NCBI RefSeq assembly: GCF_001854805.1
Contig: NZ_MBLO01000012.1
Coordinates: forward strand, 1-63,460
DNA from: Pseudofrankia coriaricola
Lineage (GTDB): Bacteria; Actinomycetota; Actinomycetes; Frankiales; Frankiaceae
Direction: 5' to 3'
DNA: 63,460 nucleotides
Part shown: positions 1-63,460 of the stretch, in pieces
How positions within the stretch are numbered: the stretch's first letter is position 1
Layout: the number at the start of each line of letters is the position of its first letter
Program-made: the position numbers and the translations under genes
The notes under the pieces: generated by a model
Told to the model about the DNA's origin: nothing
The model's database searches: none
The model's input: the letters and a program-made list of their open reading frames with translations, nothing else

Positions 1-310
1 CCGTATCCACTCCGAACGCCAGCACCGCTGGGGCCACACCAGAAACGCCGCCTGATCAACAAGAACCGACCCGCATTCGCGGACAACGCACTAGCACCGT
101 CGCCGCACGCCATCGTGCTGGCGGGGTGAGCCGGCCCCACGGGACTGATCGCCGACCTGTCCGACGCCGGTCCCTGACGTGGCACCCGATGCAGATGGTC
201 GTCCAGTGCACGCGAATTCAGCCCGGAGACCCACGGGGACCAGAACGAAGCCCGGGAACTAGCTCGTAGGGCCAGATGCGGTGAGCGCCGACGGAGCGAT
301 CCGGCGGGGG
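1..310. other. Left edge, unassigned; possible 3' end of a gene
   Basis: Plus-strand frame 1 is open from base 1 to a TGA at 127-129, and frame 2 is open to a TGA at 53-55. Either could be the last codons of a gene starting outside the window. Neither tail is one I recognise. Bases 130-310 show no convincing coding frame, tRNA or repeat. They lie downstream of the minus-strand DUF2218 gene. Confidence 0.2.
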
Positions 311-643
311 TTAGTCCGCCAGCCAGGTCAGTCTGAGTCCTTCTCTGCCGCCGATGGTCTCCAGGCGGCGGGTGAGTGCCATCTTGATCTGTTCGAGGCT
401 CTCTGTGTCCGCGGCGTCGGCTGACAGGACGAGGGCGTTGTCGGTGGCCTCGAGCCGGCAGGTTCCGCGGTCGAACTCGAGCAGGCCGATGTTTCCGGTC
501 TGGGTCACGGTCTGGATCCGCGGCATGTCATGGCCGCTGTGGCGTGCCTGGTGGCGGTTGTGGATCGCGTCGAGGTGGCCGCATAGCTGGGTGAGGTAAC
601 GGGGCGCCCGGTCCGTGGCGATGCGCGCGTCGGCGGTGGGCAT
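311..643 (-). CDS. DUF2218 domain protein
   Basis: This is a small soluble protein of 110 residues, the usual size for DUF2218. The family pattern is visible: an N-terminal ATDRAPRYLTQLCGH helix, a central GTCRLEATDNALVLSADA strand pair, then a helix and a C-terminal GLRLTWLAD. DUF2218 proteins are often found near siderophore or metal transport genes, but no biochemical role is established. The gene ends a minus-strand series. Its ATG lies one base downstream of the stop of the ABC permease gene, so it is probably the last cistron of that exporter operon. The family call is firm and the function is unknown. Confidence 0.85.
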   Translation of the reverse strand: MPTADARIATDRAPRYLTQLCGHLDAIHNRHQARHSGHDMPRIQTVTQTGNIGLLEFDRGTCRLEATDNALVLSADAADTESLEQIKMALTRRLETIGGREGLRLTWLAD

Positions 644-644
644 G

Positions 645-1385
645 TCAGGCGACGTCGCGTCGGGAGGTCGCCGCCGTGGCGGCAGCGAGCGTCACGACGG
701 TGTAGGCCGCCAGGAGTGCGGCGGCCAGGCCGGGGGTGTGCAGTGCGCCGTCGCGGTTCGCGCCGGCCAGCGCCTGGGCGAGCGCGCCGGGAACGAACCG
801 GTGCACCTTCGGGAGGTCCATCAGCAGGTTCTCCACGAACAGCAGCCAGGCGAACAGCGTGACGAGGGACGGTACCTGTGCGCGCAGGACCGTGCCGATG
901 GCCAGGCCCACGACGGCGAGGAGTCCGCCGCCGAGCGCGCCGCCCGCGAGGAGCTGCGCGTAGTCGCTGGCCGTCAGTCGGATGGTCAACCCGCGCAGGT
1001 CCAGGGCCACCCAGCCGACACCCGCGACGGTGCCGGTCGCGACCAGCCCGACGAGCACCCCGGCGGCGAACACCGACAGCGCCTTCGCCCTGATCACGGT
1101 CCCTCGGCGCGGGGTCGCCAGGAACGTAGGACGGATAGTACCGCTGCGGATCTCGGCCGTGATCGACAATGCGCCGAGCAGGGCGGCGAACAGCGCGCCA
1201 AGATTGATGGCGACGTCGATGAAGATGCCACGCTGGTCGGGTCTCGTGGCTAGTCGGCTCGTCGAGAGACCGACGGCATGCAGCGTGACGGCGAGCGCGG
1301 CCAGCCCGACGAGGGCGACGAGAACGACCGCCAGCGTCGGTGTCGTGGTGAGCTTGGTGAGTTCGGAGCGTAGCTGCCGTCTCAT
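645..1385 (-). CDS. ABC-2 type exporter, membrane subunit
   Basis: This 246-residue integral membrane protein has about six hydrophobic segments. The first is at residues 17-40, after a basic MRRQLRSELTKL start typical of ABC-2 permeases. It should form the transmembrane half of an exporter with the ATPase encoded immediately upstream; that gene's stop overlaps this ATG by four bases (ATGA), implying translational coupling. The substrate cannot be read from the sequence. Pairs of this kind beside NarL-type two-component genes often export peptides or antibiotics. A frameshifted copy of the first third of this gene lies at 21318-21570. Confidence 0.85.
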   Translation of the reverse strand: MRRQLRSELTKLTTTPTLAVVLVALVGLAALAVTLHAVGLSTSRLATRPDQRGIFIDVAINLGALFAALLGALSITAEIRSGTIRPTFLATPRRGTVIRAKALSVFAAGVLVGLVATGTVAGVGWVALDLRGLTIRLTASDYAQLLAGGALGGGLLAVVGLAIGTVLRAQVPSLVTLFAWLLFVENLLMDLPKVHRFVPGALAQALAGANRDGALHTPGLAAALLAAYTVVTLAAATAATSRRDVA

Positions 1386-2101
1386 GCCGTCGCCGCCGTG
1401 GTGAGCGCGAGGTAGGTGTTCTCCAGGGAGCCGTCCTGGGCGAAGTCGCCGATCGGCTGGTCGGTGACCAGGCGGCCGCGGTTGATGATAAGGACGCGGT
1501 CGACGGTCTGGGTGACCTCAGCCAGGACGTGGCTGGAGACGAGCACGGTCCCTCCCTCGTCGGCATAGGTGCGTAGGAAGGCGCGCAGCCAGTGCACACC
1601 GGCTGGGTCGAGCCCGTTGATGGGCTCGTCGAGGACGAGGAGCCGCGGGTCGCCGAGCAGGGCGGCGGCGAGCCCGAGTCGCTGGCGCATCCCGAGCGAA
1701 TAGGTCCGCACCGGCCGTCTGCCCATCCCGGTCAGTTCGACGGTCTCCAGCGCCTCGTCGACCCGGACGGGGTCGATGCCCGCGGCGAGGGCCAGCACCC
1801 GCAGGTGGTCGCGGCCGGACCGGGCCGGGTGGAAGTCGCCGGACTCGAGGACCGCCCCGACGGTGCCGGCGGGATCGGCGAGCTCGGCGAAGGGCAGGCC
1901 GAGGACGTGGGCGGTGCCGCCGGACGGCGACGCGAGTCCGAGCAGGATCCGCAGGGTGGTCGACTTGCCGGCGCCGTTGGGCCCGAGGAACCCGGTGATC
2001 TGGCCACGGTCGAGGGTGAACGTCAGGTCGTCGACGACGGCCTGGCCGCCATAGCGCTTGGTAAGCCCTTCGACGGCAACGACAGGTGGCGTGTCGCTCA
2101 T
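1382..2101 (-). CDS. ABC exporter ATP-binding protein
   Basis: This 239-residue ATPase powers the adjacent ABC-2 permease. It has a Walker A GPNGAGKST near residue 40, a signature YSLGMRQRLGLA (LSGGQ variant) near 135, a Walker B LLVLDEPINGLDP near 158 and a switch His in SSHVLAEV. The length and features match the CcmA/drug-exporter class of stand-alone ATPases. The gene overlaps the permease downstream by four bases and the 44-residue membrane-peptide gene upstream by four bases, so three cistrons read as one coupled unit. The divergent two-component genes at 2367-4207 are a plausible regulator of this exporter. Confidence 0.92.
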   Translation of the reverse strand: MSDTPPVVAVEGLTKRYGGQAVVDDLTFTLDRGQITGFLGPNGAGKSTTLRILLGLASPSGGTAHVLGLPFAELADPAGTVGAVLESGDFHPARSGRDHLRVLALAAGIDPVRVDEALETVELTGMGRRPVRTYSLGMRQRLGLAAALLGDPRLLVLDEPINGLDPAGVHWLRAFLRTYADEGGTVLVSSHVLAEVTQTVDRVLIINRGRLVTDQPIGDFAQDGSLENTYLALTTAATA

Positions 2102-2232
2102 GGGCGCCGCCGCCGGACGACAAGAAACACCGCGAGCGCGACCACGACGACGATGCCGAGGACCGCGACATGGAGAACGGGGCGGTCCGCGAACCCGGAG
2201 GCTGTCGCGGATGCCGTCGAAGCCGAAGTCAT
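2098..2232 (-). CDS. Small single-helix membrane protein coupled to ABC exporter
   Basis: This 44-codon frame begins ATG-ACT-TCG and encodes a short Ser/Ala/Thr-rich N-terminus. One long hydrophobic helix follows (residues about 20-39, with a run of I/V/L/A/F), then a basic RRRRP end. Its TGA overlaps the ATPase ATG (ATGA), the spacing seen between the other genes of this operon. Topology suggests an external N-terminus and a cytoplasmic Arg-rich tail. It may be a small accessory subunit of the exporter. No homology is claimed; the support is hydrophobicity, charge pattern and coupling. The upstream RBS (GGCGGGTG) is weak. Confidence 0.55.
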   Translation of the reverse strand: MTSASTASATASGFADRPVLHVAVLGIVVVVALAVFLVVRRRRP

Positions 2233-2366
2233 CACCCGCCGAACGCTAGGTTCGCGGGCAGCTTCGGGAAACGCCCTGACGGCTGATCTCGGGGGTCCTC
2301 GGCGCGTCGACCGGCATCCCCCCGCGGGGGGATTCGGGAACGGCCTGGGCGAACTACGCTCGCGAC

Positions 2367-3551
2367 GTGGCGACCGAGGCCGGTGTGTGGCACTTCTTCA
2401 CCTCCTCCCCGGCCGCCGCGTCGGCCCGGCCGAGTCGTCCCCGCATCGAGGACGCGGTGATCGCCGGAGTGACGTTGGGCGGCTGGTTCGTCTTCCTCTC
2501 CCGCGGCGATCGTCTCGAGGCCGCCGACCTGAGCCTGTTGGCCGCCTCGACGCTTCCTTTGGCCGGGTGGCGGATCTCACCGCGCGGGGTGTTCGCCGCC
2601 AGTACGGTCGCGGCGATGGGACTGGCCGCGCGCGGCCTGGGGCTGTGGCCGCCGCTCGGACCCGCCGTCGCGCTCTACCTCCTGACGGCCGGCAGGGACG
2701 CGGCCTCGCCGTGGTCGCGGCGCGACGCGTGCACCGTCCTGGGGCTGCTGGCCGGCTACCTCGCACTCCTGGTCGTCAGCGCCGGGTGGGTGCCGACGAA
2801 CCTGGGCCACACCGTGTTCGGCTGCGCGGCGGCGTGGTTCGCCGGCGAGCGCAGCCGCCTGCGCCGCCAGCAGATCGCCGACCTGCACGAACGCGCGCAC
2901 CGCTCGGCCGAGTCGGCGGCGACGGACCTGCGGCTTGCCGTCGCCGAGGAACGGGCCCGGATCGCGCGCGACCTGCACGACTCGGCGGGGCATGCCCTGA
3001 ACGTGATCACGGTGCGCGCCGGGGCCGCGCGGCTACGGGGCGACCCACGCCGCGCGCTGGCCGCGCTGGCGGACATCGAGACCGTCGCGCGCGAGACGGT
3101 CGCCGACATCGACCAGATCGTCGGCTCGTTGCGCGCCGTCGAGGTGCCCCCCGCGACCGTGGAGGCGCCGGTCGGCCTGGCTTCGGCGGACACGCTCGTC
3201 GCGCGGCATCGGGCGGCCGGCCTGCGGGTGACCATGTCTCGAGAAGGCAACCCGGGCTCCCTGGGCAGGGCGTCCGACCAAGCGGCCTACCGTGTCCTGC
3301 AGGAGGCGCTGACCAACGCCGCGCGGCACGGCGCCGGGTCCGCGGCCGTCATGATCTCGACTGACTCGGATGGCTGCGCGTTGACCGTGACCAACCCCGC
3401 GAGCGAAAGCGCCGACGTCACCGCCGGCGGCCACGGCATCGTCGGCATGCGCGAGCGCGCGAGCCTGCTCGGCGGCACGCTGACCGCCGGGCTCAGGGGC
3501 GGCGAGTTCCGGGTCGTGCTGCGGTTGCCGCGATCCGGGCGAGCGCCGTGA
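2367..3551 (+). CDS. NarL-family sensor histidine kinase
   Basis: This 394-residue membrane kinase begins with GTG. Residues about 25-160 hold several hydrophobic helices and serve as the sensor. A HisKA_3 dimerisation domain follows, with the phospho-acceptor motif RARIARDLHDSAGHALN (His near residue 204). The C-terminal HATPase_c domain has an NAARHG N-box and a GHGIVGMRERASLLGG G-box. It should phosphorylate the response regulator encoded next, whose GTG overlaps this stop by four bases. The divergent layout with the ABC exporter (134-bp shared upstream region) suggests that the pair controls that exporter. Confidence 0.92.
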   Translation: MATEAGVWHFFTSSPAAASARPSRPRIEDAVIAGVTLGGWFVFLSRGDRLEAADLSLLAASTLPLAGWRISPRGVFAASTVAAMGLAARGLGLWPPLGPAVALYLLTAGRDAASPWSRRDACTVLGLLAGYLALLVVSAGWVPTNLGHTVFGCAAAWFAGERSRLRRQQIADLHERAHRSAESAATDLRLAVAEERARIARDLHDSAGHALNVITVRAGAARLRGDPRRALAALADIETVARETVADIDQIVGSLRAVEVPPATVEAPVGLASADTLVARHRAAGLRVTMSREGNPGSLGRASDQAAYRVLQEALTNAARHGAGSAAVMISTDSDGCALTVTNPASESADVTAGGHGIVGMRERASLLGGTLTAGLRGGEFRVVLRLPRSGRAP

Positions 3552-4207
3552 CCAGGATCGTCATCGCGGACGACGACCATCTGATGCGGGCGGGGCTCGT
3601 CGAGCTGGTCACCGCCGACCCGTCGATCGAGGTCGTGGGCGAGGCGGCGACCGGCCGGGAGGCCGTGTCGCTGACGCGACGGCGGCGGCCGGATGTCGTG
3701 CTCATGGACGTCCGGATGCCCGACCTGGACGGCATAGCGGCGACCCGCGAGCTGGCCAGCTCCGTGCCCGATACCCGGGTCCTGATCCTCACCACGTTCG
3801 AGCAGGACGACTACGTGTTCGGGGCGCTGCGGGCCGGCGCCTCGGGCTTCCTGCTGAAGCGGACCCGCCCCGAGGAGCTCATCGCCGCCGTGCACACCGT
3901 CGCCGCCGGCGACGCGCTGCTGTCCCCGTCGGTGACCCGCCGAGTCATCGACCGCCTGGCCCGCCAGCCCGTGCCGGAGCTGACCGGGGCGCGGGCGCTG
4001 GCGGACCTCACCCCGCGCGAACGGGAGGTCCTCGAGCTGATGGCGCGGGGCCTGTCCAACCGCGAGATCGCGCGCCGGCTGGTGGTCGAGGAGTCCACCG
4101 TCCGCACCCACGCCAAGCGGGTCCTGGCGAAGCTCGGCCTACGTGACCGGATCCAGGCAGTGATCTTCGCCTACGAAACCGGGATCAACCAGCCGGGCAG
4201 GAAATGA
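3548..4207 (+). CDS. NarL/LuxR-type response regulator
   Basis: This 219-residue regulator has an N-terminal receiver with acidic DDD near residues 9-11, the phospho-Asp in VVLMDVRMPDLDG (about residue 56) and the switch Thr/Lys positions (LILTTFEQ, FLLKRTRP). The C-terminal LuxR helix-turn-helix contains LTPREREVLELMARGLSN. It is the cognate partner of the preceding kinase, overlapping it by four bases (GTGA), and a transcriptional activator or repressor by family. The 196 bases that follow, before the convergent copA stop, contain no gene I can support. Confidence 0.93.
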   Translation: MTRIVIADDDHLMRAGLVELVTADPSIEVVGEAATGREAVSLTRRRRPDVVLMDVRMPDLDGIAATRELASSVPDTRVLILTTFEQDDYVFGALRAGASGFLLKRTRPEELIAAVHTVAAGDALLSPSVTRRVIDRLARQPVPELTGARALADLTPREREVLELMARGLSNREIARRLVVEESTVRTHAKRVLAKLGLRDRIQAVIFAYETGINQPGRK

Positions 4208-4403
4208 CCCGCCCAACACCACCAACACTTCCCGCACCATCGTCCGCGACGTCTCGACTGGGCCAAGGTGGCCGGGATTTCTGACCATCACCGGGCATTC
4301 GGTGATCTCATCACCGGCGACGGCCGCAAGCGGCGGCCCCGTGGTTGGCGGCGCCTGACCGCCGCGGCGCCTCGACAGGCGCTTCCTCGCGGAACGCTGT
4401 GCT

Positions 4404-6731
4404 TCACGCATCTACGAGGCGCGACGCGTCCGTGCGCGCTGCGCCCCTCGACAGTGAGCTGTCCGACGCCTGGCTGGTGAAGGAACGCAGGCGCAGACTG
4501 TTGCCGACGACGAAGACGCTGGAGAACGCCATCGCCGCGCCCGCGAGCATCGGGTTGAGCAGGCCCAGGGCGGCGAGCGGGATCGCCACCGTGTTGTAGG
4601 CGAAGGCCCAGAACAGGTTGGTCCTGATCGTGCCAAGGGTCCGGCGGGAGAGCCGGATGGCGTCCGCCGCGCTGCGCAGGTCGCCGCGTACCAAGGTGAT
4701 GTCGGCGGCCTCGATCGCGACGTCGGTGCCGGTCCCCATCGCCAGGCCAAGGTCGGCCTGGGCCAGGGCAGCGGCGTCGTTGACGCCGTCGCCGATCATC
4801 GCGACGACCTTTCCCTCGGACTGCAGCCGCCTGACCACGTCGGCCTTGTCAGCGGGCAGGACCTCGGCGATGACCTGGTCGATGCCGACCTCGGCGGCGA
4901 TCTGGTCGGCCACAGTCCGGTTGTCGCCGGTGAGCAGCACCGGCACCAGCCCGAGCGCCGTGAGCTGGGCGATCGCCTCGCGGCTGGTCGGTTTGACCTG
5001 GTCGGCCACGACCAGCAGGCCGCGGGCCTGGCCGTCCCAGCCGACCGCGACGACGGTCCTACCAGTCTGCTCGAAGCGGGCCTTGTGCTGGATCAGTTCG
5101 GTGGTGAGGTGTTGCGACCAGTCGGCCAGCAGCGCCTGGCGTCCGACGACGACGGCGTGGCCCTCGACGATGCCCTGGACACCCTTGCCCTCGACGGCCG
5201 CGAAGTCCTCCGGAGTCGGCAGGGCGCCAACCTCCTGCGTGGCGGCCTTCGCGATCGCCTGAGCGATGGGGTGCTCGGAGGCGTCTTCCAGCGCACCTGC
5301 CAGGCGTAGCACATCGGTTCGGTCCACACCGCCAGCGGTGACGACCTCGACGAGCGCCATCTTTCCGGTGGTCACGGTGCCGGTCTTGTCGAGGACGACG
5401 GTGTCGACCTTGCGGGTGGACTCCAGCACCTCGGGTCCCTTGATCAGGATCCCCAGCTGGGCTCCTCGGCCGGTACCGACGAGCAGCGCGGTCGGGGTGG
5501 CCAGGCCCAGGGCGCACGGGCAGGCGATGATCAGTACCGCCACCGAGGCGGTGAACGCGGCGGCCGCCGGGAACCCCGCACCCATCCAGACCCCGAGGAC
5601 CGCCACGGCGACCGCGATCACGACCGGCACGAAGACACCGGCTACCTTGTCGGCCAGCCGCTGGACCTCGGCCTTGCCGGTCTGGGCGTCCTCGACCAGC
5701 CTGGCCATCTGGGCCAGCTGGGTGTCGGCGCCAACCCGGGTCGCACGGACCACAAGCCGTCCGCCGGCGTTCATGGTGGCGCCCGTGACGGTGTCGCCCT
5801 CGCCGACCTCTATGGGCACGGACTCGCCGGTGAGCATCGACTGGTCGACCGCCGAGCTTCCCAGGACGACGACCCCGTCGGTGGCGATCTTCTCGCCGGG
5901 ACGGACGACGAACTCGTCGTCCACGGCCAGGTCCTCGACCGGGATCCTGGTCTCGACACCGTCACGCAGGACCGCCACGTCCTTGGCGCCCAGTTCGAGC
6001 AGGGCGCGCAGGGCGGCACCGGCCTGGCGCTTGGACCGCTTCTCGAAGTAGCGGCCGGCGAGCACGAACATCGTCACCCCGGCGGCGACCTCGAGGTAGA
6101 TGTTGGCCGCGCCGTCGGTCGGAGTGACGGCGAACTCGAAGCCGTGTTTCATCCCAGGCGTACCCGCGGTGCCCCAGAACAGGGCGTACAGCGACCACGC
6201 GAACGCCGAGAGGGTGCCGATCGAGACAAGGGTGTCCATGGTGGCCGCGCCGTGGCGCAGGTTGGTCCAGGCCCCCCGGTGGAACGGCCAGGCCGCCCAG
6301 AGAATCACTGGCCACGCCAGCGCGAGGGCGGCCCACTGCCAGAAGGTGAACTGCAGCACGGGCACCATGGCAAGCACGATGACCGGGACCGCCAATACCA
6401 CGGCCCCCACCAACCGGTTCCGTAGCGCGATCAGCTCGTGGTCAGGCTGCTCCCGCGCCGCATCGGCCGAGGTGTCGGCGGCCTTCTTCGGGGTGGGCAG
6501 CGTCGCGGTGTAACCGGTCTTCTCGACTTCGGCGATCAGGAGCCGCGGGTCATAGCCCGCGGGCACGGTGGCCTTGGCCTTCTCGGTGGCGAAGTTCACC
6601 GACGCCTCGACGCCGTCGAGCTTGTTGAGCTTCTTCTCGATCCGCATCGCGCACGAGGCGCAGGTCATTCCGCCGATCTCGAGCTCGACGCTCGTCGCGG
6701 GCGGTACCTCGTAAGCCGGGGAGGTGGCCAT
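4404..6731 (-). CDS. copA: Copper-translocating P1B-type ATPase
   Basis: This 775-residue heavy-metal ATPase exports Cu(I) across the cytoplasmic membrane. In order it has an N-terminal HMA domain with GGMTCASC (near residue 18), paired membrane helices (100-200), the actuator motif TGES (near 302), the metal-binding CPC helix (IACPCALG near 408), the phosphorylation motif DKTGTVTTG (near 450), an HP-type motif (ASEHPIA) and the hinge [10 protein letters not shown] (near 645). All catalytic residues are present. The length fits CopA. It is the last gene of the copZ / secreted protein / copA operon, 33 bases after the secreted-protein stop. Control from two CsoR-like palindromes upstream of copZ is likely. 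Confidence 0.95.
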
Positions 6732-6764
6732 AGCGGTTCCTTTCTCCGTTCCGCGCCCGCCGGA

Positions 6765-7712
6765 TCAGGCGCCGGGGTGGGCACTGGTCCCGGCGTCGCC
6801 CGCGGCGTCGGGAGCGGCGTCGACGACGAAGGTGGCGGTGTGGACCTGCCCGTCGACCTGGAAGTCGAGGTAGAGCAGGTAGCGGCCCGCGGTGGGCACG
6901 TCGGCCATGAAGCCGATCTTCGGACCTGACAGGTCGCCCTCGGCCGGTTCCTCGCCCTCGGGGTGGACGTGCAGGTAGGCCAAGTCCCCTGCGCGCAGCG
7001 CGACCAGGTGGCCAAAGGCGCCGAGATAGGGCTGCAGGGTGGTGACCGGCTTGCCGTCGTGGGTGATCTCGACGGTCAGGCCGGACATCGTGCCGGCGTG
7101 CAGGTCGCCATGCAGGGCCACCGTGAACCCGTCGACCTGCGCGGTGGTCGAGGTGTGGGTGGCCGGAGCCGGGACGAAGTCCCCAGCGACGCCGATTGTG
7201 CGGGTGAGGGTCACATCAGGGGCCCCGGACGCGTCCCGGCCGGCGGGCACGAAGTCCGCGAACACCCGGTAGGTGCCGGCAGCGGTCCATGTCCACGGGA
7301 TCGACCAGGTCCCGTCGGAGCCCAGTGCCGGGTGGACGTGACGGAACTGGGTGCCGTCCGATCGCACCACGATGAAGTGGAGATCCCTGTCGTGCGACGG
7401 CGTGTACGCCGTCAGCGGGTCGCCGTCGCCGTCGCGCACCTGGAACGACAGGACACCGGCCTTCCCGACCACGTCGGGCGCGGCCACGTCGCCGAGCAGG
7501 TATCCGTCCTGCTCGAGCGAGAGCCCGCGGACTGACCCGGTCCCGGCCGAGGCCTGCGTCGTCGAGGTGTGGTCCATCGAGTTCTCCTGCGCCGTCTTCG
7601 TCCACGAGGCGACCGTCGAGTCAGGGATAACGGCCGAACCGGCGACGAAGGCGCCGCCGAACAGGACCGCCAGACCGGCGGCGTAGACGCCGAGCCGGGT
7701 CGGGACGTTCAT
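6765..7712 (-). CDS. Membrane-anchored extracytoplasmic protein of copper operon
   Basis: This 315-residue protein has one N-terminal hydrophobic segment (residues about 9-31) that acts as an uncleaved anchor or signal peptide. The rest is extracytoplasmic. Two beta-rich repeats share a pattern in which aromatic strands lead to HVHP: TQFRHVHPAL near residue 130 and DLAYLHVHPEG near 245. Each could place His residues for metal binding. It lies between copZ and copA, its ATG sharing one base with the copZ TGA. A role in binding or delivering copper outside the membrane is inferred from position and His content. I do not recognise a named family with certainty. Confidence 0.75.
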   Translation of the reverse strand: MNVPTRLGVYAAGLAVLFGGAFVAGSAVIPDSTVASWTKTAQENSMDHTSTTQASAGTGSVRGLSLEQDGYLLGDVAAPDVVGKAGVLSFQVRDGDGDPLTAYTPSHDRDLHFIVVRSDGTQFRHVHPALGSDGTWSIPWTWTAAGTYRVFADFVPAGRDASGAPDVTLTRTIGVAGDFVPAPATHTSTTAQVDGFTVALHGDLHAGTMSGLTVEITHDGKPVTTLQPYLGAFGHLVALRAGDLAYLHVHPEGEEPAEGDLSGPKIGFMADVPTAGRYLLYLDFQVDGQVHTATFVVDAAPDAAGDAGTSAHPGA

Positions 7713-7921
7713 CAGACCCGGACCGCCTCGTAACCGGCCTCGCCCACCGCGGCCAGCACCCGCGCGTCGTCCACCGGCTCGGTCACGGTCACGACAAGGC
7801 GGCCGGTCTGCGCGCTTACCTGGATGTCGTCAACACCGGTGATCTTGCCGACCTCGTCTCGAACCGCGGCCTCGCAGTGCCCGCAGCTCATGCCCGTCAC
7901 CTGGTACTCACTCGTGGTCAT
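7712..7921 (-). CDS. copZ: CopZ-like HMA copper chaperone
   Basis: This is a stand-alone heavy-metal-associated domain of 69 residues. The metal site is GMSCGHCEAA (CxxC), followed by the usual beta-alpha-beta-beta-alpha-beta pattern ending in GEAGYEAV. I chose the ATG preceding TTSEYQVTG at 7921, because a GGGAGCGGG ribosome site precedes it; an upstream ATG would add 11 residues that cross into the operator region. It should carry Cu(I) to CopA, encoded two genes downstream. It is first in the operon and sits just below two CsoR-like palindromes. Confidence 0.9.
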   Translation of the reverse strand: MTTSEYQVTGMSCGHCEAAVRDEVGKITGVDDIQVSAQTGRLVVTVTEPVDDARVLAAVGEAGYEAVRV

Positions 7922-7943
7922 CGCGCCCGCTCCCTCCCGAGTC

Positions 7944-7964
7944 AGATACCCCATCCGGGTATCT
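7944..7964. promoter_or_regulatory. CsoR-like operator 1 (perfect 8-bp inverted repeat)
   Basis: AGATACCC and GGGTATCT flank a 5-base spacer as a perfect inverted repeat. The core TACCC-N5-GGGTA is the arrangement known for CsoR copper-sensing repressor sites in actinobacteria. It lies 23 bases upstream of the copZ start, and 200 bases upstream of the divergent DUF305 gene. No csoR gene occurs in the window, so a repressor would act in trans. Confidence 0.75.
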
Positions 7965-7978
7965 CCAGGTCATGTTTA

Positions 7979-7993
7979 TACCCCCTAGGGGTA
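7979..7993. promoter_or_regulatory. CsoR-like operator 2 (TACCC-N5-GGGTA)
   Basis: TACCCCCTAGGGGTA is a second palindrome with the same TACCC-N5-GGGTA core. Its centre is 32 bases (about three helical turns) from operator 1, suitable for binding two tetramers on one face of the DNA. It sits between copZ and the divergent short DUF305 gene and could control both. Confidence 0.75.
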
Positions 7994-8165
7994 CCCGTCA
8001 ATGCGGGTTGGAGCGAGCGGGGAGACAGGCAGGCGACAGCCCCAGCGGTCGCGCGGGGATTCCGGAGCCCGGAGGCCTGACGGTCGGGGCGGCAACGCGC
8101 AGACGCGGCGAACACCGTCGATCCCCTGGGGGATGGACGGGATGCATACGGGAGGCGAGTCCACC

Positions 8166-8492
8166 ATGCCCATGACTACCGGGATGCCGATGAGCGGCGG
8201 CATGAACATGAGTGGCATGCCGATGGCGACCACGACGCCGACGGCGAGTGGCCCATCGATGGACGGGATGATGAGCGCCCAGGACATGGCGAAGTTGGCC
8301 GCCGCGTCCGGGCGGGACTTCGACCGGATGTTCCTGACGATGATGACTGCCCACCACAACGGTGCGGTGGCGATGGCGACCACTGAGGAGCGCGACGGCC
8401 GGTACGGCCCCGCCAGGCAGCTCGCCACCAGCATCAGGACCAGCCAGACCGCCGAAATCACGGAGATGAACGGACTGCTGGCGAAGATCTGA
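8166..8492 (+). CDS. Short DUF305 protein (C-terminal half only), Met-rich start
   Basis: This 108-residue protein starts at the ATG at 8166, which follows GGGAGG by eight bases. The first 30 residues are unusually Met-rich (MPMTTGMPMSGGMNMSGMPM). The remainder aligns with only the second half of the full DUF305 lipoprotein at 24843-25472, sharing AASGRDFDRMFLTMM, the HH-x-G-A motif (AHHNGAVAMA) and TSQTAEIT. No signal peptide or lipobox is visible, whereas the full-length paralogue has both. It may be a cytoplasmic copper-binding derivative or a decaying copy. It is divergent from the copper operon, with the CsoR-like sites between. Confidence 0.75.
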   Translation: MPMTTGMPMSGGMNMSGMPMATTTPTASGPSMDGMMSAQDMAKLAAASGRDFDRMFLTMMTAHHNGAVAMATTEERDGRYGPARQLATSIRTSQTAEITEMNGLLAKI

Positions 8493-8568
8493 GCTGTAGG
8501 CCGTCTGGCTTGCCTGGTGACTTGGCCGGCAACGCCGAGCGCGTCTGAGCTACTACCCGTAGCCGGCG

Positions 8569-8594
8569 GTGGGCGGTCCCCTGGGACCGCCCAC
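8569..8594. terminator. Hairpin, 12-bp perfect stem
   Basis: GTGGGCGGTCCC and GGGACCGCCCAC pair perfectly around a 2-base loop. The hairpin lies between the convergent ends of the DUF305 gene (stop 8492) and the large kinase fusion (stop 8749), so it can serve as a bidirectional terminator. It has no U-tract, as is usual in high-GC actinobacteria. Confidence 0.7.
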
Positions 8595-8748
8595 TGAGCC
8601 TTTCCCCGGGATCCGTGCAAAGCGGATGCCGGCCAGGCGGGCGTGTGGCCCCCGGCTCGCGCTGTCATATCGGGATGTCGAGGAGCTACCGGCCGGGTTC
8701 GGGCCGTGCCGGGTGGGAATGGGCAGCGATCCGCTCACGGCGGTCCGG

Positions 8749-11700
8749 TCATCGGCCCTTCCGGGGGGACGACCCGCGGCGCAGGACGGGCCACGTCGCC
8801 CACGCGACGGCCGTGGTCAGCAGCAGGAGCGCGGCGAGGTCGAGCGCCCAGGTGCCGGCGTCGGCCGTCCACAGCGGATCAAGCTCGGGGTCGGTCGGCG
8901 TCTGGTGGTAGCCGGTGGTCGCCGCGACCATCGCGAACCCCCACCGGGCCGGCATGAGGTATGCGAGCTGTTCCAGTGGTGGGCGACCGTCCAGTGGGAT
9001 GAGCAGCCCGCACAGCAGGAACTGCAGCAGCAGGACGACCACGAGAATGGGCATGCCGCGGTCGGCGTTCGCGATCAGAGCAGAGACCAGCAGTCCCTGG
9101 GCCATCGCGGCCAGCGCGACCGCGATCATGGCGACGGCGACCTCAGTCAGCCCGCTGCCCAGCACGAGCGGCGTGTCCGGGGCGGGTTGGCCGTACAGTC
9201 CGGCGACGGCAAGGATCACGGCCTGCGCACTGGTGATCGCGCCCAGTACGGCGAGTTTCGACCAGAGGTAGGCGCCGCGCGAGAGCCCGATCGCCTGCTC
9301 CCGGCGGAAGATGGAGCGTTCCTTGACCAGTTCGCGGAACGCTCCGGCGAACCCCGTGAACGCACATCCGAGGACGAGCACGAGCATGAGCGGCGCGATG
9401 TCGCTGTCGCTGTCGCGATCGGCCTGCGTGCCCATCCACGAAAGCCCGTGCTTGCCCGGCAGCAGTTGCGCGAAAAGGCTCAGTACCAGCGGCAGCGCCA
9501 GCAGGAACAGCGTGTAGGCCCGATCGGCCGCGATCACCGCGAGGTAGCGGCGGGCAAGCACGGCGAACTGGCGCAGCGCCGGTTGCTGTCGCGGCGGCGC
9601 GTCCGGCGCCGCCCGCGGCGCGGGCGTGGCGGGCTGCGCGACGCCGTTCGGCATCCCGTACTTCGCGAACTGCGGCGAGGCCCGGAACCGGGCCGTCCAG
9701 TCGACGTCCCTGGAGCGGTCGAGCAGCAGGAACATGTCCGCGAAGTCACGCTGGCCGAAGTAGGCGAGCGCCTCGCCTGGCGGGCCGAAGTAGGCGAGCC
9801 GGCCGCCCGACGCGAGCACGAGCAGCCGGTCGCAGAGATCGAGCTGCGCGGGAGAGTGCGTGACGACGACTACTGTTCGGCCGTCGTCGGCCAGCTTGCG
9901 CAGAGTCTGCATCACCGACTTGTCCATGCCCGGGTCCAGCCCGGACGTCGGCTCGTCGAGGAAGAGCAGGGACGGGCGGGTGAGCAGTTCCAGCGCGACG
10001 CTCGTGCGCTTGCGCTGCCCGCCGGAGAGAGTGGTGATCCGCTGACCGGCCTGGTCGGCCAGTCCCAGCTCGCCGATCACCTCCTCGACTCGCGCGTTGC
10101 GCTCGGCCGCCGGAGTGTCGGCGGGGAACCGCAGCGCGGCCGCGTACCGCAGGGCCCGGCGGACTGTCAGCTGCGGGTGCAGGATGTCGTCCTGGGGGAC
10201 GAGCCCGATGCGCTGGCGCAGCTCGTCATAGGACGCGTAGAGGTCGCGGCCGGCGTAGCGGACCTCGCCGGAGTCCGCCGGACGCTGCCCGGTCAGCGCG
10301 CCGAGCAGTGTGGACTTCCCGGCACCGCTCGGCCCGACGACGGCCAGCAGGCTGCGCTGCGGCAGCGCGAACCCGACCCCGTCGAGCAGCCGCCGTCCGG
10401 AGCGGGTGACGACCAGGTCGTCGGCCTCGAACGAGATGTCGCCCGAGTCGGTGTACTCGACGAGGGTGCCGCCCTGCAGGTGCAGCAGGGCGTGCCCGAT
10501 GCCGACGATGTCCCCGGCCCCGATCGTCGCCTGGTCGACCCGGTGGCCGTTGACGAACGTCCCGTTCCAGCCGCCGAGGTCGACGATCCGCCAGTCGGGC
10601 CCGACCCGGCGCAGCTCCGCGTGCCGGCGCGAGACGAGCGGGTCGGCGAGCACCACGTCGCACTCGGGCGCGCGGCCGATGACGACCGACGCCGCCCCGA
10701 CCGGATGCAGCGCTGTGGCCTTGCGCTCCCACCATGTCCCACTCGAGACCGGCCTGGCAGGTCCGGCGCCCGGTACCTGGACCGTGGGCGGCAGCGTGGC
10801 CGGTGCCGGCTGGGTCATCTGGTAACGCCTGGTGGCGAGGAGGGGCGCGGGCGCGGTCGGCGGATCGGGCTGCGCCGGCGGGTTGGGCTGTGGCGGCGGA
10901 GAGCCCGCCCCCTTCCACCAACCAGGTCCAGGCGCGGCTGACGATGACGCCCGTGCCTGGGGCGGCGGTGAAGGTGACGGAGACGACGATGGAGCCGGCG
11001 GTGGCGGCGGAGACGGAGATGGCGGTGCCGGCGGCGGTGGTGATGCGGGCGGGGTGGCGGGTGCGGGCGCGGGAGCGGTCGGTGGATCGGGCTGCGTCGG
11101 CGGGTCGGGTCGCGGCGGCGGAGAGCTCGCCCCCTTCCACCAGCCAGGTCCAGGCCCGACCGGCGTCGGCGTCGGTGAGGGAGATGCCGGCGGCGGTGAC
11201 GGTGGCGCGGGCGGGGTGGCGGGTGCGGGCGCGGGTGCGGGCGCGGTTGGCGGATCGGGCTGCGTCGGCGGGTCGGGTCGCGGCGGCGGAGAGCTCGCCC
11301 CCTTCCACCAGCCAGGTCCAGGCGCGGCCGGCGGCGGCGCCGGCGCCGGCGGCGGCGGCGGCGATGGTGATGGTGATGACGCGGGCGGAGCGGCGGATGC
11401 GGGCTTCGCCGCGGGGGCGCCGTTCGCCCGCGTCCACCATTTGCCACCCGCGGGCGGGGCGGCGGGAGGCGGGACCGGCGTCGCCGGGGTGGGCGGCGTG
11501 AGGGTCGCGAGGGCCTCGCGGGCCGCCTCCGCGAACGCGGACGCCGACGGATGCCGGTCGCTCGGAGCCTTCGCCAGACCCCGCACGATGACGTCGTCGA
11601 ACACCGTCGGTGCCCCGGGCCGCGCGGCCGACAGGACGGGTGGCGGGTCCTGTATGTGCGCCATGATGACCGCGAGCCGTTCGGCGGTGACGAACGGCCT

Positions 11701-12324
11701 GCGCCCGGACAGGCACTCGAAGAGCAGGCAGGCCAGCGAGTAGACGTCCGCCCGCTGGTCGACCCGCCCGGACTGGAAACGCTCGGGCGCCATGTACTCC
11801 ACCGAGCCGACCGCCACTCCGGTCGTGGTGATCCCGGTACCGTCGACCGAGCGGGCGATCCCGAAGTCCACGAGGTAGACGAAGTCGGTCGGACGGCCGC
11901 GGCCCGCGCACAGCACGTTGGACGGTTTGACGTCACGGTGCACCAGCCCGTCGGCGTGCGCGGCGTCCAGCGCGGAGGCGACCTGCCCGACGACGTCGAC
12001 GGCCGTCCACGGGTCGAGCGGGCCGTCGCGCAGGACCGTGCCCAGGTGGGCGCCCTCCACCAGGCGCATGTCGATGAAGAGCTGGCCGTCGATCTCGCCG
12101 TGACGGTGGATCGGGATCACGTGCGGTTCCCGCAGCTGCGCCACGATCTCGGACTCCCGGCGGAACCGCTCGGCGAACTGCGGGTCCCCGGCCAGGCCCG
12201 GGAGCAGGACCTTGAGCGCGACCATCCGCTGCTGCCCGGTGTCGTAGGCGCGGTAGACCTCGCCCATCCCACCGCGGCCCAGCAGCGCCTCGATGCGGTA
12301 CGGGCCGAACATCCGCTGTGTCAT
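8749..12324 (-). CDS. Ser/Thr kinase - FHA - ABC exporter fusion
   Basis: This 1191-residue protein combines three modules. Residues 1-275 form a Hanks-type kinase (GRGGMGEVY glycine loop, VALKVL lysine, HRDVKPSN catalytic loop, VDFGIA, APE-like MAPERF). Residues 280-525 are a Pro-rich linker with five Trp-Trp motifs. Residues about 530-625 form an FHA phosphothreonine-binding domain (VIGRAPECDVVL, SRRHAEL, NGTFVNG). Residues 630-910 are an ABCG-type ATPase (GPSGAGKST, LSGGQRKRTSV, LLFLDEPTSGLDPG). The C-terminal 270 residues hold about six membrane helices. The ATG at 12324 overlaps the upstream kinase stop by four bases and opens directly into the kinase fold. By inference, the kinase may phosphorylate a linker that the FHA domain reads to gate the exporter. 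It is the last gene of the TerY-P-like operon. Confidence 0.9.
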   Translation of the reverse strand: MTQRMFGPYRIEALLGRGGMGEVYRAYDTGQQRMVALKVLLPGLAGDPQFAERFRRESEIVAQLREPHVIPIHRHGEIDGQLFIDMRLVEGAHLGTVLRDGPLDPWTAVDVVGQVASALDAAHADGLVHRDVKPSNVLCAGRGRPTDFVYLVDFGIARSVDGTGITTTGVAVGSVEYMAPERFQSGRVDQRADVYSLACLLFECLSGRRPFVTAERLAVIMAHIQDPPPVLSAARPGAPTVFDDVIVRGLAKAPSDRHPSASAFAEAAREALATLTPPTPATPVPPPAAPPAGGKWWTRANGAPAAKPASAAPPASSPSPSPPPPPAPAPPPAAPGPGWWKGASSPPPRPDPPTQPDPPTAPAPAPAPATPPAPPSPPPASPSPTPTPVGPGPGWWKGASSPPPRPDPPTQPDPPTAPAPAPATPPASPPPPAPPSPSPPPPPAPSSSPSPSPPPQARASSSAAPGPGWWKGAGSPPPQPNPPAQPDPPTAPAPLLATRRYQMTQPAPATLPPTVQVPGAGPARPVSSGTWWERKATALHPVGAASVVIGRAPECDVVLADPLVSRRHAELRRVGPDWRIVDLGGWNGTFVNGHRVDQATIGAGDIVGIGHALLHLQGGTLVEYTDSGDISFEADDLVVTRSGRRLLDGVGFALPQRSLLAVVGPSGAGKSTLLGALTGQRPADSGEVRYAGRDLYASYDELRQRIGLVPQDDILHPQLTVRRALRYAAALRFPADTPAAERNARVEEVIGELGLADQAGQRITTLSGGQRKRTSVALELLTRPSLLFLDEPTSGLDPGMDKSVMQTLRKLADDGRTVVVVTHSPAQLDLCDRLLVLASGGRLAYFGPPGEALAYFGQRDFADMFLLLDRSRDVDWTARFRASPQFAKYGMPNGVAQPATPAPRAAPDAPPRQQPALRQFAVLARRYLAVIAADRAYTLFLLALPLVLSLFAQLLPGKHGLSWMGTQADRDSDSDIAPLMLVLVLGCAFTGFAGAFRELVKERSIFRREQAIGLSRGAYLWSKLAVLGAITSAQAVILAVAGLYGQPAPDTPLVLGSGLTEVAVAMIAVALAAMAQGLLVSALIANADRGMPILVVVLLLQFLLCGLLIPLDGRPPLEQLAYLMPARWGFAMVAATTGYHQTPTDPELDPLWTADAGTWALDLAALLLLTTAVAWATWPVLRRGSSPRKGR
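10862..11323 (-). repeat. Three 72-bp coding repeats in kinase-FHA linker
   Basis: Copies lie at 10862-10933, 11084-11155 and 11252-11323. The last two are identical over 72 bases and the first is diverged at several positions. Each encodes a PGPGWWKGA(S/G)SPPP unit followed by (R/Q)P(D/N)PP(T/A)QPDPP. Spacing is 222 and 168 bases, all multiples of three, so the number of linker units can change without breaking the frame. Confidence 0.9.
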
Positions 12325-13691
12325 CGCGCCTTCCCCGGTGGTTGTCGCCGCCATCTCCGGATCATGAGGACGAGCACGATCAGCGCCAGCACGAGGGCGA
12401 GAAGCACGGCGATGACGGAGCCGTCGGCGGAGGGCAGGCCGGCGAGGCCGACGAGTACGCCCCTGATCAGGGCGGCACCGACGATCCAGACCAGCAACGC
12501 CGCGACCGTGGCGGACAGGGTTCGGCCCACAGTGCGCGCCAGCCGCCTGCCGCCGCCTGCCCGCGCCGGGGCCCGCGCCGGGGCCCGCGCCGGTCCGGGC
12601 TGCGTCGGGACCGGCCGCGGCCCGGACTGCTGCCACCACCCGGACTGCCCCGTCGGCTGGGGATCGGGCTGGGGACGGGGCCATGGCGGTGTGGAAGCGG
12701 TCGGCGTGCCGGCCGGCGAGGGGGCGGTGGTGGGCTCGGGAGCGATCGGCGCGCCGACCGTCGGGCGCGCGGCGGTGCGCGTCCACCAGGGAACGGGCCC
12801 CGTGATCAGCCCTTCCAGGTCGCCGGTGGCCGTCCAGCTCGGCGCGCAGCAGGCCCGCAGCCGGGCCGCGAGCTGATCGATCTGTGGGTCGCGCAACCGC
12901 TCGACCCACGACCACGCCTCGGTCCGATGCGGCGGCAGGTAGTCCTTGTGACCGAAGAGCAGGTTCTCGCCGTCGTTGAGCTGCTCCCACTGCCCCGGCT
13001 CGTGGGCGAGCGCCAGCAGCGAGAGGTAGATGACGAGCCCGGGGAAGGTGTCCATCCACGGGCCCCAGGGCCGGTTCTCGGGCTGGTAGTTGCGGTGCCC
13101 GCCCTCCGTCGGCGGCGGGAAGCCGGTGAACGGGACGATCCACGAGCTGTCGAAGTCGACCAGGCGCATACGGCCGGTCGCGTCGACGAGGACGTTGCCG
13201 TGCTGCAGGTCGCCGTGCGCGAATCGGGCGGCCTGCATCCGGCGCAGCAGGTCGCGCCACGAGTCGGCGAGCGTGCCCAGCGCCACGCGGTCGCCGGTCT
13301 CGACGAGATCCTCGACGTGCCGGTCGAGTGGGTGCCCCTCCACCCATTCCATCTGAACCATCGGCCAGCGCCGCCCGTTGACCAGGATCGCGTCGTCCAC
13401 CCACCGACAGCTGGCGACGTCGTCGGTGAGGCCGCGTTCACTGAACCAGGTGTTAAGCGCGGTGTAGCGCTGCTGCGTGGAGGCGTCCTCGCGGGTGAAG
13501 AACCGCAGCGCCTGGGCGGTACCGCCGACCGTTGCCCTGAACACGACCGCGGTGCTGCCCGACGCCGGGACGGGGATGCCCATCATCGGGTGCACGTCGA
13601 AGCGGGCCTCGGTCAGCTCTGGCCGGTCGAACACGAGGTCGGGCCGCTGCACGGCCTTGATGTAGTCCTCGGCGGAAGGATGGCCGGTCAC
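12321..13691 (-). CDS. TerY-P-type protein kinase with C-terminal membrane helices
   Basis: This 456-residue protein starts at GTG 13691, overlapping the phosphatase stop by four bases (GTGA). Residues about 30-260 form a divergent kinase fold. The ATP region is GSTAVVFRA, the catalytic loop is HGDLQHGN (near residue 154) and the metal-binding motif is VDFDSS in place of DFG. This resembles kinases that accompany TerY-type vWA and PP2C proteins. A Pro-rich linker (285-375) contains two Trp-Trp motifs (PWWTRTAA, SGWWQQSG). Two hydrophobic helices (about 395-445) end in a basic tail, anchoring it in the membrane. Its stop overlaps the start of the kinase-FHA-ABC gene. Confidence 0.85.
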   Translation of the reverse strand: MTGHPSAEDYIKAVQRPDLVFDRPELTEARFDVHPMMGIPVPASGSTAVVFRATVGGTAQALRFFTREDASTQQRYTALNTWFSERGLTDDVASCRWVDDAILVNGRRWPMVQMEWVEGHPLDRHVEDLVETGDRVALGTLADSWRDLLRRMQAARFAHGDLQHGNVLVDATGRMRLVDFDSSWIVPFTGFPPPTEGGHRNYQPENRPWGPWMDTFPGLVIYLSLLALAHEPGQWEQLNDGENLLFGHKDYLPPHRTEAWSWVERLRDPQIDQLAARLRACCAPSWTATGDLEGLITGPVPWWTRTAARPTVGAPIAPEPTTAPSPAGTPTASTPPWPRPQPDPQPTGQSGWWQQSGPRPVPTQPGPARAPARAPARAGGGRRLARTVGRTLSATVAALLVWIVGAALIRGVLVGLAGLPSADGSVIAVLLALVLALIVLVLMIRRWRRQPPGKAR

Positions 13692-14482
13692 AAGGACACC
13701 ACCAGGGCGCCGGGCTCGGCCGTGACGAGGCGGACACGCAGCAGCGTGACGTCGTCGTTGTGCATCCGCCCGGCCGCGCGCTGGTCGGCGACGATCGCCG
13801 CGAACGCCGCGTCGTGGTCCAGGCCGGCGAGTGCCGCCCACAGCGACGCCTCGTCGCGCGCGGCCTCCAGCAGCAGCCAGTGGGCCAGCGCGTCGGTGGC
13901 GATGAAGAGCACGTCGCCCGCGCGGACCTCGCCGCTGGCCAGCTCCAGACCGCGCAGCATCGGGCCGAGCGCCGCCGGGCGGGTGCCGATCCCGTCGGGC
14001 GACAGGCCGAAGCCGTCCACGCCGATCGGCGGAAAGTGCAGGAGCAGCCGGCCGGCCCGGACGTGGAACAGCACGGTGTCGCCGAGTGCGGCGGCCTCCC
14101 AGCGGGCATGGGGACCGTCGAGGCCGGTGAGGCGGCACCCCAGGAACGTCGCGAACGACCCCTCGGCATGGAACTTGTGCTCCTCGATGACCGTCGCGAA
14201 CCGTGCGGGTGCCTCGGCGGCCCACAGCCGCTGGACCTGTTCGAACCAGGTGCGCAGCCCGGTCGGAGTGAGGTCGGGCCCGGTGTCGGCGACGAACGAG
14301 CCGGCGAGGTGCTCCACCCAGCGGATCGCGTCGTAGGCCTCGGTGGCGCCGTCCACGACCACGTACCGGGGCGCGACGCCGGCGGCCGGGTCGCCGTCGT
14401 GGTAGGCGGCGGCGTCCTCCCATTCCGTTGCCACGCTGCCCAGCTTCTCCAGCCAGAAACAGACGGAGCGGGCGAGAATCAT
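13688..14482 (-). CDS. PP2C-like protein phosphatase of TerY-P triad
   Basis: This 264-residue protein has PP2C landmarks. An early acidic motif is VVVDGATEAYDA (canonical VxDGxGG region), the middle has DVLFIATDALAHWLL (canonical TDGV/L) and a late motif is NDDVTLLRVR (canonical DNxT). It should remove phosphate from Ser/Thr of partner proteins, most plausibly substrates of the kinases encoded on either side. The ATG at 14482 (MILARSVCFWLEKLG) is chosen because upstream sequence in the frame lacks family character. Eleven bases separate it from the vWA stop. The vWA / PP2C / kinase order is the TerY-P triad known from comparative genomics. Confidence 0.85.
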   Translation of the reverse strand: MILARSVCFWLEKLGSVATEWEDAAAYHDGDPAAGVAPRYVVVDGATEAYDAIRWVEHLAGSFVADTGPDLTPTGLRTWFEQVQRLWAAEAPARFATVIEEHKFHAEGSFATFLGCRLTGLDGPHARWEAAALGDTVLFHVRAGRLLLHFPPIGVDGFGLSPDGIGTRPAALGPMLRGLELASGEVRAGDVLFIATDALAHWLLLEAARDEASLWAALAGLDHDAAFAAIVADQRAAGRMHNDDVTLLRVRLVTAEPGALVVSL

Positions 14483-14493
14483 CAGCGGTGTCC

Positions 14494-15336
14494 TCACCGG
14501 TCCCGGACGTCGGCTACCCGCGTGCCGATCTCCAGGAACCACATGAGCGTCGCCAGGCCGGCGTTGAACACGAACCCGCGACCGCCGTCGGCGATCTCCA
14601 TCCGTGCGCCGCGCGCGTTCGCGATCATCGATGCCGGCAGCGCGCTGGAGATCGCGAACAGCTCCGGGCCTGGTTCGGGCAGCCCGGCGGCGGTGGCCGG
14701 GAACAGCACCTCGGGCGCGACTGTCGGCGACAGGAAGATGTTGAACAGCAGCGCCTGGCCGTCGCGGGTCTCGATCGAGGTCAGCCGGGCGGCCCACTCG
14801 GAGAGGTCCGCGCCGTCATAGGGGCTGTCGGTGACCATCCCGTCGGTGATGTTGATGACGATCGGCGGGAACGAGTCGGGGTGGCTCGCCGCCCACCCGA
14901 ACACGTGCTCGCCCGCCGTCGCGATGGCCTGGCACATCGGGGTGCGGTAGCCGAACACCGGCTCGACCCAGACCGGGAGCCGGGAGCCGGCGACGGCGTC
15001 GACCGACGGGTCGGTCTCGACCCGCAGCGGGCTGTCGAACACCTGCGGGATCGGCACGATCGGCTGCCCGCCCAGCGCCGGCTCGACGCCTTCGCCGCCC
15101 GCCACCGGGCAGGCGCCATAGCCGAACACCCCGACGTCGAAATAGTGCCGGGCCTGGCCGCCGACCTCTTTCGCCGACTTCACGCACAGATCAAGCAGGA
15201 TCTTGTTCACGGCCCGGGTCGCACCCTCAGCGAGGGTGCCCCCGCTGGACTGCCACGGCTGCTTCATCGAGTCAGACCGGTCCAGCAGGAACACGATGCA
15301 GCCGGGGTTGGTACGGGAGAAGGTCCGCTCGTACAT
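14494..15336 (-). CDS. terY: TerY-type von Willebrand factor A domain protein
   Basis: This 280-residue single-domain vWA protein has a complete MIDAS: FLLDRSDSM gives DxSxS near residues 18-24, with the later Thr in YRTPMCQA and Asp in NITDGMVTDSP. Metal-dependent ligand binding is therefore likely. The length and the MIDAS-containing Rossmann-like fold match TerY proteins, which act as phosphoprotein-binding scaffolds in Ter and TerY-P systems. I start at the ATG at 15336 (MYERTFSRTNPG). It follows the zinc-ribbon gene by 34 bases and precedes the phosphatase by 11. It probably presents targets to the kinase/phosphatase pair. Confidence 0.85.
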   Translation of the reverse strand: MYERTFSRTNPGCIVFLLDRSDSMKQPWQSSGGTLAEGATRAVNKILLDLCVKSAKEVGGQARHYFDVGVFGYGACPVAGGEGVEPALGGQPIVPIPQVFDSPLRVETDPSVDAVAGSRLPVWVEPVFGYRTPMCQAIATAGEHVFGWAASHPDSFPPIVINITDGMVTDSPYDGADLSEWAARLTSIETRDGQALLFNIFLSPTVAPEVLFPATAAGLPEPGPELFAISSALPASMIANARGARMEIADGGRGFVFNAGLATLMWFLEIGTRVADVRDR

Positions 15337-15370
15337 GCGTCCATCCGTCCTGGTCAGCGCAGTCCTGGGT

Positions 15371-16042
15371 TCAGGTGGCATGCCGTCGGCGACTCGCGAC
15401 GACGGTGACCGGCCAGGCGGTGCCGGGCCGCCAGGTCCACTCGTGGCCGTCGACGCGGCAGCGGAACGCGTAGCCAGTATCGAGGTGCCGGACGTCGATG
15501 CGGAACGCACCGCAGCGCGGACACTGCACGACGCGGGCGGAGTCGCGCAGCGCCGCGAGATCGCGGGGAGCCGGGCGGACCGGTTCGGTCGGGCGGGCGT
15601 CCGCGGCGGGCGCCGGGGACGCCCTGTTCCACCACTGGCCCGCCTGCGGGGTGCCGCCCGCCGCCCGCCCGACCGGTAGCACGAGCTGCGCGCTTTCCAG
15701 CCCGGCGCCGTCGGAGGCCGGCCCGGACCATCGGCTGTCCGGTCCCGGCGGCCGTTCACGGGCCGGTCCCGGCGGCCGCCCGCCGGCCGGCTCCGGTGGT
15801 CGCCCGCCGGCCGGCTCCGGCGGCCCTTCGCGGACGGGTAGCGGCCGCGCCAGCAGAGCCGCGACCAGCCAACCCACGGCGACGGCCACGAGGATCACGG
15901 CGATCGTCTTCCCGGGCGGCCGATCCTGGAACAGCAGGGCCCAGCCGAGCAGGGCCGCGGCCAGCGCCGTGACCGCGAGCAGCAGGTTTGGAACCCGACC
16001 CGCTCTCCCCGTCGCCGTGCGCTCCTCGGCTCTCGCTGTCAC
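15371..16042 (-). CDS. Two-helix membrane protein with C-terminal zinc ribbon
   Basis: This 223-residue protein has two hydrophobic helices at residues about 20-38 and 45-65. A Pro/Gly-rich linker follows, containing repeated EPAGGRPP units and one Trp-Trp motif (GQWWNRASPAPA). A C-terminal zinc-ribbon-like module has VVQCPRCGAF, then FRCRVDGHEW, so three Cys plus a His could bind Zn. Zinc-ribbon or treble-clef partners are known beside TerY-type vWA genes. It may be a membrane-tethered substrate or adaptor for the triad. Its ATG overlaps the upstream gene's stop by four bases. Confidence 0.75.
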   Translation of the reverse strand: MTARAEERTATGRAGRVPNLLLAVTALAAALLGWALLFQDRPPGKTIAVILVAVAVGWLVAALLARPLPVREGPPEPAGGRPPEPAGGRPPGPARERPPGPDSRWSGPASDGAGLESAQLVLPVGRAAGGTPQAGQWWNRASPAPAADARPTEPVRPAPRDLAALRDSARVVQCPRCGAFRIDVRHLDTGYAFRCRVDGHEWTWRPGTAWPVTVVASRRRHAT

Positions 16043-16719
16043 GATGCCTCCACACGGAACAGCACATCGGCGGCCGGATTAGTGACCGCCTGGCATTGCT
16101 GACCGTCCTTTTCCGCGTCGGCCTTCGAATCGACGAACTGCCAACCGGTCGGCAGGTCCAGACAGACCTCGGCGTTCAGCGGCAGCTCGGAAGGCGTGAA
16201 CCGCCCGGTCTCGTCGAGAACCCCGCTCTTCGGCGTGCCCTCGGCATAACGGATGGTGACCTTGCCCCCGCTCGGGACCTGGTCGCCGCCGCCCGTCCTC
16301 TGCGCGATCACCTGAACCCGCTCGACATCCAGCTCGGTCGCCTTGTCGGCGGACAACGACTCCCGCCCGCACGCCGACGGCGGCTTCGACCCGGCCAGGC
16401 GCACCGGGCCGGCCGCCGAGACCACGCACACCTCGTGGTCGCCGGGAGCGACGTCCGCGGACCACGTGCCCTTCGCGTCGGTCGAGCCCGCGGCCAGCAC
16501 CGTCGCACCGTCGCGGACCTGGACGGTCAGGCCGGTCAGGAGCCGGGCATCCGCCGCCGACACGGTGACAGTGACCTTCACCGCCGGGCCGGGATCCGAC
16601 TCCCGCGGCGCCACGACAAGGCTCGATAGCGCGACGGCACCGAACGCGATCGCCGCCGCGTACCCGGGTGCCAGCACCGGGTGCCGCCACAGCGGCCTAC
16701 GGCGCTCTGTCAGACGCAT
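16039..16719 (-). CDS. Membrane-anchored protein with two Ig/carboxypeptidase-regulatory-like domains
   Basis: This 226-residue protein has a basic N-terminus (MRLTERRRPLWRH), one membrane helix (residues about 17-38) and an extracytoplasmic region with two beta-sandwich-like repeats. Motifs such as VQVRDGATVLAAG, DAKGTWSADVAPGDHEVC and VLDETGRFTPSELPLNAEVC resemble carboxypeptidase regulatory/SdrD-type domains that carry paired Cys. I start at ATG 16719, because the longer frame adds 50 residues of Arg-rich, unconserved sequence. It is the first gene of the six-gene operon and may be its external sensor. The function is inferred only from architecture and position. Confidence 0.65.
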   Translation of the reverse strand: MRLTERRRPLWRHPVLAPGYAAAIAFGAVALSSLVVAPRESDPGPAVKVTVTVSAADARLLTGLTVQVRDGATVLAAGSTDAKGTWSADVAPGDHEVCVVSAAGPVRLAGSKPPSACGRESLSADKATELDVERVQVIAQRTGGGDQVPSGGKVTIRYAEGTPKSGVLDETGRFTPSELPLNAEVCLDLPTGWQFVDSKADAEKDGQQCQAVTNPAADVLFRVEAS

Positions 16720-16907
16720 GTGAACGCGGCGCCGACACTCGCCGAGCCGGCGCACCCGCACGCGAGCACGCTCAGTACAGCCTTCATGGGAAGGAGTCTC
16801 GGGCCCGTCGGGGCGGGACACATCAGTGCCAACACCGGCTTGCGGGACGGGTTTTCCCAGTGCTGGCACCGAGGTTTGGGCCGAACGCCGGTGCTAGCGT
16901 CCGGAAG

Positions 16908-17291
16908 ATGGACCGGGTGGCGGTCGGCCGCGTCTTCATCGTCGATGACAGCGCACCGTTCCGTGCTGTCGCCCGCGAGCTCCTGGAAGGCGGCGGCTAC
17001 CAGGTGGTCGGCGACGCCGCTACCGGGGCCGGGGCACTGGCCGCCGTGCCCGCGGCCGGCCCCGACATTGTTCTGCTCGACATCGCGCTGCCCGACATGG
17101 ACGGGTTCAGCGTCTGCCGGGCGCTACGCCGCTCGGCCCCCGCCGTCACGGTCGTGTTCTGCTCGGTCCGCGACGCCGAGCACTACGGTGACGCGATCGA
17201 GCAGTCGTCCGCCGCGGGGTTCCTCCCCAAGTCGGCGCTGTCGGCGGCCGCGCTGGCGCTGATCATGGCACGGCGCGCCGAGCGCAGGTAG
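16908..17291 (+). CDS. Stand-alone receiver (single-domain response regulator)
   Basis: This 127-residue CheY-like protein has acidic residues in FIVDDSAP, phospho-Asp in IVLLDIALPDMDG (about residue 54), a switch Ser in VVFCSVRD and Lys in FLPKSALS. It has no output domain, so it relays phosphate or acts by protein contact. It is divergent from the TerY-P-like operon (188-bp gap). Its last 109 bases overlap in antisense the 3' end of the LuxR regulator on the other strand, which could couple the two mRNAs. The start ATG at 16908 follows GGAAG closely. Confidence 0.85.
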   Translation: MDRVAVGRVFIVDDSAPFRAVARELLEGGGYQVVGDAATGAGALAAVPAAGPDIVLLDIALPDMDGFSVCRALRRSAPAVTVVFCSVRDAEHYGDAIEQSSAAGFLPKSALSAAALALIMARRAERR

Positions 17292-17974
17292 GCGAGTACC
17301 GCGAGGACGCGGCGATTGTGCTCGGCCTCGTCGGCCAGCGCGAGCCGCTGGAAGACGCTGCGGACATGCGTCTCAACAGTGCGCGTCGTGAGGTGCAGCT
17401 CGTCGGCGATCCCGTTGTTGGACCGGCCCTGTGCCATCAGGGCGAGGACCTGCCGCTCCCGTGAGCTGAGCTCGGCCAGCTCGTCGCGCCGCCCCGTGCC
17501 GCCGCCGAGCCGGCCGCCGGCGAGCATCCGGACGACCTCGGGGTCGAACGCGCAGCCATCGGCGGCCACCCGGCGCACGGCGTCCAGGAAGTCGGGCCCG
17601 GTGACCCGATCCTTGAGGAGGTAGCCCACACCGCTCGCGGTCTGCCCGACCAGCTCGTCGAGGTGCGCGACCTCCAGATGCTGGGACAGGAGAAGCACGC
17701 CCGTCCCGGGATGGCGCCGCCGCAGCAGCACGGCCGCGCGCAGACCTTCCAGGCGGTGGGTGGGCGGCATCCGGATGTCGACGACCGCGAGGTCCGGACG
17801 GTGCCGCTCGACGGCGTCGAGCAGCTCGTCCGCGTTCCCAGCCTGCGCGACGATCGCGCACCCGTCACGTTCCAACAGCTCGGCGAGCGCCGACCGGAAG
17901 AGCGACGCGTCGTCGGCGAGGACGACACGCGTCACCGTCGCGGCCGGGTCGGGCGCGGTGGTGACGGTGGTCAC
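17183..17974 (-). CDS. NarL/LuxR-type response regulator
   Basis: This 263-residue regulator has a receiver at residues about 15-130 (VVLADDASLFRSAL, phospho-Asp in DLAVVDIRMPP, Lys in YLLKDRVTG) and a LuxR-type HTH at about 165-225 (SSRERQVLALMAQGRSN). An extra 35-residue tail, rich in Ala/Ser/Asp, runs antisense through the end of the lone receiver gene. Its ATG overlaps the stop of the kinase gene upstream by four bases, so the two form a cognate pair. Position suggests that it controls the adjacent TerY-P-like operon, but that is inference. Confidence 0.9.
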   Translation of the reverse strand: MTTVTTAPDPAATVTRVVLADDASLFRSALAELLERDGCAIVAQAGNADELLDAVERHRPDLAVVDIRMPPTHRLEGLRAAVLLRRRHPGTGVLLLSQHLEVAHLDELVGQTASGVGYLLKDRVTGPDFLDAVRRVAADGCAFDPEVVRMLAGGRLGGGTGRRDELAELSSRERQVLALMAQGRSNNGIADELHLTTRTVETHVRSVFQRLALADEAEHNRRVLAVLAYLRSARRAMISASAAADSADLGRNPAADDCSIASP

Positions 17975-19911
17975 GGCCCCTCCAGGGGTAGCTCGGCGTG
18001 GACGGAGGTCCCGGCACCGGGAAAACTGCGCACGACCAGCTTGCCGTCGAGCGCGGCGACCCGGTCGCGCAGCCCGAGCAGGCCCGTCCCCGCGCCCATG
18101 TCGGCGCCGCCGACGCCGTCATCGGCGACAGTGACGAGCAGCCGGTTCCCGGACGCCCGGACGTGGACCTGGACCTGGTTGGCGCAGGCGTGCTTCGCCG
18201 CGTTCGTCACGGCCTCGGCCGCGACGAAGTAAGCCGTCGCGGCCACCCCGTCCGCCAACGGCGGCAACGCGGGTCCGTCGACGACCTGCACCGGGTACGC
18301 CGAGCGGGCGGCGAGCGCCCGCAGCGCGGGCAACAGCCCGGCCTCCGTGAGCACCGCAGGGTGGATGCCGCGGGCGAGTTCGCGCAGCTCCGCCACCGCC
18401 CCCGCCAGCCCGTCAGCGGCCCGCCGCAGGAGCGCGTCTATCTCGGGGTCGGGCTGCGCAGGACCGAGCCGGTCGCGTGCCAGCCGCAGGACCAGCGCGG
18501 CCGTGACGAGCTGTTGCTGAGCACCGTCGTGCAGATCGCGTTCGATCCGCCGGCGCTGCTCGTCGGCCGCCGCGACGATGCGGACCCGGGACGCCCGGGC
18601 CTCGGCAAGCTGAGCCCGCACCTCCGCGGCGAGTCGCTGGTTGTCCAGCTCCAGTGCCGCGACCGCCGTCACCGCGTGCAGAACATGCGGGTCGGCGCGC
18701 AGCGCCGGGTCGTGCAGGAGCACGGCGACGACGCGCGGGCCGCGCCGGACCGGAGTGATCGCGTCGTCCGGGCGGGGCGTGACGAGCTGCCCGGCGGCGT
18801 CCATGTACCCGGTGGTGGAACCGGCCTCGTCCGGGCGAGGGTAGGCGATGCGCAGCGCGGGGTCGCCGAGCGCGCGGGCCAACAGGTCAGGCAGGTCGGC
18901 CGGCGATATCCGCGGCAGCTGGAGCAGGAGATCCGCGACGGCCGTGCGGCCGAGCCGGACGCGCAGCGCGCCGGCCAGGAACGCCACGGGGAGCCCGAGC
19001 GTGGCGAGGTGAGCGACCTCGTTGACCAGCAGCGCGCTCGAGTCGGGCAGCGCCGGGTGGAGCAGCGACGCGACGCTCCCGACGAGCCCGACGCCGTACA
19101 CCGGCGCGAGCACCCGGCGGGCCGGCGGGGTGGCAACGAACCAGCGCCGGACCAGCAGGCCGCCGACGATCATGGCGAACACCACCTGCACGCCGTCGAT
19201 CAGCATGTCCTGCAGGTCGGCCAGGTCGGCGACAAGCAGCAGGTTGGGCGTCATTGACTCGTAGAACGGCACGCCCAGCGGCACGACGACAAGCACGAAC
19301 ACATACACGGCGCCGGTCACCACTCGCTCGGTGCGCGCCCGCAGCCGCCCGTCCGGGAAGGCCAGCAGGACGTGCACCAGACACGCCGAGGCCACGCACC
19401 GGACGAGCATCCCGACGGTATGCGGCACCGGATCGATCGAGACCCACAGGTCCTCGGCGAACCAGGCGATGCCGACCGTCACCATCCGCAGCCCGAGCCG
19501 ACCCGGCCGGCGTAGGTGCGTGACGGAGCCGGTCAGCAGGTAGAGCCCGCCGACGATGCCGGAGAACAGGGTGCTGGTCGTGTCCGGGGTCCGGCCAGAG
19601 TCGGCCAGCCAGAGGACCACCGCGCCAAAGGCCACGCCCGCCACGGCGAGCGCCGGGACGCCGTAGCGGCTGCGCGGTCCGCTCCCCAGCCTGGCTGTGA
19701 ACGCCGCGGGATCGCCCGCTGTGAACGCCGCGGGATCGCCCGCTGTGAACGCCGCGGGATCGCTCGCTATGAACGCCGCGGGATCGCCCGGGGGCGCCGC
19801 CTCGGGGACGGCGTCGATCGCGATGGCGCCGAGCCCGCCTTTCACGGCCGCCGCCCCGGGACGAGTCGCCCACCCGCATGATCCCGCACGGCGCGCTCCT
19901 CCCTGGACCAT
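17971..19911 (-). CDS. Membrane histidine kinase (HisKA_3) with octapeptide repeats
   Basis: This 646-residue sensor kinase has an N-terminal 45-75 region of four GDPAAFTA-type octapeptides (24-bp DNA repeats). About eight membrane helices follow (residues 80-310), then a GAF-like or linker segment to about 430. The HisKA_3 domain contains EQRRRIERDLHDGAQQQL, and the HATPase_c domain has NAAKHA and GTGLLGLRDRVAALDGK. All kinase motifs are intact. The stop overlaps the LuxR regulator start. The ATG at 19911 has only a weak RBS, so the start is uncertain and an internal GTG before the repeats is possible. Confidence 0.85.
   Translation of the reverse strand: MVQGGARRAGSCGWATRPGAAAVKGGLGAIAIDAVPEAAPPGDPAAFIASDPAAFTAGDPAAFTAGDPAAFTARLGSGPRSRYGVPALAVAGVAFGAVVLWLADSGRTPDTTSTLFSGIVGGLYLLTGSVTHLRRPGRLGLRMVTVGIAWFAEDLWVSIDPVPHTVGMLVRCVASACLVHVLLAFPDGRLRARTERVVTGAVYVFVLVVVPLGVPFYESMTPNLLLVADLADLQDMLIDGVQVVFAMIVGGLLVRRWFVATPPARRVLAPVYGVGLVGSVASLLHPALPDSSALLVNEVAHLATLGLPVAFLAGALRVRLGRTAVADLLLQLPRISPADLPDLLARALGDPALRIAYPRPDEAGSTTGYMDAAGQLVTPRPDDAITPVRRGPRVVAVLLHDPALRADPHVLHAVTAVAALELDNQRLAAEVRAQLAEARASRVRIVAAADEQRRRIERDLHDGAQQQLVTAALVLRLARDRLGPAQPDPEIDALLRRAADGLAGAVAELRELARGIHPAVLTEAGLLPALRALAARSAYPVQVVDGPALPPLADGVAATAYFVAAEAVTNAAKHACANQVQVHVRASGNRLLVTVADDGVGGADMGAGTGLLGLRDRVAALDGKLVVRSFPGAGTSVHAELPLEGP
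19697..19792. repeat. 24-bp tandem repeat, four copies, in kinase gene
   Basis: Four head-to-tail copies lie at 19697, 19721, 19745 and 19769. The first two are identical, the third differs at one base and the fourth at three. The unit encodes eight residues (GDPAAFTA) in the cytoplasmic N-terminus of the histidine kinase, so copy-number change keeps the frame. Confidence 0.95.
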
Positions 19912-20473
19912 TCCGAGCTGACTGCGGGATCGGCCACGTTACTGATCGGATATTCGCGAGGTAATGCCAACCGGCGAGGGAACGGCTCACTCGGAAGAAC
20001 ATGGACAGTCGAATTCTGTTGGGACCGGTTCGGGAACGGCCGTGGGTGCCTGAAACGTGTCCGAGGGTCCCGGGCAGGGTTTCTCTGGCCGGGTCCGTCG
20101 TATTCGGAGAGCGGAGGCGTTGGCGGGTCCGACGATCAGACCGCGGCCGCTGGTTCGATGAACGCGGCCAAGGGCCGCGGTCGTGGGCCGGTAGCCTTGG
20201 CGGGGTCGTAGTAGCCGCGGTCGCCGCGGACTCCCGCCGCCGCGCTCCGCCCCAAGATCGCGATGCTGCTCGCGCCACGCGAGGCGCAGCGAAAGGCCTG
20301 CTCTTCGCGGCCCGTCGTCGTGTTCTCGACCGTCGACAGGTGTCCGCCCCCGCCCCCCGTATCCGATGCTTGGACCACACTAGCCGCCGGGGATCGCGGG
20401 TTCCAGGCTGCCGAGTCACTGAGTGACCCGATATCGCCACCCTCGTTGGGTGGCGTGCGGGAGCATGGGCAGC
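19912..20473. other. 562-bp intergenic region, no supported gene
   Basis: This lies between the divergent histidine kinase and IclR genes. Short Arg/Pro-rich frames occur on both strands but none has family character or a good ribosome site. It probably holds both promoters. Part of 20150-20380 could be old gene debris. Confidence 0.5.
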
Positions 20474-21229
20474 ATGGACGATCACACGGTCACGGGGCGG
20501 GTTGTTGCCGTCCTCGACGCGGTCGCGGCCCAGGCCGACGCCATGACCCTGGCGGAGCTGACCCGCGCCACCGGCATCCCCAAGCCGACGGTCCGGCGCA
20601 TCGCGGCTGATCTCGTGGCCCGGCGCCTCCTGGAACGCCGCGATGACGGTTTTCGGCTTGGCAGCCATCTGTTGGATCTGGGTGCGCGTGCGGCCAGGCA
20701 TCACGGTCTCCGCGATGTGGCCACGCCATACGTTCAGGAACTCTTTGCGCGCACCGGGGAAGTTGCCTGGATCGCCGCGGCAACCGAGAGATCCCTCACA
20801 CTCGTGGACAGCGCGTTCGGCACGAACCGGGCACAGGCGGTGCGGCAGGGGGAAGGGACGCTGGAATTCTCCGGCCCGGCCCTTCTTATGACGGCTGCCG
20901 GCCGGGTTCTGCTGGCCGACCGCCCCGACCTTGTCGAGCAACTGCGCCCGCAGTCACTACCGAAGGCCACCGCCCGTACCACCACCTCGTGGCCACAGCT
21001 CATCGCCGCCCTCGCGGTCGCCCGCGACACCGGAACGGCCATAGAGCACGAACAGTCCAGGTTTGGATACAGCTGTATTGCCGCCGGGATTCGAGACCAA
21101 GAAGGCTCCCTCGTCGGCGTCCTCGGTATCACCGGACGCATCGGCAGTTGGGCGCCCGAGCGTATAGCCCGTCCGCTGGTCGCCGCGGCGGCCAGCATCG
21201 AATCTTCGCTGAAGGCCCTGACACCGTGA
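20474..21229 (+). CDS. IclR-family transcriptional regulator
   Basis: This 251-residue regulator has an N-terminal winged helix (residues 10-70, TLAELTRATGIPKPTVRRI) and a C-terminal IclR effector domain (about 80-245). The latter includes FSGPALLMTAAGRVLLA and YSCIAAGIRDQEGSLVGVLGI. IclR proteins control catabolic or stress genes by small-molecule binding. I favour ATG 20474 (MDDHTVTGR), because GGGAG lies ten bases upstream; ATG 20465 is too close to that site. The downstream neighbour is a broken permease on the other strand, so no obvious target gene remains nearby. Confidence 0.9.
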   Translation: MDDHTVTGRVVAVLDAVAAQADAMTLAELTRATGIPKPTVRRIAADLVARRLLERRDDGFRLGSHLLDLGARAARHHGLRDVATPYVQELFARTGEVAWIAAATERSLTLVDSAFGTNRAQAVRQGEGTLEFSGPALLMTAAGRVLLADRPDLVEQLRPQSLPKATARTTTSWPQLIAALAVARDTGTAIEHEQSRFGYSCIAAGIRDQEGSLVGVLGITGRIGSWAPERIARPLVAAAASIESSLKALTP

Positions 21230-21317
21230 ACCGGGGCGCACAGTCGCATCGCGGAAATCAACGGGATACCGAGTCCTCGGGAGACAGTCTCGCCACTGTT
21301 CCGTGCCAGAACTCGGG

Positions 21318-21570
21318 TTAAAGGGTTGGCCGGATGGTTCCGCTCCGGATCTCCGCCGTGATCGAGAGGGCTCCCAGCAGGGCGGCGGGATGGCACCCAC
21401 ATCGATGAAGACGCCGAGCTGGTCGGATCTGGTGGCGAGGTGTCTGGCGGCCGGGCCGTAGCCATGCAGCGCCAGGCGAGCGCGACCAGTCCGGCCAGCG
21501 TGGCCGGGAGGCTCGCCAGCATCGGCGTGCTGGTGAGCTTGGCGATCTCGGAGCGCAGCTGCCGCCTCAT
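21318..21570 (-). pseudogene. Truncated, frameshifted ABC-2 permease copy
   Basis: The first about 85 codons match the permease at 645-1385: MRRQLRSEIAKLTSTPML here versus MRRQLRSELTKLTTTP there. Further along, DNA similarity continues (TCGGATCTGGTGGC versus TCGGGTCTCGTGGC), but about 20 bases are missing near 21390 and the frame is lost. The 3' two-thirds of the gene and its ATPase partner are absent. It is a relic of a duplication of the exporter near the left end of the window. Confidence 0.8.
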
Positions 21571-21635
21571 GACGCCCTACCGAGGTCACCGGCGATCAGG
21601 CGTTCGGCGCCATGCGCTCGTGCCGGGCCGCGAGA

Positions 21636-22622
21636 TCAGAGCGTGGGGTGTGGTGCGGTGTCCGCGGCAGCGGCAGGAACGGCCGGGGGGCAGTGGGTGG
21701 CGTGGTCGACGAGGGCTGGCACCGTCGGCACGGCGACGGGCAGGAGTAGCAGCGCGGCGGCACCGGCGGCGGCGAGGTAGCGCGCGGCCCAGCTGAGGGG
21801 ACGGCCGGGGGCGAGCAGACGGCGCACCCGTTCCGCGGCGCTGCCGCCGGCCATCCCGAGCACGGGCGCGGGCGGCTGGCCGGCGACCAGGTCGAGCAGG
21901 GCGCGGGCGACGGTATGCGGGGTGGAGCGGCGGGCGGCGCTGTCGTCGGCGGCCATCTCGACGAGTTGTCGTACCTCGTCGTCGGCGGTGGTGAACAGCG
22001 GCAGTCCGGGGAAGGCACGGGCGAGTACCGCGGTGACGGTGGTGATCAGGTAGTGGTGGCCGCGTAGGTGGGCGTACTCGTGGGCGATCACCGCGTCGAG
22101 CAGCGGCGGGTCGAGCAGCGAGAGGGCACTCTCGGAGACCACGACGAGCCGGCGGCGGGCGGGCAGGCAGTAGACCGCCGGCACCGGGTGCTCGACGACA
22201 AGGACGTCGCCACGGGTGGGGTGGCGATGCCCGAGTGCCCGCAGCACGGCGGCGTGCCGGCGCCGCAGTTGGCGCTGCGGCAGCGCGACGGTTGCCGTCG
22301 CGTACAGGATGCGCCCCGCGACGATGGTCATCACACCGAGCCCGGCCGCGTCCATGGCCAGCGACACGGCGGTGCTGGAGACATGATGCGGCGAGATGCC
22401 GCACGCCATGATCAGCGACATGATCGCGTGGCCGACGGTCAGTAGCGGCACAACCAGCAAGGCTCCGAGGAGGCACACCGCGGCGACCGTGGACAGGCAG
22501 GCGGCGACCCACAAGCCGATGCCCAACCTCGGCGCCCTGCGGGTCCAGCCGGCGCCGCGCAGTAGCCGCGGCGCGAGGAACAGCATCGCCAGGATGTAGC
22601 CGGTCAGCAGCGGGGCCGTCAC
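21636..22622 (-). CDS. M56-family (BlaR1/MecR1-like) membrane metalloprotease
   Basis: This 328-residue protein has helices at residues about 8-25, 35-60, 85-110 and near the C-terminus (285-305). A cytoplasmic zinc-protease loop lies between them. The HExxH motif is AHEYAHLRGHHY (near residue 180), with a downstream acidic segment VEMAADDSAARR. The GTG start at 22622 lies one base after the BlaI-type repressor stop, the standard repressor/protease pairing in which the protease inactivates the repressor on a signal. It lacks a penicillin-binding sensor domain, as in many actinobacterial M56 proteins, so its signal is unknown. Confidence 0.9.
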   Translation of the reverse strand: MTAPLLTGYILAMLFLAPRLLRGAGWTRRAPRLGIGLWVAACLSTVAAVCLLGALLVVPLLTVGHAIMSLIMACGISPHHVSSTAVSLAMDAAGLGVMTIVAGRILYATATVALPQRQLRRRHAAVLRALGHRHPTRGDVLVVEHPVPAVYCLPARRRLVVVSESALSLLDPPLLDAVIAHEYAHLRGHHYLITTVTAVLARAFPGLPLFTTADDEVRQLVEMAADDSAARRSTPHTVARALLDLVAGQPPAPVLGMAGGSAAERVRRLLAPGRPLSWAARYLAAAGAAALLLLPVAVPTVPALVDHATHCPPAVPAAAADTAPHPTL

Positions 22623-22623
22623 G

Positions 22624-22995
22624 TCAGTCTGCGCCCTTCTCCTGAGCGCGCCAGCGCAGCGCGTCGCCCAGCGCCTCTACCTCGGCGGGGTCCATGGACC
22701 GGACGAAGTGCAGCAGGGCCATCCCACGGTTGTCGGTGCTGGACAGCACCTCGCTCAGCTGCCGCGCGGTGTACTCGCTGCGTGAAAGTGTGGTGGCGTA
22801 GACGTACCCGCGGCCGATCCGCTCCCGGGTGAGCCAGCCCTTCTGGAAGAGGCGGTCCATCACCGTCATGACGGTGGTGTACGCGAGCGGGCGGACCTGC
22901 TGCAGATCCTCGAGGATGTCGCGTACTGTGGCCGGCTCCACGCGAGCCCACATCCGGTCCATCACCTCGGCCTCGAGGTCGCCGAACAGCTCCAT
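22624..22995 (-). CDS. BlaI/MecI/CopY-family repressor
   Basis: This 123-residue winged-helix repressor has the motif VRDILEDLQQVRPLAYTTVMTVMDRL (recognition region), followed by the wing RIGRGYVYATTLSRSEYTA, as in BlaI. A GGGGAGGTGGG ribosome site precedes the ATG. It is encoded directly upstream of its M56 protease partner. Family members bind palindromes built on TACTAC/GTAGTA; three copies of a TCTCTACTA-N7-TAGTGG element occur at 23217, 23432 and 25811. It is the best candidate to bind these and so control itself and the metal cluster downstream. Confidence 0.92.
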   Translation of the reverse strand: MELFGDLEAEVMDRMWARVEPATVRDILEDLQQVRPLAYTTVMTVMDRLFQKGWLTRERIGRGYVYATTLSRSEYTARQLSEVLSSTDNRGMALLHFVRSMDPAEVEALGDALRWRAQEKGAD

Positions 22996-23216
22996 CCCAC
23001 CTCCCCTCGCCCTGCCCTGTGCGCCGGGTCAGAGCGGGCCGGCTTGTGACAAGGCGATGGTGCCACGTCTCGCCTGTCGCCAGCCGGCGGGGATGAAGCG
23101 CCCAGTCCGGCTGCGTTCAGCGGGCAGCTGAGTGCCGCTAGTGGTCGACAGGGCCGCGAGACCCGGCATTTTGCCGCGGCCCCGCGCCTCACCGCCCGCG
23201 GCCAGCACACCCCCCT

Positions 23217-23241
23217 TCTCTACTATGCAGCGTAGTGGTTA
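23217..23241 (+). promoter_or_regulatory. BlaI-like operator, copy 1
   Basis: TCTCTACTA, a 7-base spacer, then TAGTGGTTA. The CTAC/GTAG halves make an imperfect dyad of the kind bound by BlaI-family repressors. It lies 222 bases upstream of the BlaI-type gene. Confidence 0.6.
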
Positions 23242-24139
23242 GCGTGTACCCGCCAACGCCGCCGGACTGCACGCCGAATCCTGCCCCCCGGTCCGGCGAT
23301 GCCCTCCAATGCAGCCGGGACAGGAGCGACAGGACGGAGACTTGCCGACTCCAGCTCCAACGACCAGTTGTCGCGGTGCGGCCCGGGTGCCGAGACCGTT
23401 CGACAGGCCCGCGCAGTCGATCGAGACCCACTCTCTACTACAATCGATAGTGGATTAGGGGCGTGTCGTCGTCAGCAGCACCGAACCGCGTCAGTCCGGT
23501 CTCCGTCATCACGGCCGGCAGGAGTAGGAGCAGGAGCCCGCCCGCGCAGCCCTGCCGGTGCGCGACGACTCGCCCCTCGCGAGGGGCGAGCGTCCGGTTT
23601 GGCGAGGTTCGGTGGCGGGTTCAGGAAAGGATGTGCGTTGCCCGTAGCTCACGGTGCTGATCGTCTTCCTTGGGACGAGACGCGGCGTCGGTGTGGGACT
23701 CCCGGTGGGCACCTACCGGGCGAGCCGGCCCGGCGCGCTCCTGGGTGGCGTCGCCGTCCTACCCGGCGGCAGTGTCAGGCCGCCGTGATCGCGGTCCCGA
23801 CGGCGGGAGGCCTCGCTGCCTCGACCGCCGGGTTCGCCGCGGCCGCCGGTTCACCCGTGGGCGACGTCGGTGCGGCTGACGGCGGTGCCGTCACCCGCAC
23901 CGATGACAAAGTCGCGCGGACCGGCGCACAGTTCCTGCCGACAGCCATGGTCACGGCCGTCTTCGACGGTATGGACGCGCCACGCCCCTCGCTGGCGCCT
24001 GCCGCCACGGTCACAATGATGAATCCTGCCGTCAACGGCGGCTCAGGGCTGGTACGAGCTTTGGGTCACGCGGCATGGAACGGAACGCATCTGGGCAAGG
24101 ACGCATTGACGTGTCTGCCTGGCGCAGGGACCTGAGAGC
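23242..24139. other. About 0.9 kb without a gene I can support; 22-bp palindrome inside
   Basis: A plus-strand frame is open through 23299-24135, but its codons look like shifted sequence (Arg/Pro-rich, then Ala/Thr-rich) and no family is evident. A perfect 22-bp palindrome lies at 23569-23590 (CTCGCCCCTCG and its complement). The segment may be a degraded gene belonging to the metal cluster. Confidence 0.4.
23432..23457 (+). promoter_or_regulatory. BlaI-like operator, copy 2
   Basis: TCTCTACTA, a 7-base spacer, then TAGTGGATTA, in the same orientation and spacing as copy 1. It lies upstream of the plus-strand 24-25 kb genes, although no clear gene begins right after it. Confidence 0.6.
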
Positions 24140-24667
24140 ATGAGGTCCGTGACCGGCCCGATTCATCGGGATGGCGGCGTTCCTCTTACCCGCGTGGATG
24201 TGCGCGGTCTGCTGCTGGTCATTGCGGTGTTGTTTGGCGTCCTGGCGATGCACGGCGGGCTTGGCACATATCTCGATTCAGGCCATGCGGCGATGACCGT
24301 GTCCACGGGTGGCACGGCTGCCTCGAGCATGGATCTCGGTGTTGATCGCCCCGGGCTGCCGATGAAGCCCCACGAACGGGGATCCACCCCGATCGGCATC
24401 GACCCGGGCAGCCGGCCCATCAGCCCCACCGAACTACTCGGCGCGTCGATGTCTTCCTGGGGACACGACAGCCATGTCGGTGAGGTATGTCTGGCCGTGC
24501 TGCGCTCCGCGGCGCTGTTGGCCGGGTTGCTGCTGATCCTCCTGCTTGGCCGTGCGCGGCGTGACGTCTCGCGGCCGGGACTGCTCGCCGTCGGCCAGCC
24601 TCCGCCCGGACACCAGCCGCGCGCGCGGGGGCCGTCGTTGTCCTTCCTCTGCGTGCTTCGACTGTAG
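24140..24667 (+). CDS. DUF6153-family membrane protein
   Basis: This 175-residue protein has an N-terminal membrane helix (GLLLVIAVLFGVLAMHGGLG, about residues 24-43), a His/Met-containing external loop, a second helix (VCLAVLRSAALLAGLLLILLL, about 117-137) and a cytoplasmic tail ending LSFLCVLRL. The CLAVL helix and Leu-Cys-Val-Leu-Arg ending are hallmarks I associate with DUF6153, small actinobacterial proteins commonly next to DUF305 genes. It precedes the DUF305 lipoprotein by 175 bases. No enzymatic role is known. The link to copper handling is contextual. Confidence 0.75.
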   Translation: MRSVTGPIHRDGGVPLTRVDVRGLLLVIAVLFGVLAMHGGLGTYLDSGHAAMTVSTGGTAASSMDLGVDRPGLPMKPHERGSTPIGIDPGSRPISPTELLGASMSSWGHDSHVGEVCLAVLRSAALLAGLLLILLLGRARRDVSRPGLLAVGQPPPGHQPRARGPSLSFLCVLRL

Positions 24668-24842
24668 ATCGACGCCCTCGCCCCACGCCGCGCGCTCCGG
24701 TGACAAACGGCGCACATCGCGGCCGCCTCCCGCCTACGAGGCTGGCCGCCGCTGTGCCGCGCTCCGGAGCCGAGGTGTGAGCGGTGCCGCGTCCCTGTCC
24801 GTTCCGGACATCACACACGACCTCACGCGAGGAGCCCGAGCA

Positions 24843-25472
24843 ATGAAACGACTCGCCCTGTTGGTGGGCGCCCTGCTCGCCGCTGTCGTGCTCGCCGCCT
24901 GCGGCAACGACTCCGGCAGCACCGGAACCAGCGCAAGCACGAACACCGCCACGGCCACCAGCGCCACCGGCAGCGACGACCACAACTCAGCGGACGTCGC
25001 CTTCACCCAGAGCATGATCATGCATCATGGGCAGGCCGTGGAGATGGCCGATCTCGCCCCCACTCGCGCCTCATCTGCCGAGGTCAAGACGCTGGCCAGG
25101 CAGATCCGCGACGCTCAGGCACCGGAGATCACCATGATGACCGGCTGGCTGACCGCATGGGGTCAGCCGACCATCAGCTCCGGCAGCGGGATGGACATGG
25201 GCGCGGGCCACGACATGACGGTGATGCCATCGCACTCGATGGCCGGAATGATGAGCGAACAGGACATGTCGAAGCTGCGTGCCGCGTCCGGCCGCGACTT
25301 CGACCGCATGTTCCTCACGATGATGATCGAACATCACCGCGGCGCGATCGAGATGGCCACGACCGAGCAGCGCGACGGGTTCTACGGTCCGGCCAAGGAA
25401 CTCGCCGGCTCGATCGTCACCAGCCAGACCGCCGAGATCACGACCATGGAGAAACTGCTCGAGAATATCTGA
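24843..25472 (+). CDS. DUF305 lipoprotein
   Basis: This 209-residue lipoprotein starts at ATG 24843 after a GAGGAG ribosome site. The signal peptide ends in lipobox LAAC (Cys near residue 20), followed by a Ser/Thr/Asn-rich spacer. Two homologous four-helix halves follow, one with MIMHHGQAVEMADL (near residue 60) and one with IEHHRGAIEMAT (near 165). Their HH-x-G/Q-A/E motifs suit metal binding. Met/His-rich segments lie between the halves (GMDMGAGHDMTVMPSHSM). DUF305 proteins associate with copper resistance. The short protein at 8166-8492 corresponds to the second half only. Confidence 0.9.
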   Translation: MKRLALLVGALLAAVVLAACGNDSGSTGTSASTNTATATSATGSDDHNSADVAFTQSMIMHHGQAVEMADLAPTRASSAEVKTLARQIRDAQAPEITMMTGWLTAWGQPTISSGSGMDMGAGHDMTVMPSHSMAGMMSEQDMSKLRAASGRDFDRMFLTMMIEHHRGAIEMATTEQRDGFYGPAKELAGSIVTSQTAEITTMEKLLENI

Positions 25473-26138
25473 CAACCGTACAGACTGGGTGGCGGTCCCG
25501 GCCAGGCCGGCGACCGCCACCCAGCCGACGCCGGCCGCTGAGAACCGCCCGAACCGAGACGTACCTACGGCTACCGCCGGGTACACGCCGACCTGGCCGC
25601 CCGGTGCGGGCGATGAGGCGGGCGACGAGGCGGGCGACGTTTTCGGCGATCTCGCGGGCGAGTTCGCAGCTCACTTCTCTTTCCGCTCGCGGCCACGACC
25701 AGCCCGGACATTGGCCGTCGCCGAGCGTCCTTGATCTATTCGTGGTGCGCCCCGCTGGTTGGGTGTCTGGCGGTTGGTCGTGGCGTTGTGTCGTTCACCG
25801 CGGACCCCGTTCTCTACTACACCGGGTAGTGGTTTACCGTGTGCTGCGACCACTGGCGCCGGGCCGCTTGCCGATTCCTGCCCTGGTCCCGGCGCTCTCT
25901 CCATGGCAGGCAGCTGGGGCAGGAAGGGGGGTCCGGGCTTGGTCGGGGCGCCACCTCTGGCGGCGTGTTCGGTGGAGCCGGCTACGGCGGCCGGCGTGCG
26001 CGCCGCGGCCGGAGAGGGAGTCCTGAGGCGTCATGACGTCGCCCGCTGGGGTCATTCGGAGGTGGTGCGTGCCCGGTGCTCGGCGGGCAGACCCTCGCGC
26101 ATCCTTGTCCACTCTCGGTCCGCTCTCGCGGAGGCTTG
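25473..26138. other. 666-bp intergenic region with operator copy 3
   Basis: This separates the DUF305 gene from the exporter-cupredoxin gene. No coding frame is convincing. It contains the third BlaI-like operator at 25811-25836 and a short repeat of GCGGGCGACGAG near 25617-25640. Confidence 0.6.
25811..25836 (+). promoter_or_regulatory. BlaI-like operator, copy 3
   Basis: TCTCTACTA, a 7-base spacer, then TAGTGGTTTA. Layout and orientation are identical to the copies near 23.2 and 23.4 kb. It lies about 300 bases upstream of the exporter-cupredoxin gene at 26139. Confidence 0.65.
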
Positions 26139-27281
26139 GTGAATCTCGCATCTGTTCTGGTGACTGGCCTGTTCGCGGGTGGTGTGTCCTGCGCGGCGGT
26201 GCAGGGCGGTCTGCTGACCGGTCTGATCAGCCGGCAGCGGGCCGCGGCGGTGGGGTCGGCCGAGCTTCCTGGTCACGAGCCGGGCGGTGGTCGCCATTCG
26301 GTTCGCCATACCCACCGCCGGGACCCCGGGGCGCGGACCCGCCCGGGGAGCGGGTCGGCGCGGGTACTGGAAGCGGGCTGGCGTGCTCGGCTTGGTGATG
26401 ACCTTGCCCCGGTCGGGGGGTTTCTGGCGGGCAAGTTTGTCTCGCACGTGCTGCTGGGGGCGTTGCTGGGCGCTGTGGGTAGCGCGGTGGAGCTCTCGCT
26501 TGACGCGCGTATCTTGATGCAGCTCGGTGCCGGCCTACTGATCATTGTGTTTGGACTCTCCCAGCTCGGTGTGCCGGGTTTCCGCGGCATCGTCGTCGAG
26601 CCGCCGGCGTCGTGGCTGCGGATCGTGCGCAGACGCGCGCGCTCCCAGGCCGCCCTGGCACCGACGCTGCTCGGCCTGGCGACCGTGCTCATCCCGTGTG
26701 GAGTGACGCTGTCGGTGGAGGCGCTCGCGCTCGCGTCCGGGTCCGCGCTGGCGGGTGCGGCCACGATGGGGGTGTTCGTGCTCGGCACCGGCCCGCTGTT
26801 CGCCGTTCTCGGCTACGCCGCCCGCAAGGCCGCGACCGCGTGGCGCAGCCGGCTGGCCGTGGTCACCGGGCTGGTCGTGCTGGCGATGGGGCTCTACACC
26901 CTCAACGGTGGCCTGCAGCTCGCCGGTTCGCCTCTGGCCGCCGACCGGCTCGCCGAGGCCGCCGGGATCATCTCCCCGGAGCCGGTCGACACGTCCGCCG
27001 CCTCGACCGTGGACGGACAGCAGACCGTGGAGATCACGGCCGACGCCGACTCCTACAGCCCAGGCAACGTCCAGGCACAGGCCGGTGTCCCCACGACGCT
27101 GGTCGTGCACTCGGACAACGTGCAGGGCTGCATCCGGTCGTTCGTCATCCCGGACCGCGACATCGAGGAAATCCTGCCGGTCGAGGGCGACACGGCGATC
27201 GATCTGGGAGTGCTGGAACCCGGCCAGCTGCGCTACACGTGCGCCATGGGGATGTACACCGGCGTCGTCACCGTCGTCTGA
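26139..27281 (+). CDS. UreH/DsbD-like exporter domain fused to cupredoxin-like domain
   Basis: This 380-residue protein starts at GTG 26139, four bases after GGAGG. The N-terminal 270 residues form a six-helix TauE/UreH/DsbD-type membrane domain with in-membrane Cys in GGVSCAAVQGG and LIPCGVTLSVEALALASG, separated by a basic loop. The C-terminal about 95 residues (SPGNVQAQAGVPTTLVVHS, QGCIRSFVIP, LRYTCAMGMYTG) look like an extracytoplasmic cupredoxin strand pattern with Cys and Met ligands. Such fusions occur in actinobacterial copper loci. It probably moves or binds copper at the membrane. It precedes an HMA chaperone gene by 54 bases. Confidence 0.8.
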   Translation: MNLASVLVTGLFAGGVSCAAVQGGLLTGLISRQRAAAVGSAELPGHEPGGGRHSVRHTHRRDPGARTRPGSGSARVLEAGWRARLGDDLAPVGGFLAGKFVSHVLLGALLGAVGSAVELSLDARILMQLGAGLLIIVFGLSQLGVPGFRGIVVEPPASWLRIVRRRARSQAALAPTLLGLATVLIPCGVTLSVEALALASGSALAGAATMGVFVLGTGPLFAVLGYAARKAATAWRSRLAVVTGLVVLAMGLYTLNGGLQLAGSPLAADRLAEAAGIISPEPVDTSAASTVDGQQTVEITADADSYSPGNVQAQAGVPTTLVVHSDNVQGCIRSFVIPDRDIEEILPVEGDTAIDLGVLEPGQLRYTCAMGMYTGVVTVV

Positions 27282-27335
27282 CCACACCGTCCTTGGTCAA
27301 CCAGGAGAGTCAACCAGGAGAAAGGAGCACCGAAA

Positions 27336-27557
27336 GTGTCCGCCACCACCCACACGTTCCGGGTCGAGGGGATGCACTGCGGAAGCTGCGCCCTGCTCAT
27401 CGACGACGCCCTGGAGGACCTGCCGGGCGTACGCAGCACCCAGACCACCTTGAAGCAGGGCCGCACCACGGTCGACCTGGACCTGAGCCAGAACAGCCCC
27501 CAGGACGTGGTCAAGGTCATCGAAGAACTCGGCTACCAGGCCTCGCCACTGCCGTGA
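27336..27557 (+). CDS. HMA metallochaperone (CopZ-like)
   Basis: This is a 73-residue heavy-metal-associated domain with the metal site GMHCGSCALL (CxxC), a helix, and the closing EELGYQASPLP. The GTG start at 27336 follows an AAAGGAG ribosome site. It directly follows the exporter-cupredoxin gene and probably exchanges copper with it. It differs from the CopZ at 7712-7921, so the window has two separate copper chaperones. Confidence 0.9.
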   Translation: MSATTHTFRVEGMHCGSCALLIDDALEDLPGVRSTQTTLKQGRTTVDLDLSQNSPQDVVKVIEELGYQASPLP

Positions 27558-27817
27558 CGGGCCGGGCAGGGATGCGCGACTCACAACGCCCACCGCCAGG
27601 AGGCTGGCATGACGACCATGCTGTTCTACATGAGCGGGTGAGCCGAGCAGTGGACGGTCCACCGACCACACCGATCGTCATCCGCCGGCCGGCACGCCAC
27701 GAGCGAGTCGAGGGGCCCCAGCCGGCCGCGACGGCGTACGTCGACTCGTCCCCGCTGCAGGCCGAGGCCGCGGGAGCCGGACATACGGCGGGTCGGGGAA
27801 GATCCGAGGCTCGGATC

Positions 27818-28498
27818 ATGACTGACGTCGGGGCGTGCACGATCGTGGCGGCGTTCGCCTCGCTCGGCGCCGCCGCTACGCATTTCGCGGTCGCGCCAAG
27901 CCACTTCACCAGCTGGCCGCTGTCAGGTGTGTTCTTCCTCGCGACCGCGGCCTTCCAGACGGGCTGGGCCCTCGCCGTGCTGCGGGGCGCCAGCCCACGG
28001 ACGATGAAAGCGGGCCTGCTGGTCAACGCGGGGGCAATCCTGTTATGGGCCCTCAGCCGGACCGCCGGGTTCCCCGTCGGCCCCCACGCCAACGTGCCCG
28101 AACAGGTCGACAGAGTCGACCTCACCACGGTGGCATTCGAGGTGGCGGTCTGCCTCCTTGCTCTGTGGAGCTTCCGGGCGCGGCACGCGCGCGGGTTCCG
28201 CTCCTCGTTCAGTGCGGCCGTGATGATCGGCGTCGTCGGCGCCGGGGTCACCGGCTTCGCCATGCCCGCGGTCGAACTCGCCGGATCACACGGTCACAGC
28301 CACGGTCCCGAGGTGACAGATGAATCCGTTCCGCATTCCCATGGTTCCGACGAGGAGGACCCGGCGGTGCCACACGGCAGCGTGGGTGGGACCACCAACT
28401 CGCCTCCACCGGCGGGCAATACGCCCGAACAGGGGCAATCACCCCAGCCCGCTCCTAGCCACAGCCATGCCCCGGGCACCGCGCCTCACGACGACTGA
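27818..28498 (+). CDS. Membrane protein with His-rich C-terminal tail
   Basis: This 226-residue protein has five hydrophobic segments (residues about 5-22, 28-48, 58-76, 103-120 and 130-150), followed by a soluble tail rich in His, Pro and Gly (GSHGHSHG, PHSHGSDEED, SHSHAPG). The tail could bind metal ions. It is the last plus-strand gene of the second metal cluster. I start at ATG 27818. A GTG near 27639 would add about 60 unconserved residues. I cannot name a family; a role in metal handling is inferred from the tail and neighbours. Confidence 0.7.
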   Translation: MTDVGACTIVAAFASLGAAATHFAVAPSHFTSWPLSGVFFLATAAFQTGWALAVLRGASPRTMKAGLLVNAGAILLWALSRTAGFPVGPHANVPEQVDRVDLTTVAFEVAVCLLALWSFRARHARGFRSSFSAAVMIGVVGAGVTGFAMPAVELAGSHGHSHGPEVTDESVPHSHGSDEEDPAVPHGSVGGTTNSPPPAGNTPEQGQSPQPAPSHSHAPGTAPHDD

Positions 28499-28533
28499 GT
28501 TCCCGGTGCTTCGGCCCGAGCTCCTCGCGCCGG

Positions 28534-28760
28534 TCAACGACGCCCCCGAAAGGCGGCTTGGCCTCGTACAACACGCCGCGTGGACCTGCGCAGGCCCGGG
28601 TCGCCGTCGTAGGGGAGGCCGGTCGCGAGGTCGTAGAGCGGGGCGACCTTGATCTCGTTCGGAAGCAGCAGGAGGGACACGTTTTTCGAGTGGCCGTCAG
28701 GCGCGCCGGTGACGTAGTTGATGGCGGCGAAGTCGCCGAGTGCGGCCAAGCCGGCGGCGG
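28534..28760 (-). pseudogene. HipA-like kinase remnant
   Basis: A stretch of about 60 codons reads INYVTGAPDGHSKNVSLLL and then PNEIKVAPLYDLATGLPYD, which matches the C-terminal kinase lobe of HipA toxins (GAPDxHxKN catalytic loop). The N-terminal half and the following C-terminal helices are missing, and the frame degrades into Arg-rich sequence. No HipB antitoxin gene is present. It is a dead fragment of a toxin-antitoxin module. Confidence 0.75.
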
Positions 28761-28900
28761 CGTGGGTGTGAGTTCTGCTCGATGATCCGGACGCTCTTAC
28801 CTCGGTAGGTCGTCCCGCTCAGCGGCATACGCACACCCAGGGGAGTACTGGGCCTAGAGCTGGTCCAGCCCGCTGCGCCGCGGTGTCGCGACGGCGTCGG

Positions 28901-29467
28901 TCACCGCAGGGCCGACTCGATCGCGTCCAGGCGGGCGTCCAGGTGGCGGCGCACGGCGTCCAGGTCCGCGCGGGAGGCGTTCTGGTCGCCGGCCTTCAGC
29001 TCGACGACGATCGCGCCACCGGGAGACAGCGTCGCTGTGGCGACCTCGGTGATGTCGTCGGCACCCTGGTTGCGGATCGCCCGTTCCAGGTCGCCGCGAC
29101 GGATACCCTCGTGGCGCAGCGTCGCCTCGTCGAAATGGCCGTCGTGCGCCAGCACCGTCGGCGTGCCCTCGAACAGCCGCTCGACCGTGGCGTTGCGGCG
29201 CAGCCAGCGGACGACGACCGCGTTCACGGCGAACAGCGTGACCGCTCCCAGCACCCCGCCCCAGAGGCTGTTGTCGGCCCCGATGATCGCGTTCTGGACG
29301 ACGTTGGAGACGAGCATCATCACCACGAGGTCGTGACTGTTGAGCTGGGCGAGATCCCGCTTACCGAACACCCGGATCAGCAGGCTCAACGCCGCATAGA
29401 CGGCAACGGTCCTGATCACCTTCTCGGCGACGGGCACACCCATCGTGAACAGGTCCGACACGATCAC
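28901..29467 (-). CDS. DUF421 (YetF-type) membrane protein
   Basis: This protein of about 188 residues has three helices in the first 90 residues (KVIRTVAVYAALSLLIRVFG, LVVMMLVSNVVQNAIIG, GVLGAVTLFAVNAVVVRW) and a cytoplasmic YetF-like alpha/beta domain (DEATLRHEGIRRGDLERAIR). The conserved GKRDLAQLNSHDLVV segment is diagnostic of DUF421. A GGAGG sits five bases before GTG 29467, so I prefer that start; GTG 29473 and a longer frame to 29554 are alternatives. The exact function of the family is unknown. Confidence 0.88.
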   Translation of the reverse strand: MIVSDLFTMGVPVAEKVIRTVAVYAALSLLIRVFGKRDLAQLNSHDLVVMMLVSNVVQNAIIGADNSLWGGVLGAVTLFAVNAVVVRWLRRNATVERLFEGTPTVLAHDGHFDEATLRHEGIRRGDLERAIRNQGADDITEVATATLSPGGAIVVELKAGDQNASRADLDAVRRHLDARLDAIESALR

Positions 29468-29644
29468 GTTCACCTCCGCTGGCGGGACAAGGTCGGCGCG
29501 GCCGACCAGTCCCCCAGTCTGGTGCGTCCCAGGGGCTGTGGCCCCAGGGGACATATCGCCGCTCCGCCGGTGTCGTTGCCGAGGAGGTCGACATCGTGCA
29601 GGCCAAGGGCGCTCGATGAACTCGGTGACGGCCCCGGAACGCCG

Positions 29645-29806
29645 CTACAGGCCGGGCGGGCGGCTCTGGTCGCACGGGAGGTGCTGGCCGCCGTCGACGT
29701 GGATGGCCTCGCCGGTGACGTACCGAGCGTCGTCGCTGGCCAGGAAGACCGCGACCGGCGCGATGTCCTCCTCCGGGTCGCCGACCCGGCCAAGCGGGTT
29801 GTTCGC
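29645..29806 (-). pseudogene. C-terminal remnant of an SDR gene
   Basis: The sequence NPLGRVGDPEEDIAPVAVFL followed by ASDDARYVTGEAIHVDGGQ is the typical end of a short-chain dehydrogenase. The Rossmann fold, catalytic Tyr and everything upstream are absent. The fragment abuts unrelated sequence on both sides. Confidence 0.8.
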
Positions 29807-29902
29807 CGCCGCGGCCGCGGCGCATGAGCGATTTCGGCCGCCCGCCAGGAGAAATACCTGATCGGGCAGCCTCAAGGGGGCCTACAAGATCAACACGGAA
29901 GA

Positions 29903-29971
29903 TAACCGGCGGGCACCTTCAGGAGATCTACACAATCTTCGAGGGCACGAGCGAAATCCAGCGTAAAGCGC
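29903..29971 (+). pseudogene. Acyl-CoA dehydrogenase C-terminal remnant 1
   Basis: Codons reading LQEIYTIFEGTSEIQR match the signature near the C-terminus of acyl-CoA dehydrogenases (QIYEGTSEIQR). Only about 20 codons remain. The frame then continues into unrelated sequence up to a stop at 30103-30105. A second relic of the same motif is at 38938-39036. Confidence 0.65.
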
Positions 29972-30423
29972 GGCCCCTCGGTGTTCGGCCCGGCGGCTAC
30001 CTGAGGCCGGCAGTTGGAATAGGCCCGCTAACGCCACTGACCGCGATGGAGGTGCCGGACATCTTCGTGGACGACGTGCGGGCATTCTTCCGGCCGCTGC
30101 GGTAGCTCCTGACTCCGCGGGCGTGGTGCCCTGACGCTCGTCTCTGGTCAGCCCGAGGCGCTGGCGGCCGGCGTCGTGCCAGCGCGAGGTCGGCACCGGC
30201 GCGTCGGAGTCCGGCGAGCACCTGCCGGACGGCCGGGCGCACGGCGCGCCCGCGCGAGCGCCATCTCGGCCTCTCCCGCGGCACGTGGGCCCGGGGCGCG
30301 GACGGCGTCACCAAGATCCGCGATCGCCCGAAAATCGTTGGCGGGCGGTCCCGATGCTGCACGATGATGCCGCCGTCCGTGGCCACGCGATGAGGCGCGC
30401 CCACTATCGGCTCAGGGAGATCC
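29972..30423. other. About 450 bp without an intact gene
   Basis: After the acyl-CoA dehydrogenase relic, no frame shows family character. A plus-strand tail ending at 30105 (DIFVDDVRAFFRPLR) may be another gene end. The promoter of the carboxylesterase gene must lie in this interval. Confidence 0.4.
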
Positions 30424-31941
30424 ATGACCGCCATCGCCGCACCCCAGGTCCGCGTGGCGGGTGGCGCGCTCCACGGCACGATGGAGTCGGGTGTGGCGGT
30501 CTTCCGCGGCATCCCGTACGCCGAGCCGCCGATCGGCGAGCTTCGCCTCGTCGCGCCCCGGCCGGCTCGCAGGTGGGACGGCGTGCGGCCGGCCGTCGAG
30601 TTCGGTCCGCCGCCGCCACAGTCCAACGCGCTCGGCGGGGACGCGTGGTCGCCGACCGACGCGGGCGACGGCTGGTTGACGGTCAACGTCTGGTCGCCCG
30701 CGCTCGACCCGGCGGCGAAGCTGCCGGTGATGGTGTGGATCTACGGCGGCGGCTACGTGATCGGCGCGTCCAGCGGGCCCGAGTACGACGGCGGCCACCT
30801 GGCCCGCGACGGCGTCGTCCTCGTGACGTTGAACTATCGCCTCGGGGCCGAAGGCTTCGCCCACATCGAGGGGGCACCTGCCAACCGGGGCCTGCTCGAC
30901 CAGGTCGCCGCCCTGGAATGGGTACGTGACAACATCGCCGCGTTCGGCGGTGACCCGGACAGGGTCACGGTCTTCGGCGAGTCGGCCGGCGGCGGCCTGG
31001 TCGGCGCTCTCCTCGCCATGCCCCGGTCGCGCGGCCTGTTTCGCCGCGCCGTCGTGCAGAGCATGCCGGGAGCGTTCTTCTCGACCGAGCTCGCCTCCGA
31101 CATCGCCGCCGCCTGCGCCGCCGAGCTCGGCCTACGTCCCCGCATCGAGGACCTGGCCACCACGGATCCGGCGCTGCTCGCCGTCGCCGCCGACACCGTC
31201 GCCGCCATGATCACCGAGCGGGCGGGGCGCTGGGGCCTGCCCGCGCGCCGGTCGATCCTCTTCGCGCCAGTCGTCGACGGCGACGTGCTGCCGATCACGC
31301 CGTGGCAGGCGGTGGCCGACGACGCCGGCCTCACCGTCGACCTGCTCGTCGGTCACACCCGCGACGAGCAGCGGCTGTTCAGCCTCATCGAGGGCCAACT
31401 CGGCCAGGTGACGTCGGCGGACGCCGCCACGGCCCTGGCGGCCTTCGCCCCGGGGCCGGACGGCGCCCGTCGTTACCGCGACGCCTTTCCGGCGGCGAGC
31501 CCCGACGAGCTGTACGAACGGGTCATCTCGGACTGGCTGTTCCGCATGCCCAGCCTGCAGCTCGCCGAGGCGCGGATCGCCGCTGGCGGCAGGGCGCACG
31601 TCTACGAGCTGACCTGGTCCGCTCCCGGCCTGGGCGGCGCGCTCGGCGCCTGCCACGGCCTCGACGTGCCGCTCGTGTTCGGGAACCTCACCAGCGGACG
31701 GCCCGCCATGCTGATCGGCGAGAACCCCACGGCCGAGGCGATCGCGCTCTCGGCGCAGATGCGCGCCGCGTGGACTGCCTTCGCCGCGGACGGCGACCCA
31801 GGCTGGCCCGCGTACGAGCCCGACCGCCGCCTTAGCCAGATCTTCGACACTCCGTCAACGGTGGCCGCCTATCCGGAGGAGAAGAGTCGGCTCATCTGGC
31901 AGGACTACTCTTTTCCGGTTCTGCCGCTTCTCGGCGAATGA
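30424..31941 (+). CDS. Type-B carboxylesterase
   Basis: This 505-residue alpha/beta hydrolase has the type-B hallmarks: FRGIPYAEPPIGELR near residue 28, the oxyanion segment WIYGGGYVIG (near 105), the nucleophile elbow FGESAGGG (Ser about residue 187) and His in GACHGLDVPLVFGN (about 410). It should hydrolyse carboxylic esters in the cytoplasm; no signal peptide is present. The substrate is not predictable. It stands alone with pseudogene debris upstream. Its 3' end overlaps by 50 bases the 3' end of the convergent hypothetical gene at 31892-32536. Confidence 0.93.
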   Translation: MTAIAAPQVRVAGGALHGTMESGVAVFRGIPYAEPPIGELRLVAPRPARRWDGVRPAVEFGPPPPQSNALGGDAWSPTDAGDGWLTVNVWSPALDPAAKLPVMVWIYGGGYVIGASSGPEYDGGHLARDGVVLVTLNYRLGAEGFAHIEGAPANRGLLDQVAALEWVRDNIAAFGGDPDRVTVFGESAGGGLVGALLAMPRSRGLFRRAVVQSMPGAFFSTELASDIAAACAAELGLRPRIEDLATTDPALLAVAADTVAAMITERAGRWGLPARRSILFAPVVDGDVLPITPWQAVADDAGLTVDLLVGHTRDEQRLFSLIEGQLGQVTSADAATALAAFAPGPDGARRYRDAFPAASPDELYERVISDWLFRMPSLQLAEARIAAGGRAHVYELTWSAPGLGGALGACHGLDVPLVFGNLTSGRPAMLIGENPTAEAIALSAQMRAAWTAFAADGDPGWPAYEPDRRLSQIFDTPSTVAAYPEEKSRLIWQDYSFPVLPLLGE

Positions 31942-32536
31942 CCTCCGAACCCGCTGACCCCGGGTGCCGGCGGCGCCGGACCGCCAGAGCTGGCACGGCT
32001 GGCAGGCAGACGGCGAACGACGCGTCGGCGGCGATGCCGCGCGGCGCCGCCGACAGGCCCGACGCGAGACGGTCGGCGAGCTGGCCGAACGGGCAGGGCT
32101 CGACACCGCGGCCCTCCCATCGCGGCATCCCGTCGGGGCCGAGCCGCGGTTCGAGAACGACCGGCCGCCCGTCGACGGCCACCTCGGGCCAGGTGGTGTT
32201 GAGGTTGTCCATGACGTGGTCCTGGAGCGTCGAGGCGATCTCGACTGCTAGACCCCGCGGGTCGCCTGCGAGCCAGTCGAGGCCCTTCAGGTTCATGGGC
32301 TCAACGCCCTGCTCGACCGGCATCCCGACCTTCAGCGGCAGCTGGTGGGCGTAGGGATCGGCGGGGGCGACCCCGGTGGCGCGGATTTGGTCCTCGACGG
32401 TCGGAACGAGCCCCGCGAGGTCGCCGGGTTGAGCCGGGTCGAAGTCGATCAGTCGCACATCGAAGTCCGCCACGGGCGTGCCGGCGAAGTCGGCCAGGAT
32501 CACGGGCAGCCATGCAGCCACTGAGGACTTCGCCAT
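31892..32536 (-). CDS. Hypothetical soluble protein
   Basis: This protein of 214 residues starts at the ATG preceding AKSSVAAWLPVILADF. The first 130 residues look like a compact globular alpha/beta protein (DVRLIDFDPAQPGDL, TVEDQIRATGVAP, GRPVVLEPRLGPDG). The C-terminal 60 residues become Ala/Arg-rich and run antisense into the esterase gene, so the true end may be a readthrough of a frame change. I recognise no family. Codon bias over the first two-thirds supports coding. Confidence 0.55.
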   Translation of the reverse strand: MAKSSVAAWLPVILADFAGTPVADFDVRLIDFDPAQPGDLAGLVPTVEDQIRATGVAPADPYAHQLPLKVGMPVEQGVEPMNLKGLDWLAGDPRGLAVEIASTLQDHVMDNLNTTWPEVAVDGRPVVLEPRLGPDGMPRWEGRGVEPCPFGQLADRLASGLSAAPRGIAADASFAVCLPAVPALAVRRRRHPGSAGSEVIRREAAEPEKSSPAR

Positions 32537-32701
32537 GCAGCGATCGTCGCCAGTCTTCCTCGACGGTTCAAGGCCGGCGAGTCGGCGAGAGCGAGGCGGC
32601 ACCATCCCCACAGCCGGTAACGATCAACGGCCGTGATCTAGGGAATTCAGGAACACGCGACTCTGCCAGTCAAGGGTGCGACACCGTCGGGGGCGTCCGC
32701 C

Positions 32702-33145
32702 TCACCACTGGATCCCAAGGCCCTGCATGAGCGCGGCCAGCAGCGCGACCGCCGCTCCGGCGCCGACCCCGACCAGCAGGTAGCTGCGTAGCCAGGATGG
32801 CGGGCGTTCGCCGCGCAGTTCCACCGAGTAACCAGGTCTGCGAGGCAGGTAGAGGACCACGAGCTGATAGCCGATCGGCAACGCACGCCGGACGATGATC
32901 TCGTGTGTCCGGCCGCCGGCGTCGGCGTAGACGCAGACGGTCTCGGTCCGCCAGAGGTCAAGCGCGCGCACGCCGTTGCGCCGGACGAGCACCTCCCGGC
33001 GACTCCGCGCGACGGCGACCGTCCGAACGCCGTGGCGTAGGAAATGCCCGTAGGAGCCCACGTCCACGGCGCCAAGAAGGCCAAAGGCGAGGACAATCGC
33101 GCCGAACACAACCAGCGGTACCCAGATCACCGCGTCACACCTCAC
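32702..33145 (-). CDS. DUF3592-like small membrane protein
   Basis: This 147-residue protein has an N-terminal helix (IWVPLVVFGAIVLAFGLLG), an extracytoplasmic beta domain (TETVCVYADAGGRTHEIIV, LPIGYQLVVLYLP) and a C-terminal helix (SYLLVGVGAGAAVALLAALM). This topology is that of DUF3592 proteins, whose role is unknown. The start may be GTG 33145 or GTG 33130. It is the neighbour of a P-loop kinase gene on the same strand, 32 bases upstream. Confidence 0.65.
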   Translation of the reverse strand: MRCDAVIWVPLVVFGAIVLAFGLLGAVDVGSYGHFLRHGVRTVAVARSRREVLVRRNGVRALDLWRTETVCVYADAGGRTHEIIVRRALPIGYQLVVLYLPRRPGYSVELRGERPPSWLRSYLLVGVGAGAAVALLAALMQGLGIQW

Positions 33146-33177
33146 CGTCAGTGACGACCGCCGGTCTGACCACTGGA

Positions 33178-33786
33178 TTACATGTCGGTCGAATACACGA
33201 CTCTGCCAGTCCGGTCGGTGCCAGCTGGGATAACTGATGACACGGATCCGAGTCGCTCGGCAGTGAGCTGCTTCGTCACGGCTGCGGCGAGCTGGCCGAC
33301 GCCGACCCGGGACATGGTGTCAACGCGGATCACCGGGCCGATTCCCAGCGGCTGAGGATCGGCGGCCCACGCAGCCCAGGAGTCGGTCAGGTGACGGGCA
33401 TCGTCGTATACCGGATGTCGATGTCGTTCCGCGTGGCGCTGCCGTGCCACCGCGGCCGGGACGTCGCACCAGACCTCGACCACCGGAGGGTGCCCGCAGC
33501 GGGCCAGCCCTTCGACTGCGAACTCCAGGTCGCGGGGGCGGAACCACCACGAATCCAGCAGCGCGTGACCGTCCATCGCCGCGGCGACGGACCACAGCAC
33601 GTCCATCGCGATCGCTCCGAGCCTGGCCGCCGGCACGGCATCGCTCACGAGTCCGCTCAACGCCTCCTTGACGACGTCCTTGCCGAGCGCAGGGATCGAC
33701 AGCTCAGCCGCCAAGCCGGCGGCAAGCGTGCTCTTCCCGGACCCGGGAAGGCCATTGACAAGGATCACTCTCTTCGGCAGGTACAC
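33178..33786 (-). CDS. P-loop kinase/AAA-type ATP-binding protein
   Basis: This 202-residue protein starts with MYLPKRVILVNGLPGSGKST, a Walker A at residues 12-20. It continues as a small nucleotide-kinase fold with LLDSWWFRP, a lid-like Arg-rich segment (VARQRHAERHRHPVYDD) and a final alpha/beta unit (GPVIRVDTMSRVG). It resembles the chloramphenicol-phosphotransferase/zeta-toxin-like AAA kinases annotated as AAA family ATPase. The phosphoryl acceptor is unknown. No partner antitoxin gene is evident. Confidence 0.8.
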   Translation of the reverse strand: MYLPKRVILVNGLPGSGKSTLAAGLAAELSIPALGKDVVKEALSGLVSDAVPAARLGAIAMDVLWSVAAAMDGHALLDSWWFRPRDLEFAVEGLARCGHPPVVEVWCDVPAAVARQRHAERHRHPVYDDARHLTDSWAAWAADPQPLGIGPVIRVDTMSRVGVGQLAAAVTKQLTAERLGSVSSVIPAGTDRTGRVVYSTDM

Positions 33787-34117
33787 GGAGCCAGTTCGAT
33801 CACTGGATCAGTGCCAGATCCAAATTTCAGGACCATTGACATATTCCTGGCGTAGACGGGACCATGGCGGCGAATCGGCCTTTCGCACCGACACGGACGG
33901 ACCGCTGCCGGCACCCTACGGGCGTGCGGTGTGACAGCCCGGCGTCCCCCAGGGGTCACGGCGTCGGTTACCAGCCGACCCGCCGGGCAGTCGCGCCCAC
34001 CATCCAGACCGGCAGCTCCAGATACTCGCTCCGCCAGCGTGCTCGCTGGGCGGGCGCCTCGGTTGGACGGGCGCACGGCGGACGGCGAAACGGAGTTGCC
34101 AGGTGGGGGACGGCGCG
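33787..34117. other. 331-bp intergenic region, nothing supported
   Basis: This lies between the divergent P-loop kinase and DUF5648-like genes. A TTGACA-like hexamer lies at 33836-33841 but lacks a matching -10 box. No gene or repeat is evident. Confidence 0.4.
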
Positions 34118-35056
34118 ATGACTCCCGCAGGCGGCGGTAGAGGCGCGACACCCGCGCCCGGGCCACCGCCCGTGGCAGCGGAGACCCTCTTCCTGCACCA
34201 CTGGCTGGCAACCCCGATGCGCCCACGCCCCAGGCTTGGGCCGTCCCGCCGCGCGCTTGTCGTCATCGGCGTGTCCGCCCTGCTCGTCGGTGGCTCCATC
34301 ACCGGCCTCGCGGTGAGCAGGAACGAGCCGGGCGGCATGACGTCGGCGGCGGACACGCCCGCTTCCACCGCACACCGCACACCGCCCGTCCTGCTGAGGC
34401 CCGGCCCGAGCGACGGCGGCGAGGATCAGAGCGCTCTCGGTCCGGTGCCACTGCCGACCGCCGCCGCGAAGGGCAGCGGCCAGTCCGACGGGCCAGCCAG
34501 CCCGCCCCCGTCTCCCGGGGCCGCCGGCGGTGGTGGGGCGCTGGCTCAGACCGCGCCGCCCCGGGGGCCGGCCAATGCCGGTGCGGCCGCGGGACAAGCC
34601 GGCCAGCTCGGCGGCGCACCGGCCGCGACGCCGGCGCCTCCGCCGAACGCGGTACCGAACCAGACCGCGTCCGCCGCACCGCCGCCGCCCGCCACCGTGA
34701 CCCTCGTCCGGTACAACAACGGCCCCGACCACGCGGCTCTGACCGGTCCCGCGCCGGCCGGCTACCAGAGTGAAGGCGTGCTCGGATCGGTCTACCAGTC
34801 CAGTGGTGTGCCGGGCACGCGCCCGCTCTACGCCTGCTGGGCCGGGAGCGACTCGTTCACCTCGGCGGCCTCGAACTGTGAGGGTCAGCAGGTGGCGGGG
34901 GTCCTCGGCTGGATCTACGGCTCGGCGCCGTCGACGCCGGCCACGAGGGCGATCATTCGGTGCAACACGGGGCGTGGCGACCACTTCGTGTCCCTGGACC
35001 GGGCCTGCGAGGGCCTGGTGGTCGAGGGCGTACAGGGCTACGTCATCGTCGGCTGA
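34118..35056 (+). CDS. Membrane-anchored surface protein with DUF5648-like C-terminus
   Basis: This 312-residue protein has a cytoplasmic N-terminus (about 45 residues), one membrane helix (residues about 46-66, ALVVIGVSALLVGGSITGLA) and a long Pro/Ala/Gly-rich extracellular linker (70-195). A compact C-terminal domain shows three similar units, each ending in GV-L/Q-G-x-V/I-Y: YQSEGVLGSVY, QQVAGVLGWIY and LVVEGVQGYVI. This is the DUF5648 pattern found on secreted hydrolases and cell-surface proteins. ATG 34118 follows GGTGGGGGA. It is probably a cell-surface binding protein; the ligand is unknown. Confidence 0.75.
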   Translation: MTPAGGGRGATPAPGPPPVAAETLFLHHWLATPMRPRPRLGPSRRALVVIGVSALLVGGSITGLAVSRNEPGGMTSAADTPASTAHRTPPVLLRPGPSDGGEDQSALGPVPLPTAAAKGSGQSDGPASPPPSPGAAGGGGALAQTAPPRGPANAGAAAGQAGQLGGAPAATPAPPPNAVPNQTASAAPPPPATVTLVRYNNGPDHAALTGPAPAGYQSEGVLGSVYQSSGVPGTRPLYACWAGSDSFTSAASNCEGQQVAGVLGWIYGSAPSTPATRAIIRCNTGRGDHFVSLDRACEGLVVEGVQGYVIVG

Positions 35057-35376
35057 TCAAACCGGCGCCAGTCGGGCTCCGATTCAGACCACCGCCTGAC
35101 GGGCTCTGGCCGCTTTCGGTCGCCACGGCCCGCGCCTGGAGGGCGACCTGCTCCAGAGGTCCTGGCATCGACGCCGTCGTGGGTCTGTGGGGCGAGGGCT
35201 GAAAGGCCCTCACCGTGGATCGCGTGTCCGCGCAGGTCAACTGATCGTTTTCAATCGTGTTCCTGTGACAGCGGCGATGGCGAGGCGGCGGGCGAGCGCG
35301 GGGTCGCTCGCGGCGACGGTTACGGATTCGGCGGCGAGCCGCCGCGACCACGCATGGGGGTCGGCGAAGGGGGAAC
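35057..35376. other. 320-bp gene-poor stretch
   Basis: It holds a short hairpin after the DUF5648-like gene (GAGGGC at 35194-35199 with GCCCTC at 35206-35211), a possible terminator. A minus-strand fragment of unrecognised coding character lies at about 35240-35370 (SDPALARRLAIAAV). Confidence 0.4.
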
Positions 35377-35499
35377 CTCGCGCCCGTCGTGCTGGGCGCC
35401 GGGACGCCCCTGTTCACCCGCGGAACGTTCCGCACGCTGGTGCAGCGGAGCGTGACCCCGACGTCGACCGCGACGCACCTGACCTACGACGTCGCCTGA
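35377..35499 (+). pseudogene. Dihydrofolate-reductase/RibD C-terminal remnant
   Basis: Forty codons read LAPVVLGAGTPLFTRGTFRT and end THLTYDVA followed by TGA. This is the characteristic end of the RibD-C/dihydrofolate reductase-like family (PVVLGxGxPLF...THLxY). The N-terminal nucleotide-binding region is absent. It is a truncated relic. Confidence 0.75.
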
Positions 35500-35746
35500 G
35501 CTGACTCCGCCACCAAAGCCAACTCCGTGGTGTTGCTTTTGTGCTGCTCACCACCAGCTGGCGGACGGGGTAAGGCTCCGCCGGGTGACGCCGACGCCCA
35601 TGTCACGGGATCGGGCGCCCGCTTTCCCGTGCCACCCGAGCAGCCTGCGTGGGCCGCTGAGCGACTCGGACGCCCGCGAGGACGCGGCGGCGTGGATACG
35701 GATGCGTCGCGTGGTCGGCTGGTGCGGGAACGGGTCAGGTGTCCGG

Positions 35747-36628
35747 TCAGGCGCTGCTGTCGGGTGCCGGATGGTGCGGGGCCGGCTGGGCCTCGGGGGC
35801 GGTCCAGCTGCTGAGGAGCTGGAGGGATTGGTGGGTGGGTGAGCCTGGTTCGGCGTTGTAGACGCACAGGGTCTGGTCGCTGTCGCCGGGGGGCTGAAGG
35901 GATTCGTAGGCGAAGTAGAGGTCCCCGACCAGGGGATGGTGGTAGTGCTTGGTGCCGTGGGTACGGCGCAGGACATGGTGATCGTTCCACCAGGTAGTGA
36001 ATTCCGGCGAGCGCAGGGTGAGATCGCCGACGAGGTCTGCGAGCTGCCGGTCCTGGGGGTACCGGCCGGCTTCGAGGCGGAGCATCGCGACGGTTTCTGC
36101 GGCGATGCGCTCCCATTCGCCGGTGCGTTCGCGGGCCTGGGGGTCCAGGAGGTAGTAGCGGGCGAGGTTGCGCTGCCGGGCTGGCAGGGCGTCGAAGTCG
36201 GTGAGGACGGCGCGGGCCAGACGGTTGGAGGCCAGGACGTCGGTGCGCCGACCGAGGACGAAGGCGGGCACGTGCTCCAGGGTCCGCAGCATGAGGTGCA
36301 GGCCCTCGCGGACGCGTTGCGGGCGGGCAGGGGCCCGTCGGGCGCTGGTGGGGCGGGCGAGGAGGTCGGCGAGATGTTCGCGTTCGGCCGCGTCGAGCTG
36401 GAGGGCCTCGCACAGCGCCTGGATGACCTCGGAGGAGGGGTTGGTGGCGCGACCCTGCTCGAGGCGGGTGTAGTACTCGGTGCTCACCCCGGCCAGGCGT
36501 GCGGCTTCCTCACGGCGCAGGCCCGGCACGCGCCGCCCACGAGGGTCGCCGGGTAGCCCGGCCTGGCCGAGGGTGATCCGGGCGCGCCGACTGCGCAAGA
36601 AGTCGGCGATCTCGCGGCTTCGGTCCAC
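35747..36628 (-). CDS. XRE-family regulator with MmyB-like ligand-binding domain
   Basis: This 293-residue regulator has an N-terminal helix-turn-helix (residues about 40-85, LRREEAARLAGVSTEYYTRL). A MmyB-type C-terminal domain (about 110-265) contains VLGRRTDVLASNRLARAVL, NLARYYLLDPQARE and TTWWNDHHVLRRTHGTKHYHHP, typical of MmyB-like regulators that often bind fatty-acid-like ligands. It is divergent from the SDR gene at 36815 (186-bp gap), and in actinobacteria such regulators commonly control the neighbouring SDR. Confidence 0.92.
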   Translation of the reverse strand: MDRSREIADFLRSRRARITLGQAGLPGDPRGRRVPGLRREEAARLAGVSTEYYTRLEQGRATNPSSEVIQALCEALQLDAAEREHLADLLARPTSARRAPARPQRVREGLHLMLRTLEHVPAFVLGRRTDVLASNRLARAVLTDFDALPARQRNLARYYLLDPQARERTGEWERIAAETVAMLRLEAGRYPQDRQLADLVGDLTLRSPEFTTWWNDHHVLRRTHGTKHYHHPLVGDLYFAYESLQPPGDSDQTLCVYNAEPGSPTHQSLQLLSSWTAPEAQPAPHHPAPDSSA

Positions 36629-36814
36629 ACACCCAGTGTGACCGGTCGTTGAGTGAGGCAGGTCCCTGTAGGTGGTCCCGGCGGTACCTGCCTTCGCAGG
36701 GCCTGCTATCGGGCTGCGGGAAGGCCGGTGCGGTGGTGCGCTGGAAGGGAGAGGGCAGCTCCTGGCCGCCGTCCCGAGTCTCCCGGTTTCGTTCGCTCCT
36801 GAAAGGTGCGCCGC

Positions 36815-37591
36815 ATGTCCACCGAAAGCTCAGCCAGGCCTCTGAACGGCCGTACCGCCGTCATCACCGGCGCCTCCAGCGGCATCGGCGAAGCCTCCGC
36901 CGAGCACCTGGCCTCCCTGGGCGCCACCGTCGCGGTCCTGGCCCGCCGCGCCGAGCGCCTGGACGACCTGGTCGCCCGGATCAGCAAGAACGGCGGCACG
37001 GCCGTCGCGATCGCCGCCGACGTGACCGACACCGCCGCGGTCCACACGGCCGCCGCCCGGGTCGACGCCGAGCTCGGTGGCGCGGACCTGCTGCTCAACA
37101 ACGCCGGTGTCATGCTCCCGGCCCCGATCGAGGAAGTGCGCACCGATCAGTGGCAGCACCAGATCGACCTCAACATCACCGGTCTGATGAACGTCATCGG
37201 CGCGTTCGTCCCCCAGCTGGTGAAGGCCGCCGACGAACGCGATGTGGCGGACCTGATCAACACCTCCTCCATCGCGGCGCAGAACATCTTCCCCAACTTC
37301 GCCGTCTACTCCGCCACCAAGGCCTACGTCACCCACCTGTCCCGGCACCTGCGGGTCGAACTCGGCCCGAAGAACGTCCGGGTCGCCGCGATCGAGCCCG
37401 GCATCGTCGGCACCGAGCTGCAGCGCCACGTGACGGATAACGGCGCCCTGGACTGGCTGGCAGGTTCCAAGGAGACCATGGAGTGGCTCACCCCCGAGGA
37501 CATCGCCCAGACCATCGGCTTCATCGCGACACTCCCGCCCCGCGTCAACCTCCAGCAGGTCACCATCATGCCCACCGCCCAGACCAGCTGA
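36815..37591 (+). CDS. Short-chain dehydrogenase/reductase (classical)
   Basis: This 258-residue NAD(P)-dependent oxidoreductase has the nucleotide motif TGASSGIGEA near residue 20, NNAGVMLPAP near 90, the catalytic Ser in NTSSIAAQN, YSATKAY (Tyr and Lys) near 170 and the closing PGIVGTEL. Arg residues after the second strand (VLARRAERL) suggest NADP(H). ATG 36815 is preceded by GAAAGGTG. The gene is divergent from the MmyB-type regulator and is probably its target. The substrate is unknown. Downstream lies only pseudogene debris. Confidence 0.93.
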   Translation: MSTESSARPLNGRTAVITGASSGIGEASAEHLASLGATVAVLARRAERLDDLVARISKNGGTAVAIAADVTDTAAVHTAAARVDAELGGADLLLNNAGVMLPAPIEEVRTDQWQHQIDLNITGLMNVIGAFVPQLVKAADERDVADLINTSSIAAQNIFPNFAVYSATKAYVTHLSRHLRVELGPKNVRVAAIEPGIVGTELQRHVTDNGALDWLAGSKETMEWLTPEDIAQTIGFIATLPPRVNLQQVTIMPTAQTS

Positions 37592-37615
37592 ACCGCACGG
37601 ATTCGATCCAGCCGC

Positions 37616-37895
37616 TCACGCCCACAGCGCCGCCAGCCGAGGCGCGATCACGGCGGGACCGATGCCCCGGATGACCAGCTCAAAGGGGGCGGCCTCCGGT
37701 CGCCGCGGGCTCGATCGGATGATCGACGCCCAGCGCGAGCGCGGCGTCGACCCGGTGGACCACCGACTCGTGCAGCAGCCGCCGGACCCACCAGCGCGCC
37801 GGCTGCGGGCCGGTGCCCGTCCACACCGGCGCATCCGGGTCGGCGGCGACGGCCTCCAGCAGCGTGATGACGGACAACAAGGTCGCCGCCAGCAT
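37616..37895 (-). pseudogene. Maleylpyruvate isomerase-like (mycothiol-dependent family) remnant
   Basis: One frame reads LLEAVAADPDAPVWTGTGPQ followed by WWVRRLLHESVVHRVDAALALG, matching the middle of mycothiol-dependent maleylpyruvate isomerase-type proteins. The frame then shifts near 37690 and ends in ELVIRGIGPAVIAPRLAALW. The N-terminal DinB-like helices are missing. The gene is truncated and frameshifted. Confidence 0.7.
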
Positions 37896-38030
37896 CCAGG
37901 CCTTCGCCCAATTTTCCCTGCCTTTCTAAGCTGCGCGGGCGCGGGCACGGGCGTGCGGGCGCGCATGACCGACGTCCGCGGTCGGCGCAAATCGTTCGGT
38001 ATCGGTCGAAATGTGTGGGATGGTCGGGGC

Positions 38031-38861
38031 ATGTCGGCGACCGCGGCGCACACGGAGTACGGAAATCGGGATCTGGCGTTGACCGGGGAGATCCTGCGGA
38101 CCGTCGTGGGCTCAGGGCTGCACGGGATCGCGATCGCGGGAACCGATGACCACGACGAGATGGGCATCTTCGTCGAGCCGGCCAGCCACGTCCTGGGCAT
38201 GGCCGGCCGGTTCGAGCACTACGTGTACCGAACCCAACCGGAAGGCGCGCGTTCCGGCCCCGGCGACACCGACCTGGTGATCTACTCCCTCCGCAAGTAC
38301 CTGCGCCTGGCGACCCAGGGCAACCCGACCGCCCTCCTGCCGCTCTATGCGCCAATGGACGCGGTCCTGGTCCTGACACCGCTGGGCGAGGAGTTGCGCG
38401 CGCTCGCGCCAGCCGTCCTCTCCCAGCGGGCGGTGCGCCGTTTCCTCGGCTACCTCGCCGGCCAACGAGCCCGCATCGGCGGCCAGGCCACGCCCGCGGG
38501 CAAGCGCCTGGCGGCGCGACACGGTGGGTGGGCACGCCCGGAACTGGTCGCCAGGTACGGCTACGACGTCAAGTTTGCCTCGCACGCGCTACGGCTCGCG
38601 TTCCAGGGCCGCGAGGTCGCCACCCACGGCCGCCTCACCCTTCCCATGCCCGACGATGAACGCGAACGCGTCCTGCGGGTCAAGCGTGGCGACGTCCGCG
38701 ATGTCACCAGGGTCCTCGACGAGATCGCCGCCGTCGAAGCCGAGATCACCACCCTGCTCGAGACCGGCCGCACCCCGCTCGCCCCATCCCCCGACCTGAC
38801 CGCGATCAGCGAATGGTCCACCGAGGCCCACCGCCGCCACTGGGGCTGGATCTCCGCCTGA
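38031..38861 (+). CDS. DNA polymerase beta superfamily nucleotidyltransferase-like protein
   Basis: This 276-residue protein has a nucleotidyltransferase core at residues 20-60: GSGLHGIAIAGTDDHDEMGI (GS motif with the Asp pair). Helical segments characteristic of the COG3541-type predicted nucleotidyltransferases follow, including LRKYLRLATQGNPTALLPLY and GYDVKFASHALRLAFQGRE. Members are predicted to transfer nucleotides to unknown acceptors, and some are phage-encoded. The ATG at 38031 is chosen for family fit; the ribosome site is poor. The gene is solitary, with broken genes on both sides. Confidence 0.85.
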   Translation: MSATAAHTEYGNRDLALTGEILRTVVGSGLHGIAIAGTDDHDEMGIFVEPASHVLGMAGRFEHYVYRTQPEGARSGPGDTDLVIYSLRKYLRLATQGNPTALLPLYAPMDAVLVLTPLGEELRALAPAVLSQRAVRRFLGYLAGQRARIGGQATPAGKRLAARHGGWARPELVARYGYDVKFASHALRLAFQGREVATHGRLTLPMPDDERERVLRVKRGDVRDVTRVLDEIAAVEAEITTLLETGRTPLAPSPDLTAISEWSTEAHRRHWGWISA

Positions 38862-38937
38862 GAATGCAGCTGGCAGCCAGGCCCGACAGCGACACCCGAA
38901 GATCACCAGAAGCCGAGTCCCACCACCGCCCCTCAAG

Positions 38938-39036
38938 CGATACACCGTCTTCAAGGGCACGCCGGAGATCCAGCACCTGGTGATCGCCCGCGCCATCTCT
39001 GAAGCACGCATTCACCGAGAACCCGCAGGTGGAAGG
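38938..39036 (+). pseudogene. Acyl-CoA dehydrogenase C-terminal remnant 2
   Basis: Codons read RYTVFKGTPEIQHLVIARAI followed by SEARI, matching the C-terminal signature of acyl-CoA dehydrogenases (YxIFEGTxEIQxLVIARAI). No other part of the gene is visible and no start exists. It resembles the relic at 29903-29971 but is not identical. Confidence 0.7.
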
Positions 39037-39337
39037 CCCGTTGGTGCCCCGGCTAGATATCGGCCAGGGCACCAACCCCCACCCCAGGCTCTTGGTCGAC
39101 CTCACGCCGGGCCGCGCCCCCATGCGGACGGCTCTCGCGGGAAGTCGGCTGCTTCGGCTCGAAGGACGCAGAAACGTCGTCGATGGCGCGCTTGCCACCG
39201 GTACTGCTGGCGACGATGGGATAGCCAACGCCCAGTCCAGTGGGCAATTATTGCCGCTACGATCACACGCGGGAGGCGAAAAAGTTATTGACAGCGTCGC
39301 CAGTACGTGCCCCAGCGTCGCGGCTGAGCTGTACGGA
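39037..39337. other. 301-bp gene-poor stretch
   Basis: No clear gene. It contains TTGACA at 39289-39294, a possible -35 element upstream of the small membrane protein gene, but no good -10 follows. A plus-strand frame is open throughout without family character. Confidence 0.35.
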
Positions 39338-39670
39338 ATGTTCGTTCCCTTCTACCTGGCCCTCGAGATCTATTACCGCGCCAACGCGCCGCAAGTGGAC
39401 GCGACCCGGTCGCACTACCGACGCATTGGCTATGGTGCGGCCATTCTGCTCGTCATGGTGGCGCTCGTTTTTATATGCGGGAAGGTAGCCGCGCTGATGG
39501 CGCGCGACAGGTCCCGACCGGCCTACCTCGCCTGGGACCTGGCCCTGACCGCCTCCGTCCTCCTCATCGCCTTCTGGGGAATCGTCGCGACGTTCCTGAA
39601 GCTCGCCGACCACCAGCTGTGGTACGGCTATGGCTTCCCCAGCCTCGACTGGCCGATGTTCCTGCCCTGA
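39338..39670 (+). CDS. Hypothetical membrane protein, two helices
   Basis: This 110-residue protein begins MFVPFYLALEIYYRANAPQ, has hydrophobic helices at about residues 36-54 (YGAAILLVMVALVFICGKV) and 70-90 (LALTASVLLIAFWGIVATFL), and ends in an aromatic-rich tail (LWYGYGFPSLDWPMF). The aromatic/hydrophobic pattern and codon bias argue for coding. The frame is open further upstream, but that part looks non-coding. No family is recognised. G+C is slightly lower than in neighbouring genes. Confidence 0.5.
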   Translation: MFVPFYLALEIYYRANAPQVDATRSHYRRIGYGAAILLVMVALVFICGKVAALMARDRSRPAYLAWDLALTASVLLIAFWGIVATFLKLADHQLWYGYGFPSLDWPMFLP

Positions 39671-39792
39671 TCCCCGCCGCGCTTCCGCGGCCAACACAGC
39701 AGCCAAGGCTCGCGCGTGAGCCCGGTGCGGTGCGTGCTCCTTCCGCGCCCGGGTCCGCCGCCGCGCCACCGGCGACGGTGGCGGGCGGGAGG

Positions 39793-40485
39793 TCAGCTGG
39801 TCAGGAGGGTGCCGGTTCGCGCGGGCGCGACGCGGCGTCCGCTGACGAACTGGAGCGTCGTTTCGGCGACGCGCCGGCCGAGGTGTTCACCCGTCCGCAG
39901 GTCCGCGTCTGGGGGTGCCAGGTCGGGTCCTTGATCGACATTGGACTGGGAAGCGGCGCCGAGCCAGAAGCCAAGACGATTCAGCTCGTCCTCCGACCCG
40001 GTCGTGGAATTGTTCGCCGGTGGCAGGGCGAGGCTGACCCAGTGCATGCCGTGCTGAGCGGCGAACAGCGCGATCTGGATCAGGGTCGACAGCTTGTCCC
40101 CGGATCGGGAACCCGAGTTGGTGAAGCCCGCCGCGATCTTGTCCTTCCAGCCCATTCCGTCGGTCATGACGGCCCGCGAACTGGCTTCCTCGAACGCCTT
40201 GAAGGCCGCGGAGACGCCGGCGACGTACGTCGGGGAGCCGAAAATGATCGCGTCGGCCTCGGCGAGGTCGCTCCAGCGTTCCTGGGCCTCCTCGACCGGG
40301 ATCAGGACTGCCGCGACGCCGTCCACGGCGGTCACACCCCTGTGCACCGCCTCGGCCAGTCGGCCCGTGTGACCATGGCCGCTGTGGTAGACGACGGCGG
40401 CCCGGGCGAGCGGCGTGGAGCTCGCCACCGCGCCCTCCGGCCGAGCCGGCCGCGTCGCCGTGTCGGCCAGAGTTGCTTCCACCAT
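39793..40485 (-). CDS. Flavodoxin-like NAD(P)H-dependent oxidoreductase
   Basis: This 230-residue protein has the FMN phosphate-binding loop YHSGHGHTGRLAEAV (near residue 33), the second FMN contact FGSPTYVAGVSAAFKAF (near 82) and FTNSGSRSGDK, as in WrbA-type or NADPH-dependent FMN reductases. It should reduce FMN, quinones or related substrates in the cytoplasm. The N-terminal 25 residues are Ala/Thr-rich and unconserved, so the start could lie further in. It follows the ECF sigma gene on the same strand but is separated by a hairpin. Confidence 0.88.
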   Translation of the reverse strand: MVEATLADTATRPARPEGAVASSTPLARAAVVYHSGHGHTGRLAEAVHRGVTAVDGVAAVLIPVEEAQERWSDLAEADAIIFGSPTYVAGVSAAFKAFEEASSRAVMTDGMGWKDKIAAGFTNSGSRSGDKLSTLIQIALFAAQHGMHWVSLALPPANNSTTGSEDELNRLGFWLGAASQSNVDQGPDLAPPDADLRTGEHLGRRVAETTLQFVSGRRVAPARTGTLLTS

Positions 40486-40609
40486 GGTTTCTCCCTCGTA
40501 CGTCTCGGTCGCCGGGCATCGGCGTTCAGCCGAGTGACCACGTGAGCTGACACCGTCCTGACGTCCGTGGCCCGAGGAAGGTGACCGAGCCGCGAACCAC
40601 GAGGTACGA

Positions 40610-40630
40610 GCCCGCGGGCAACCCGCGGGC
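40610..40630. terminator. Hairpin, 9-bp perfect stem
   Basis: GCCCGCGGG and CCCGCGGGC pair around CAA. The hairpin lies between the ECF sigma gene (stop 40663) and the flavodoxin gene (start 40485), both minus strand. It probably terminates the sigma factor transcript. Confidence 0.6.
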
Positions 40631-40662
40631 CACGGGGTGCCGGCCGGCAGTACGTGGCCGGC

Positions 40663-41571
40663 TTACGCCTCCGGATGGGCAGCCCACGGGATGGGATCGA
40701 CGACGGCGAGTTGCAGACGCGCCAGACTGGCGGGGTCGTTGACCACGGTGATCTCGCGGATCCGGCCGCCCTCGATCGTCAACGCGAGGACGAGCAGCAG
40801 CCGCCCGCCCGGCGCCACCACCGCGCCGACCGTGCCCTTGACGAGCGCGGGCCGGGCAAAGCGCGCCCGCCCGGCGTTGGTGACAGTTTCCTCCGCCACC
40901 CGACGTGCGCCGCGCATCTCGCCGGCGGCACCGGGGTGGAGCACGGCGGGATCGGCCCGCCGCACCACGTCGGGCGCGAGCACCGCGAGAAGACCGCCGA
41001 CATCACCGGCGCGGGACGCGGCGAGAAACGCCTCGACGAGGGTGCGCTGGCGGGCGACATCCACGCCCGGCGCGGGCGCGCCCCGTACCCGGGCTCGGGC
41101 GCGGCTCGCCAGCTTCTTCGCGGCCACCGGCGACCGCTCGACGATCCGTGCGATCTCCTCGAACGGCATCGCGAACAGGTCGTGGAGCACGAAGGCGACC
41201 CGCTCGGCTGGTCCGAGCCGATCGAGCACGACGAGCAGAGCGAGCCCGACGGAATCGGCCAGGACCGCCTCGGCTTCCGGATCCCGGGCATCACCCGCCC
41301 CGGCGAGCACGTCCAGGCCGGCCGTGTCGGCGAACTCCTCACGCCGGCGTTGACGGGTCCGCAGCATGTCCAGGCAGATACGGCTGACGATCGTGGTCAG
41401 CCAGGCGGTCACGTTGACGACATCGGCCGCGTCGGCCCGGCTCGCCCGCAGCCACGCCTCCTGGACCGCGTCATCCGCCTCGTCCGCCGAGCCGAGGAGG
41501 CGGAACGCGACCGCCCGCAGACGGTCGCGGGACCGGCCGAACTCGTCGACCAATGTGGGCTTCTCGCCCAT
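40663..41571 (-). CDS. ECF RNA polymerase sigma factor with SnoaL-like C-terminal domain (ECF41/SigJ type)
   Basis: This 302-residue protein has sigma region 2 at residues about 10-80 (FRLLGSADEADDAVQEAWLR) and region 4 at about 110-165 (LGPAERVAFVLHDLFAMPFE, EEIARIVERSPVAAKKLASR). A C-terminal SnoaL-like domain (180-300) ends VNDPASLARL, reminiscent of the NPDKL motif of ECF41 factors. In that group the fused domain replaces a separate anti-sigma factor and tunes activity. The usual carboxymuconolactone decarboxylase/oxidoreductase targets are not adjacent. The MFS gene lies upstream on the same strand, with an 86-bp gap. Confidence 0.9.
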   Translation of the reverse strand: MGEKPTLVDEFGRSRDRLRAVAFRLLGSADEADDAVQEAWLRASRADAADVVNVTAWLTTIVSRICLDMLRTRQRRREEFADTAGLDVLAGAGDARDPEAEAVLADSVGLALLVVLDRLGPAERVAFVLHDLFAMPFEEIARIVERSPVAAKKLASRARARVRGAPAPGVDVARQRTLVEAFLAASRAGDVGGLLAVLAPDVVRRADPAVLHPGAAGEMRGARRVAEETVTNAGRARFARPALVKGTVGAVVAPGGRLLLVLALTIEGGRIREITVVNDPASLARLQLAVVDPIPWAAHPEA

Positions 41572-41657
41572 GTGTCACCTCTCCTCGTCCTTGTTCGTCG
41601 TATCGGTGGGAAGTCCGACGACGATCCGCGAGGGAAGGAGACCGATCGGGACTCTAG

Positions 41658-43619
41658 TCAGTCCGCGCGCAGCTGGTCCACCAACCAGCCGACCGGGCTG
41701 ACGCGGATCGCGAGCCGCAGCAACGTCGCCGACCAGCCCGGGAGATGCCCGTCGTCGGCGCGGCGGTCGACGGCATGGTCGAGGCCATGCCGGACGGCGG
41801 GTGTGAGTTCACCGTTCGTGAGGGGCAGCCGCGGCTGGCCGCTTTCCGGCAGCAGTGTCAGCAGCAGCGCGGCCCGGCTCGTCCTGAGCTCACAGGCCGC
41901 CCCATCGAGGGTGTCGAGCGCGACCTGCTGGACGAAGCCGTCGGCGCCGCCGAGCGCGAAGGCGGGCTGGGTCGTGCAGGGATCGGGTATGGACAGCGCT
42001 CCCCGCCCACCGGAGCGGAGGGTCGAAACGGCAAGGCCGATCGCCAGTACGGGGGCGAGGACGACGGCGACCGCCCTCGCCGGCCGCCCGAGTCGGGCGG
42101 GGCCGGGTGTTGGCCCGCGCGGTGCCGGTGCCGACCACCGCCCCGGTCCGATCCGCGACGCCGGTACCAGTGCGATGAGCGCGCACAGGGCGCACAAGAC
42201 AAACGAGTTCCGGAACGCACCGGTGACCGCCGTCGTGATGATGCCGGACAAGGTGTGTTCGAGGGCGTCAAGGCTGCCGTCGGGCGCCACCTGGTCGAAC
42301 ACCTTGTCCAGGTCGGGCAGCTCCCCAGCGGGCGTGTTGCCCAGCGCCTCCCCGAGCGAGCGAGCAAGTGAGACCTTGCTGGCCAGCGGGACAGGTTCGC
42401 TCAGCCCGGCCTCGGTGCCGGCCACGACCGCATGGTCGAGCCGGCTGGACAGCGAGGAGGCCAGCAGCGGGGTGACGGCGGCGAGGGCGAGCACGAGACC
42501 GGCGTGGCGCGCGGCGACCGAGAGGGTGCCGTCGAACGCCAGGCGCGGGCCGAGCCGGATGGACGCCTCGGTGAGCGTCGGGACCGCGAGCCCCAGGCCG
42601 AAACCGGTCACGGCGAGCGCGGCGGCGGCCGTCGTCCAGCCTTTGTCTGGGACCAGGGCCAGGCTGGCCAGTCCACCGGCAACGGTCAGGCAACCGGCGA
42701 GCGCCAGCGTGCGCGGCCGGCGCCCGGCCGTGACGTAGCGGCTGGCAAGGGTGCCGAGGGGGAGCACGGTCGCCACGGCGGCGGCGGTCAGCGGCGTCGC
42801 GCCCCAGCCGTTGATCATCAGAAGGATGACGAGGAACAGCGCGCCGACCAACGCCGCCGAGACCAACGCCAGCGCCACGTGCGCGGCCACCAGCCGCGCC
42901 GGCCGCACCTCCGACGTCGGCGGCACCTCCACGGGGCGCGCCGGGCCGAGCGGCCCCGGTGAGCCGACTAGGCCGGTTGGGCCGGCCCGGCCCTGTGGGT
43001 CTGCCCAGCCCTGTGGGTCTGCCCAGCCCTGTGGGTCTGGGGCCGCGGCCCGCGCGGCGCGCGGCAGGGCCACGATCGCGGCCGCGGCCAGCGGGGCCTG
43101 AACGTAGAAGATCGCCCGCCAGCTGAAAACCTCGGTCAGCAGGCCGCCCGCGGCGGGGCCGAGCGCCGACCCGACCGCGGCCGCCGCCGACCAGGCCGCG
43201 AGGCCCGCCTGGTCCGAGCCGGCGAGCCGCGCGAGCAGCGGGAGCGAGCCGGCAAGCAGCAGCGCCGCCCCAGCCCCCTGGATGACGCGCAACCAGGTCA
43301 GTGACCCGAGCGAGCCAGCCGTGGCGCACCCCAGGGACGCGAGGAGGAAGACGACCAGGCCCAGGGCGGTCAGAACCAGCCAGCCGCGCCTGCGCACGAG
43401 CAGCAGGACGGGTACCACCGCGAGCACGATCGCGACGTTGTAACCAGTTACCACCCACGAGACCGCGGACACGGTCGAGTCATATTCGGCGAGCAGCTCT
43501 GGTGCGGCGAGCACCACGATCGAGGCATCCGCGAAGGCGACCGCCACAGCGAGCGCCAGCAACCAGCCAGCCAGCGGCAGCGCCGCCCCACCGGCACCGC
43601 CGCGCGGCGGCCGCGTCAT
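41658..43619 (-). CDS. MFS drug/H+ transporter with extra C-terminal domain
   Basis: This 653-residue transporter of the DHA2 (14-helix) class begins MTRPPRGGAGGAALPLAGWL. It has motif-A/C-like segments (VTGYNVAIVLAVVPVLLLVRR, GAALLLAGSLPLLARL, GSALGPAAGGLLTEVFSWR) and a cytoplasmic loop with three WADPQG units (18-bp DNA repeats at 42991-43040). After the last helix (about residue 520) comes a 120-residue extra domain with Cys in IPDPCTTQPAFALGG and GAACELRTSRAALLL, not usual for the family. It probably exports small hydrophobic compounds. A small upstream frame overlaps its ATG by four bases. Confidence 0.88.
   Translation of the reverse strand: MTRPPRGGAGGAALPLAGWLLALAVAVAFADASIVVLAAPELLAEYDSTVSAVSWVVTGYNVAIVLAVVPVLLLVRRRGWLVLTALGLVVFLLASLGCATAGSLGSLTWLRVIQGAGAALLLAGSLPLLARLAGSDQAGLAAWSAAAAVGSALGPAAGGLLTEVFSWRAIFYVQAPLAAAAIVALPRAARAAAPDPQGWADPQGWADPQGRAGPTGLVGSPGPLGPARPVEVPPTSEVRPARLVAAHVALALVSAALVGALFLVILLMINGWGATPLTAAAVATVLPLGTLASRYVTAGRRPRTLALAGCLTVAGGLASLALVPDKGWTTAAAALAVTGFGLGLAVPTLTEASIRLGPRLAFDGTLSVAARHAGLVLALAAVTPLLASSLSSRLDHAVVAGTEAGLSEPVPLASKVSLARSLGEALGNTPAGELPDLDKVFDQVAPDGSLDALEHTLSGIITTAVTGAFRNSFVLCALCALIALVPASRIGPGRWSAPAPRGPTPGPARLGRPARAVAVVLAPVLAIGLAVSTLRSGGRGALSIPDPCTTQPAFALGGADGFVQQVALDTLDGAACELRTSRAALLLTLLPESGQPRLPLTNGELTPAVRHGLDHAVDRRADDGHLPGWSATLLRLAIRVSPVGWLVDQLRAD
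42991..43040 (-). repeat. 18-bp tandem repeat, 2.8 copies, inside MFS gene
   Basis: The CCCTGTGGGTCTGCCCAG unit starts at 42991, 43009 and 43027 (last copy partial). It encodes repeated WADPQG in the central cytoplasmic loop. Frame is kept with any copy number. Confidence 0.95.
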
Positions 43620-43912
43620 GCGTCCAGGCCAGGGAACCGAGACCAGGCGGCCGCGTGGCGAGCCCACGCCCGCGGCCCGCGACCGGTGGTGACCATCGCC
43701 CGTCGACGTGGGCCCGCGGACGCCGTCCGGTCCGGGGGAACGGTGACGGCCGCGAGGGTCACGGCCGGCGCCCCGCCTGCGGACAGGGCACGGACTGCGC
43801 GCGTACGCCGCGCGGGGCCGTCGTCGGTGGTCACGGGAACCAGCGTCCCCGCCGTCGGCGTCCCGGTCACTGGTGCTGACCCGAGATGTCGCCCTGTTAA
43901 CACCCGTAACAC
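43616..43912 (-). CDS. Possible small upstream ORF of MFS gene
   Basis: This frame of up to 98 codons ends in a TGA that overlaps the MFS ATG (ATGA), a coupling signature used elsewhere in this window. The product would be Arg/Thr/Ala-rich without recognisable family or membrane segment. The overlap may be chance. Listed at low confidence because nothing else supports it. Confidence 0.2.
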   Translation of the reverse strand: MLRVLTGRHLGSAPVTGTPTAGTLVPVTTDDGPARRTRAVRALSAGGAPAVTLAAVTVPPDRTASAGPRRRAMVTTGRGPRAWARHAAAWSRFPGLDA

Positions 43913-43915
43913 CCG
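43898..43915. repeat. Tandem 9-mer TAACACCCG x2
   Basis: Two exact head-to-tail copies lie in the region between the divergent MFS and MEKHLA genes. It could be a tandem operator for an activator. The rest of 43620-44065 shows no clear feature. Confidence 0.45.
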
Positions 43916-44065
43916 CGGGGCGCGTTGTGGTCGACATCGTCAGGATGTGCCTACCGGACTGACCCACGCCCGCCCGGCGGCGGCCAAAGGATGGGAGACG
44001 GACATGCCCGACCCGGGTCGAGGACGACGCGGCGGCCGTGCCGCCGGCCGCCGGCGGGGTCATCG

Positions 44066-44524
44066 ATGATCCAGCCATACGACACCGCGTTCGCCGAGCT
44101 GCTGACGGACAGCTATCAGCGGGTCGTCGGCACGCCGATGCCGCGGGCCGCGGGCCCCGCCGGGCTGGCCACCGCGCGCTGGCTCCATGACGACGCCCCG
44201 TTCGGGGTGCTGGCGCACGACGGCGCGGCCGACCCGCTGTTCGTGTACGCGAACGCCACGGCCCAGCGGCTCTTCGAGTACGGCTGGGACGAGATCGTCG
44301 GCCTGCCGTCGCGGCTGTCCGCCGCCGAGGCCGACCGCGACGAGCGGGCAGCGCTGATGAGCGATGTCCTGCTGCGGGGATACACAAACGACTACCGCGG
44401 CCTGCGCGTCGCCCGGTCTGGGCGCCGCTTCTGGATCGAGGACGCGACGGTCTGGAATCTCGTGGATCGCCATGGCGAGTTCCAGGGGCAGGCCGCGCTG
44501 ATCCGCGCCTGGTCTGACGCCTGA
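44066..44524 (+). CDS. MEKHLA domain protein
   Basis: This 152-residue stand-alone MEKHLA (PAS-like) protein has the family landmarks WLHDDAPFGVLAHDGAADPL, FVYANATAQRLFEYGWDEIV, GLPSRLSAAEADRDERAAL and GRRFWIEDATVWNLVD. The fold is PAS-related and may sense a small ligand or redox state. Plants carry the domain at the end of HD-Zip III proteins, while bacterial copies are free-standing. ATG 44066 is preceded by GGGGTC only, a weak site. No operon partner is evident. Confidence 0.9.
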   Translation: MIQPYDTAFAELLTDSYQRVVGTPMPRAAGPAGLATARWLHDDAPFGVLAHDGAADPLFVYANATAQRLFEYGWDEIVGLPSRLSAAEADRDERAALMSDVLLRGYTNDYRGLRVARSGRRFWIEDATVWNLVDRHGEFQGQAALIRAWSDA

Positions 44525-44640
44525 CGAGACCCGGAACCGGCTTCCTGGCGGGTCCGGCGCGACGGGCTCCGCGACGGGCGTCGATCGTCGGCCGCCAGGC
44601 GCCGGCGGGTCGGCCTCCGAGCTCGCCGGGCGGCCGGTGT

Positions 44641-45448
44641 CAGAACTGCAGGGCGGTGGCGAGGTCGTGACCGATCCGTCCGACCACCGCGAGATCGAGC
44701 CGGTAGTGCGCGTAGCGGCCGCTGCGCTCCACCCGCGCCAGTCCCAGGTCGCGCAGGACCCGCAGGTGGCGGGAGACCTGCGGGCGGGTCATCCCCCAGC
44801 CGGTCCGCGAGGTCGGCGGTGGTCATCGCCTGGCGGGCGATCAGCCGGCACAGCCGCACCCGGCTCGGGTCGGTGAGCGCGAGCAGGCGGGCGGGCCAGG
44901 GTCACGCCCACCGCCGGGGCGTCGACCGGGAAGTGCGCGACGGGTGGCAGCCCGGGTTCGTTCTTCACCAGCAGGTGTGGCGCGCCGTACCGGGTCGGGA
45001 TGAGCAGGACCGGCGCGCGCGCCGGGCTGATCACCACGTGGTGCACCTTGTCGAAGACGACCCGCGCGGGGCCGCCCACGCCCGGCCCCGCGGAACATGT
45101 GAGGCGCGCGCTGGACGGGCTGAGCGAGACTAGTGCCGCCGCCGGGCCCTCGTCGGCGAGCAGGCGACGCACCCGGTGCGCGGCCCGGCTGAGGGCTGGT
45201 TCGGTCTCGGCCCACAGCGAGCCGAAGAAGACCTGGCGGCACAGGTCGAGAAAGCGCAGCACGTCGGCGCGCAGCAGCTCGGCGTCACGCAGCAGGTCGT
45301 CGGCGAGCGCGAGATGGGGCTCGGGCAGCGCGGCCGCGGTCTGGCGGAGGACGGCGGCCTGGCCGGTGTCGCCCAGCACCCGCCCGAACCGGCCGCCGCC
45401 ACCTGCGGGGCGACACGTCGTCACGTGCGGTGAAGGTGAATTCGTCAC
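44641..45448 (-). pseudogene. ArsR-type regulator with two frameshifts
   Basis: The first frame (from GTG 45448) encodes about 180 residues of an actinobacterial ligand-binding region (LPEPHLALADDLLRDAELL, VFDKVHHVVISPARAPVLLI). Near 44900 it shifts by one base into LTDPSRVRLCRLIARQAMTT (HTH). Near 44798, in a run of five G, it shifts again to MTRPQVSRHLRVLRDLGLAR, ending at TGA 44641. In the repaired reading it is a full ArsR-like regulator. The two single-base changes are either real inactivation or sequencing errors. Confidence 0.75.
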
Positions 45449-45753
45449 GCGACGTCGATACTGCGGCCTCCGCCGCACGAATGACCTTCGGTTACCGCGA
45501 CCACGGCAACCAGCCGTCCGGTCATCGCCACGCTCGTCGTCGTTCTGGTCCGCAACCACTACCGGCTGGACGGGGTCGTATGTAGCCGCCTGTGTGGTCC
45601 GGCCGCCCGCCCAGATGAGGTATCGACGGAAGCCGCTAGCATCTCGGCGCATTCCCCAGTGATTCGACGGGCCCAGCCGTGAGGCGGTCCGGTGGGCAAC
45701 CTGCCCGTCGGTCAGGACGTCGGTACTGGGAGACCTTCGAGCGGCGGGGACAG
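45449..45753. other. 305-bp intergenic region, nothing supported
   Basis: This lies between the divergent broken ArsR gene and the small membrane protein gene. No motif, repeat or frame stands out. It should contain both promoters. Confidence 0.4.
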
Positions 45754-46053
45754 ATGACGAACGACATCGGAATGGCGATGACCGAGCAGCGGCAGGTCCG
45801 TCACCTGGCCGGGCGGCCGCTACGGGTGGGACCGGCGTTCGCGCGTCTCGCGCGCCGGTCCGGCCAGGTGGTGCTGGCGGCGGGGGCGCTGGTGCTTCTG
45901 TCGGCGGGTGCCGCCTCGGCGGCAGCGCCGGTGGTCGAGGCCAAGAAGGAGCGCGACGCCTCCGACGTCACCATCGGCGCCGTCATCATCGTGGTCCTGC
46001 TCGTGCTGCTGTTCCTGATCTACCGCGTGATCCGCAGGCGCACGCGCGGCTGA
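45754..46053 (+). CDS. Small secreted/membrane protein
   Basis: This 99-residue protein starts at ATG 45754 after GGCGGGGA. A hydrophobic signal-like segment (VVLAAGALVLLSAGAASAAA, about residues 37-56) with an AxA cleavage site is followed by a short charged stretch (VEAKKERDASD). A second helix (IGAVIIVVLLVLLFLIYRVI) then leads to a basic RRRTRG end. The mature form would be a tiny single-helix membrane protein. No family is recognised. It is convergent with the kinase/propeller gene, with a strong hairpin between them. Confidence 0.65.
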   Translation: MTNDIGMAMTEQRQVRHLAGRPLRVGPAFARLARRSGQVVLAAGALVLLSAGAASAAAPVVEAKKERDASDVTIGAVIIVVLLVLLFLIYRVIRRRTRG

Positions 46054-46092
46054 CCGAAACCGCCGTCGGCCCAACCGGGCCTTATACAGCCG

Positions 46093-46129
46093 CCGGCCGG
46101 CCGGGTGCTCGCGCATCCCGGCCGGCCGG
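46093..46129. terminator. Bidirectional terminator, 13-bp perfect stem
   Basis: CCGGCCGGCCGGG (46093-46105) and CCCGGCCGGCCGG (46117-46129) pair perfectly around an 11-base loop. The hairpin lies between two convergent stops, at 46053 and 46150. Confidence 0.8.
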
Positions 46130-46149
46130 TGGCTAGCCCAATGCCAGGG

Positions 46150-48327
46150 TCAGCCGGCGTTCCAGCGGGGCTGGCCGTGGTAGCCGGATTCGGTGGTCAG
46201 CTGGCGGGAGCCGGCGCCGAGGTTGTTCGGGTTCACCACGAAGATCTGGCGGTCGCCGTTGTCGGGGTTGACCTTGGTGAAGATCAGATCGTTGTTGGTG
46301 GCCCAGGCCGGGTCCTGGTTGTGGGCCTGGCCAGGGCTGTCGTTCGTGATCTGGGTGACCGTGCGGCTGCCGACGTCCATCACGAAGATCTGCTGGTTGT
46401 TCTCGTCGCCGGCGATCTGCCGCTTGAACGCGAGCCGCTTGCCGTCCGGCGACCACACCGAGTCGGCGTCGACGTCGGGCGACCGCCCCTCGTCCTGGGC
46501 CTTGAGGAACTGGACCTTGTTGAGCGGCTGTGGCTTCGCGTCCACGAAGTCGGAGACCACGACCAGGAAGCCGCCGTCGCCGCCGGTGTTGTTCGACCAG
46601 TAGGCGATCTGCTCGCCGACCGGCGAGTACGAGGGGTCGGACGCCTGCGGCTCGGTGTTCAGCCGCCGGACCGTCGAGCCGTCCATCGCGACGAGGTAGA
46701 GACCGGCCTTCGACTGGCCGTCCACGGGCGGGCCGCTGGTCGACCGGATCACCAACGACCTGCCGTCCGGCGCGATCGAGGGACGGGAGTCCTCCGGAAT
46801 CGTGAGCTGCTTCGCCGGCCCGGAAGTGAACAGCACGACCGGCTCGCCGCTGCCGTCGGCGGCCTTCGCCTTCAGAATGTTGCCACCGGCGCTCTTGTCG
46901 AGATAGAAGACCGTCTTCCGGTCCGGGCTGATCGCCGGAACCGTGAGGTCGTCCTGGTCGTTGGCGGCCACCGTCCTGACGTTGGACAGCAGGCCACCGG
47001 CCGCCGGCACCTGGGCACTGACGATCTGGTAGTGCGCCTCGCCGGGCTTCTTCTGCGTGAACACCAACGTGTCCAGCCCGAGCGGAGCGGCCGAGCGCGG
47101 CAGGAAGGCGGCCACGTCCCCGTTGCCGGCGCCGCCCTTGTCCTTGCCCAGAACGTTGGGCAGCACCGCCGCGAGGATCGCGATCACGATCACGGCGGCG
47201 GCGGCGCCGATGATGAGCGGGCGCCGGCTGCGCTTCTTCGCCGGCGGGGCGGGAGGCGGGGGCTGGCCATAGGTCGGGCCGGTGCCGACGGATGGGGCGC
47301 CTGCGGCCTGGGTGGCCACCTGCGTCGGGACGTAGTTCTCGTTGTAGCCGGGGCGGGTGGCGGCAAGGGTGGCGTAGTCGCCCTGGCCCGCACCACCGGT
47401 GGTGGACGGGACCGTGCCGGGCGCCGGGTTGGGCAGCCTCCAGTCGGCGAGCACGTTGGTCACCTGCTCGCCCTGGTCGGCGGTGTCACCCGTGTCGCCG
47501 AGGAGGCGGTCCATCAGCTGGCTCGCGTTCGGCCGCTCGTACGGGTTCTTGCGCATCGCGTCCCAGACGATCGGGTGCAGCCCGGGGTCGACGCCGTCGA
47601 GCCTCGGCTCCTCGTTCAGCGCCCGGAAGAGCAGCACCTGCGCGCTGCCCATGCCGAACGGGTAGTGACCGGTGGCCGCGAAGGTCACCAGGCCGCCCCA
47701 GGCCCAGATGTCGGCCTTCGAGGTGATCGCGTCGCCCCGGATCTGCTCCGGCGACATGAACGCCGGGGTGCCGAGCTGCTGGAGGTCTCCGGTCAAGCCG
47801 GCCCCCGAGTCCAGCGCCCGCGCGATGCCGAAGTCGATGACGCGCGGCCCGAACGGGGAAAGGACCACGTTCGACGGCTTGAGGTCGCGGTGCACGATGC
47901 CAGCGGCGTGGATGGCGCGCAGCGCGGCGGCGACGCCGACTGCGAGCTGCTCGAGGTTCGCGTCCGCCAGCGGGCCACCCCGGCCGACGAACGACTGCAG
48001 CGTCGGACCTTCGATGAACTCGGTGACCAGGTAGGGCTGCTCGGCCTCCGGGTCGAAGTCGAGCACCTCGGCGGTGCAGACCCGGGCGACCCGGCGCGCG
48101 GTCGCCGCCTCCTGTCGGAACCGGCTACGGAACTGCGCGTCGTCGGCTACGTCGGCGCGCACCACCTTGATGGCGACGAGCCGACCGAGCTCCGACCGTC
48201 CCAGGTAGACGGTTCCCATCCCGCCCTGGCCCAGCTTGCCCAGCAGCGTGTATGTGCCCAGCGTCCGCGGGTCGTTCTCACCCAGCGGTGTCGCGCGGCT
48301 GCTGACGTTCGCCTCTGACGACGCCAT
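46150..48327 (-). CDS. Membrane Ser/Thr kinase with extracellular beta-propeller (TolB/PD40-like) domain
   Basis: This 725-residue protein has a Hanks kinase at residues about 20-275 (LGQGGMGTVYLGR, VAIKVV, HRDLKPSNVVL, IDFGIAR, MSPEQIRG). A Pro-rich juxtamembrane linker follows, then one helix (about 375-395, RRPLIIGAAAAVIVIAILAA). The external region has about six WD/PD40-like blades (AISPDRKTVFYLD, SIAPDGRSLVIRS, VWSPDGKRLAFKR). ATG 48327 follows GAGAGAGG. The propeller probably senses a ligand outside the cell and controls the kinase. It is monocistronic. Confidence 0.93.
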   Translation of the reverse strand: MASSEANVSSRATPLGENDPRTLGTYTLLGKLGQGGMGTVYLGRSELGRLVAIKVVRADVADDAQFRSRFRQEAATARRVARVCTAEVLDFDPEAEQPYLVTEFIEGPTLQSFVGRGGPLADANLEQLAVGVAAALRAIHAAGIVHRDLKPSNVVLSPFGPRVIDFGIARALDSGAGLTGDLQQLGTPAFMSPEQIRGDAITSKADIWAWGGLVTFAATGHYPFGMGSAQVLLFRALNEEPRLDGVDPGLHPIVWDAMRKNPYERPNASQLMDRLLGDTGDTADQGEQVTNVLADWRLPNPAPGTVPSTTGGAGQGDYATLAATRPGYNENYVPTQVATQAAGAPSVGTGPTYGQPPPPAPPAKKRSRRPLIIGAAAAVIVIAILAAVLPNVLGKDKGGAGNGDVAAFLPRSAAPLGLDTLVFTQKKPGEAHYQIVSAQVPAAGGLLSNVRTVAANDQDDLTVPAISPDRKTVFYLDKSAGGNILKAKAADGSGEPVVLFTSGPAKQLTIPEDSRPSIAPDGRSLVIRSTSGPPVDGQSKAGLYLVAMDGSTVRRLNTEPQASDPSYSPVGEQIAYWSNNTGGDGGFLVVVSDFVDAKPQPLNKVQFLKAQDEGRSPDVDADSVWSPDGKRLAFKRQIAGDENNQQIFVMDVGSRTVTQITNDSPGQAHNQDPAWATNNDLIFTKVNPDNGDRQIFVVNPNNLGAGSRQLTTESGYHGQPRWNAG

Positions 48328-49483
48328 CGCCCACCTCTCTCCCCTAACGGACGCCGGCCACGCGACGGCCCAGAATGACAATCCCGTGCGGGCAGAATGC
48401 TACCGTCTGGCGATTTCCACCAATGGGCGGGAAACCAGGCCGGCGTAGTCGTGGCCGCGACAGCGGCGTAGGAAGGCCCGTCGGCGACGATCCGCGGGCG
48501 GTGCCGGCCGACGCTCCCGCGCCAGCCCGCGCCTGGCAGGCGGCACGATCCGTCCGCCAACCCGTGACACCGCGGGGCGGCACGAGCGGCCGCCGGCATC
48601 CGGGTAGCGCAGAATGTCCATTTTTTGACAGAACGTCTACCGTGACGTCGCGGTTTGCCCGCGCTCGGCGGTCCGATGGGCGGCGGGAAGGCCTCCGTCC
48701 GAGATCTCGGCGCCAGCCCACGCGGGGCGTCCCGGGTCCCGCCGGATCGGCGATGCCCGGGGCTCCTGCCGGAGGCCCGCGATTGCCGGGAGGCCAGCGA
48801 TCCGCCGCTCGCCGCCCGAGTGGCGGAGTGGCGGAGCCTACGGATCGGCACCTTGCCGGGCACCGGCGCGGATCAGCACCGCACAGCGGTCGGCCCCGCG
48901 CGGCGGCGGTCGGCGGTCGGGCGGCCGCGACCACGCGCTTGCACGAGAGCCAAAGGCCCCCACCGATCCGCCGCTCGGCCACCTGGCGACACCGAACCCG
49001 TGGGCCTGTGCCCGCGGGGCAAGGGCAGACCGGTGGGGGAAGGCTGGACCGCCGGCCGCTATCCCGAACTGACGCCCCCCGCGTGCCGGTTCTGGGTGAC
49101 GGTCCAGCCAGTACCAGCACACCGCATCCCGGCCGCGCGGACCTCGTATCTTTACGGGTTTCCGAGTATTCCTCGAAAGGTTGGCCTGACGGCCGCTCTC
49201 ACCGGCCTCCGGCGTGCGTGCCCCGGCGCCGCGCGGCGCGGCCCGACGCGCTGGCCGGGGGTTTCCCATCCCACCGCTGGTGACGTGCTCCGTACGGTGG
49301 CGTGCCGCGGCCCGCTCGCGTGGCGCCACAATACGTGTTTGCACAGCGCGAAGAAACAGCCTCGGGCCGTGCCGGAGCCCGTGGACCGTCCTTTGTGCCG
49401 CGGGTGGGTCCCTTGACCGGCCTTTGTCGCCCACGTAGCGTCCGCTGCCAATCCCAAGTCCACGGCGCGGAAAGGCATATGCC
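48328..49483. other. 1.16-kb region without a gene I can support
   Basis: This lies between the divergent kinase and cupin genes. Several Arg/Pro-rich frames are open on both strands but lack codon-bias agreement, ribosome sites or family character. A T-run followed by TTGACA occurs at 48621-48630, without a clear -10. It may hold a decayed gene, an RNA or only long promoters. Confidence 0.4.
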
Positions 49484-49948
49484 ATGGCAGTTCTTGACAG
49501 CACGAGCACCCCGCCCGCGATCCACGTCGGCGCCGGCGACCTGCCCTTCGTCGAGATCGGCGGCGGGAACAAGCTCAAGGTGATCCAGGTCCGCGCCGGC
49601 GAGAGCTTATGGATCGTGGAGAACATCTTCCAGGCCGGCTACGAGGTCGCGACCCACCGGCACACCGGTCCGGTGTATGGCTACACCATCTCCGGCGCCT
49701 GGAAGTACAAGGAGTACGACTATGTGAACCGTGCCGGGTCTTTCCTCTACGAACCCGCGGGTTCCGTGCACACCCTGATGTGCGTCGAGGACGGCACCCA
49801 GGCCTGGTTCCAGATGTATGGCAGCAACCTCAATCTGGGGCCGGACGGGCAGGTCGAGTCGGTGACCGACGGCCCATCGGCGCTTGCCGCCTACGTGGCG
49901 CTCTGCGAGGCGCAGGGCTTCGGCCGCCCGAACGTCCTCGTCGGCTGA
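49484..49948 (+). CDS. Cupin-type dioxygenase-like protein
   Basis: This 154-residue cupin has metal-binding candidates in the first motif (VATHRHTGPVYGYTISG, His-x-His), a Glu/Tyr stretch (KYKEYDYV) and the second motif (SFLYEPAGSVHTLMC, His). It resembles acetylacetone dioxygenase/2,4'-dihydroxyacetophenone dioxygenase-like cupins that cleave C-C bonds with Fe(II). It is followed after five bases by a cytochrome P450 gene, so the pair probably acts on one substrate. ATG 49484 lies after CGGAAAGG. Confidence 0.87.
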   Translation: MAVLDSTSTPPAIHVGAGDLPFVEIGGGNKLKVIQVRAGESLWIVENIFQAGYEVATHRHTGPVYGYTISGAWKYKEYDYVNRAGSFLYEPAGSVHTLMCVEDGTQAWFQMYGSNLNLGPDGQVESVTDGPSALAAYVALCEAQGFGRPNVLVG

Positions 49949-49953
49949 TCGCC

Positions 49954-51282
49954 ATGACGACCAGCGCTCTCGTCGACCTCTACGACCCGGACACCTACCT
50001 CGCCGGCCCGCCGCACGAGGCGTTCGCCGCGCTGCGGCGCGCGTCGCCCGTCCACTGGCAGGAAGTGCCGACGGGCCCTGCCGCCCCTGGCTACTGGGCG
50101 GTGCTCGGCTATGCCGAGGTCGAACACGTGCTGTGCGCACCTGAGCTGTTCAGCTCGGAGGAGGGCGGTGTCGTGCTCGACGACCTGCCACCCGACCGAC
50201 TCGCCCAGATGCGGGGCATGCTGCTGGCGATGGACCCGCCGCGGCATCGGGACTACCGCCGCCCGCTCGCGCACCGGTTCACCCACCGCGCGGTCGCCAT
50301 GCTCGAAGGGCGGGTGCGGGACGCCTCCCGGGTGATCATGCGGGAGGCCGCCGAGCGCGGCCGGTCCGGCGGCGAGGTCGAGTTCGTCAGCGAGGTCGCC
50401 GGCCAGCTGCCCACCCGCGTCGTCGGTGAGCTGATGGGCCTGCCCCGCGAGGACTGGGACTACGTCCATCGGCTGGCCGAAGCCCTCAACCGCGGCCAGG
50501 ACGCCGGCGACGCGGACCGAGCCGGCGTCGAGGGAGGCGAAGGGGACAAGGGCGGTATGGACGGCGTCGGACCGAGCCGCGGTGGGCCGGGCGGGAGCGA
50601 GCCGGGCGGGGGCGGCGCCGAGGGCGCGGCGGCACCCACCGTCGAGATGGCGATGTACGCCGCCGGGTTCGCCGCCCGCCGGCGCGCGCAGCCGCCCCGC
50701 GACGACCTGACCGGACTGCTGCTGGCCGGCGACTTCGGCGGCCGGACGATGTCGGACCTCGACTACGGCAGCTTCTTCGTCCAGCTCGTCACCGCCGGCA
50801 ACGACACCACCCAGACGATGCTGTCCTCCGGGCTGCTCGCCCTGCTCACCCACCCCGACCAGCTCGCCGGCCTGCGGGCCGACCCGTCGCTCGCTCCGGG
50901 CGCGGTCGAGGAGATCCTGCGCTGGGCGAACCCGCTGCACTACTTCCGGCGAACGGCGGCCGCCGACGCCGGGGTCGGCGGCGTCCGGATGCGGGCGGGT
51001 GACCGGCTCGCCACCTACTTCACCGCCGCCAACCGGGACGAGACGGTCTTCGAGGACCCGGACCGGTTCGACATTCGCCGCTCCCCCAACCGGCATCTGT
51101 CGTTCGGCAAGGGCGAGCACTTCTGCCTCGGCGCCCACCTGGCCCGCCTCGAGGGGCGGGTGTTCCTCGAGGAGCTGCTCTCCTCGTTCGCCAAGATCGA
51201 GCTGGCCGGCACGCCCACACGGGTCCGTTCCAACCTGAACAACGGACTGAAGTCGCTCCCGGTCCGGCTCACCCCGGCGTAG
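49954..51282 (+). CDS. Cytochrome P450
   Basis: This 442-residue soluble P450 has the I-helix AGNDTT (near residue 285), an ExxR in EEILR (near 317), and the heme loop FGKGEHFCLGAHLARLEG with the proximal Cys near 391. The N-terminus has no membrane anchor, as in bacterial P450s. An unusual Gly-rich insert of about 45 residues (about 182-228, with GGEGDKGG and GGPGGSEPGGGG) replaces the F/G-loop region. It is co-transcribed with the cupin gene. Electron-transfer partners are not in the window. The substrate is unknown; steroid or terpenoid-type P450s look similar. Confidence 0.92.
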   Translation: MTTSALVDLYDPDTYLAGPPHEAFAALRRASPVHWQEVPTGPAAPGYWAVLGYAEVEHVLCAPELFSSEEGGVVLDDLPPDRLAQMRGMLLAMDPPRHRDYRRPLAHRFTHRAVAMLEGRVRDASRVIMREAAERGRSGGEVEFVSEVAGQLPTRVVGELMGLPREDWDYVHRLAEALNRGQDAGDADRAGVEGGEGDKGGMDGVGPSRGGPGGSEPGGGGAEGAAAPTVEMAMYAAGFAARRRAQPPRDDLTGLLLAGDFGGRTMSDLDYGSFFVQLVTAGNDTTQTMLSSGLLALLTHPDQLAGLRADPSLAPGAVEEILRWANPLHYFRRTAAADAGVGGVRMRAGDRLATYFTAANRDETVFEDPDRFDIRRSPNRHLSFGKGEHFCLGAHLARLEGRVFLEELLSSFAKIELAGTPTRVRSNLNNGLKSLPVRLTPA

Positions 51283-51341
51283 GCGTCCCGCGGCCGCGGC
51301 CGGGGCATCGGCTCGCGGGAACAGGCGTCACGAAACGCCGA

Positions 51342-51384
51342 CGGCGGCGGACCGCCCTCCAGGAGGAGGGGCCGTCCGCCGCCG
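51342..51384. terminator. Bidirectional terminator between P450 and FHA-ABC genes
   Basis: CGGCGGCGGAC (51342-51352) and GTCCGCCGCCG (51374-51384) form a perfect 11-bp stem. Further pairing of CCCTCC with GGAGGG lies inside the loop. It lies between convergent stops at 51282 and 51404. Confidence 0.8.
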
Positions 51385-51403
51385 CCAGCGGTGAAGACCA
51401 GGG

Positions 51404-53971
51404 TTAGGTGGTTGCCGGTGCCTTGCGCTTCTTGCTCCTCTTCGGGTCCAGCCGACGCAGGAGCCACGACGTGATGCCGATGAACACGACGCTGACGAAC
51501 AGGCCGAGGGCGATGTCGGTCACGTACTGCTTCTTTGTGTGGTAGAACAGCGCGTCCGGCTCCGGCGCGCGCGGGTTGACCGGCACGAGGCTGTTCGGCA
51601 CGACCTGGCCGTTCTTCGTCTCCGGTCGTTTCTCCCCGGCACGGGTGATCTTGTTGAAGTCCGCGTCCGCGGCCATGGCCGCGAAGCCCCACCGGGCCGG
51701 AGAGATGACGGCGACCTGCTGCAGGCCGGGCTTGCCGGACACCGGCACGATGCCCGCGCTGAACACCAGCTGGATCATGGTGACGATCACCAGCAGCGGC
51801 ATCGTCTTGTCGGCGTTGTCCACCAGCGCGGAGATCGTCAGTCCGATCATGCCGGAGGCGAAGCCCACCACGAACACCGCGAGCATGCATTCCAGCAGTG
51901 AGTTGCCGAGGAGCAACGGGTCTGGTGGCGTCCGGCCTGCGAGCGCGATGACCGTGAACGGGATCGACTGCAGAACCGTGATGACGATCAGGACGAGGAC
52001 CTTGGAACCCACGTACGCGGACCTCGACAGACCGATCGCCCGTTCTCGGCGGAAGATCTCGCGTTCCTTGACGATCTCGCGGACCGAGTTCGACATGCCC
52101 ATGAAGCAGGCACACAGCACCATGATCAGGAAGATCGTGGGCGCGTCGGAGTTCGGTGAGAACTTGTCGCCGGTATCAGCGAAGCCACCGCCGATGGCTC
52201 TGGGGATCACGCCGAGCACGAACGGGAACGCGATCGCCAGCCGCAGGTAGCCCTTGTCGGACGCGATGACGGCGAATGTTCGCCGGCTCAGCGTCACCAG
52301 CTGCTTCCCGACCGACTGCTGCCGGATGCTGGGCAGCTCCTCCGGCGCCGGCCGCGCCGACGGCGCGGTCACCGCCGACGGGACGTAGTGCCGCGACTGG
52401 CGGAACTTCGCCGCCGACTCGGGGCCCGGCGTCGCCTCCAGCCCGCGGAAGACCCGGGGGTAGTTGCTCTCGCCGAAGAACGTCAGCGCGTCCCCCGGCG
52501 GGCCGAAGTAGGCGACGTAGCCGCCGGGAGCAAGGACCAGGACGTAGTCACACAGGTCAAGCTGCAGCACGGAGTGCGTGACGACGATGACCGTGCGGCC
52601 GTCGTCGGCGAGCGTGCGCAGCGACTCCATGACGTTGAGGTCCATGCCCGGGTCGAGACCGGAGGTCGGCTCGTCCAAGTACAGCAACGTCGGGCGGGTG
52701 AGCAGCTCGAGCGCGACCGAGGTCCGCTTGCGCTGACCGCCGGAAAGCCGGGAGACGACCGTGTTCGCGTGCTGGGTGAGGCCGAGCTCCCCGAGCACCT
52801 CGTCGATCCGGGCGGAACGCTCCTTCGGCGTGACGTCCGGCGGGAAGCGCAGCTCGGCGCCCAGTTCGAGCGCCTTCCGCACGGTCAGCGAGGTGTGCAG
52901 GATGTCGTCCTGCGGCACGTAGCCGATCCGGCGGCGCAGCTCGTCGTACTCGTCGTACAGGTCCCGGCCGGCGTAGCGGACCGTGCCCTTGTCCGCCGGG
53001 CGGAAGCCGGTGAGCGCGTTGAGCAGCGTCGACTTGCCGGCGCCCGACGGGCCGACGACGCCGAGCAGCGCCCGCCCGGGCAGTCGGAACGTCATGTCGT
53101 GCATGAGCTGCTTACCGCCGCCGGGCGCCCACACGTTGAGGTCGTCGGCCTCGAAGCTGACGTCGCCGGAGTCGACGTACTCGACGAGCAGGTTGCCCTC
53201 GAGCTGGAAGACGTGGTGCCCGACGGCGATGACCTCGCCCTGGCGGACCGGGCCGCGGTTCACGCGGCGGCCGTTGAGGAACGAGCCGTTCGCCGAGTCG
53301 AGGTCGACGAGCTCGACGTTGCCGCCCCGGACGGACAGCTGGGCGTGGTGGCGGGAGGCGAGCAGGTCGGTGATGACGATGTCGTTGTCGCGGCCGCGGC
53401 CAATCGTCATCGTGCCCTGGCGCAGCGGGTAGGTCTTGCTGCGCTCGTGCTCGCGGTCAAGCCGGGTGTGCCCGCTCTGCTCCGCCTGGGCGTAGTCCGC
53501 CTCGGGGTAGCCGCCGGAGCGGGCGTCCTGGTAGTCGAAGTCGTCGCCTCGGGTCGGCCGGGTCGGCCGGTTGGCGCCGGGCGAACGCGGCGGGGTGTAG
53601 CCCGCCTGGTTCGGCAGCATGGTCTGCATGTCCGCGTCGCCGCCGTAGTCGTACGGCGACCGCTGCGACGGGAACTCGGTGAGGATGACGACCTCGGGAC
53701 CGGTCGGCGTGCCCAGCCGGAACAGCGTCTCGCCGTGGACCTGGACGGTCTGCAGCATCCGCTGGCCGCCGAGCCAGGTGCCGTTGGAGCTCACGTCCCG
53801 CACGGCCCAGCCGTCGGGCGTCTCCTCGATCATGAGGTGCTGTCGGGACACCCGGCTGTCCGCGATCACATAGTCCGCGTTGCGGGCCCGGCCGATGATG
53901 AACCGTGGCTGCCCGGTCGGTACGACTACCTGGCCGGCCTCGCTGCTGATCCTTAGAACGGCCGTAGACAC
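51404..53971 (-). CDS. ABC exporter with two N-terminal FHA domains
   Basis: This 855-residue protein has a first FHA domain at about 20-100 (FIIGRARNADYVI, SRQHLMI, NGTWLGG) and a second at about 190-265 (IGRGRDNDIVI, SRHHAQL, NGSFLNG). An ABCG-type ATPase follows (Walker A GPSGAGKST near 310, LSGGQRKRTSV, LLYLDEPTSGLDPG), then a six-helix ABC-2 membrane domain (570-850). The ATPase/membrane half is a close paralogue of the C-terminal half of the kinase fusion at 8749-12324, but no kinase is attached. It is probably regulated by phospho-Thr partners. This layout is known in mycobacteria (Rv1747-like). Confidence 0.93.
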   Translation of the reverse strand: MSTAVLRISSEAGQVVVPTGQPRFIIGRARNADYVIADSRVSRQHLMIEETPDGWAVRDVSSNGTWLGGQRMLQTVQVHGETLFRLGTPTGPEVVILTEFPSQRSPYDYGGDADMQTMLPNQAGYTPPRSPGANRPTRPTRGDDFDYQDARSGGYPEADYAQAEQSGHTRLDREHERSKTYPLRQGTMTIGRGRDNDIVITDLLASRHHAQLSVRGGNVELVDLDSANGSFLNGRRVNRGPVRQGEVIAVGHHVFQLEGNLLVEYVDSGDVSFEADDLNVWAPGGGKQLMHDMTFRLPGRALLGVVGPSGAGKSTLLNALTGFRPADKGTVRYAGRDLYDEYDELRRRIGYVPQDDILHTSLTVRKALELGAELRFPPDVTPKERSARIDEVLGELGLTQHANTVVSRLSGGQRKRTSVALELLTRPTLLYLDEPTSGLDPGMDLNVMESLRTLADDGRTVIVVTHSVLQLDLCDYVLVLAPGGYVAYFGPPGDALTFFGESNYPRVFRGLEATPGPESAAKFRQSRHYVPSAVTAPSARPAPEELPSIRQQSVGKQLVTLSRRTFAVIASDKGYLRLAIAFPFVLGVIPRAIGGGFADTGDKFSPNSDAPTIFLIMVLCACFMGMSNSVREIVKEREIFRRERAIGLSRSAYVGSKVLVLIVITVLQSIPFTVIALAGRTPPDPLLLGNSLLECMLAVFVVGFASGMIGLTISALVDNADKTMPLLVIVTMIQLVFSAGIVPVSGKPGLQQVAVISPARWGFAAMAADADFNKITRAGEKRPETKNGQVVPNSLVPVNPRAPEPDALFYHTKKQYVTDIALGLFVSVVFIGITSWLLRRLDPKRSKKRKAPATT

Positions 53972-54603
53972 GTGTCTCCCCCTCCAAGACGGGACGCTGG
54001 CCGGGCTGCCCCGCCGAGCTCGTTCTGTCCACCAACCGTCTGCCCACCGGAGGCGGGCGCGCCCACGGCCCGGGAAACCCCGGGGACCCAGGACGGGTAG
54101 CTCGACGGCGTCACTACCAGACCAACCTCGTCACGAAACGACCGATCTTGTGGCAGATCGTAGCGTCGCACTCCGGGGCCCACCCAAGCCGGGTGACCGT
54201 GCGACCCGCTTGTCGGACATCTCATCCCCGGTATACCGGGAAACACAGACCTGTTGGCGCGCAACGACCGCGGCCGGCCACGCGCCGTGAGGCCAATGAC
54301 CTCACCAACCACCATCCGGATTCCGCTCCTCCATGCCGGGCGACCGGTCCGACGAACGCTCCCCCGAGGGCCGCGCACGCGCTCCGACGACGGTACCGAT
54401 CCGTGGACTGGCTATCCGGATCGGACCGGTTCGAGCATCCTCTCCTCGCGGCTGGTCGGCCCGGGTCTGTCGTTGACCTGACCTTGGTCCGTCGCCGGAC
54501 CGACCCCGTGACCACGGCGAACCCCGTCCGCCGTCACGGACCGTCGCCAGGATCGGCCCCGCGGACATGGACAGGCCGCCGGATCAGGCTCCAGGGAGCA
54601 GCG
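53972..54603. other. 632-bp intergenic region, nothing supported
   Basis: This lies between two minus-strand genes. It should hold the FHA-ABC promoter and the end of the DUF2993 transcript. Short frames on both strands are Arg/Pro-rich and not convincing. Confidence 0.4.
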
Positions 54604-56127
54604 CTACTTGGCGGACTGGGCGGGCAGCACGACGTCCTTGGCCGTGGCCGACACCGACAGGCCGGTCGCCGTCGTGCCGGCGCTGACGATGGTCAGGTCG
54701 AACGGCAGGTTGTCCGGCAGCGGCAACGGGACCGGGATGGACGCGTTGGACACCAGGTCACCGAGGTCGGGAGTGCTGAGGCCGTTCACCGAGCCGCTGA
54801 CCTCCGACGGGGTGATCTTGAGCTGGTTGTTCGCCACAGTGAAGGACCCGACGCCGGTCAGCGTTACGTCGACCTTTGTCCCGACGACGGGAATCGTGGT
54901 CTGGTCCTGGCCGGTGATCTGTACCTTCTTGCCGCCGTCGGCCGGGGCGAGCTGCCAGTGGAAGGGCTTGTCCTTGAGGAAGGCGTTGATCTCGTCGTAG
55001 TTGATCCGCACGGTCGCCTCGACGTTGTCGACCGGGACCTTGCCGACGTTGTTCGAGATCGCGTCACCGAGCGGGACGTGCGCGCCCTTCAGGTGCGCGT
55101 CGACGCCGGCGATCTTCGGCCCGTCCGCGGTGGTCGGGATGTTCTCCAGCGTGACGCCGATGTCCTTGAACTTGCCGAACAGGATCTGGGTGAGGAACGG
55201 GAAGCCGCCAAGGCTGACCTTGCGCACGATCGGCGGCTGCTGCCCCTCCTTCATGTTCTGGGCCACGGCCACCTCGACCTGCTTGCGCATCTGGCCCACC
55301 GCGATGTGCGCGACGACGCGGTCGAGCGGGATCGCCAGGATCAGCAGCAGAACGACCACGATGAGCGCGATCAGCCGCCCGCGCCTGCGCCGCTTCTTCG
55401 GTGGCTTCTCCCCGGCCGCGCCGCCGCCAGGCACCGGCGGGCCGCCGGTGCCTGACCCGGCCGCCGGCAGACCGCCCGTGCCGTCACGCCAGCCGCCGCC
55501 GTCCGCCCGGGCGGCCTGCCAGCCTACCGCGGGGACCGGGGAGTAGGGCTCGCTGTGCTCGGTGACGGCCGCGGGGTCGACGTACTCGTCCTCGTCGTCG
55601 AGCTGGCCGTAGCCCAGCTGCTCCGTCGGCTTGCTGACCCCACTTCCCTGGCCCGGCGTCCTGGCGCCGGCGCCCCCGCCGGAGCCGACCCGGCCGATGT
55701 ACTCGGTGGGTCGCTCCCCGCCTGGGCGTTCCTGGGGCCTGGGCGTGCCACCGGACGCCGGCGGCTGGGTGCGGCGGGTCGGCGGGACCGGCGACGGGAA
55801 CTCACCGGGACGCGGAGTCGGGTACCGCTCGACGGGGATGCCGGGCTGCGAGGTGTAACCGGTGCTGCCCGGTCCGCCGGCGTCGCGGCGCGACCGTGCC
55901 GTCTCGTCGGCACCGGCGCCGCCGGAAGCCGGCTTGAACCAGTCCGCCGGCGGCGGCGGGCCGGCCGGCCGGAAGGACTCCGGGGGCGGCGGCGGTGCGC
56001 TCGGCGCGCCGGGGCGGTTCGGGCCCCTGCGCCCACGCCTGTCCGCGGAGTCGCGTCGGACCCGGGCGACCTCGCCGGGTTCGTACGCCTCGTCGTCTGT
56101 TGGGTTGTTCACGGGGTCATCTCCCAT
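54604..56127 (-). CDS. DUF2993 (LmeA-like) membrane-anchored protein
   Basis: This 507-residue protein starts at ATG 56127 (MGDDPVNNPTDD). The first 250 residues are a disordered, Pro/Gly/Arg-rich cytoplasmic region that includes ADWFKPASGG. A basic KKRRRRGR stretch and one helix (LIALIVVVLLLILAIPL) follow. The extracytoplasmic DUF2993 domain (about 285-505) contains VSLGGFPFLTQILFGKFKDI and DLTIVSAGTTATGL. DUF2993 members such as mycobacterial LmeA bind phospholipids and support lipid or glycolipid trafficking. The long disordered N-terminus is unusual for the family and may carry phosphorylation sites for the kinases here. Confidence 0.88.
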   Translation of the reverse strand: MGDDPVNNPTDDEAYEPGEVARVRRDSADRRGRRGPNRPGAPSAPPPPPESFRPAGPPPPADWFKPASGGAGADETARSRRDAGGPGSTGYTSQPGIPVERYPTPRPGEFPSPVPPTRRTQPPASGGTPRPQERPGGERPTEYIGRVGSGGGAGARTPGQGSGVSKPTEQLGYGQLDDEDEYVDPAAVTEHSEPYSPVPAVGWQAARADGGGWRDGTGGLPAAGSGTGGPPVPGGGAAGEKPPKKRRRRGRLIALIVVVLLLILAIPLDRVVAHIAVGQMRKQVEVAVAQNMKEGQQPPIVRKVSLGGFPFLTQILFGKFKDIGVTLENIPTTADGPKIAGVDAHLKGAHVPLGDAISNNVGKVPVDNVEATVRINYDEINAFLKDKPFHWQLAPADGGKKVQITGQDQTTIPVVGTKVDVTLTGVGSFTVANNQLKITPSEVSGSVNGLSTPDLGDLVSNASIPVPLPLPDNLPFDLTIVSAGTTATGLSVSATAKDVVLPAQSAK

Positions 56128-56340
56128 CAGGGCCGCGCCGACCCACGCGCGCGAGGACTTCCCCACCCCGTCGGCTCATCCACCGGATGGTCGCACGTCC
56201 AGACCCTCCCTGGAGCGCCGAGGGGGTGATCGTTGCCACGGTGCGGGTGTCCAGTTTCCGACGTTTCCCAGCGTCACGACGCCGCCGCCGTCCGCGAGGT
56301 GACGTCCGCTCCCGAGGACAGGCGGAAGCGGGCGCCCCGC

Positions 56341-56384
56341 GGGCCGTGAACGGCCCGTGGCCCATGGATCGCGCCCCACGGGCC
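56341..56384. terminator. Paired hairpins after SDR gene
   Basis: GGGCCGT/ACGGCCC (56341-56356, 2-base loop) and GGCCCGTGG/CCACGGGCC (56352-56384) overlap as alternative stems. They lie between the stop of the SDR gene (56465) and the start of the DUF2993 gene (56127). Confidence 0.55.
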
Positions 56385-56464
56385 ATATCGCCCGGCCACG
56401 GATCGCGCCCGCGGCCCGCGGGGGCAACCGGCGAGCGGCGGCCCCAGGAGCTCGAGGCGGCCCG

Positions 56465-57232
56465 TCAGACCTCGAGCGGTAGCGTGGCGGCGGACCGGCG
56501 GGGGCCGGGCGGGGCGAGACGGAAGACCGCGCCGCGCGGTGACGCGTACGCCTGCCAGAAGTGGTCGGCGACCACCTCCGGGCGCAGCGGGCCGCCGGGC
56601 CCGACCTTGCCGTCGAGGACGACGGTGCGCATCCGGACACCCTGGTCGGCGAGCGCCGGGCCCACGGCGGCGGCGAGCGCCGCGAGCCCCGCCTTGCCGA
56701 CCGCGAGCGCGAACCGCCCGGCGGGCGGCTCGGTGCGGCTGCCGGCCACGGTCACCAGGATCGTCGCGCCGACCCGGTCGACCAGCAGCGGCGCGGCGGC
56801 CTGGACCGCGGTGAGGGCACCGGTGACATTGACGGCGAGCGTCTGGTTGAGGACGTCGGCGGGGACGGAGAGCGCGCTGCCGCGGATAGAGAGCTTGGCG
56901 TTGTAGACGAGCACGGTCAGGCCGCCGAGATCCGCGGCGAGCCTTTCCAGCGCCGCGGCCAGGCCTGTGGCGTCGGTGACGTCGGCGACCGCGCCGCGCA
57001 TGGTGAGCCCGGCGCTGGCGAGCTCCCCGGCCACCCGGTCGAGCGTGTCCGCGGAACGGGCCACCACGCCGAGCCGGAAGCCCTCTCGCCCGAACCGGGC
57101 GAGCAGCTGGGTACCGAACGCGGCGCCGGGCCCGACGACCACCAGCCCGCGCGTCACGGGCACGGACGCCGGCACCGGCCCGGGCGCGACCGCGCCCGTG
57201 ACCGTCGCCGCGGCCGGCGTGTCCGGTGGCAT
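56465..57232 (-). CDS. Atypical SDR-like protein lacking catalytic Tyr
   Basis: This 255-residue Rossmann protein has a nucleotide-binding loop reading VVVGPGAAFGTQL (usual TGxxxGIG replaced) and VARSADTLDR after strand 2. In the usual active-site region, FALAVGKAGL retains Lys but has Ala at the Tyr position; VTVAGSRTEP offers a Ser. It ends ADHFWQAYASPRG, as in many atypical SDRs. It may bind NAD(P) without classical chemistry, or be a structural or regulatory SDR. ATG 57232 (MPPDTP) is chosen because the upstream extension is unconserved. Confidence 0.8.
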   Translation of the reverse strand: MPPDTPAAATVTGAVAPGPVPASVPVTRGLVVVGPGAAFGTQLLARFGREGFRLGVVARSADTLDRVAGELASAGLTMRGAVADVTDATGLAAALERLAADLGGLTVLVYNAKLSIRGSALSVPADVLNQTLAVNVTGALTAVQAAAPLLVDRVGATILVTVAGSRTEPPAGRFALAVGKAGLAALAAAVGPALADQGVRMRTVVLDGKVGPGGPLRPEVVADHFWQAYASPRGAVFRLAPPGPRRSAATLPLEV

Positions 57233-57313
57233 AGGTCCATCTTGGACCGTCCCCGCGTCACCACACGACCAAGGCGCCGAAAATTTGTTCGAACTACCCG
57301 CTAGAGGGCCAAA

Positions 57314-57346
57314 GGGGGTGCGAAAATCCTCCTCCTTCGCACCCCC
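57314..57346. terminator. Terminator after small membrane gene, 11-bp stem
   Basis: GGGGGTGCGAA (57314-57324) and TTCGCACCCCC (57336-57346) pair perfectly around 11 bases. The hairpin lies just after the stop (57370) of the small minus-strand gene and before the SDR start. Confidence 0.8.
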
Positions 57347-57369
57347 GGAGGCCTCCGTCCCCAGAAGCA

Positions 57370-57528
57370 CTAGTGGCCGGCGAGCTCCCGGGCCCTGCGG
57401 GTGCGGTCGAGCTCAGCCTGGGCGCGCAGCGGAGCCGACTTCCGGTAGTAGTAGATGATCGGCGGGAAGACGATCAGCGGCGGGATCGCCATCAACAGCC
57501 CGAAGATCACCACTGCCCCGATTACCAC
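57370..57528 (-). CDS. Small single-helix membrane protein
   Basis: This 52-residue protein starts at GTG 57528 after a GAGAGGGG ribosome site. A long hydrophobic helix (VVIGAVVIFGLLMAIPPLIV) is followed by FPPIIYYYRKSAPLRAQAEL and a charged amphipathic helix ending ARELAGH. The Tyr-rich interface and basic helix suggest a cytoplasmic C-terminus. No family is named. Its own terminator and RBS support a real gene. Confidence 0.6.
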   Translation of the reverse strand: MVIGAVVIFGLLMAIPPLIVFPPIIYYYRKSAPLRAQAELDRTRRARELAGH

Positions 57529-57648
57529 TGCGCACCCCTCTCGCGCCCCCACCCACGGGGGAAAATCCTCAAGGCCCGCCTCGGTCACACCGGGTCCCAC
57601 CGTCGGAGGTCTCACCGTCGGTTCTACCGAATGTCGTAGGCGACGTCG

Positions 57649-59502
57649 TCAGCCTATCGATTCCGCCGGGGTCCCTGCCGGATTGGTGGAGCTTGCGGAG
57701 CCCGGGGTCCCTGTTCGATCGGCGGAGCCGATCGGAGAGGTCTGCTGGGAGGTCCGCGACGCGCCGAGCCCCTCCGCCGCCGGCCGTTGGGCGGACGCGG
57801 TCCGTTCGGGGACGAGCACGCCGGGGTTGAGGATGCCGGCGGGGTCGAGCGTCTGCTTGACGGCGCGCAGCACGGCGACGCCGACGTCGCCGATCTCGGC
57901 GCCGAGCCAGGGGCGATGGTCGGTGCCGACAGCGTGGTGGTGGGTGATCGTCCCGCCGGCGGCTACGATCGCGTCGCTCGCGGCCGCCTTCGCCGTGGCC
58001 CACAGGCCCACGCGGTCGTCGCTGTGGCCGGCGACCAGCGTGAAGTACAGCGACGCGCCGGTCGGGTACAGATGCGAGACATGGCAGAGGACCACCGCCG
58101 GCACCCCGGCTGCGGCGTAGACCTCGGCGAGGGCGCCGCGCACGCCCGCGTACAGGCCCGAAAGCCCCGACCAGAAGGTCGCCGTCTCCAGCGTCTCCGC
58201 GAACATGCCGGCGTCGAGCAGCGCGTCGCGCAGCCGGGGGCCGTGGAACCGTCCGCGCACCCAGTCGTCGCCGACCTCGGTGCCCAGCGGGCGCGCGGCG
58301 CGGGCGCTCAACAGCTCGGCGAGATCCGCGGCCTGCCGGCGCACCCGCTCGGGCTCCCCCTCGTACCCGAGCACGACGTAGCATCCGGAACCCCCGTCGG
58401 CGCCGTCCGCGCCCTCGCCGGTCGGCTCGCCGGCGCCGTGCGGGGTGGCGGCGCCCGCGGCCGTCTCCAGCTCGTCGGAGAGCCGGGCGACCGCCGGGAG
58501 CAGGTCGCGCTGGGCCAGCTCGCGCATCAAGTCGAGGCCGGCGGCGAACGTGTCGACCCGCCAGCCCTCGTAGCGGCGCCGCGCCGGCAGCGGGCGCACC
58601 CGCACCCGCACCTCGGTGATCACCCCGAACGCGCCCTCCGAGCCGAGCACCAGCTGGCGCAGATCAGGGCCGGCCGCGGAGGCCGGCGCCCGGCCAAGCT
58701 CCCAGCCACCGAGCGGCGTCGCCACCCGCAGCCCGACGACGACCGCGTCGAACCGGCCGTAGCCGCTGGACGCCTGTCCGCTGGAGCGGGTCGCGGCGAA
58801 GCCACCAATGGTCGCGTACTCCCAGGACTGCGGCACATGGCCGATGGTCAGGCCGTGCTCGGCGAGCAGCGCCTCGGCCGCGGGGCCACGCAGCCCCGGC
58901 TCCAGCGTGGCGGTGAGCGAGGCCCGGTCGACGTCGAGCAGCCGGTTCATCCGGCGCAGGTCGAGCGCGACGACGGCGGCGAAGCCGGCCCTCCTCGGCG
59001 CGAGACCGCCGACCACGGAGGTACCGCCGCCGAACGGCACGACGGCGACGCGATGCTCGGCGCAGGCGGCGAGCAGCGCGGCGACCTCGTCGTGGCTGGC
59101 CGGCGTCAGCACCGCGTCCGGGGCGGCGGAGGCATCGCCGGCGCGCAGCGCGAGCAGGTCGGTCGTGGAGCGCCCCCGGCAGTGCCGGATCCGGATCTCC
59201 CGGTCGTCGCGGACGTGCTCGGCGCCGACGATGGCGGCCAGGTCGCCGCGCGCGGGCCCGGGCAGCCCGGACGGCGGGAGCTCGACGGCGCCGAGATCCA
59301 CCGGCGGGCTCGGCCGTTCGGCGAAGCCAAGCCCATCGACGAGCAGCGCCCGGACCGCGCCGGGCAGTTCCACCCGCTCGTCGGGGCTCCCCCACCCCCA
59401 CCACGCCAGGTCGCCGGCGTCATCGGCCTGCTCGGGGCCGCCTGAAGGGGGTGAGGCCTGGCGCTGGCGGAGGCTGTCCGGCGGATTCCGCGACTCGGTC
59501 AC
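57649..59502 (-). CDS. FAD-binding oxidase of the alkyl-DHAP synthase type
   Basis: This 617-residue flavoprotein starts at GTG 59502. The VAO-type FAD-binding domain has VVPFGGGTSVVGGL (near residue 155), ATIGGFAATRSSGQASSGYG (near 235) and VLGSEGAFGVITEVRVRVRP. The C-terminal cap/active-site domain carries GGTITHHHAVGTDHRPWL (near 515), the His cluster of alkyldihydroxyacetonephosphate synthase. It ends ILNPGVLVP plus a low-complexity tail of about 50 residues. The eukaryotic relative makes the ether bond of ether lipids. It is divergent from a glycerol-3-phosphate dehydrogenase gene, whose product could supply DHAP. Confidence 0.9.
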   Translation of the reverse strand: MTESRNPPDSLRQRQASPPSGGPEQADDAGDLAWWGWGSPDERVELPGAVRALLVDGLGFAERPSPPVDLGAVELPPSGLPGPARGDLAAIVGAEHVRDDREIRIRHCRGRSTTDLLALRAGDASAAPDAVLTPASHDEVAALLAACAEHRVAVVPFGGGTSVVGGLAPRRAGFAAVVALDLRRMNRLLDVDRASLTATLEPGLRGPAAEALLAEHGLTIGHVPQSWEYATIGGFAATRSSGQASSGYGRFDAVVVGLRVATPLGGWELGRAPASAAGPDLRQLVLGSEGAFGVITEVRVRVRPLPARRRYEGWRVDTFAAGLDLMRELAQRDLLPAVARLSDELETAAGAATPHGAGEPTGEGADGADGGSGCYVVLGYEGEPERVRRQAADLAELLSARAARPLGTEVGDDWVRGRFHGPRLRDALLDAGMFAETLETATFWSGLSGLYAGVRGALAEVYAAAGVPAVVLCHVSHLYPTGASLYFTLVAGHSDDRVGLWATAKAAASDAIVAAGGTITHHHAVGTDHRPWLGAEIGDVGVAVLRAVKQTLDPAGILNPGVLVPERTASAQRPAAEGLGASRTSQQTSPIGSADRTGTPGSASSTNPAGTPAESIG

Positions 59503-59760
59503 CCCAACAACTCTGCTCCCCCGGCCCCCGCTGGCAACCCGCCGCGCCAGGCCGCCCGGTGGGGTGGCCGCGGTCGTGTGGCAAGGGTCACCACCACCGC
59601 CTTCATCCGTATGGCCCCGATTAGCGGACCTGCGTCGTTGGAAGGGCGGGGTCGTTGGGAGGGTCGGGGTGGACGCTGCCCGGCCGACCACGCACGCTGG
59701 TGTCGCGAGGCCGCACCCCGACGCCACACCCAACGCCAGGCGCGGCAGAGGGAGGACGCG

Positions 59761-61443
59761 ATGAACGGGGCCATCCCCATCTCGACACCCGCGCCGGGTG
59801 GGTCGCTGTCGCCGGCGCGCCGCGAGCGCGAGCTGGCCCGCCTGGCCGGCGGCGAGATCGTCGACCTGCTGGTGGTCGGCGGCGGGGTGACCGGTGCGGG
59901 CGTCGCCCTCGACGCGGCGAGCCGGGGGCTGTCGGTGGCGCTCGTCGAGGCGCGCGACCTCGCCTGGGGCACCAGCCGGTGGAGCTCGAAGCTGGTCCAC
60001 GGCGGGCTGCGCTACCTCGCCAGCGGCGACCTGGGGCTGGCGATGGAGAGCGCCACCGAACGGGACATCCTGTTGCGACGGACCGCGCCGCACCTGGTCC
60101 ACCCAGTACCGATCATGGTGCCGCTGACGCCGGCCGTGCGGCGTACCGACGCGGTGGCGATGACCGCGGGCCTGCGGGTCGCCGACGGGCTGCGCCGCGC
60201 CGCGCGCACCCCCAGCGGCACGCTGCCGCCGCCGCGGCGGCTCACGGCCGTCGAGGCGCACCAGCTCGCCCCGACGCTGCGCGAGACGGGGCTGCGCGGC
60301 GGGCTGCTCTACTGGGACGGCCAGCTGGTCGACGACGCGCGCCTCGTCGTCGCGATCGCCCGCACCGCCGCGGCCTACGGCGCACGAGTCCTCACCCGGC
60401 TGCGGGCGCGCACGCTCGACGGCACCGGGGCGCTCGTCGAGGACACCCTGACCGGCTCGACGTTCTCGCTGCGGGCCCGCGCGGTCGTGAACGCGACGGG
60501 GGTGTGGGCGCCGACGCTCGCGCCCGAGGTGCGGCTGCGCCCGAGCCGGGGCACCCACCTGGTGGTCGCCGCGGGCGCGTTCGGGGGCACCCGCACCGCG
60601 CTGACGGTGCCGATGCCCGGCCAGCGCAACCGCTACGCGCTGGTGCTGCCGCAGGACGACGACCGGGTCTACGTGGGCCTGACCGACGTCCCGGCGGACA
60701 CGGTGGAGGACGTGCCGCGGCCGACCGCCGCCGAGGTCGAGGAGCTGCTCGGCATCGTCTCCGGGGTGCTGGACGCTCCGCTGGACCGGGCCGACATGCT
60801 CGGCACGTTCGCCGGGCTGCGCCCGCTCCTCGACGTCGCGGACACCGCCGGCGCCACGGGCCGGACCGCCGCGTCCCTGGTTCACTCCGTCACTCACCCG
60901 CTACGCGGCCGTGCTCCTTCAGCAAACGCCCGCTCCGCTCCCGCGCTCCCGCGCTCACCACGCAGCGCGGACCTGTCCCGCCGGCACGCCGTGCTCGTCG
61001 GCCCCGGTGGCGTCGTCACCGTCGTCGGCGGCAAGCTGACCACGTATCGCCGGATGGCCCGCGACGCGGTGGATCTCGCGGTCGCGCACGCCGGTCTCGC
61101 CGCCGGGGCCTGCCGCACCGCCCGGCTGCCGCTGGTCGGCGCGGCGCCGCGCGCCCAGCTCGCCGCCGTCGACGCGCCGCGGCGGCTGGTCGAGCGGTAC
61201 GGCACCGAGGCACCGGCCGTGCTCGCCGAGGCGGGCGGCGATCCGGATCTGCTCGCGCCCGTCGCCGCGGGCATGTCCGTCACGGGGGCCGAGCTGCTGT
61301 TCGCACTGCGGCACGAGGGGGCGCTCGATGTCGACGACCTTCTCGACCGGCGCACCCGGATCGGCCTGGTGGCGGCGGACCGTGCCGCCGCCGCGCCGCG
61401 CGCGGCCCGCCTCGTCGACCTCGTCGCCGGCGACCGGGTATAG
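59761..61443 (+). CDS. glpD: FAD-dependent glycerol-3-phosphate dehydrogenase
   Basis: This 560-residue flavoenzyme oxidises glycerol-3-phosphate to DHAP at the membrane, passing electrons to quinone. The FAD motif is LLVVGGGVTGAGVALDAASR (near residue 37), then WGTSRWSSKLVHGGLRYL (GlpD signature near 69), NATGVWAP and VTVVGGKLTTYRRMA (near 420). A low-complexity insert (about residues 375-405, GRTAASLVHS to PRSPRSADL) interrupts the second half. ATG 59761 follows GGGAGGACGCG. It is divergent from the alkyl-DHAP-synthase-like gene. Confidence 0.92.
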   Translation: MNGAIPISTPAPGGSLSPARRERELARLAGGEIVDLLVVGGGVTGAGVALDAASRGLSVALVEARDLAWGTSRWSSKLVHGGLRYLASGDLGLAMESATERDILLRRTAPHLVHPVPIMVPLTPAVRRTDAVAMTAGLRVADGLRRAARTPSGTLPPPRRLTAVEAHQLAPTLRETGLRGGLLYWDGQLVDDARLVVAIARTAAAYGARVLTRLRARTLDGTGALVEDTLTGSTFSLRARAVVNATGVWAPTLAPEVRLRPSRGTHLVVAAGAFGGTRTALTVPMPGQRNRYALVLPQDDDRVYVGLTDVPADTVEDVPRPTAAEVEELLGIVSGVLDAPLDRADMLGTFAGLRPLLDVADTAGATGRTAASLVHSVTHPLRGRAPSANARSAPALPRSPRSADLSRRHAVLVGPGGVVTVVGGKLTTYRRMARDAVDLAVAHAGLAAGACRTARLPLVGAAPRAQLAAVDAPRRLVERYGTEAPAVLAEAGGDPDLLAPVAAGMSVTGAELLFALRHEGALDVDDLLDRRTRIGLVAADRAAAAPRAARLVDLVAGDRV

Positions 61444-61521
61444 GGCTGTCCCGCGACGGACGCTCCGCGCCCGCCGCCGGGCGCAGCCTGTCGGGGCGAG
61501 GCGCTGGGCGCGCTCGCCCCG

Positions 61522-61639
61522 TGTCGGGCGCTGGGCGCCCTCCCCGCGTGGTTCCGGGCCCGGGCATATGGCGGTGGTAGAGCTGGGACCGGGCTGACGA
61601 GGTGGCTGGGTAGGTATTGCGCCAATGCGCCGTCACCAG
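61522..61639 (+). repeat. 118-bp imperfect direct repeat, copy 1
   Basis: The copy begins TGTCGGGCGCTGGGCGCCCT and ends TGCGCCGTCACCAG. It includes a GGGCGC/GCGCCC palindrome near its start. It matches the copy at 61677-61794 over its whole length with scattered substitutions. Confidence 0.85.
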
Positions 61640-61676
61640 CTGTGGCTGAGCTGGACATCCGAGCCCATGGGATGTC

Positions 61677-61794
61677 TGTCGGGCGCTAAGCGCCCTCCCC
61701 GCCTGGTTCCGGGCCGGCGCAGATGGCGGTGGCACGGCTGGTACTGGGCGGGCGAGGTGGCTGGATTGGTACAGCGCTGATGCGCCGTCACTAG
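61677..61794 (+). repeat. 118-bp imperfect direct repeat, copy 2
   Basis: Same length and order as copy 1, offset by 155 bases. Its palindrome GGGCGC-TAA-GCGCCC is perfect. It lies directly before the stop of the minus-strand kinase gene and after glpD, so both copies sit in a convergent intergenic region. Confidence 0.85.
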
Positions 61795-61804
61795 ATGGAC
61801 CGCT

Positions 61805-63460
61805 TCAGTCGGTGCGGGTCGGGGGCGGCCAGGCCAGCTCGACGATCGTGTTGCCCTCGTCCAGTTCGACCTGGGTGACCAGCTCGCAGGTCCACGGCCA
61901 ATGTGTGCCGTCCGGCGCGACCGCCTCGTTCGGCGCCGCCTCGTCCAGGGACGCCTCGTCTGAGGCCGCCTCGTCGTCGAGGACGGCTACGCCGGTGACG
62001 GCGGCCGGGCTGTCGGCGGCCATCTGGCCGTCCGGGCCCGCGGAGCGGCTCCGGGTGGCGCCGCCGCCGGGGGTGGCGGTGAGGCTGGAGACCGCGGGGT
62101 AGGAGATGTAGCCCTCGCCGGTGCTGCCCGCGCACAGCAGGGTCACCGTCACCCGGCCGGACGGCGCCACCCGCAGGGTCTCGCTCAGCAGGTCGACGAG
62201 CTCGTCACGGACCTCGCGGGGAATGTCGGCGAACTCGCCGTCGACCTGGAGGGTGACGGTCGCGCCGCGCGCCTCGGCCGCGTCGATCGCCGTCTCCAGC
62301 TCGGCGAGCGGGCCGGCGCGCCCGCCGGAGCCGGACAGCATCCGGCGCAGCGCCCTGGCCCGGTTCGCGCAGAGCCGGCGGACCTGCTCGTCGCGCGGGT
62401 CGGCCGAGCCGTCCGCGACGGCACGCAGCAGCGGGAGCACGTCCCGGTTGAGCCGGGCGAGCCGGCGGGCCCGGTCCCGGCGCACGACGGCGGCCGCGTC
62501 CTGGTGCGCGCCCAGCTCCGCGTCGAGGTGCGCCGCCCGCGTGGTCGCCTCGGCGGTCGCCCGCAGCACCGGCCCGGCGGTCGTCACCAGCAGCTGGATC
62601 GTGGAGATCCCGTAGAGGGTGCCCACCAGCCGCACCAGCTCCAGCGGAGCCGTGCCGATCCGGGGCAGGTCGACCGCCAGCGTCACCACGACCATCACCG
62701 CCACGGCCGCGGCCCACTGCCGCGCCGGCCGGGACACGGTGATCGTCAGCAGCAGCACCGTCGGTGCCAGTATCCCGGCCCAGTTGTAGATCCTGATCAC
62801 GTCGGAGCCGGAAATGATCGCCGCGCCGGCCAGGGTGACCGCGACGGTGAAGCCAAGGGTCGCCAGTGCCTCGACGCCGGTCAGCGCGCGCCGCCAGGTG
62901 ATGGCGACGACCCGGAGCGCACCGCCGGCCACCACCGCCCACAGCAGGATCGACGCATACGGCGCGATAGGGGCGAGGACGTCCAGTGACGGCTGGGAGT
63001 GCGTGCGGAGGGCGACCGCGGGCAGCGCGAGCACCGCGACGCCGGCCAGCAGGGTGACGCCGACGGCGCGGCGGATCGCCCGTTCGTAGTCCCGGCGCAG
63101 GTCGGCGCCGTCGGCCGATCCGGCGACCGCGGGCCGCGCCGCCTGCCAGTCCAGCTCGACCCGGGTGCCCTGCCCGGGGGCGGACGCGATCCCGGCCCAG
63201 CCGCCGACGTCGGCCATCCGGCCGTGCACCGAGCCGGTGATCCCGAGGTGGGCCTCCTCCAAGCTGTCACCGCCGTCACCGGCTGATCTGGCCGGGCCCG
63301 CGCGTCCGGCACCGTCCGCCACGTCGACGGAAGCGGCGGAGCCAGCCAGGCCGGCGGAGACAATGGCAGGCGCAGGCGCAGGCGCAGGCGCAGGCGCAGG
63401 CGCAGGCGCAGGCGCAGGCGCAGGCGCAGGCGCAGGCGCAGGCGCAGGCGCAGGCGCAGG
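61805..63460 (-). CDS. Sensor-kinase-like membrane protein, 5' part outside window
   Basis: The frame is open to the right edge, so the N-terminus is missing. Visible parts, in order, are a (Pro-Ala)n linker encoded by the hexanucleotide repeat and the end of a HATPase-like domain (GRMADVGGWAGIASAPGQGT). Then come about six membrane helices (VTLLAGVAVLALPAVAL, GYGISTIQLL region), a helical segment with RARRLARLNRDVLPLLRAV and a degenerate second HATPase-like domain (VTLQVDGEFADIPREVRDEL). An acidic, Ala-rich insert of about 50 residues and a final beta segment follow. It resembles large actinobacterial histidine-kinase-like proteins. The phospho-acceptor region is uncertain. Confidence 0.75.
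   Translation of the reverse strand, partial: PAPAPAPAPAPAPAPAPAPAPAPAPAPAPAPAIVSAGLAGSAASVDVADGAGRAGPARSAGDGGDSLEEAHLGITGSVHGRMADVGGWAGIASAPGQGTRVELDWQAARPAVAGSADGADLRRDYERAIRRAVGVTLLAGVAVLALPAVALRTHSQPSLDVLAPIAPYASILLWAVVAGGALRVVAITWRRALTGVEALATLGFTVAVTLAGAAIISGSDVIRIYNWAGILAPTVLLLTITVSRPARQWAAAVAVMVVVTLAVDLPRIGTAPLELVRLVGTLYGISTIQLLVTTAGPVLRATAEATTRAAHLDAELGAHQDAAAVVRRDRARRLARLNRDVLPLLRAVADGSADPRDEQVRRLCANRARALRRMLSGSGGRAGPLAELETAIDAAEARGATVTLQVDGEFADIPREVRDELVDLLSETLRVAPSGRVTVTLLCAGSTGEGYISYPAVSSLTATPGGGATRSRSAGPDGQMAADSPAAVTGVAVLDDEAASDEASLDEAAPNEAVAPDGTHWPWTCELVTQVELDEGNTIVELAWPPPTRTD
63366..63460. repeat. Hexanucleotide microsatellite (GCAGGC)n, at least 15.8 copies
   Basis: It is uninterrupted from 63366 to the window end. 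On the minus strand it reads CCT-GCG codons, giving (Pro-Ala)n in the frame of the sensor-kinase gene. The true copy number is unknown because the repeat runs past the edge; the assembly may have ended here because of it. Confidence 0.97.

Follow-up and report, generated by a model that had tools for sequence, protein, structure and literature searches.

Six adjoining genes of Pseudofrankia coriaricola, labelled g1 to g6 in transcription order, are a conserved unit, and the products of g2, g5 and g6 share a double-tryptophan (WW) motif in their cytosolic linkers that is new here. The unit was analysed in a window of 63,460 nt of contig NZ_MBLO01000012.1. We read it, with a probability of about 0.45, as a membrane-assembled, TerY-P-like Ser/Thr phospho-switch that would regulate a cell-envelope ABC exporter, WW docking and the function being the putative parts of this reading. 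The shared WW tag may hold the machine together. The triad of vWA, phosphatase and kinase is membrane-bound, lies beside a likely defined output (an Rv1747-like exporter) and shares a short conserved tag with it; the tag makes target finding by the vWA and the phosphatase experimentally approachable and bears on the control of envelope export in actinobacteria.

Organization of the locus

The six genes occupy the minus strand from position 8749 to 16719 (Table 1), with the same ends as in the initial annotation. The tightly spaced operon proposed there is borne out by 4-nt overlaps at 16042/16039, 13691/13688 and 12324/12321 and by intergenic distances of 34 and 11 nt at the other two junctions. 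Membrane helices are found in four of the six products, in agreement with the earlier view that most components are tied to the membrane. The g1 product is a candidate sensor or envelope contact. Comparison of open reading frames shows that four relatives have a further complete gene, g0, upstream of g1, of which the window retains a remnant.

Table 1. Position and properties of the genes of the unit and of their upstream neighbours
Feature	Position	Strand	Properties
g6 kinase-FHA-ABC exporter fusion	8749..12324	-	1191 aa; Pfam and alignment
g5 TerY-P-type atypical kinase	12321..13691	-	456 aa; Pro-rich linker, two C-terminal membrane helices
g4 PP2C-type phosphatase	13688..14482	-	264 aa; PADLOC PP2C profile
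g3 TerY-like vWA	14494..15336	-	280 aa; MIDAS intact; no membrane helix seen
g2 zinc-ribbon protein	15371..16042	-	223 aa; two N-terminal membrane helices, Pro-rich cytosolic linker, C-terminal zinc-ribbon-like domain
g1 Ig-like	16039..16719	-	226 aa; N-terminal membrane helix and two tandem extracytoplasmic beta-sandwich domains (prealbumin/Ig-like)
g0 remnant	16710..16787	-	25 codons; ORF comparison; g0 is an anchored extracytoplasmic protein
Stand-alone receiver (CheY-like)	16908..17291	+	Response_reg E 9.6e-22; divergent from g1
LuxR-type response regulator	17183..17974	-	Response_reg 4.4e-16, GerE 3e-16
Sensor histidine kinase	17971..19911	-	HisKA_3 4.2e-10, HATPase_c 9.7e-10

Conservation of the gene order

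The complete set is found in the same order on a single contig at seven loci (the window, L030, L031, L032, L036, L037 and L085). The last of these belongs to Pseudonocardia TRM90224, outside the family, and provides the synteny beyond close relatives for which the initial annotation had suggested a search. Six more genomes are consistent with this order within the limits of contig ends or divergence: five are cut by contig ends (L033, with g6 on another contig, L034, L038, L087 and G028), and L035 has g2-g6 together with a short g1-like frame. Because the order recurs in other genomes down to a protein identity to the window of 31-76% in the most distant one, the gene set is more than a chance assembly. 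A close vWA and a close histidine kinase occur in the same 10 of 58 genomes, that of the window included, and an eleventh genome (G028) carries histidine kinase, response regulator, receiver, g1 and g2 in this order, and g6, at contig ends. In G015 a close g6 is absent from the genome and the contig with the vWA ends inside g5.

The distribution data include an exact-peptide scan of contigs, in which two peptides gave 9 loci from 37 stretches, and two genome samples with TerY matches in 23 of 393 genomes of the class and 13 matches in 298 genomes of family f17; 11 of 13 distant vWA places were read. A plasmid search with the L051 vWA returned two cyanobacterial loci only. In one genome of another genus, g176, a cassette of ribbon, vWA, PP2C and kinase adjoins type VII secretion genes, and no match to the FHA-ABC exporter was found on its contig (one longer contig was examined).

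The TerY-P-like triad and the zinc-ribbon protein

The products of g3, g4 and g5 are a TerY-P-like triad, yet fit neither of the two subtypes described in PMC11090510, in which the kinase carries a C-terminal zinc ribbon or an OB fold. The TerY-P identity given in the initial annotation thus stands as far as the profiles go and fails for these subtypes. The vWA, PP2C and kinase assignments made there agree with PADLOC matches of g3 to TerY (E 2.1e-54, covering profile positions 3-277 of 277), of g4 to PP2C (E 8.5e-24) and of the kinase part of g5 to STK_OB (E 1.3e-37). The broad features of the triad, a TerY-like vWA with MIDAS, an adjoining PP2C and a kinase of the TerY-P family, are all present.

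In Pfam, g3 gave only a weak vWA match (E 0.024). Its MIDAS pattern D19-S21-S23...T132...D165 (DRSDS) is intact in the window, as had been noted, and in alignment the protein is 86-93% identical to those of nine Frankiaceae relatives; a solved structure was sought by sequence at E 0.1 and none was found. No Pfam PP2C model matched g4, whose segments VDGATEAY, GDTVLF, ATDAL and NDDVTL, which we take to be the PP2C metal-site motifs, are conserved with small changes as far as L199. In alignments that include other TerY-P kinases, g5 has HGDLQHGN, with Arg63 at the beta-3 lysine position, and the top Foldseek matches are PknB/PknA-type kinases (E about 1e-6, TM-scores near 0.3).

Past residue 300 of g5, alignment and the AlphaFold model show neither an OB fold nor strands, and the zinc ribbon that is fused to the kinase C-terminus in the zinc-ribbon subtype is absent as well; a variable, disordered Pro-rich linker is followed instead by two helices (382-416 and 423-448 in the model), the C-terminal pair already reported for this kinase. 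The end of the STK_OB match near 295 of 562 was discarded as an argument against an OB fold because the match stops before 300 in six of six other TerY-P kinases tried.

According to the alignment, the zinc ribbon is carried by g2 as a protein of its own, not by g5. Its residues are C174, C177, C195 and H200, with D198 where C4 relatives have the fourth Cys; Asp holds this place in 9/9 clade-1 ribbons, and metal binding could therefore be reversible. No Pfam match to g2 was above the cut-off, and its relation to the relatives' proteins is given by hhalign (E 8e-14). The outer part of the two-helix ribbon protein of L039 is without a known domain in Pfam.

The exporter fusion

Pfam matches to Pkinase (5.2e-39), FHA (5.9e-19), ABC_tran (1.3e-31) and ABC2_membrane (2e-20) resolve g6 into a Hanks-type kinase (9-220), a Pro-rich linker, an FHA domain (547-610), an ABC ATPase (647-794) and an ABC-2 membrane domain (918-1134). 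From this sequence g6 is predicted to be a kinase fused to an Rv1747-like half-transporter. It has FHA, ABC ATPase and ABC-2 membrane domain in a single chain, as in the Rv1747 type, but Pfam and alignment show one FHA in place of the two N-terminal ones of that type, the kinase replacing the first. Eight paralogues were searched; seven have two FHA matches, one (L183) has one and none has a kinase, and against the 48 exporter paralogues sampled g6 is the only kinase-bearing member. Its kinase, FHA and Walker A motifs are conserved in 9/9 sequences.

The WW linker motif

The window has eight copies of WW, one in the g2 linker (137-138), two in that of g5 (302-303 and 352-353) and five in that of g6, compared with a maximum of 4 in 20,000 shuffles. 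Across 12 genomes (12 g2, 11 g5 and 9 g6 sequences) there are 65 WW in 4438 linker residues, and 130 of the 150 linker Trp occur in such pairs. Every g6 (9/9) has the motif, and the g5 flanks PWWTR and xWWQQ are conserved as far as Pseudonocardia, whose linkers are identical to those of the window at 39/90, 39/79 and 89/176 aligned residues, with WW in both. The WW before the FHA domain is missing from g6 of L085, the frameshifted L087 gave no second WW in g5, and WW is absent from g2 of L199 and from those zinc-ribbon proteins of Frankia type b that were read. Copies inside the kinase fold (type-b and L199 kinases) or in the membrane part of g2 (L034 and L035) were not counted.

WW as a general feature of Pro-rich linkers was rejected: in a sample of 29 from the 83 kinase matches in the genome, the 3668 Pro-rich tail residues contain 34 single Trp and no WW, with WW elsewhere in the tail in 3/29. 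A feature common to all TerY-P systems was rejected as well, since kinases of L046-L049, three family-f18 genomes, two cyanobacterial plasmids and E. coli are without WW, as are the linkers of the 11 other f17 loci; WW lies inside the kinase domain in L209 and in a hydrophobic stretch in L210, in neither case in a linker. Exporter paralogues have WW in 1/48; three of the 48 are truncated by contig ends, and the part read covers at most 265 residues ahead of the last FHA. The single case is among the 17 paralogues of type-b TerY-P genomes (1/17 vs 0/31 elsewhere), which is no clear difference.

WW is absent from the vWA in 10/10 loci and from g1 in 8/8, and occurs in PP2C in 1/10; the vWA and the PP2C are therefore candidate WW readers. 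The FHA domain need not be the reader, because in genus g176 the cassette carries WW and the one longer contig gave no FHA-ABC match, and WW as a ligand of FHA alone is weakened accordingly. Mean pLDDT in the g5 model is 47 for the block around the first WW and 30 for that around the second; by itself, then, the motif appears to be disordered. A narrow DNA pattern used to find WW clients elsewhere in the genome gave 12 matches vs 19 in the reversed control, and only the match in the operon's own g6 lay in a strongly Pro-rich frame.

Neighbouring genes

The receiver and the LuxR-type regulator hold the same place in relatives and are conserved neighbours of the unit; a close orthologue of the histidine kinase is found in 11/58 genomes, its own included. 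The true start of this kinase probably lies further downstream. No clearly common DNA site was seen between g1 and the receiver, and no promoter, terminator or Rfam match was found. The window also contains genes for a heavy-metal P-type ATPase and a cupredoxin-domain protein.

Proposed mechanism and alternatives

In the switch that we propose, g1, together with g2, would report either an envelope signal or a metal signal. A soluble hub, formed by the vWA g3 or by g4 with g3, would bind the WW peptides of g2, of tail-anchored g5 and of g6, and would thus gather the phosphatase and the two kinases at the exporter. The g6 FHA domain could then read phospho-threonines in the g6 linker or in partners, and these would turn export on or off, as PknF does for Rv1747, while g4 would reset the phosphorylation state. 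Expression is most likely set by the histidine kinase, the regulator and the receiver next to the unit. A wider possibility, tentative and on the doubtful side, is that WW tags encode docking in membrane TerY-P systems: the hub of vWA and PP2C would recognise any WW-tagged protein, and exporters would become clients by gaining tags. The client would then perhaps be type VII secretion in g176 and FHA-ABC here, and sequence could serve to predict further clients. The motif could also act as generic aromatic stickers that cluster or phase-separate the membrane complex from disordered Pro-rich linkers, with no dedicated reader domain. The condensation of the Rv1747 FHA-linker-FHA region once phosphorylated by PknF (PMC9312465) is a precedent, and up to five copies lie in one linker in a region modelled as disordered, but the strict pairing of Trp, the conserved g5 flanks and the unpaired Trp in the 29 other kinases make stickers unlikely.

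A switch for metal or redox stress at the envelope, with the g2 ribbon as metal sensor and the exporter as one of several targets, would agree with the metal-sensing hypothesis for TerY-P in PMC11090510, with the Asp in the ribbon and with the P-type ATPase and cupredoxin-domain genes. Nevertheless, no match to the ATPase was found in the stretches from relatives, of which six extend at least 2.6 kb past g6 (a partial test), and we regard this alternative as improbable. A TerY-P phage defence of the Gao 2020 kind, in which the exporter or the membrane parts would be the effector, has in its favour the PADLOC profile matches, the patchy distribution among the 58 genomes and a Pseudonocardia CNS-139 copy that is partly closer to the window than that of TRM90224. 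It is made very unlikely by the linker and two helices of g5 where the defence subtype has its OB fold (AlphaFold; PMC11090510) and by the surroundings, as the fixed neighbours are sensory genes and nine neighbouring proteins have no PADLOC match at E<=1e-10; the link to phage defence drawn in the initial annotation finds no support here. Equally remote is the co-transcription of two functionally uncoupled units, TerY-P module and exporter. The g176 cassette of g2-g5 genes with no g6 on its contig would fit it, but g6 adjoins g5 in every clade-1 locus with a continuing contig, WW marks all g6 and hardly any sampled paralogue, and g6 alone has the kinase.

Relation to known systems

The TerY-P triad (Anantharaman 2012) and its defence variant with OB fold (Gao 2020), both taken from PMC11090510 and PMC7699616, share family and order of vWA (TerY), PP2C and kinase with g3-g5. 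Differences are the two membrane helices of g5 in place of a fused ribbon or OB fold, the ribbon on a separate two-helix protein and the linked kinase-FHA-ABC exporter. The passages on TerY-P in these two papers treat its role as hypothetical and do not explain how vWA and phosphatase would find their targets. PknF-Rv1747 of M. tuberculosis (PMC3908365, PMC5549992, PMC9312465) likewise pairs a Ser/Thr kinase with FHA and with an ABCG-type exporter whose single chain holds both ATPase and membrane domain; PknF modulates Rv1747 positively (PMC3908365), and PknF and PstP act on its condensates (PMC9312465). In g6, by contrast, the kinase is fused to the exporter in the place of the first FHA, and the TerY-P triad, the zinc-ribbon protein and the WW motif are added. 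By its description in PMC6509490, ArnA-ArnB of Sulfolobus acidocaldarius may be likened to the unit in that a zinc-finger/FHA protein binds a vWA protein depending on phosphorylation, but it controls archaeal motility genes and has no exporter.

E. coli YegI-PphC-YegL is also a trio of kinase, PP2C and vWA, with hydrophobic stretches in the kinase. It differs in the long C-terminal part of YegI, which has an HhH-like stretch (by eye) and no WW, and in having neither FHA nor ABC exporter. The PpkA-PppA-Fha1 system of Pseudomonas aeruginosa is not known to include TerY or a zinc ribbon. As described in PMC3224232, export through its H1-T6SS is gated by a membrane kinase, a phosphatase, vWA and FHA, which offers a possible analogy, but the vWA is the outer domain of the kinase and the export machine is a T6SS.

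The coupling to an exporter, which the initial annotation took to be undescribed, keeps its novelty in part: among titles in the literature neither a TerY-P/exporter fusion nor such a WW motif was found (Anantharaman 2012 and Gao 2020 through citing papers). It is not new in principle, the coupling of kinase and FHA to export having precedents in PknF-Rv1747 (PMC3908365) and PpkA-PppA-Fha1/T6SS (PMC3224232), and TerY-P being associated with WXG100-FtsK in work cited in PMC11090510. The WW motif, the conserved upstream two-component genes and the relation to Rv1747 are observations beyond that annotation.

Operon organization and protein architecture

The initial annotation had placed six closely packed genes at 8749-16719, and they were found there on the minus strand; at three of the junctions the genes overlap by 4 nt, and the other two are spaced by 34 nt and 11 nt. 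The host genome comprises 11.2 Mb in 280 contigs, the window being contig C12. The products are an anchored Ig-like protein (g1), a two-helix zinc-ribbon protein (g2), a TerY-like vWA protein (g3), a PP2C protein (g4), a TerY-P-type kinase (g5) and a kinase-FHA-ABC exporter (g6). Four products have membrane helices; the vWA and PP2C proteins have none. Pfam clearly recognises four domains in g6 (kinase, FHA, ABC ATPase and ABC-2 membrane); the Ig-like match of g1 is under the cut-off, g2-g4 give few matches and g5 gives kinase-like ones. PADLOC profiles matched g3 (TerY), g4 (PP2C) and the kinase part of g5 (STK_OB), and together these make up PADLOC's TerY-P entry. The triad itself is of a known kind, already described (PMC11090510, PMC7699616). 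In searches of open-licence papers, none of the titles listed concerned a membrane-bound form whose ribbon is detached, an operon that includes the kinase-FHA-ABC fusion, or the common WW motif, a double tryptophan in the proline-rich cytosolic linkers of g2, g5 and g6.

The model of g1 combines one N-terminal helix with two beta-sandwich domains, which are similar to the CnaB, carboxypeptidase-regulatory and transthyretin folds. In g2 two helices are followed by a linker and the ribbon. Relatives of this ribbon family have C4 ligands; in all nine sequences of the window type in the g2 alignment Asp replaces the fourth Cys, which related ribbons keep. The g5 alignment shows a TerY-P kinase with an HGDLQHGN motif and with Arg where the beta-3 lysine would be expected, likewise in L046 and L048. 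In its model, of modest confidence (mean pLDDT 63), the kinase part is folded, the linker is disordered and there are two long helices; Foldseek kinase matches had low TM-scores. Walker A is present in g6 and its kinase and FHA motifs are canonical (alignment). FHA-ABC paralogues are numerous in the family, and because none of 48 sampled paralogue stretches from 23 genomes gave a kinase match, g6 looks like an exporter of the Rv1747 type (the FHA-ABC exporter of Mycobacterium tuberculosis) with a kinase substituted for the first FHA domain.

Coordinates of individual features
Feature	Sequence	Position	Strand	Remarks
g2 zinc ribbon	window	residues 174-200, about 15443-15523		Asp at fourth-Cys position (alignment)
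g0 remnant	window	16710-16787	-	25 codons; ORF comparison
Second exporter and kinase	window	51404-53971 and 46150-48381	- and -	two FHA domains (Rv1747 layout); beta-propeller-like repeats on kinase
Ribbon protein	L039	7598-8746	+	two helices, outer region of about 190 residues between them, cytosolic zinc ribbon
Four-gene cassette and adjoining genes	L199	1-5400

Conservation and neighbourhood of the unit

A TerY-like vWA was found in 17 of 58 genomes, own included; in ten of the 17 it is the close form, at 87-100% identity. Complete g1-g6 in order on a single contig are present in the window, L030, L031, L032, L036, L037 and L085 (Pseudonocardia TRM90224), the last with identities over the aligned parts of 31% (g1), 57% (g2), 76% (g3), 70% (g4), 75% (g5) and 71-73% (g6). 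In L033, L034, L038, L087 and genome G028 contig ends interrupt the unit and the remainder is consistent; L035 retains g2-g6 together with a short frame, judged by eye to be a diverged g1. A close g6 is absent from genome G015 as searched, and a shortened g6 match is all that is kept in G009. Scanning two g3 peptides over 84,980 species genomes gave nine loci, every one in Frankiaceae or Pseudonocardia.

Upstream of g1, all eight Frankiaceae loci with sufficient flank have genes for a histidine kinase, a LuxR-type regulator and, on the opposite strand, a lone receiver. The three are also found in Pseudonocardia sp. CNS-139 (L087) and at the ends of contigs in G027 and G028, whereas no match to the two-component genes adjoins the six genes of TRM90224. 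Eleven of the 58 genomes carry the close histidine kinase: G028 and the ten with the close vWA (about 70-91% identity excluding the own genome). In the other genomes matches do not exceed 54% when most of the length is covered, or 65% on shorter stretches. Compared with the copy in TRM90224, that of L087, two-component genes included, is in parts nearer to the window: the window vWA is 88% identical to that of L087 over residues 97-240, versus 76% overall to that of TRM90224. Because of this similarity the L087 sequence hints at horizontal transfer. Several L087 reading frames are interrupted.

The heavy-metal ATPase of the window and its adjoining gene were unmatched in the relatives' stretches, six of which extend at least 2.6 kb past g6. 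In L030, L038, L087 and L160 g1 is immediately preceded by a further gene, g0, whose product has a helix, a Gly/Ser stretch and an extracytoplasmic domain. The window has kept 25 codons of it, and L031 and L032 also have short remnants.

The WW motif

One WW is kept in g2 in 12 of 12 loci (two in L085), though the linkers otherwise drift. Each of the 12 loci read keeps the first WW of g5, and 11 of them the second, which was not found in the frameshifted L087; g6 has three to five in each of nine loci. In total there are 65 WW per 4438 linker residues, with 130 of 150 Trp paired, within segment limits set by our own rules (the g5 segment begins at the motif and omits the final 80 residues, losing the second WW of L033, and the g6 segment of L085 extends into FHA). 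The observed number was never attained in 20,000 trials with shuffled linkers, for the window and L085 alike. As a control, 3668 Pro-rich tail residues with 34 Trp, from 29 of the 83 Pkinase matches of the own genome, contained no WW; three of the 29 carry WW elsewhere in the tail. WW was found in one of the 48 sampled exporter paralogues.

Related systems

Other Frankia TerY-P loci (type b, L039-L045) encode vWA, PP2C and a kinase with a WWxEP-like linker motif. Those of the kinases that were read to their end have a single helix at the C-terminus. L042-L045 additionally have a ribbon protein. No FHA-ABC match was found in the stretches L039-L049, L040 and L042 being short. The L039 ribbon protein resembles g1 and g2 joined as a single chain.

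In genus g176 of family f17 (L198, L199) g2-g5 are present; both kinases carry WW, as does g2 of L198 but not that of L199. The L198 contig stops inside g5. In L199 the four-gene membrane cassette is adjoined by WXG100 genes and an EccC-like FtsK/SpoIIIE ATPase in place of the exporter, and its 13-kb contig has no g6 match. From the FHA-ABC loci and L199 together, the membrane TerY-P cassette therefore neighbours export genes of two kinds, with a single locus for the second kind.

Since the three proteins that carry WW are those with both membrane helices and cytosolic domains, and since the motif is kept without an adjacent FHA exporter, the vWA or PP2C protein would be its simplest reader. 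The main alternative is that the WW pairs act as stickers for clustering. By analogy with the kinase PknF, Rv1747 and the phosphatase PstP (PMC3908365, PMC9312465, PMC5549992), the g6 linker may be phosphorylated, read by FHA and reset by PP2C.

The exporter paralogue with WW (L177, genome G016), one of 17 from type-b genomes, has a WWSEP motif resembling that of the type-b kinases, possibly by chance.
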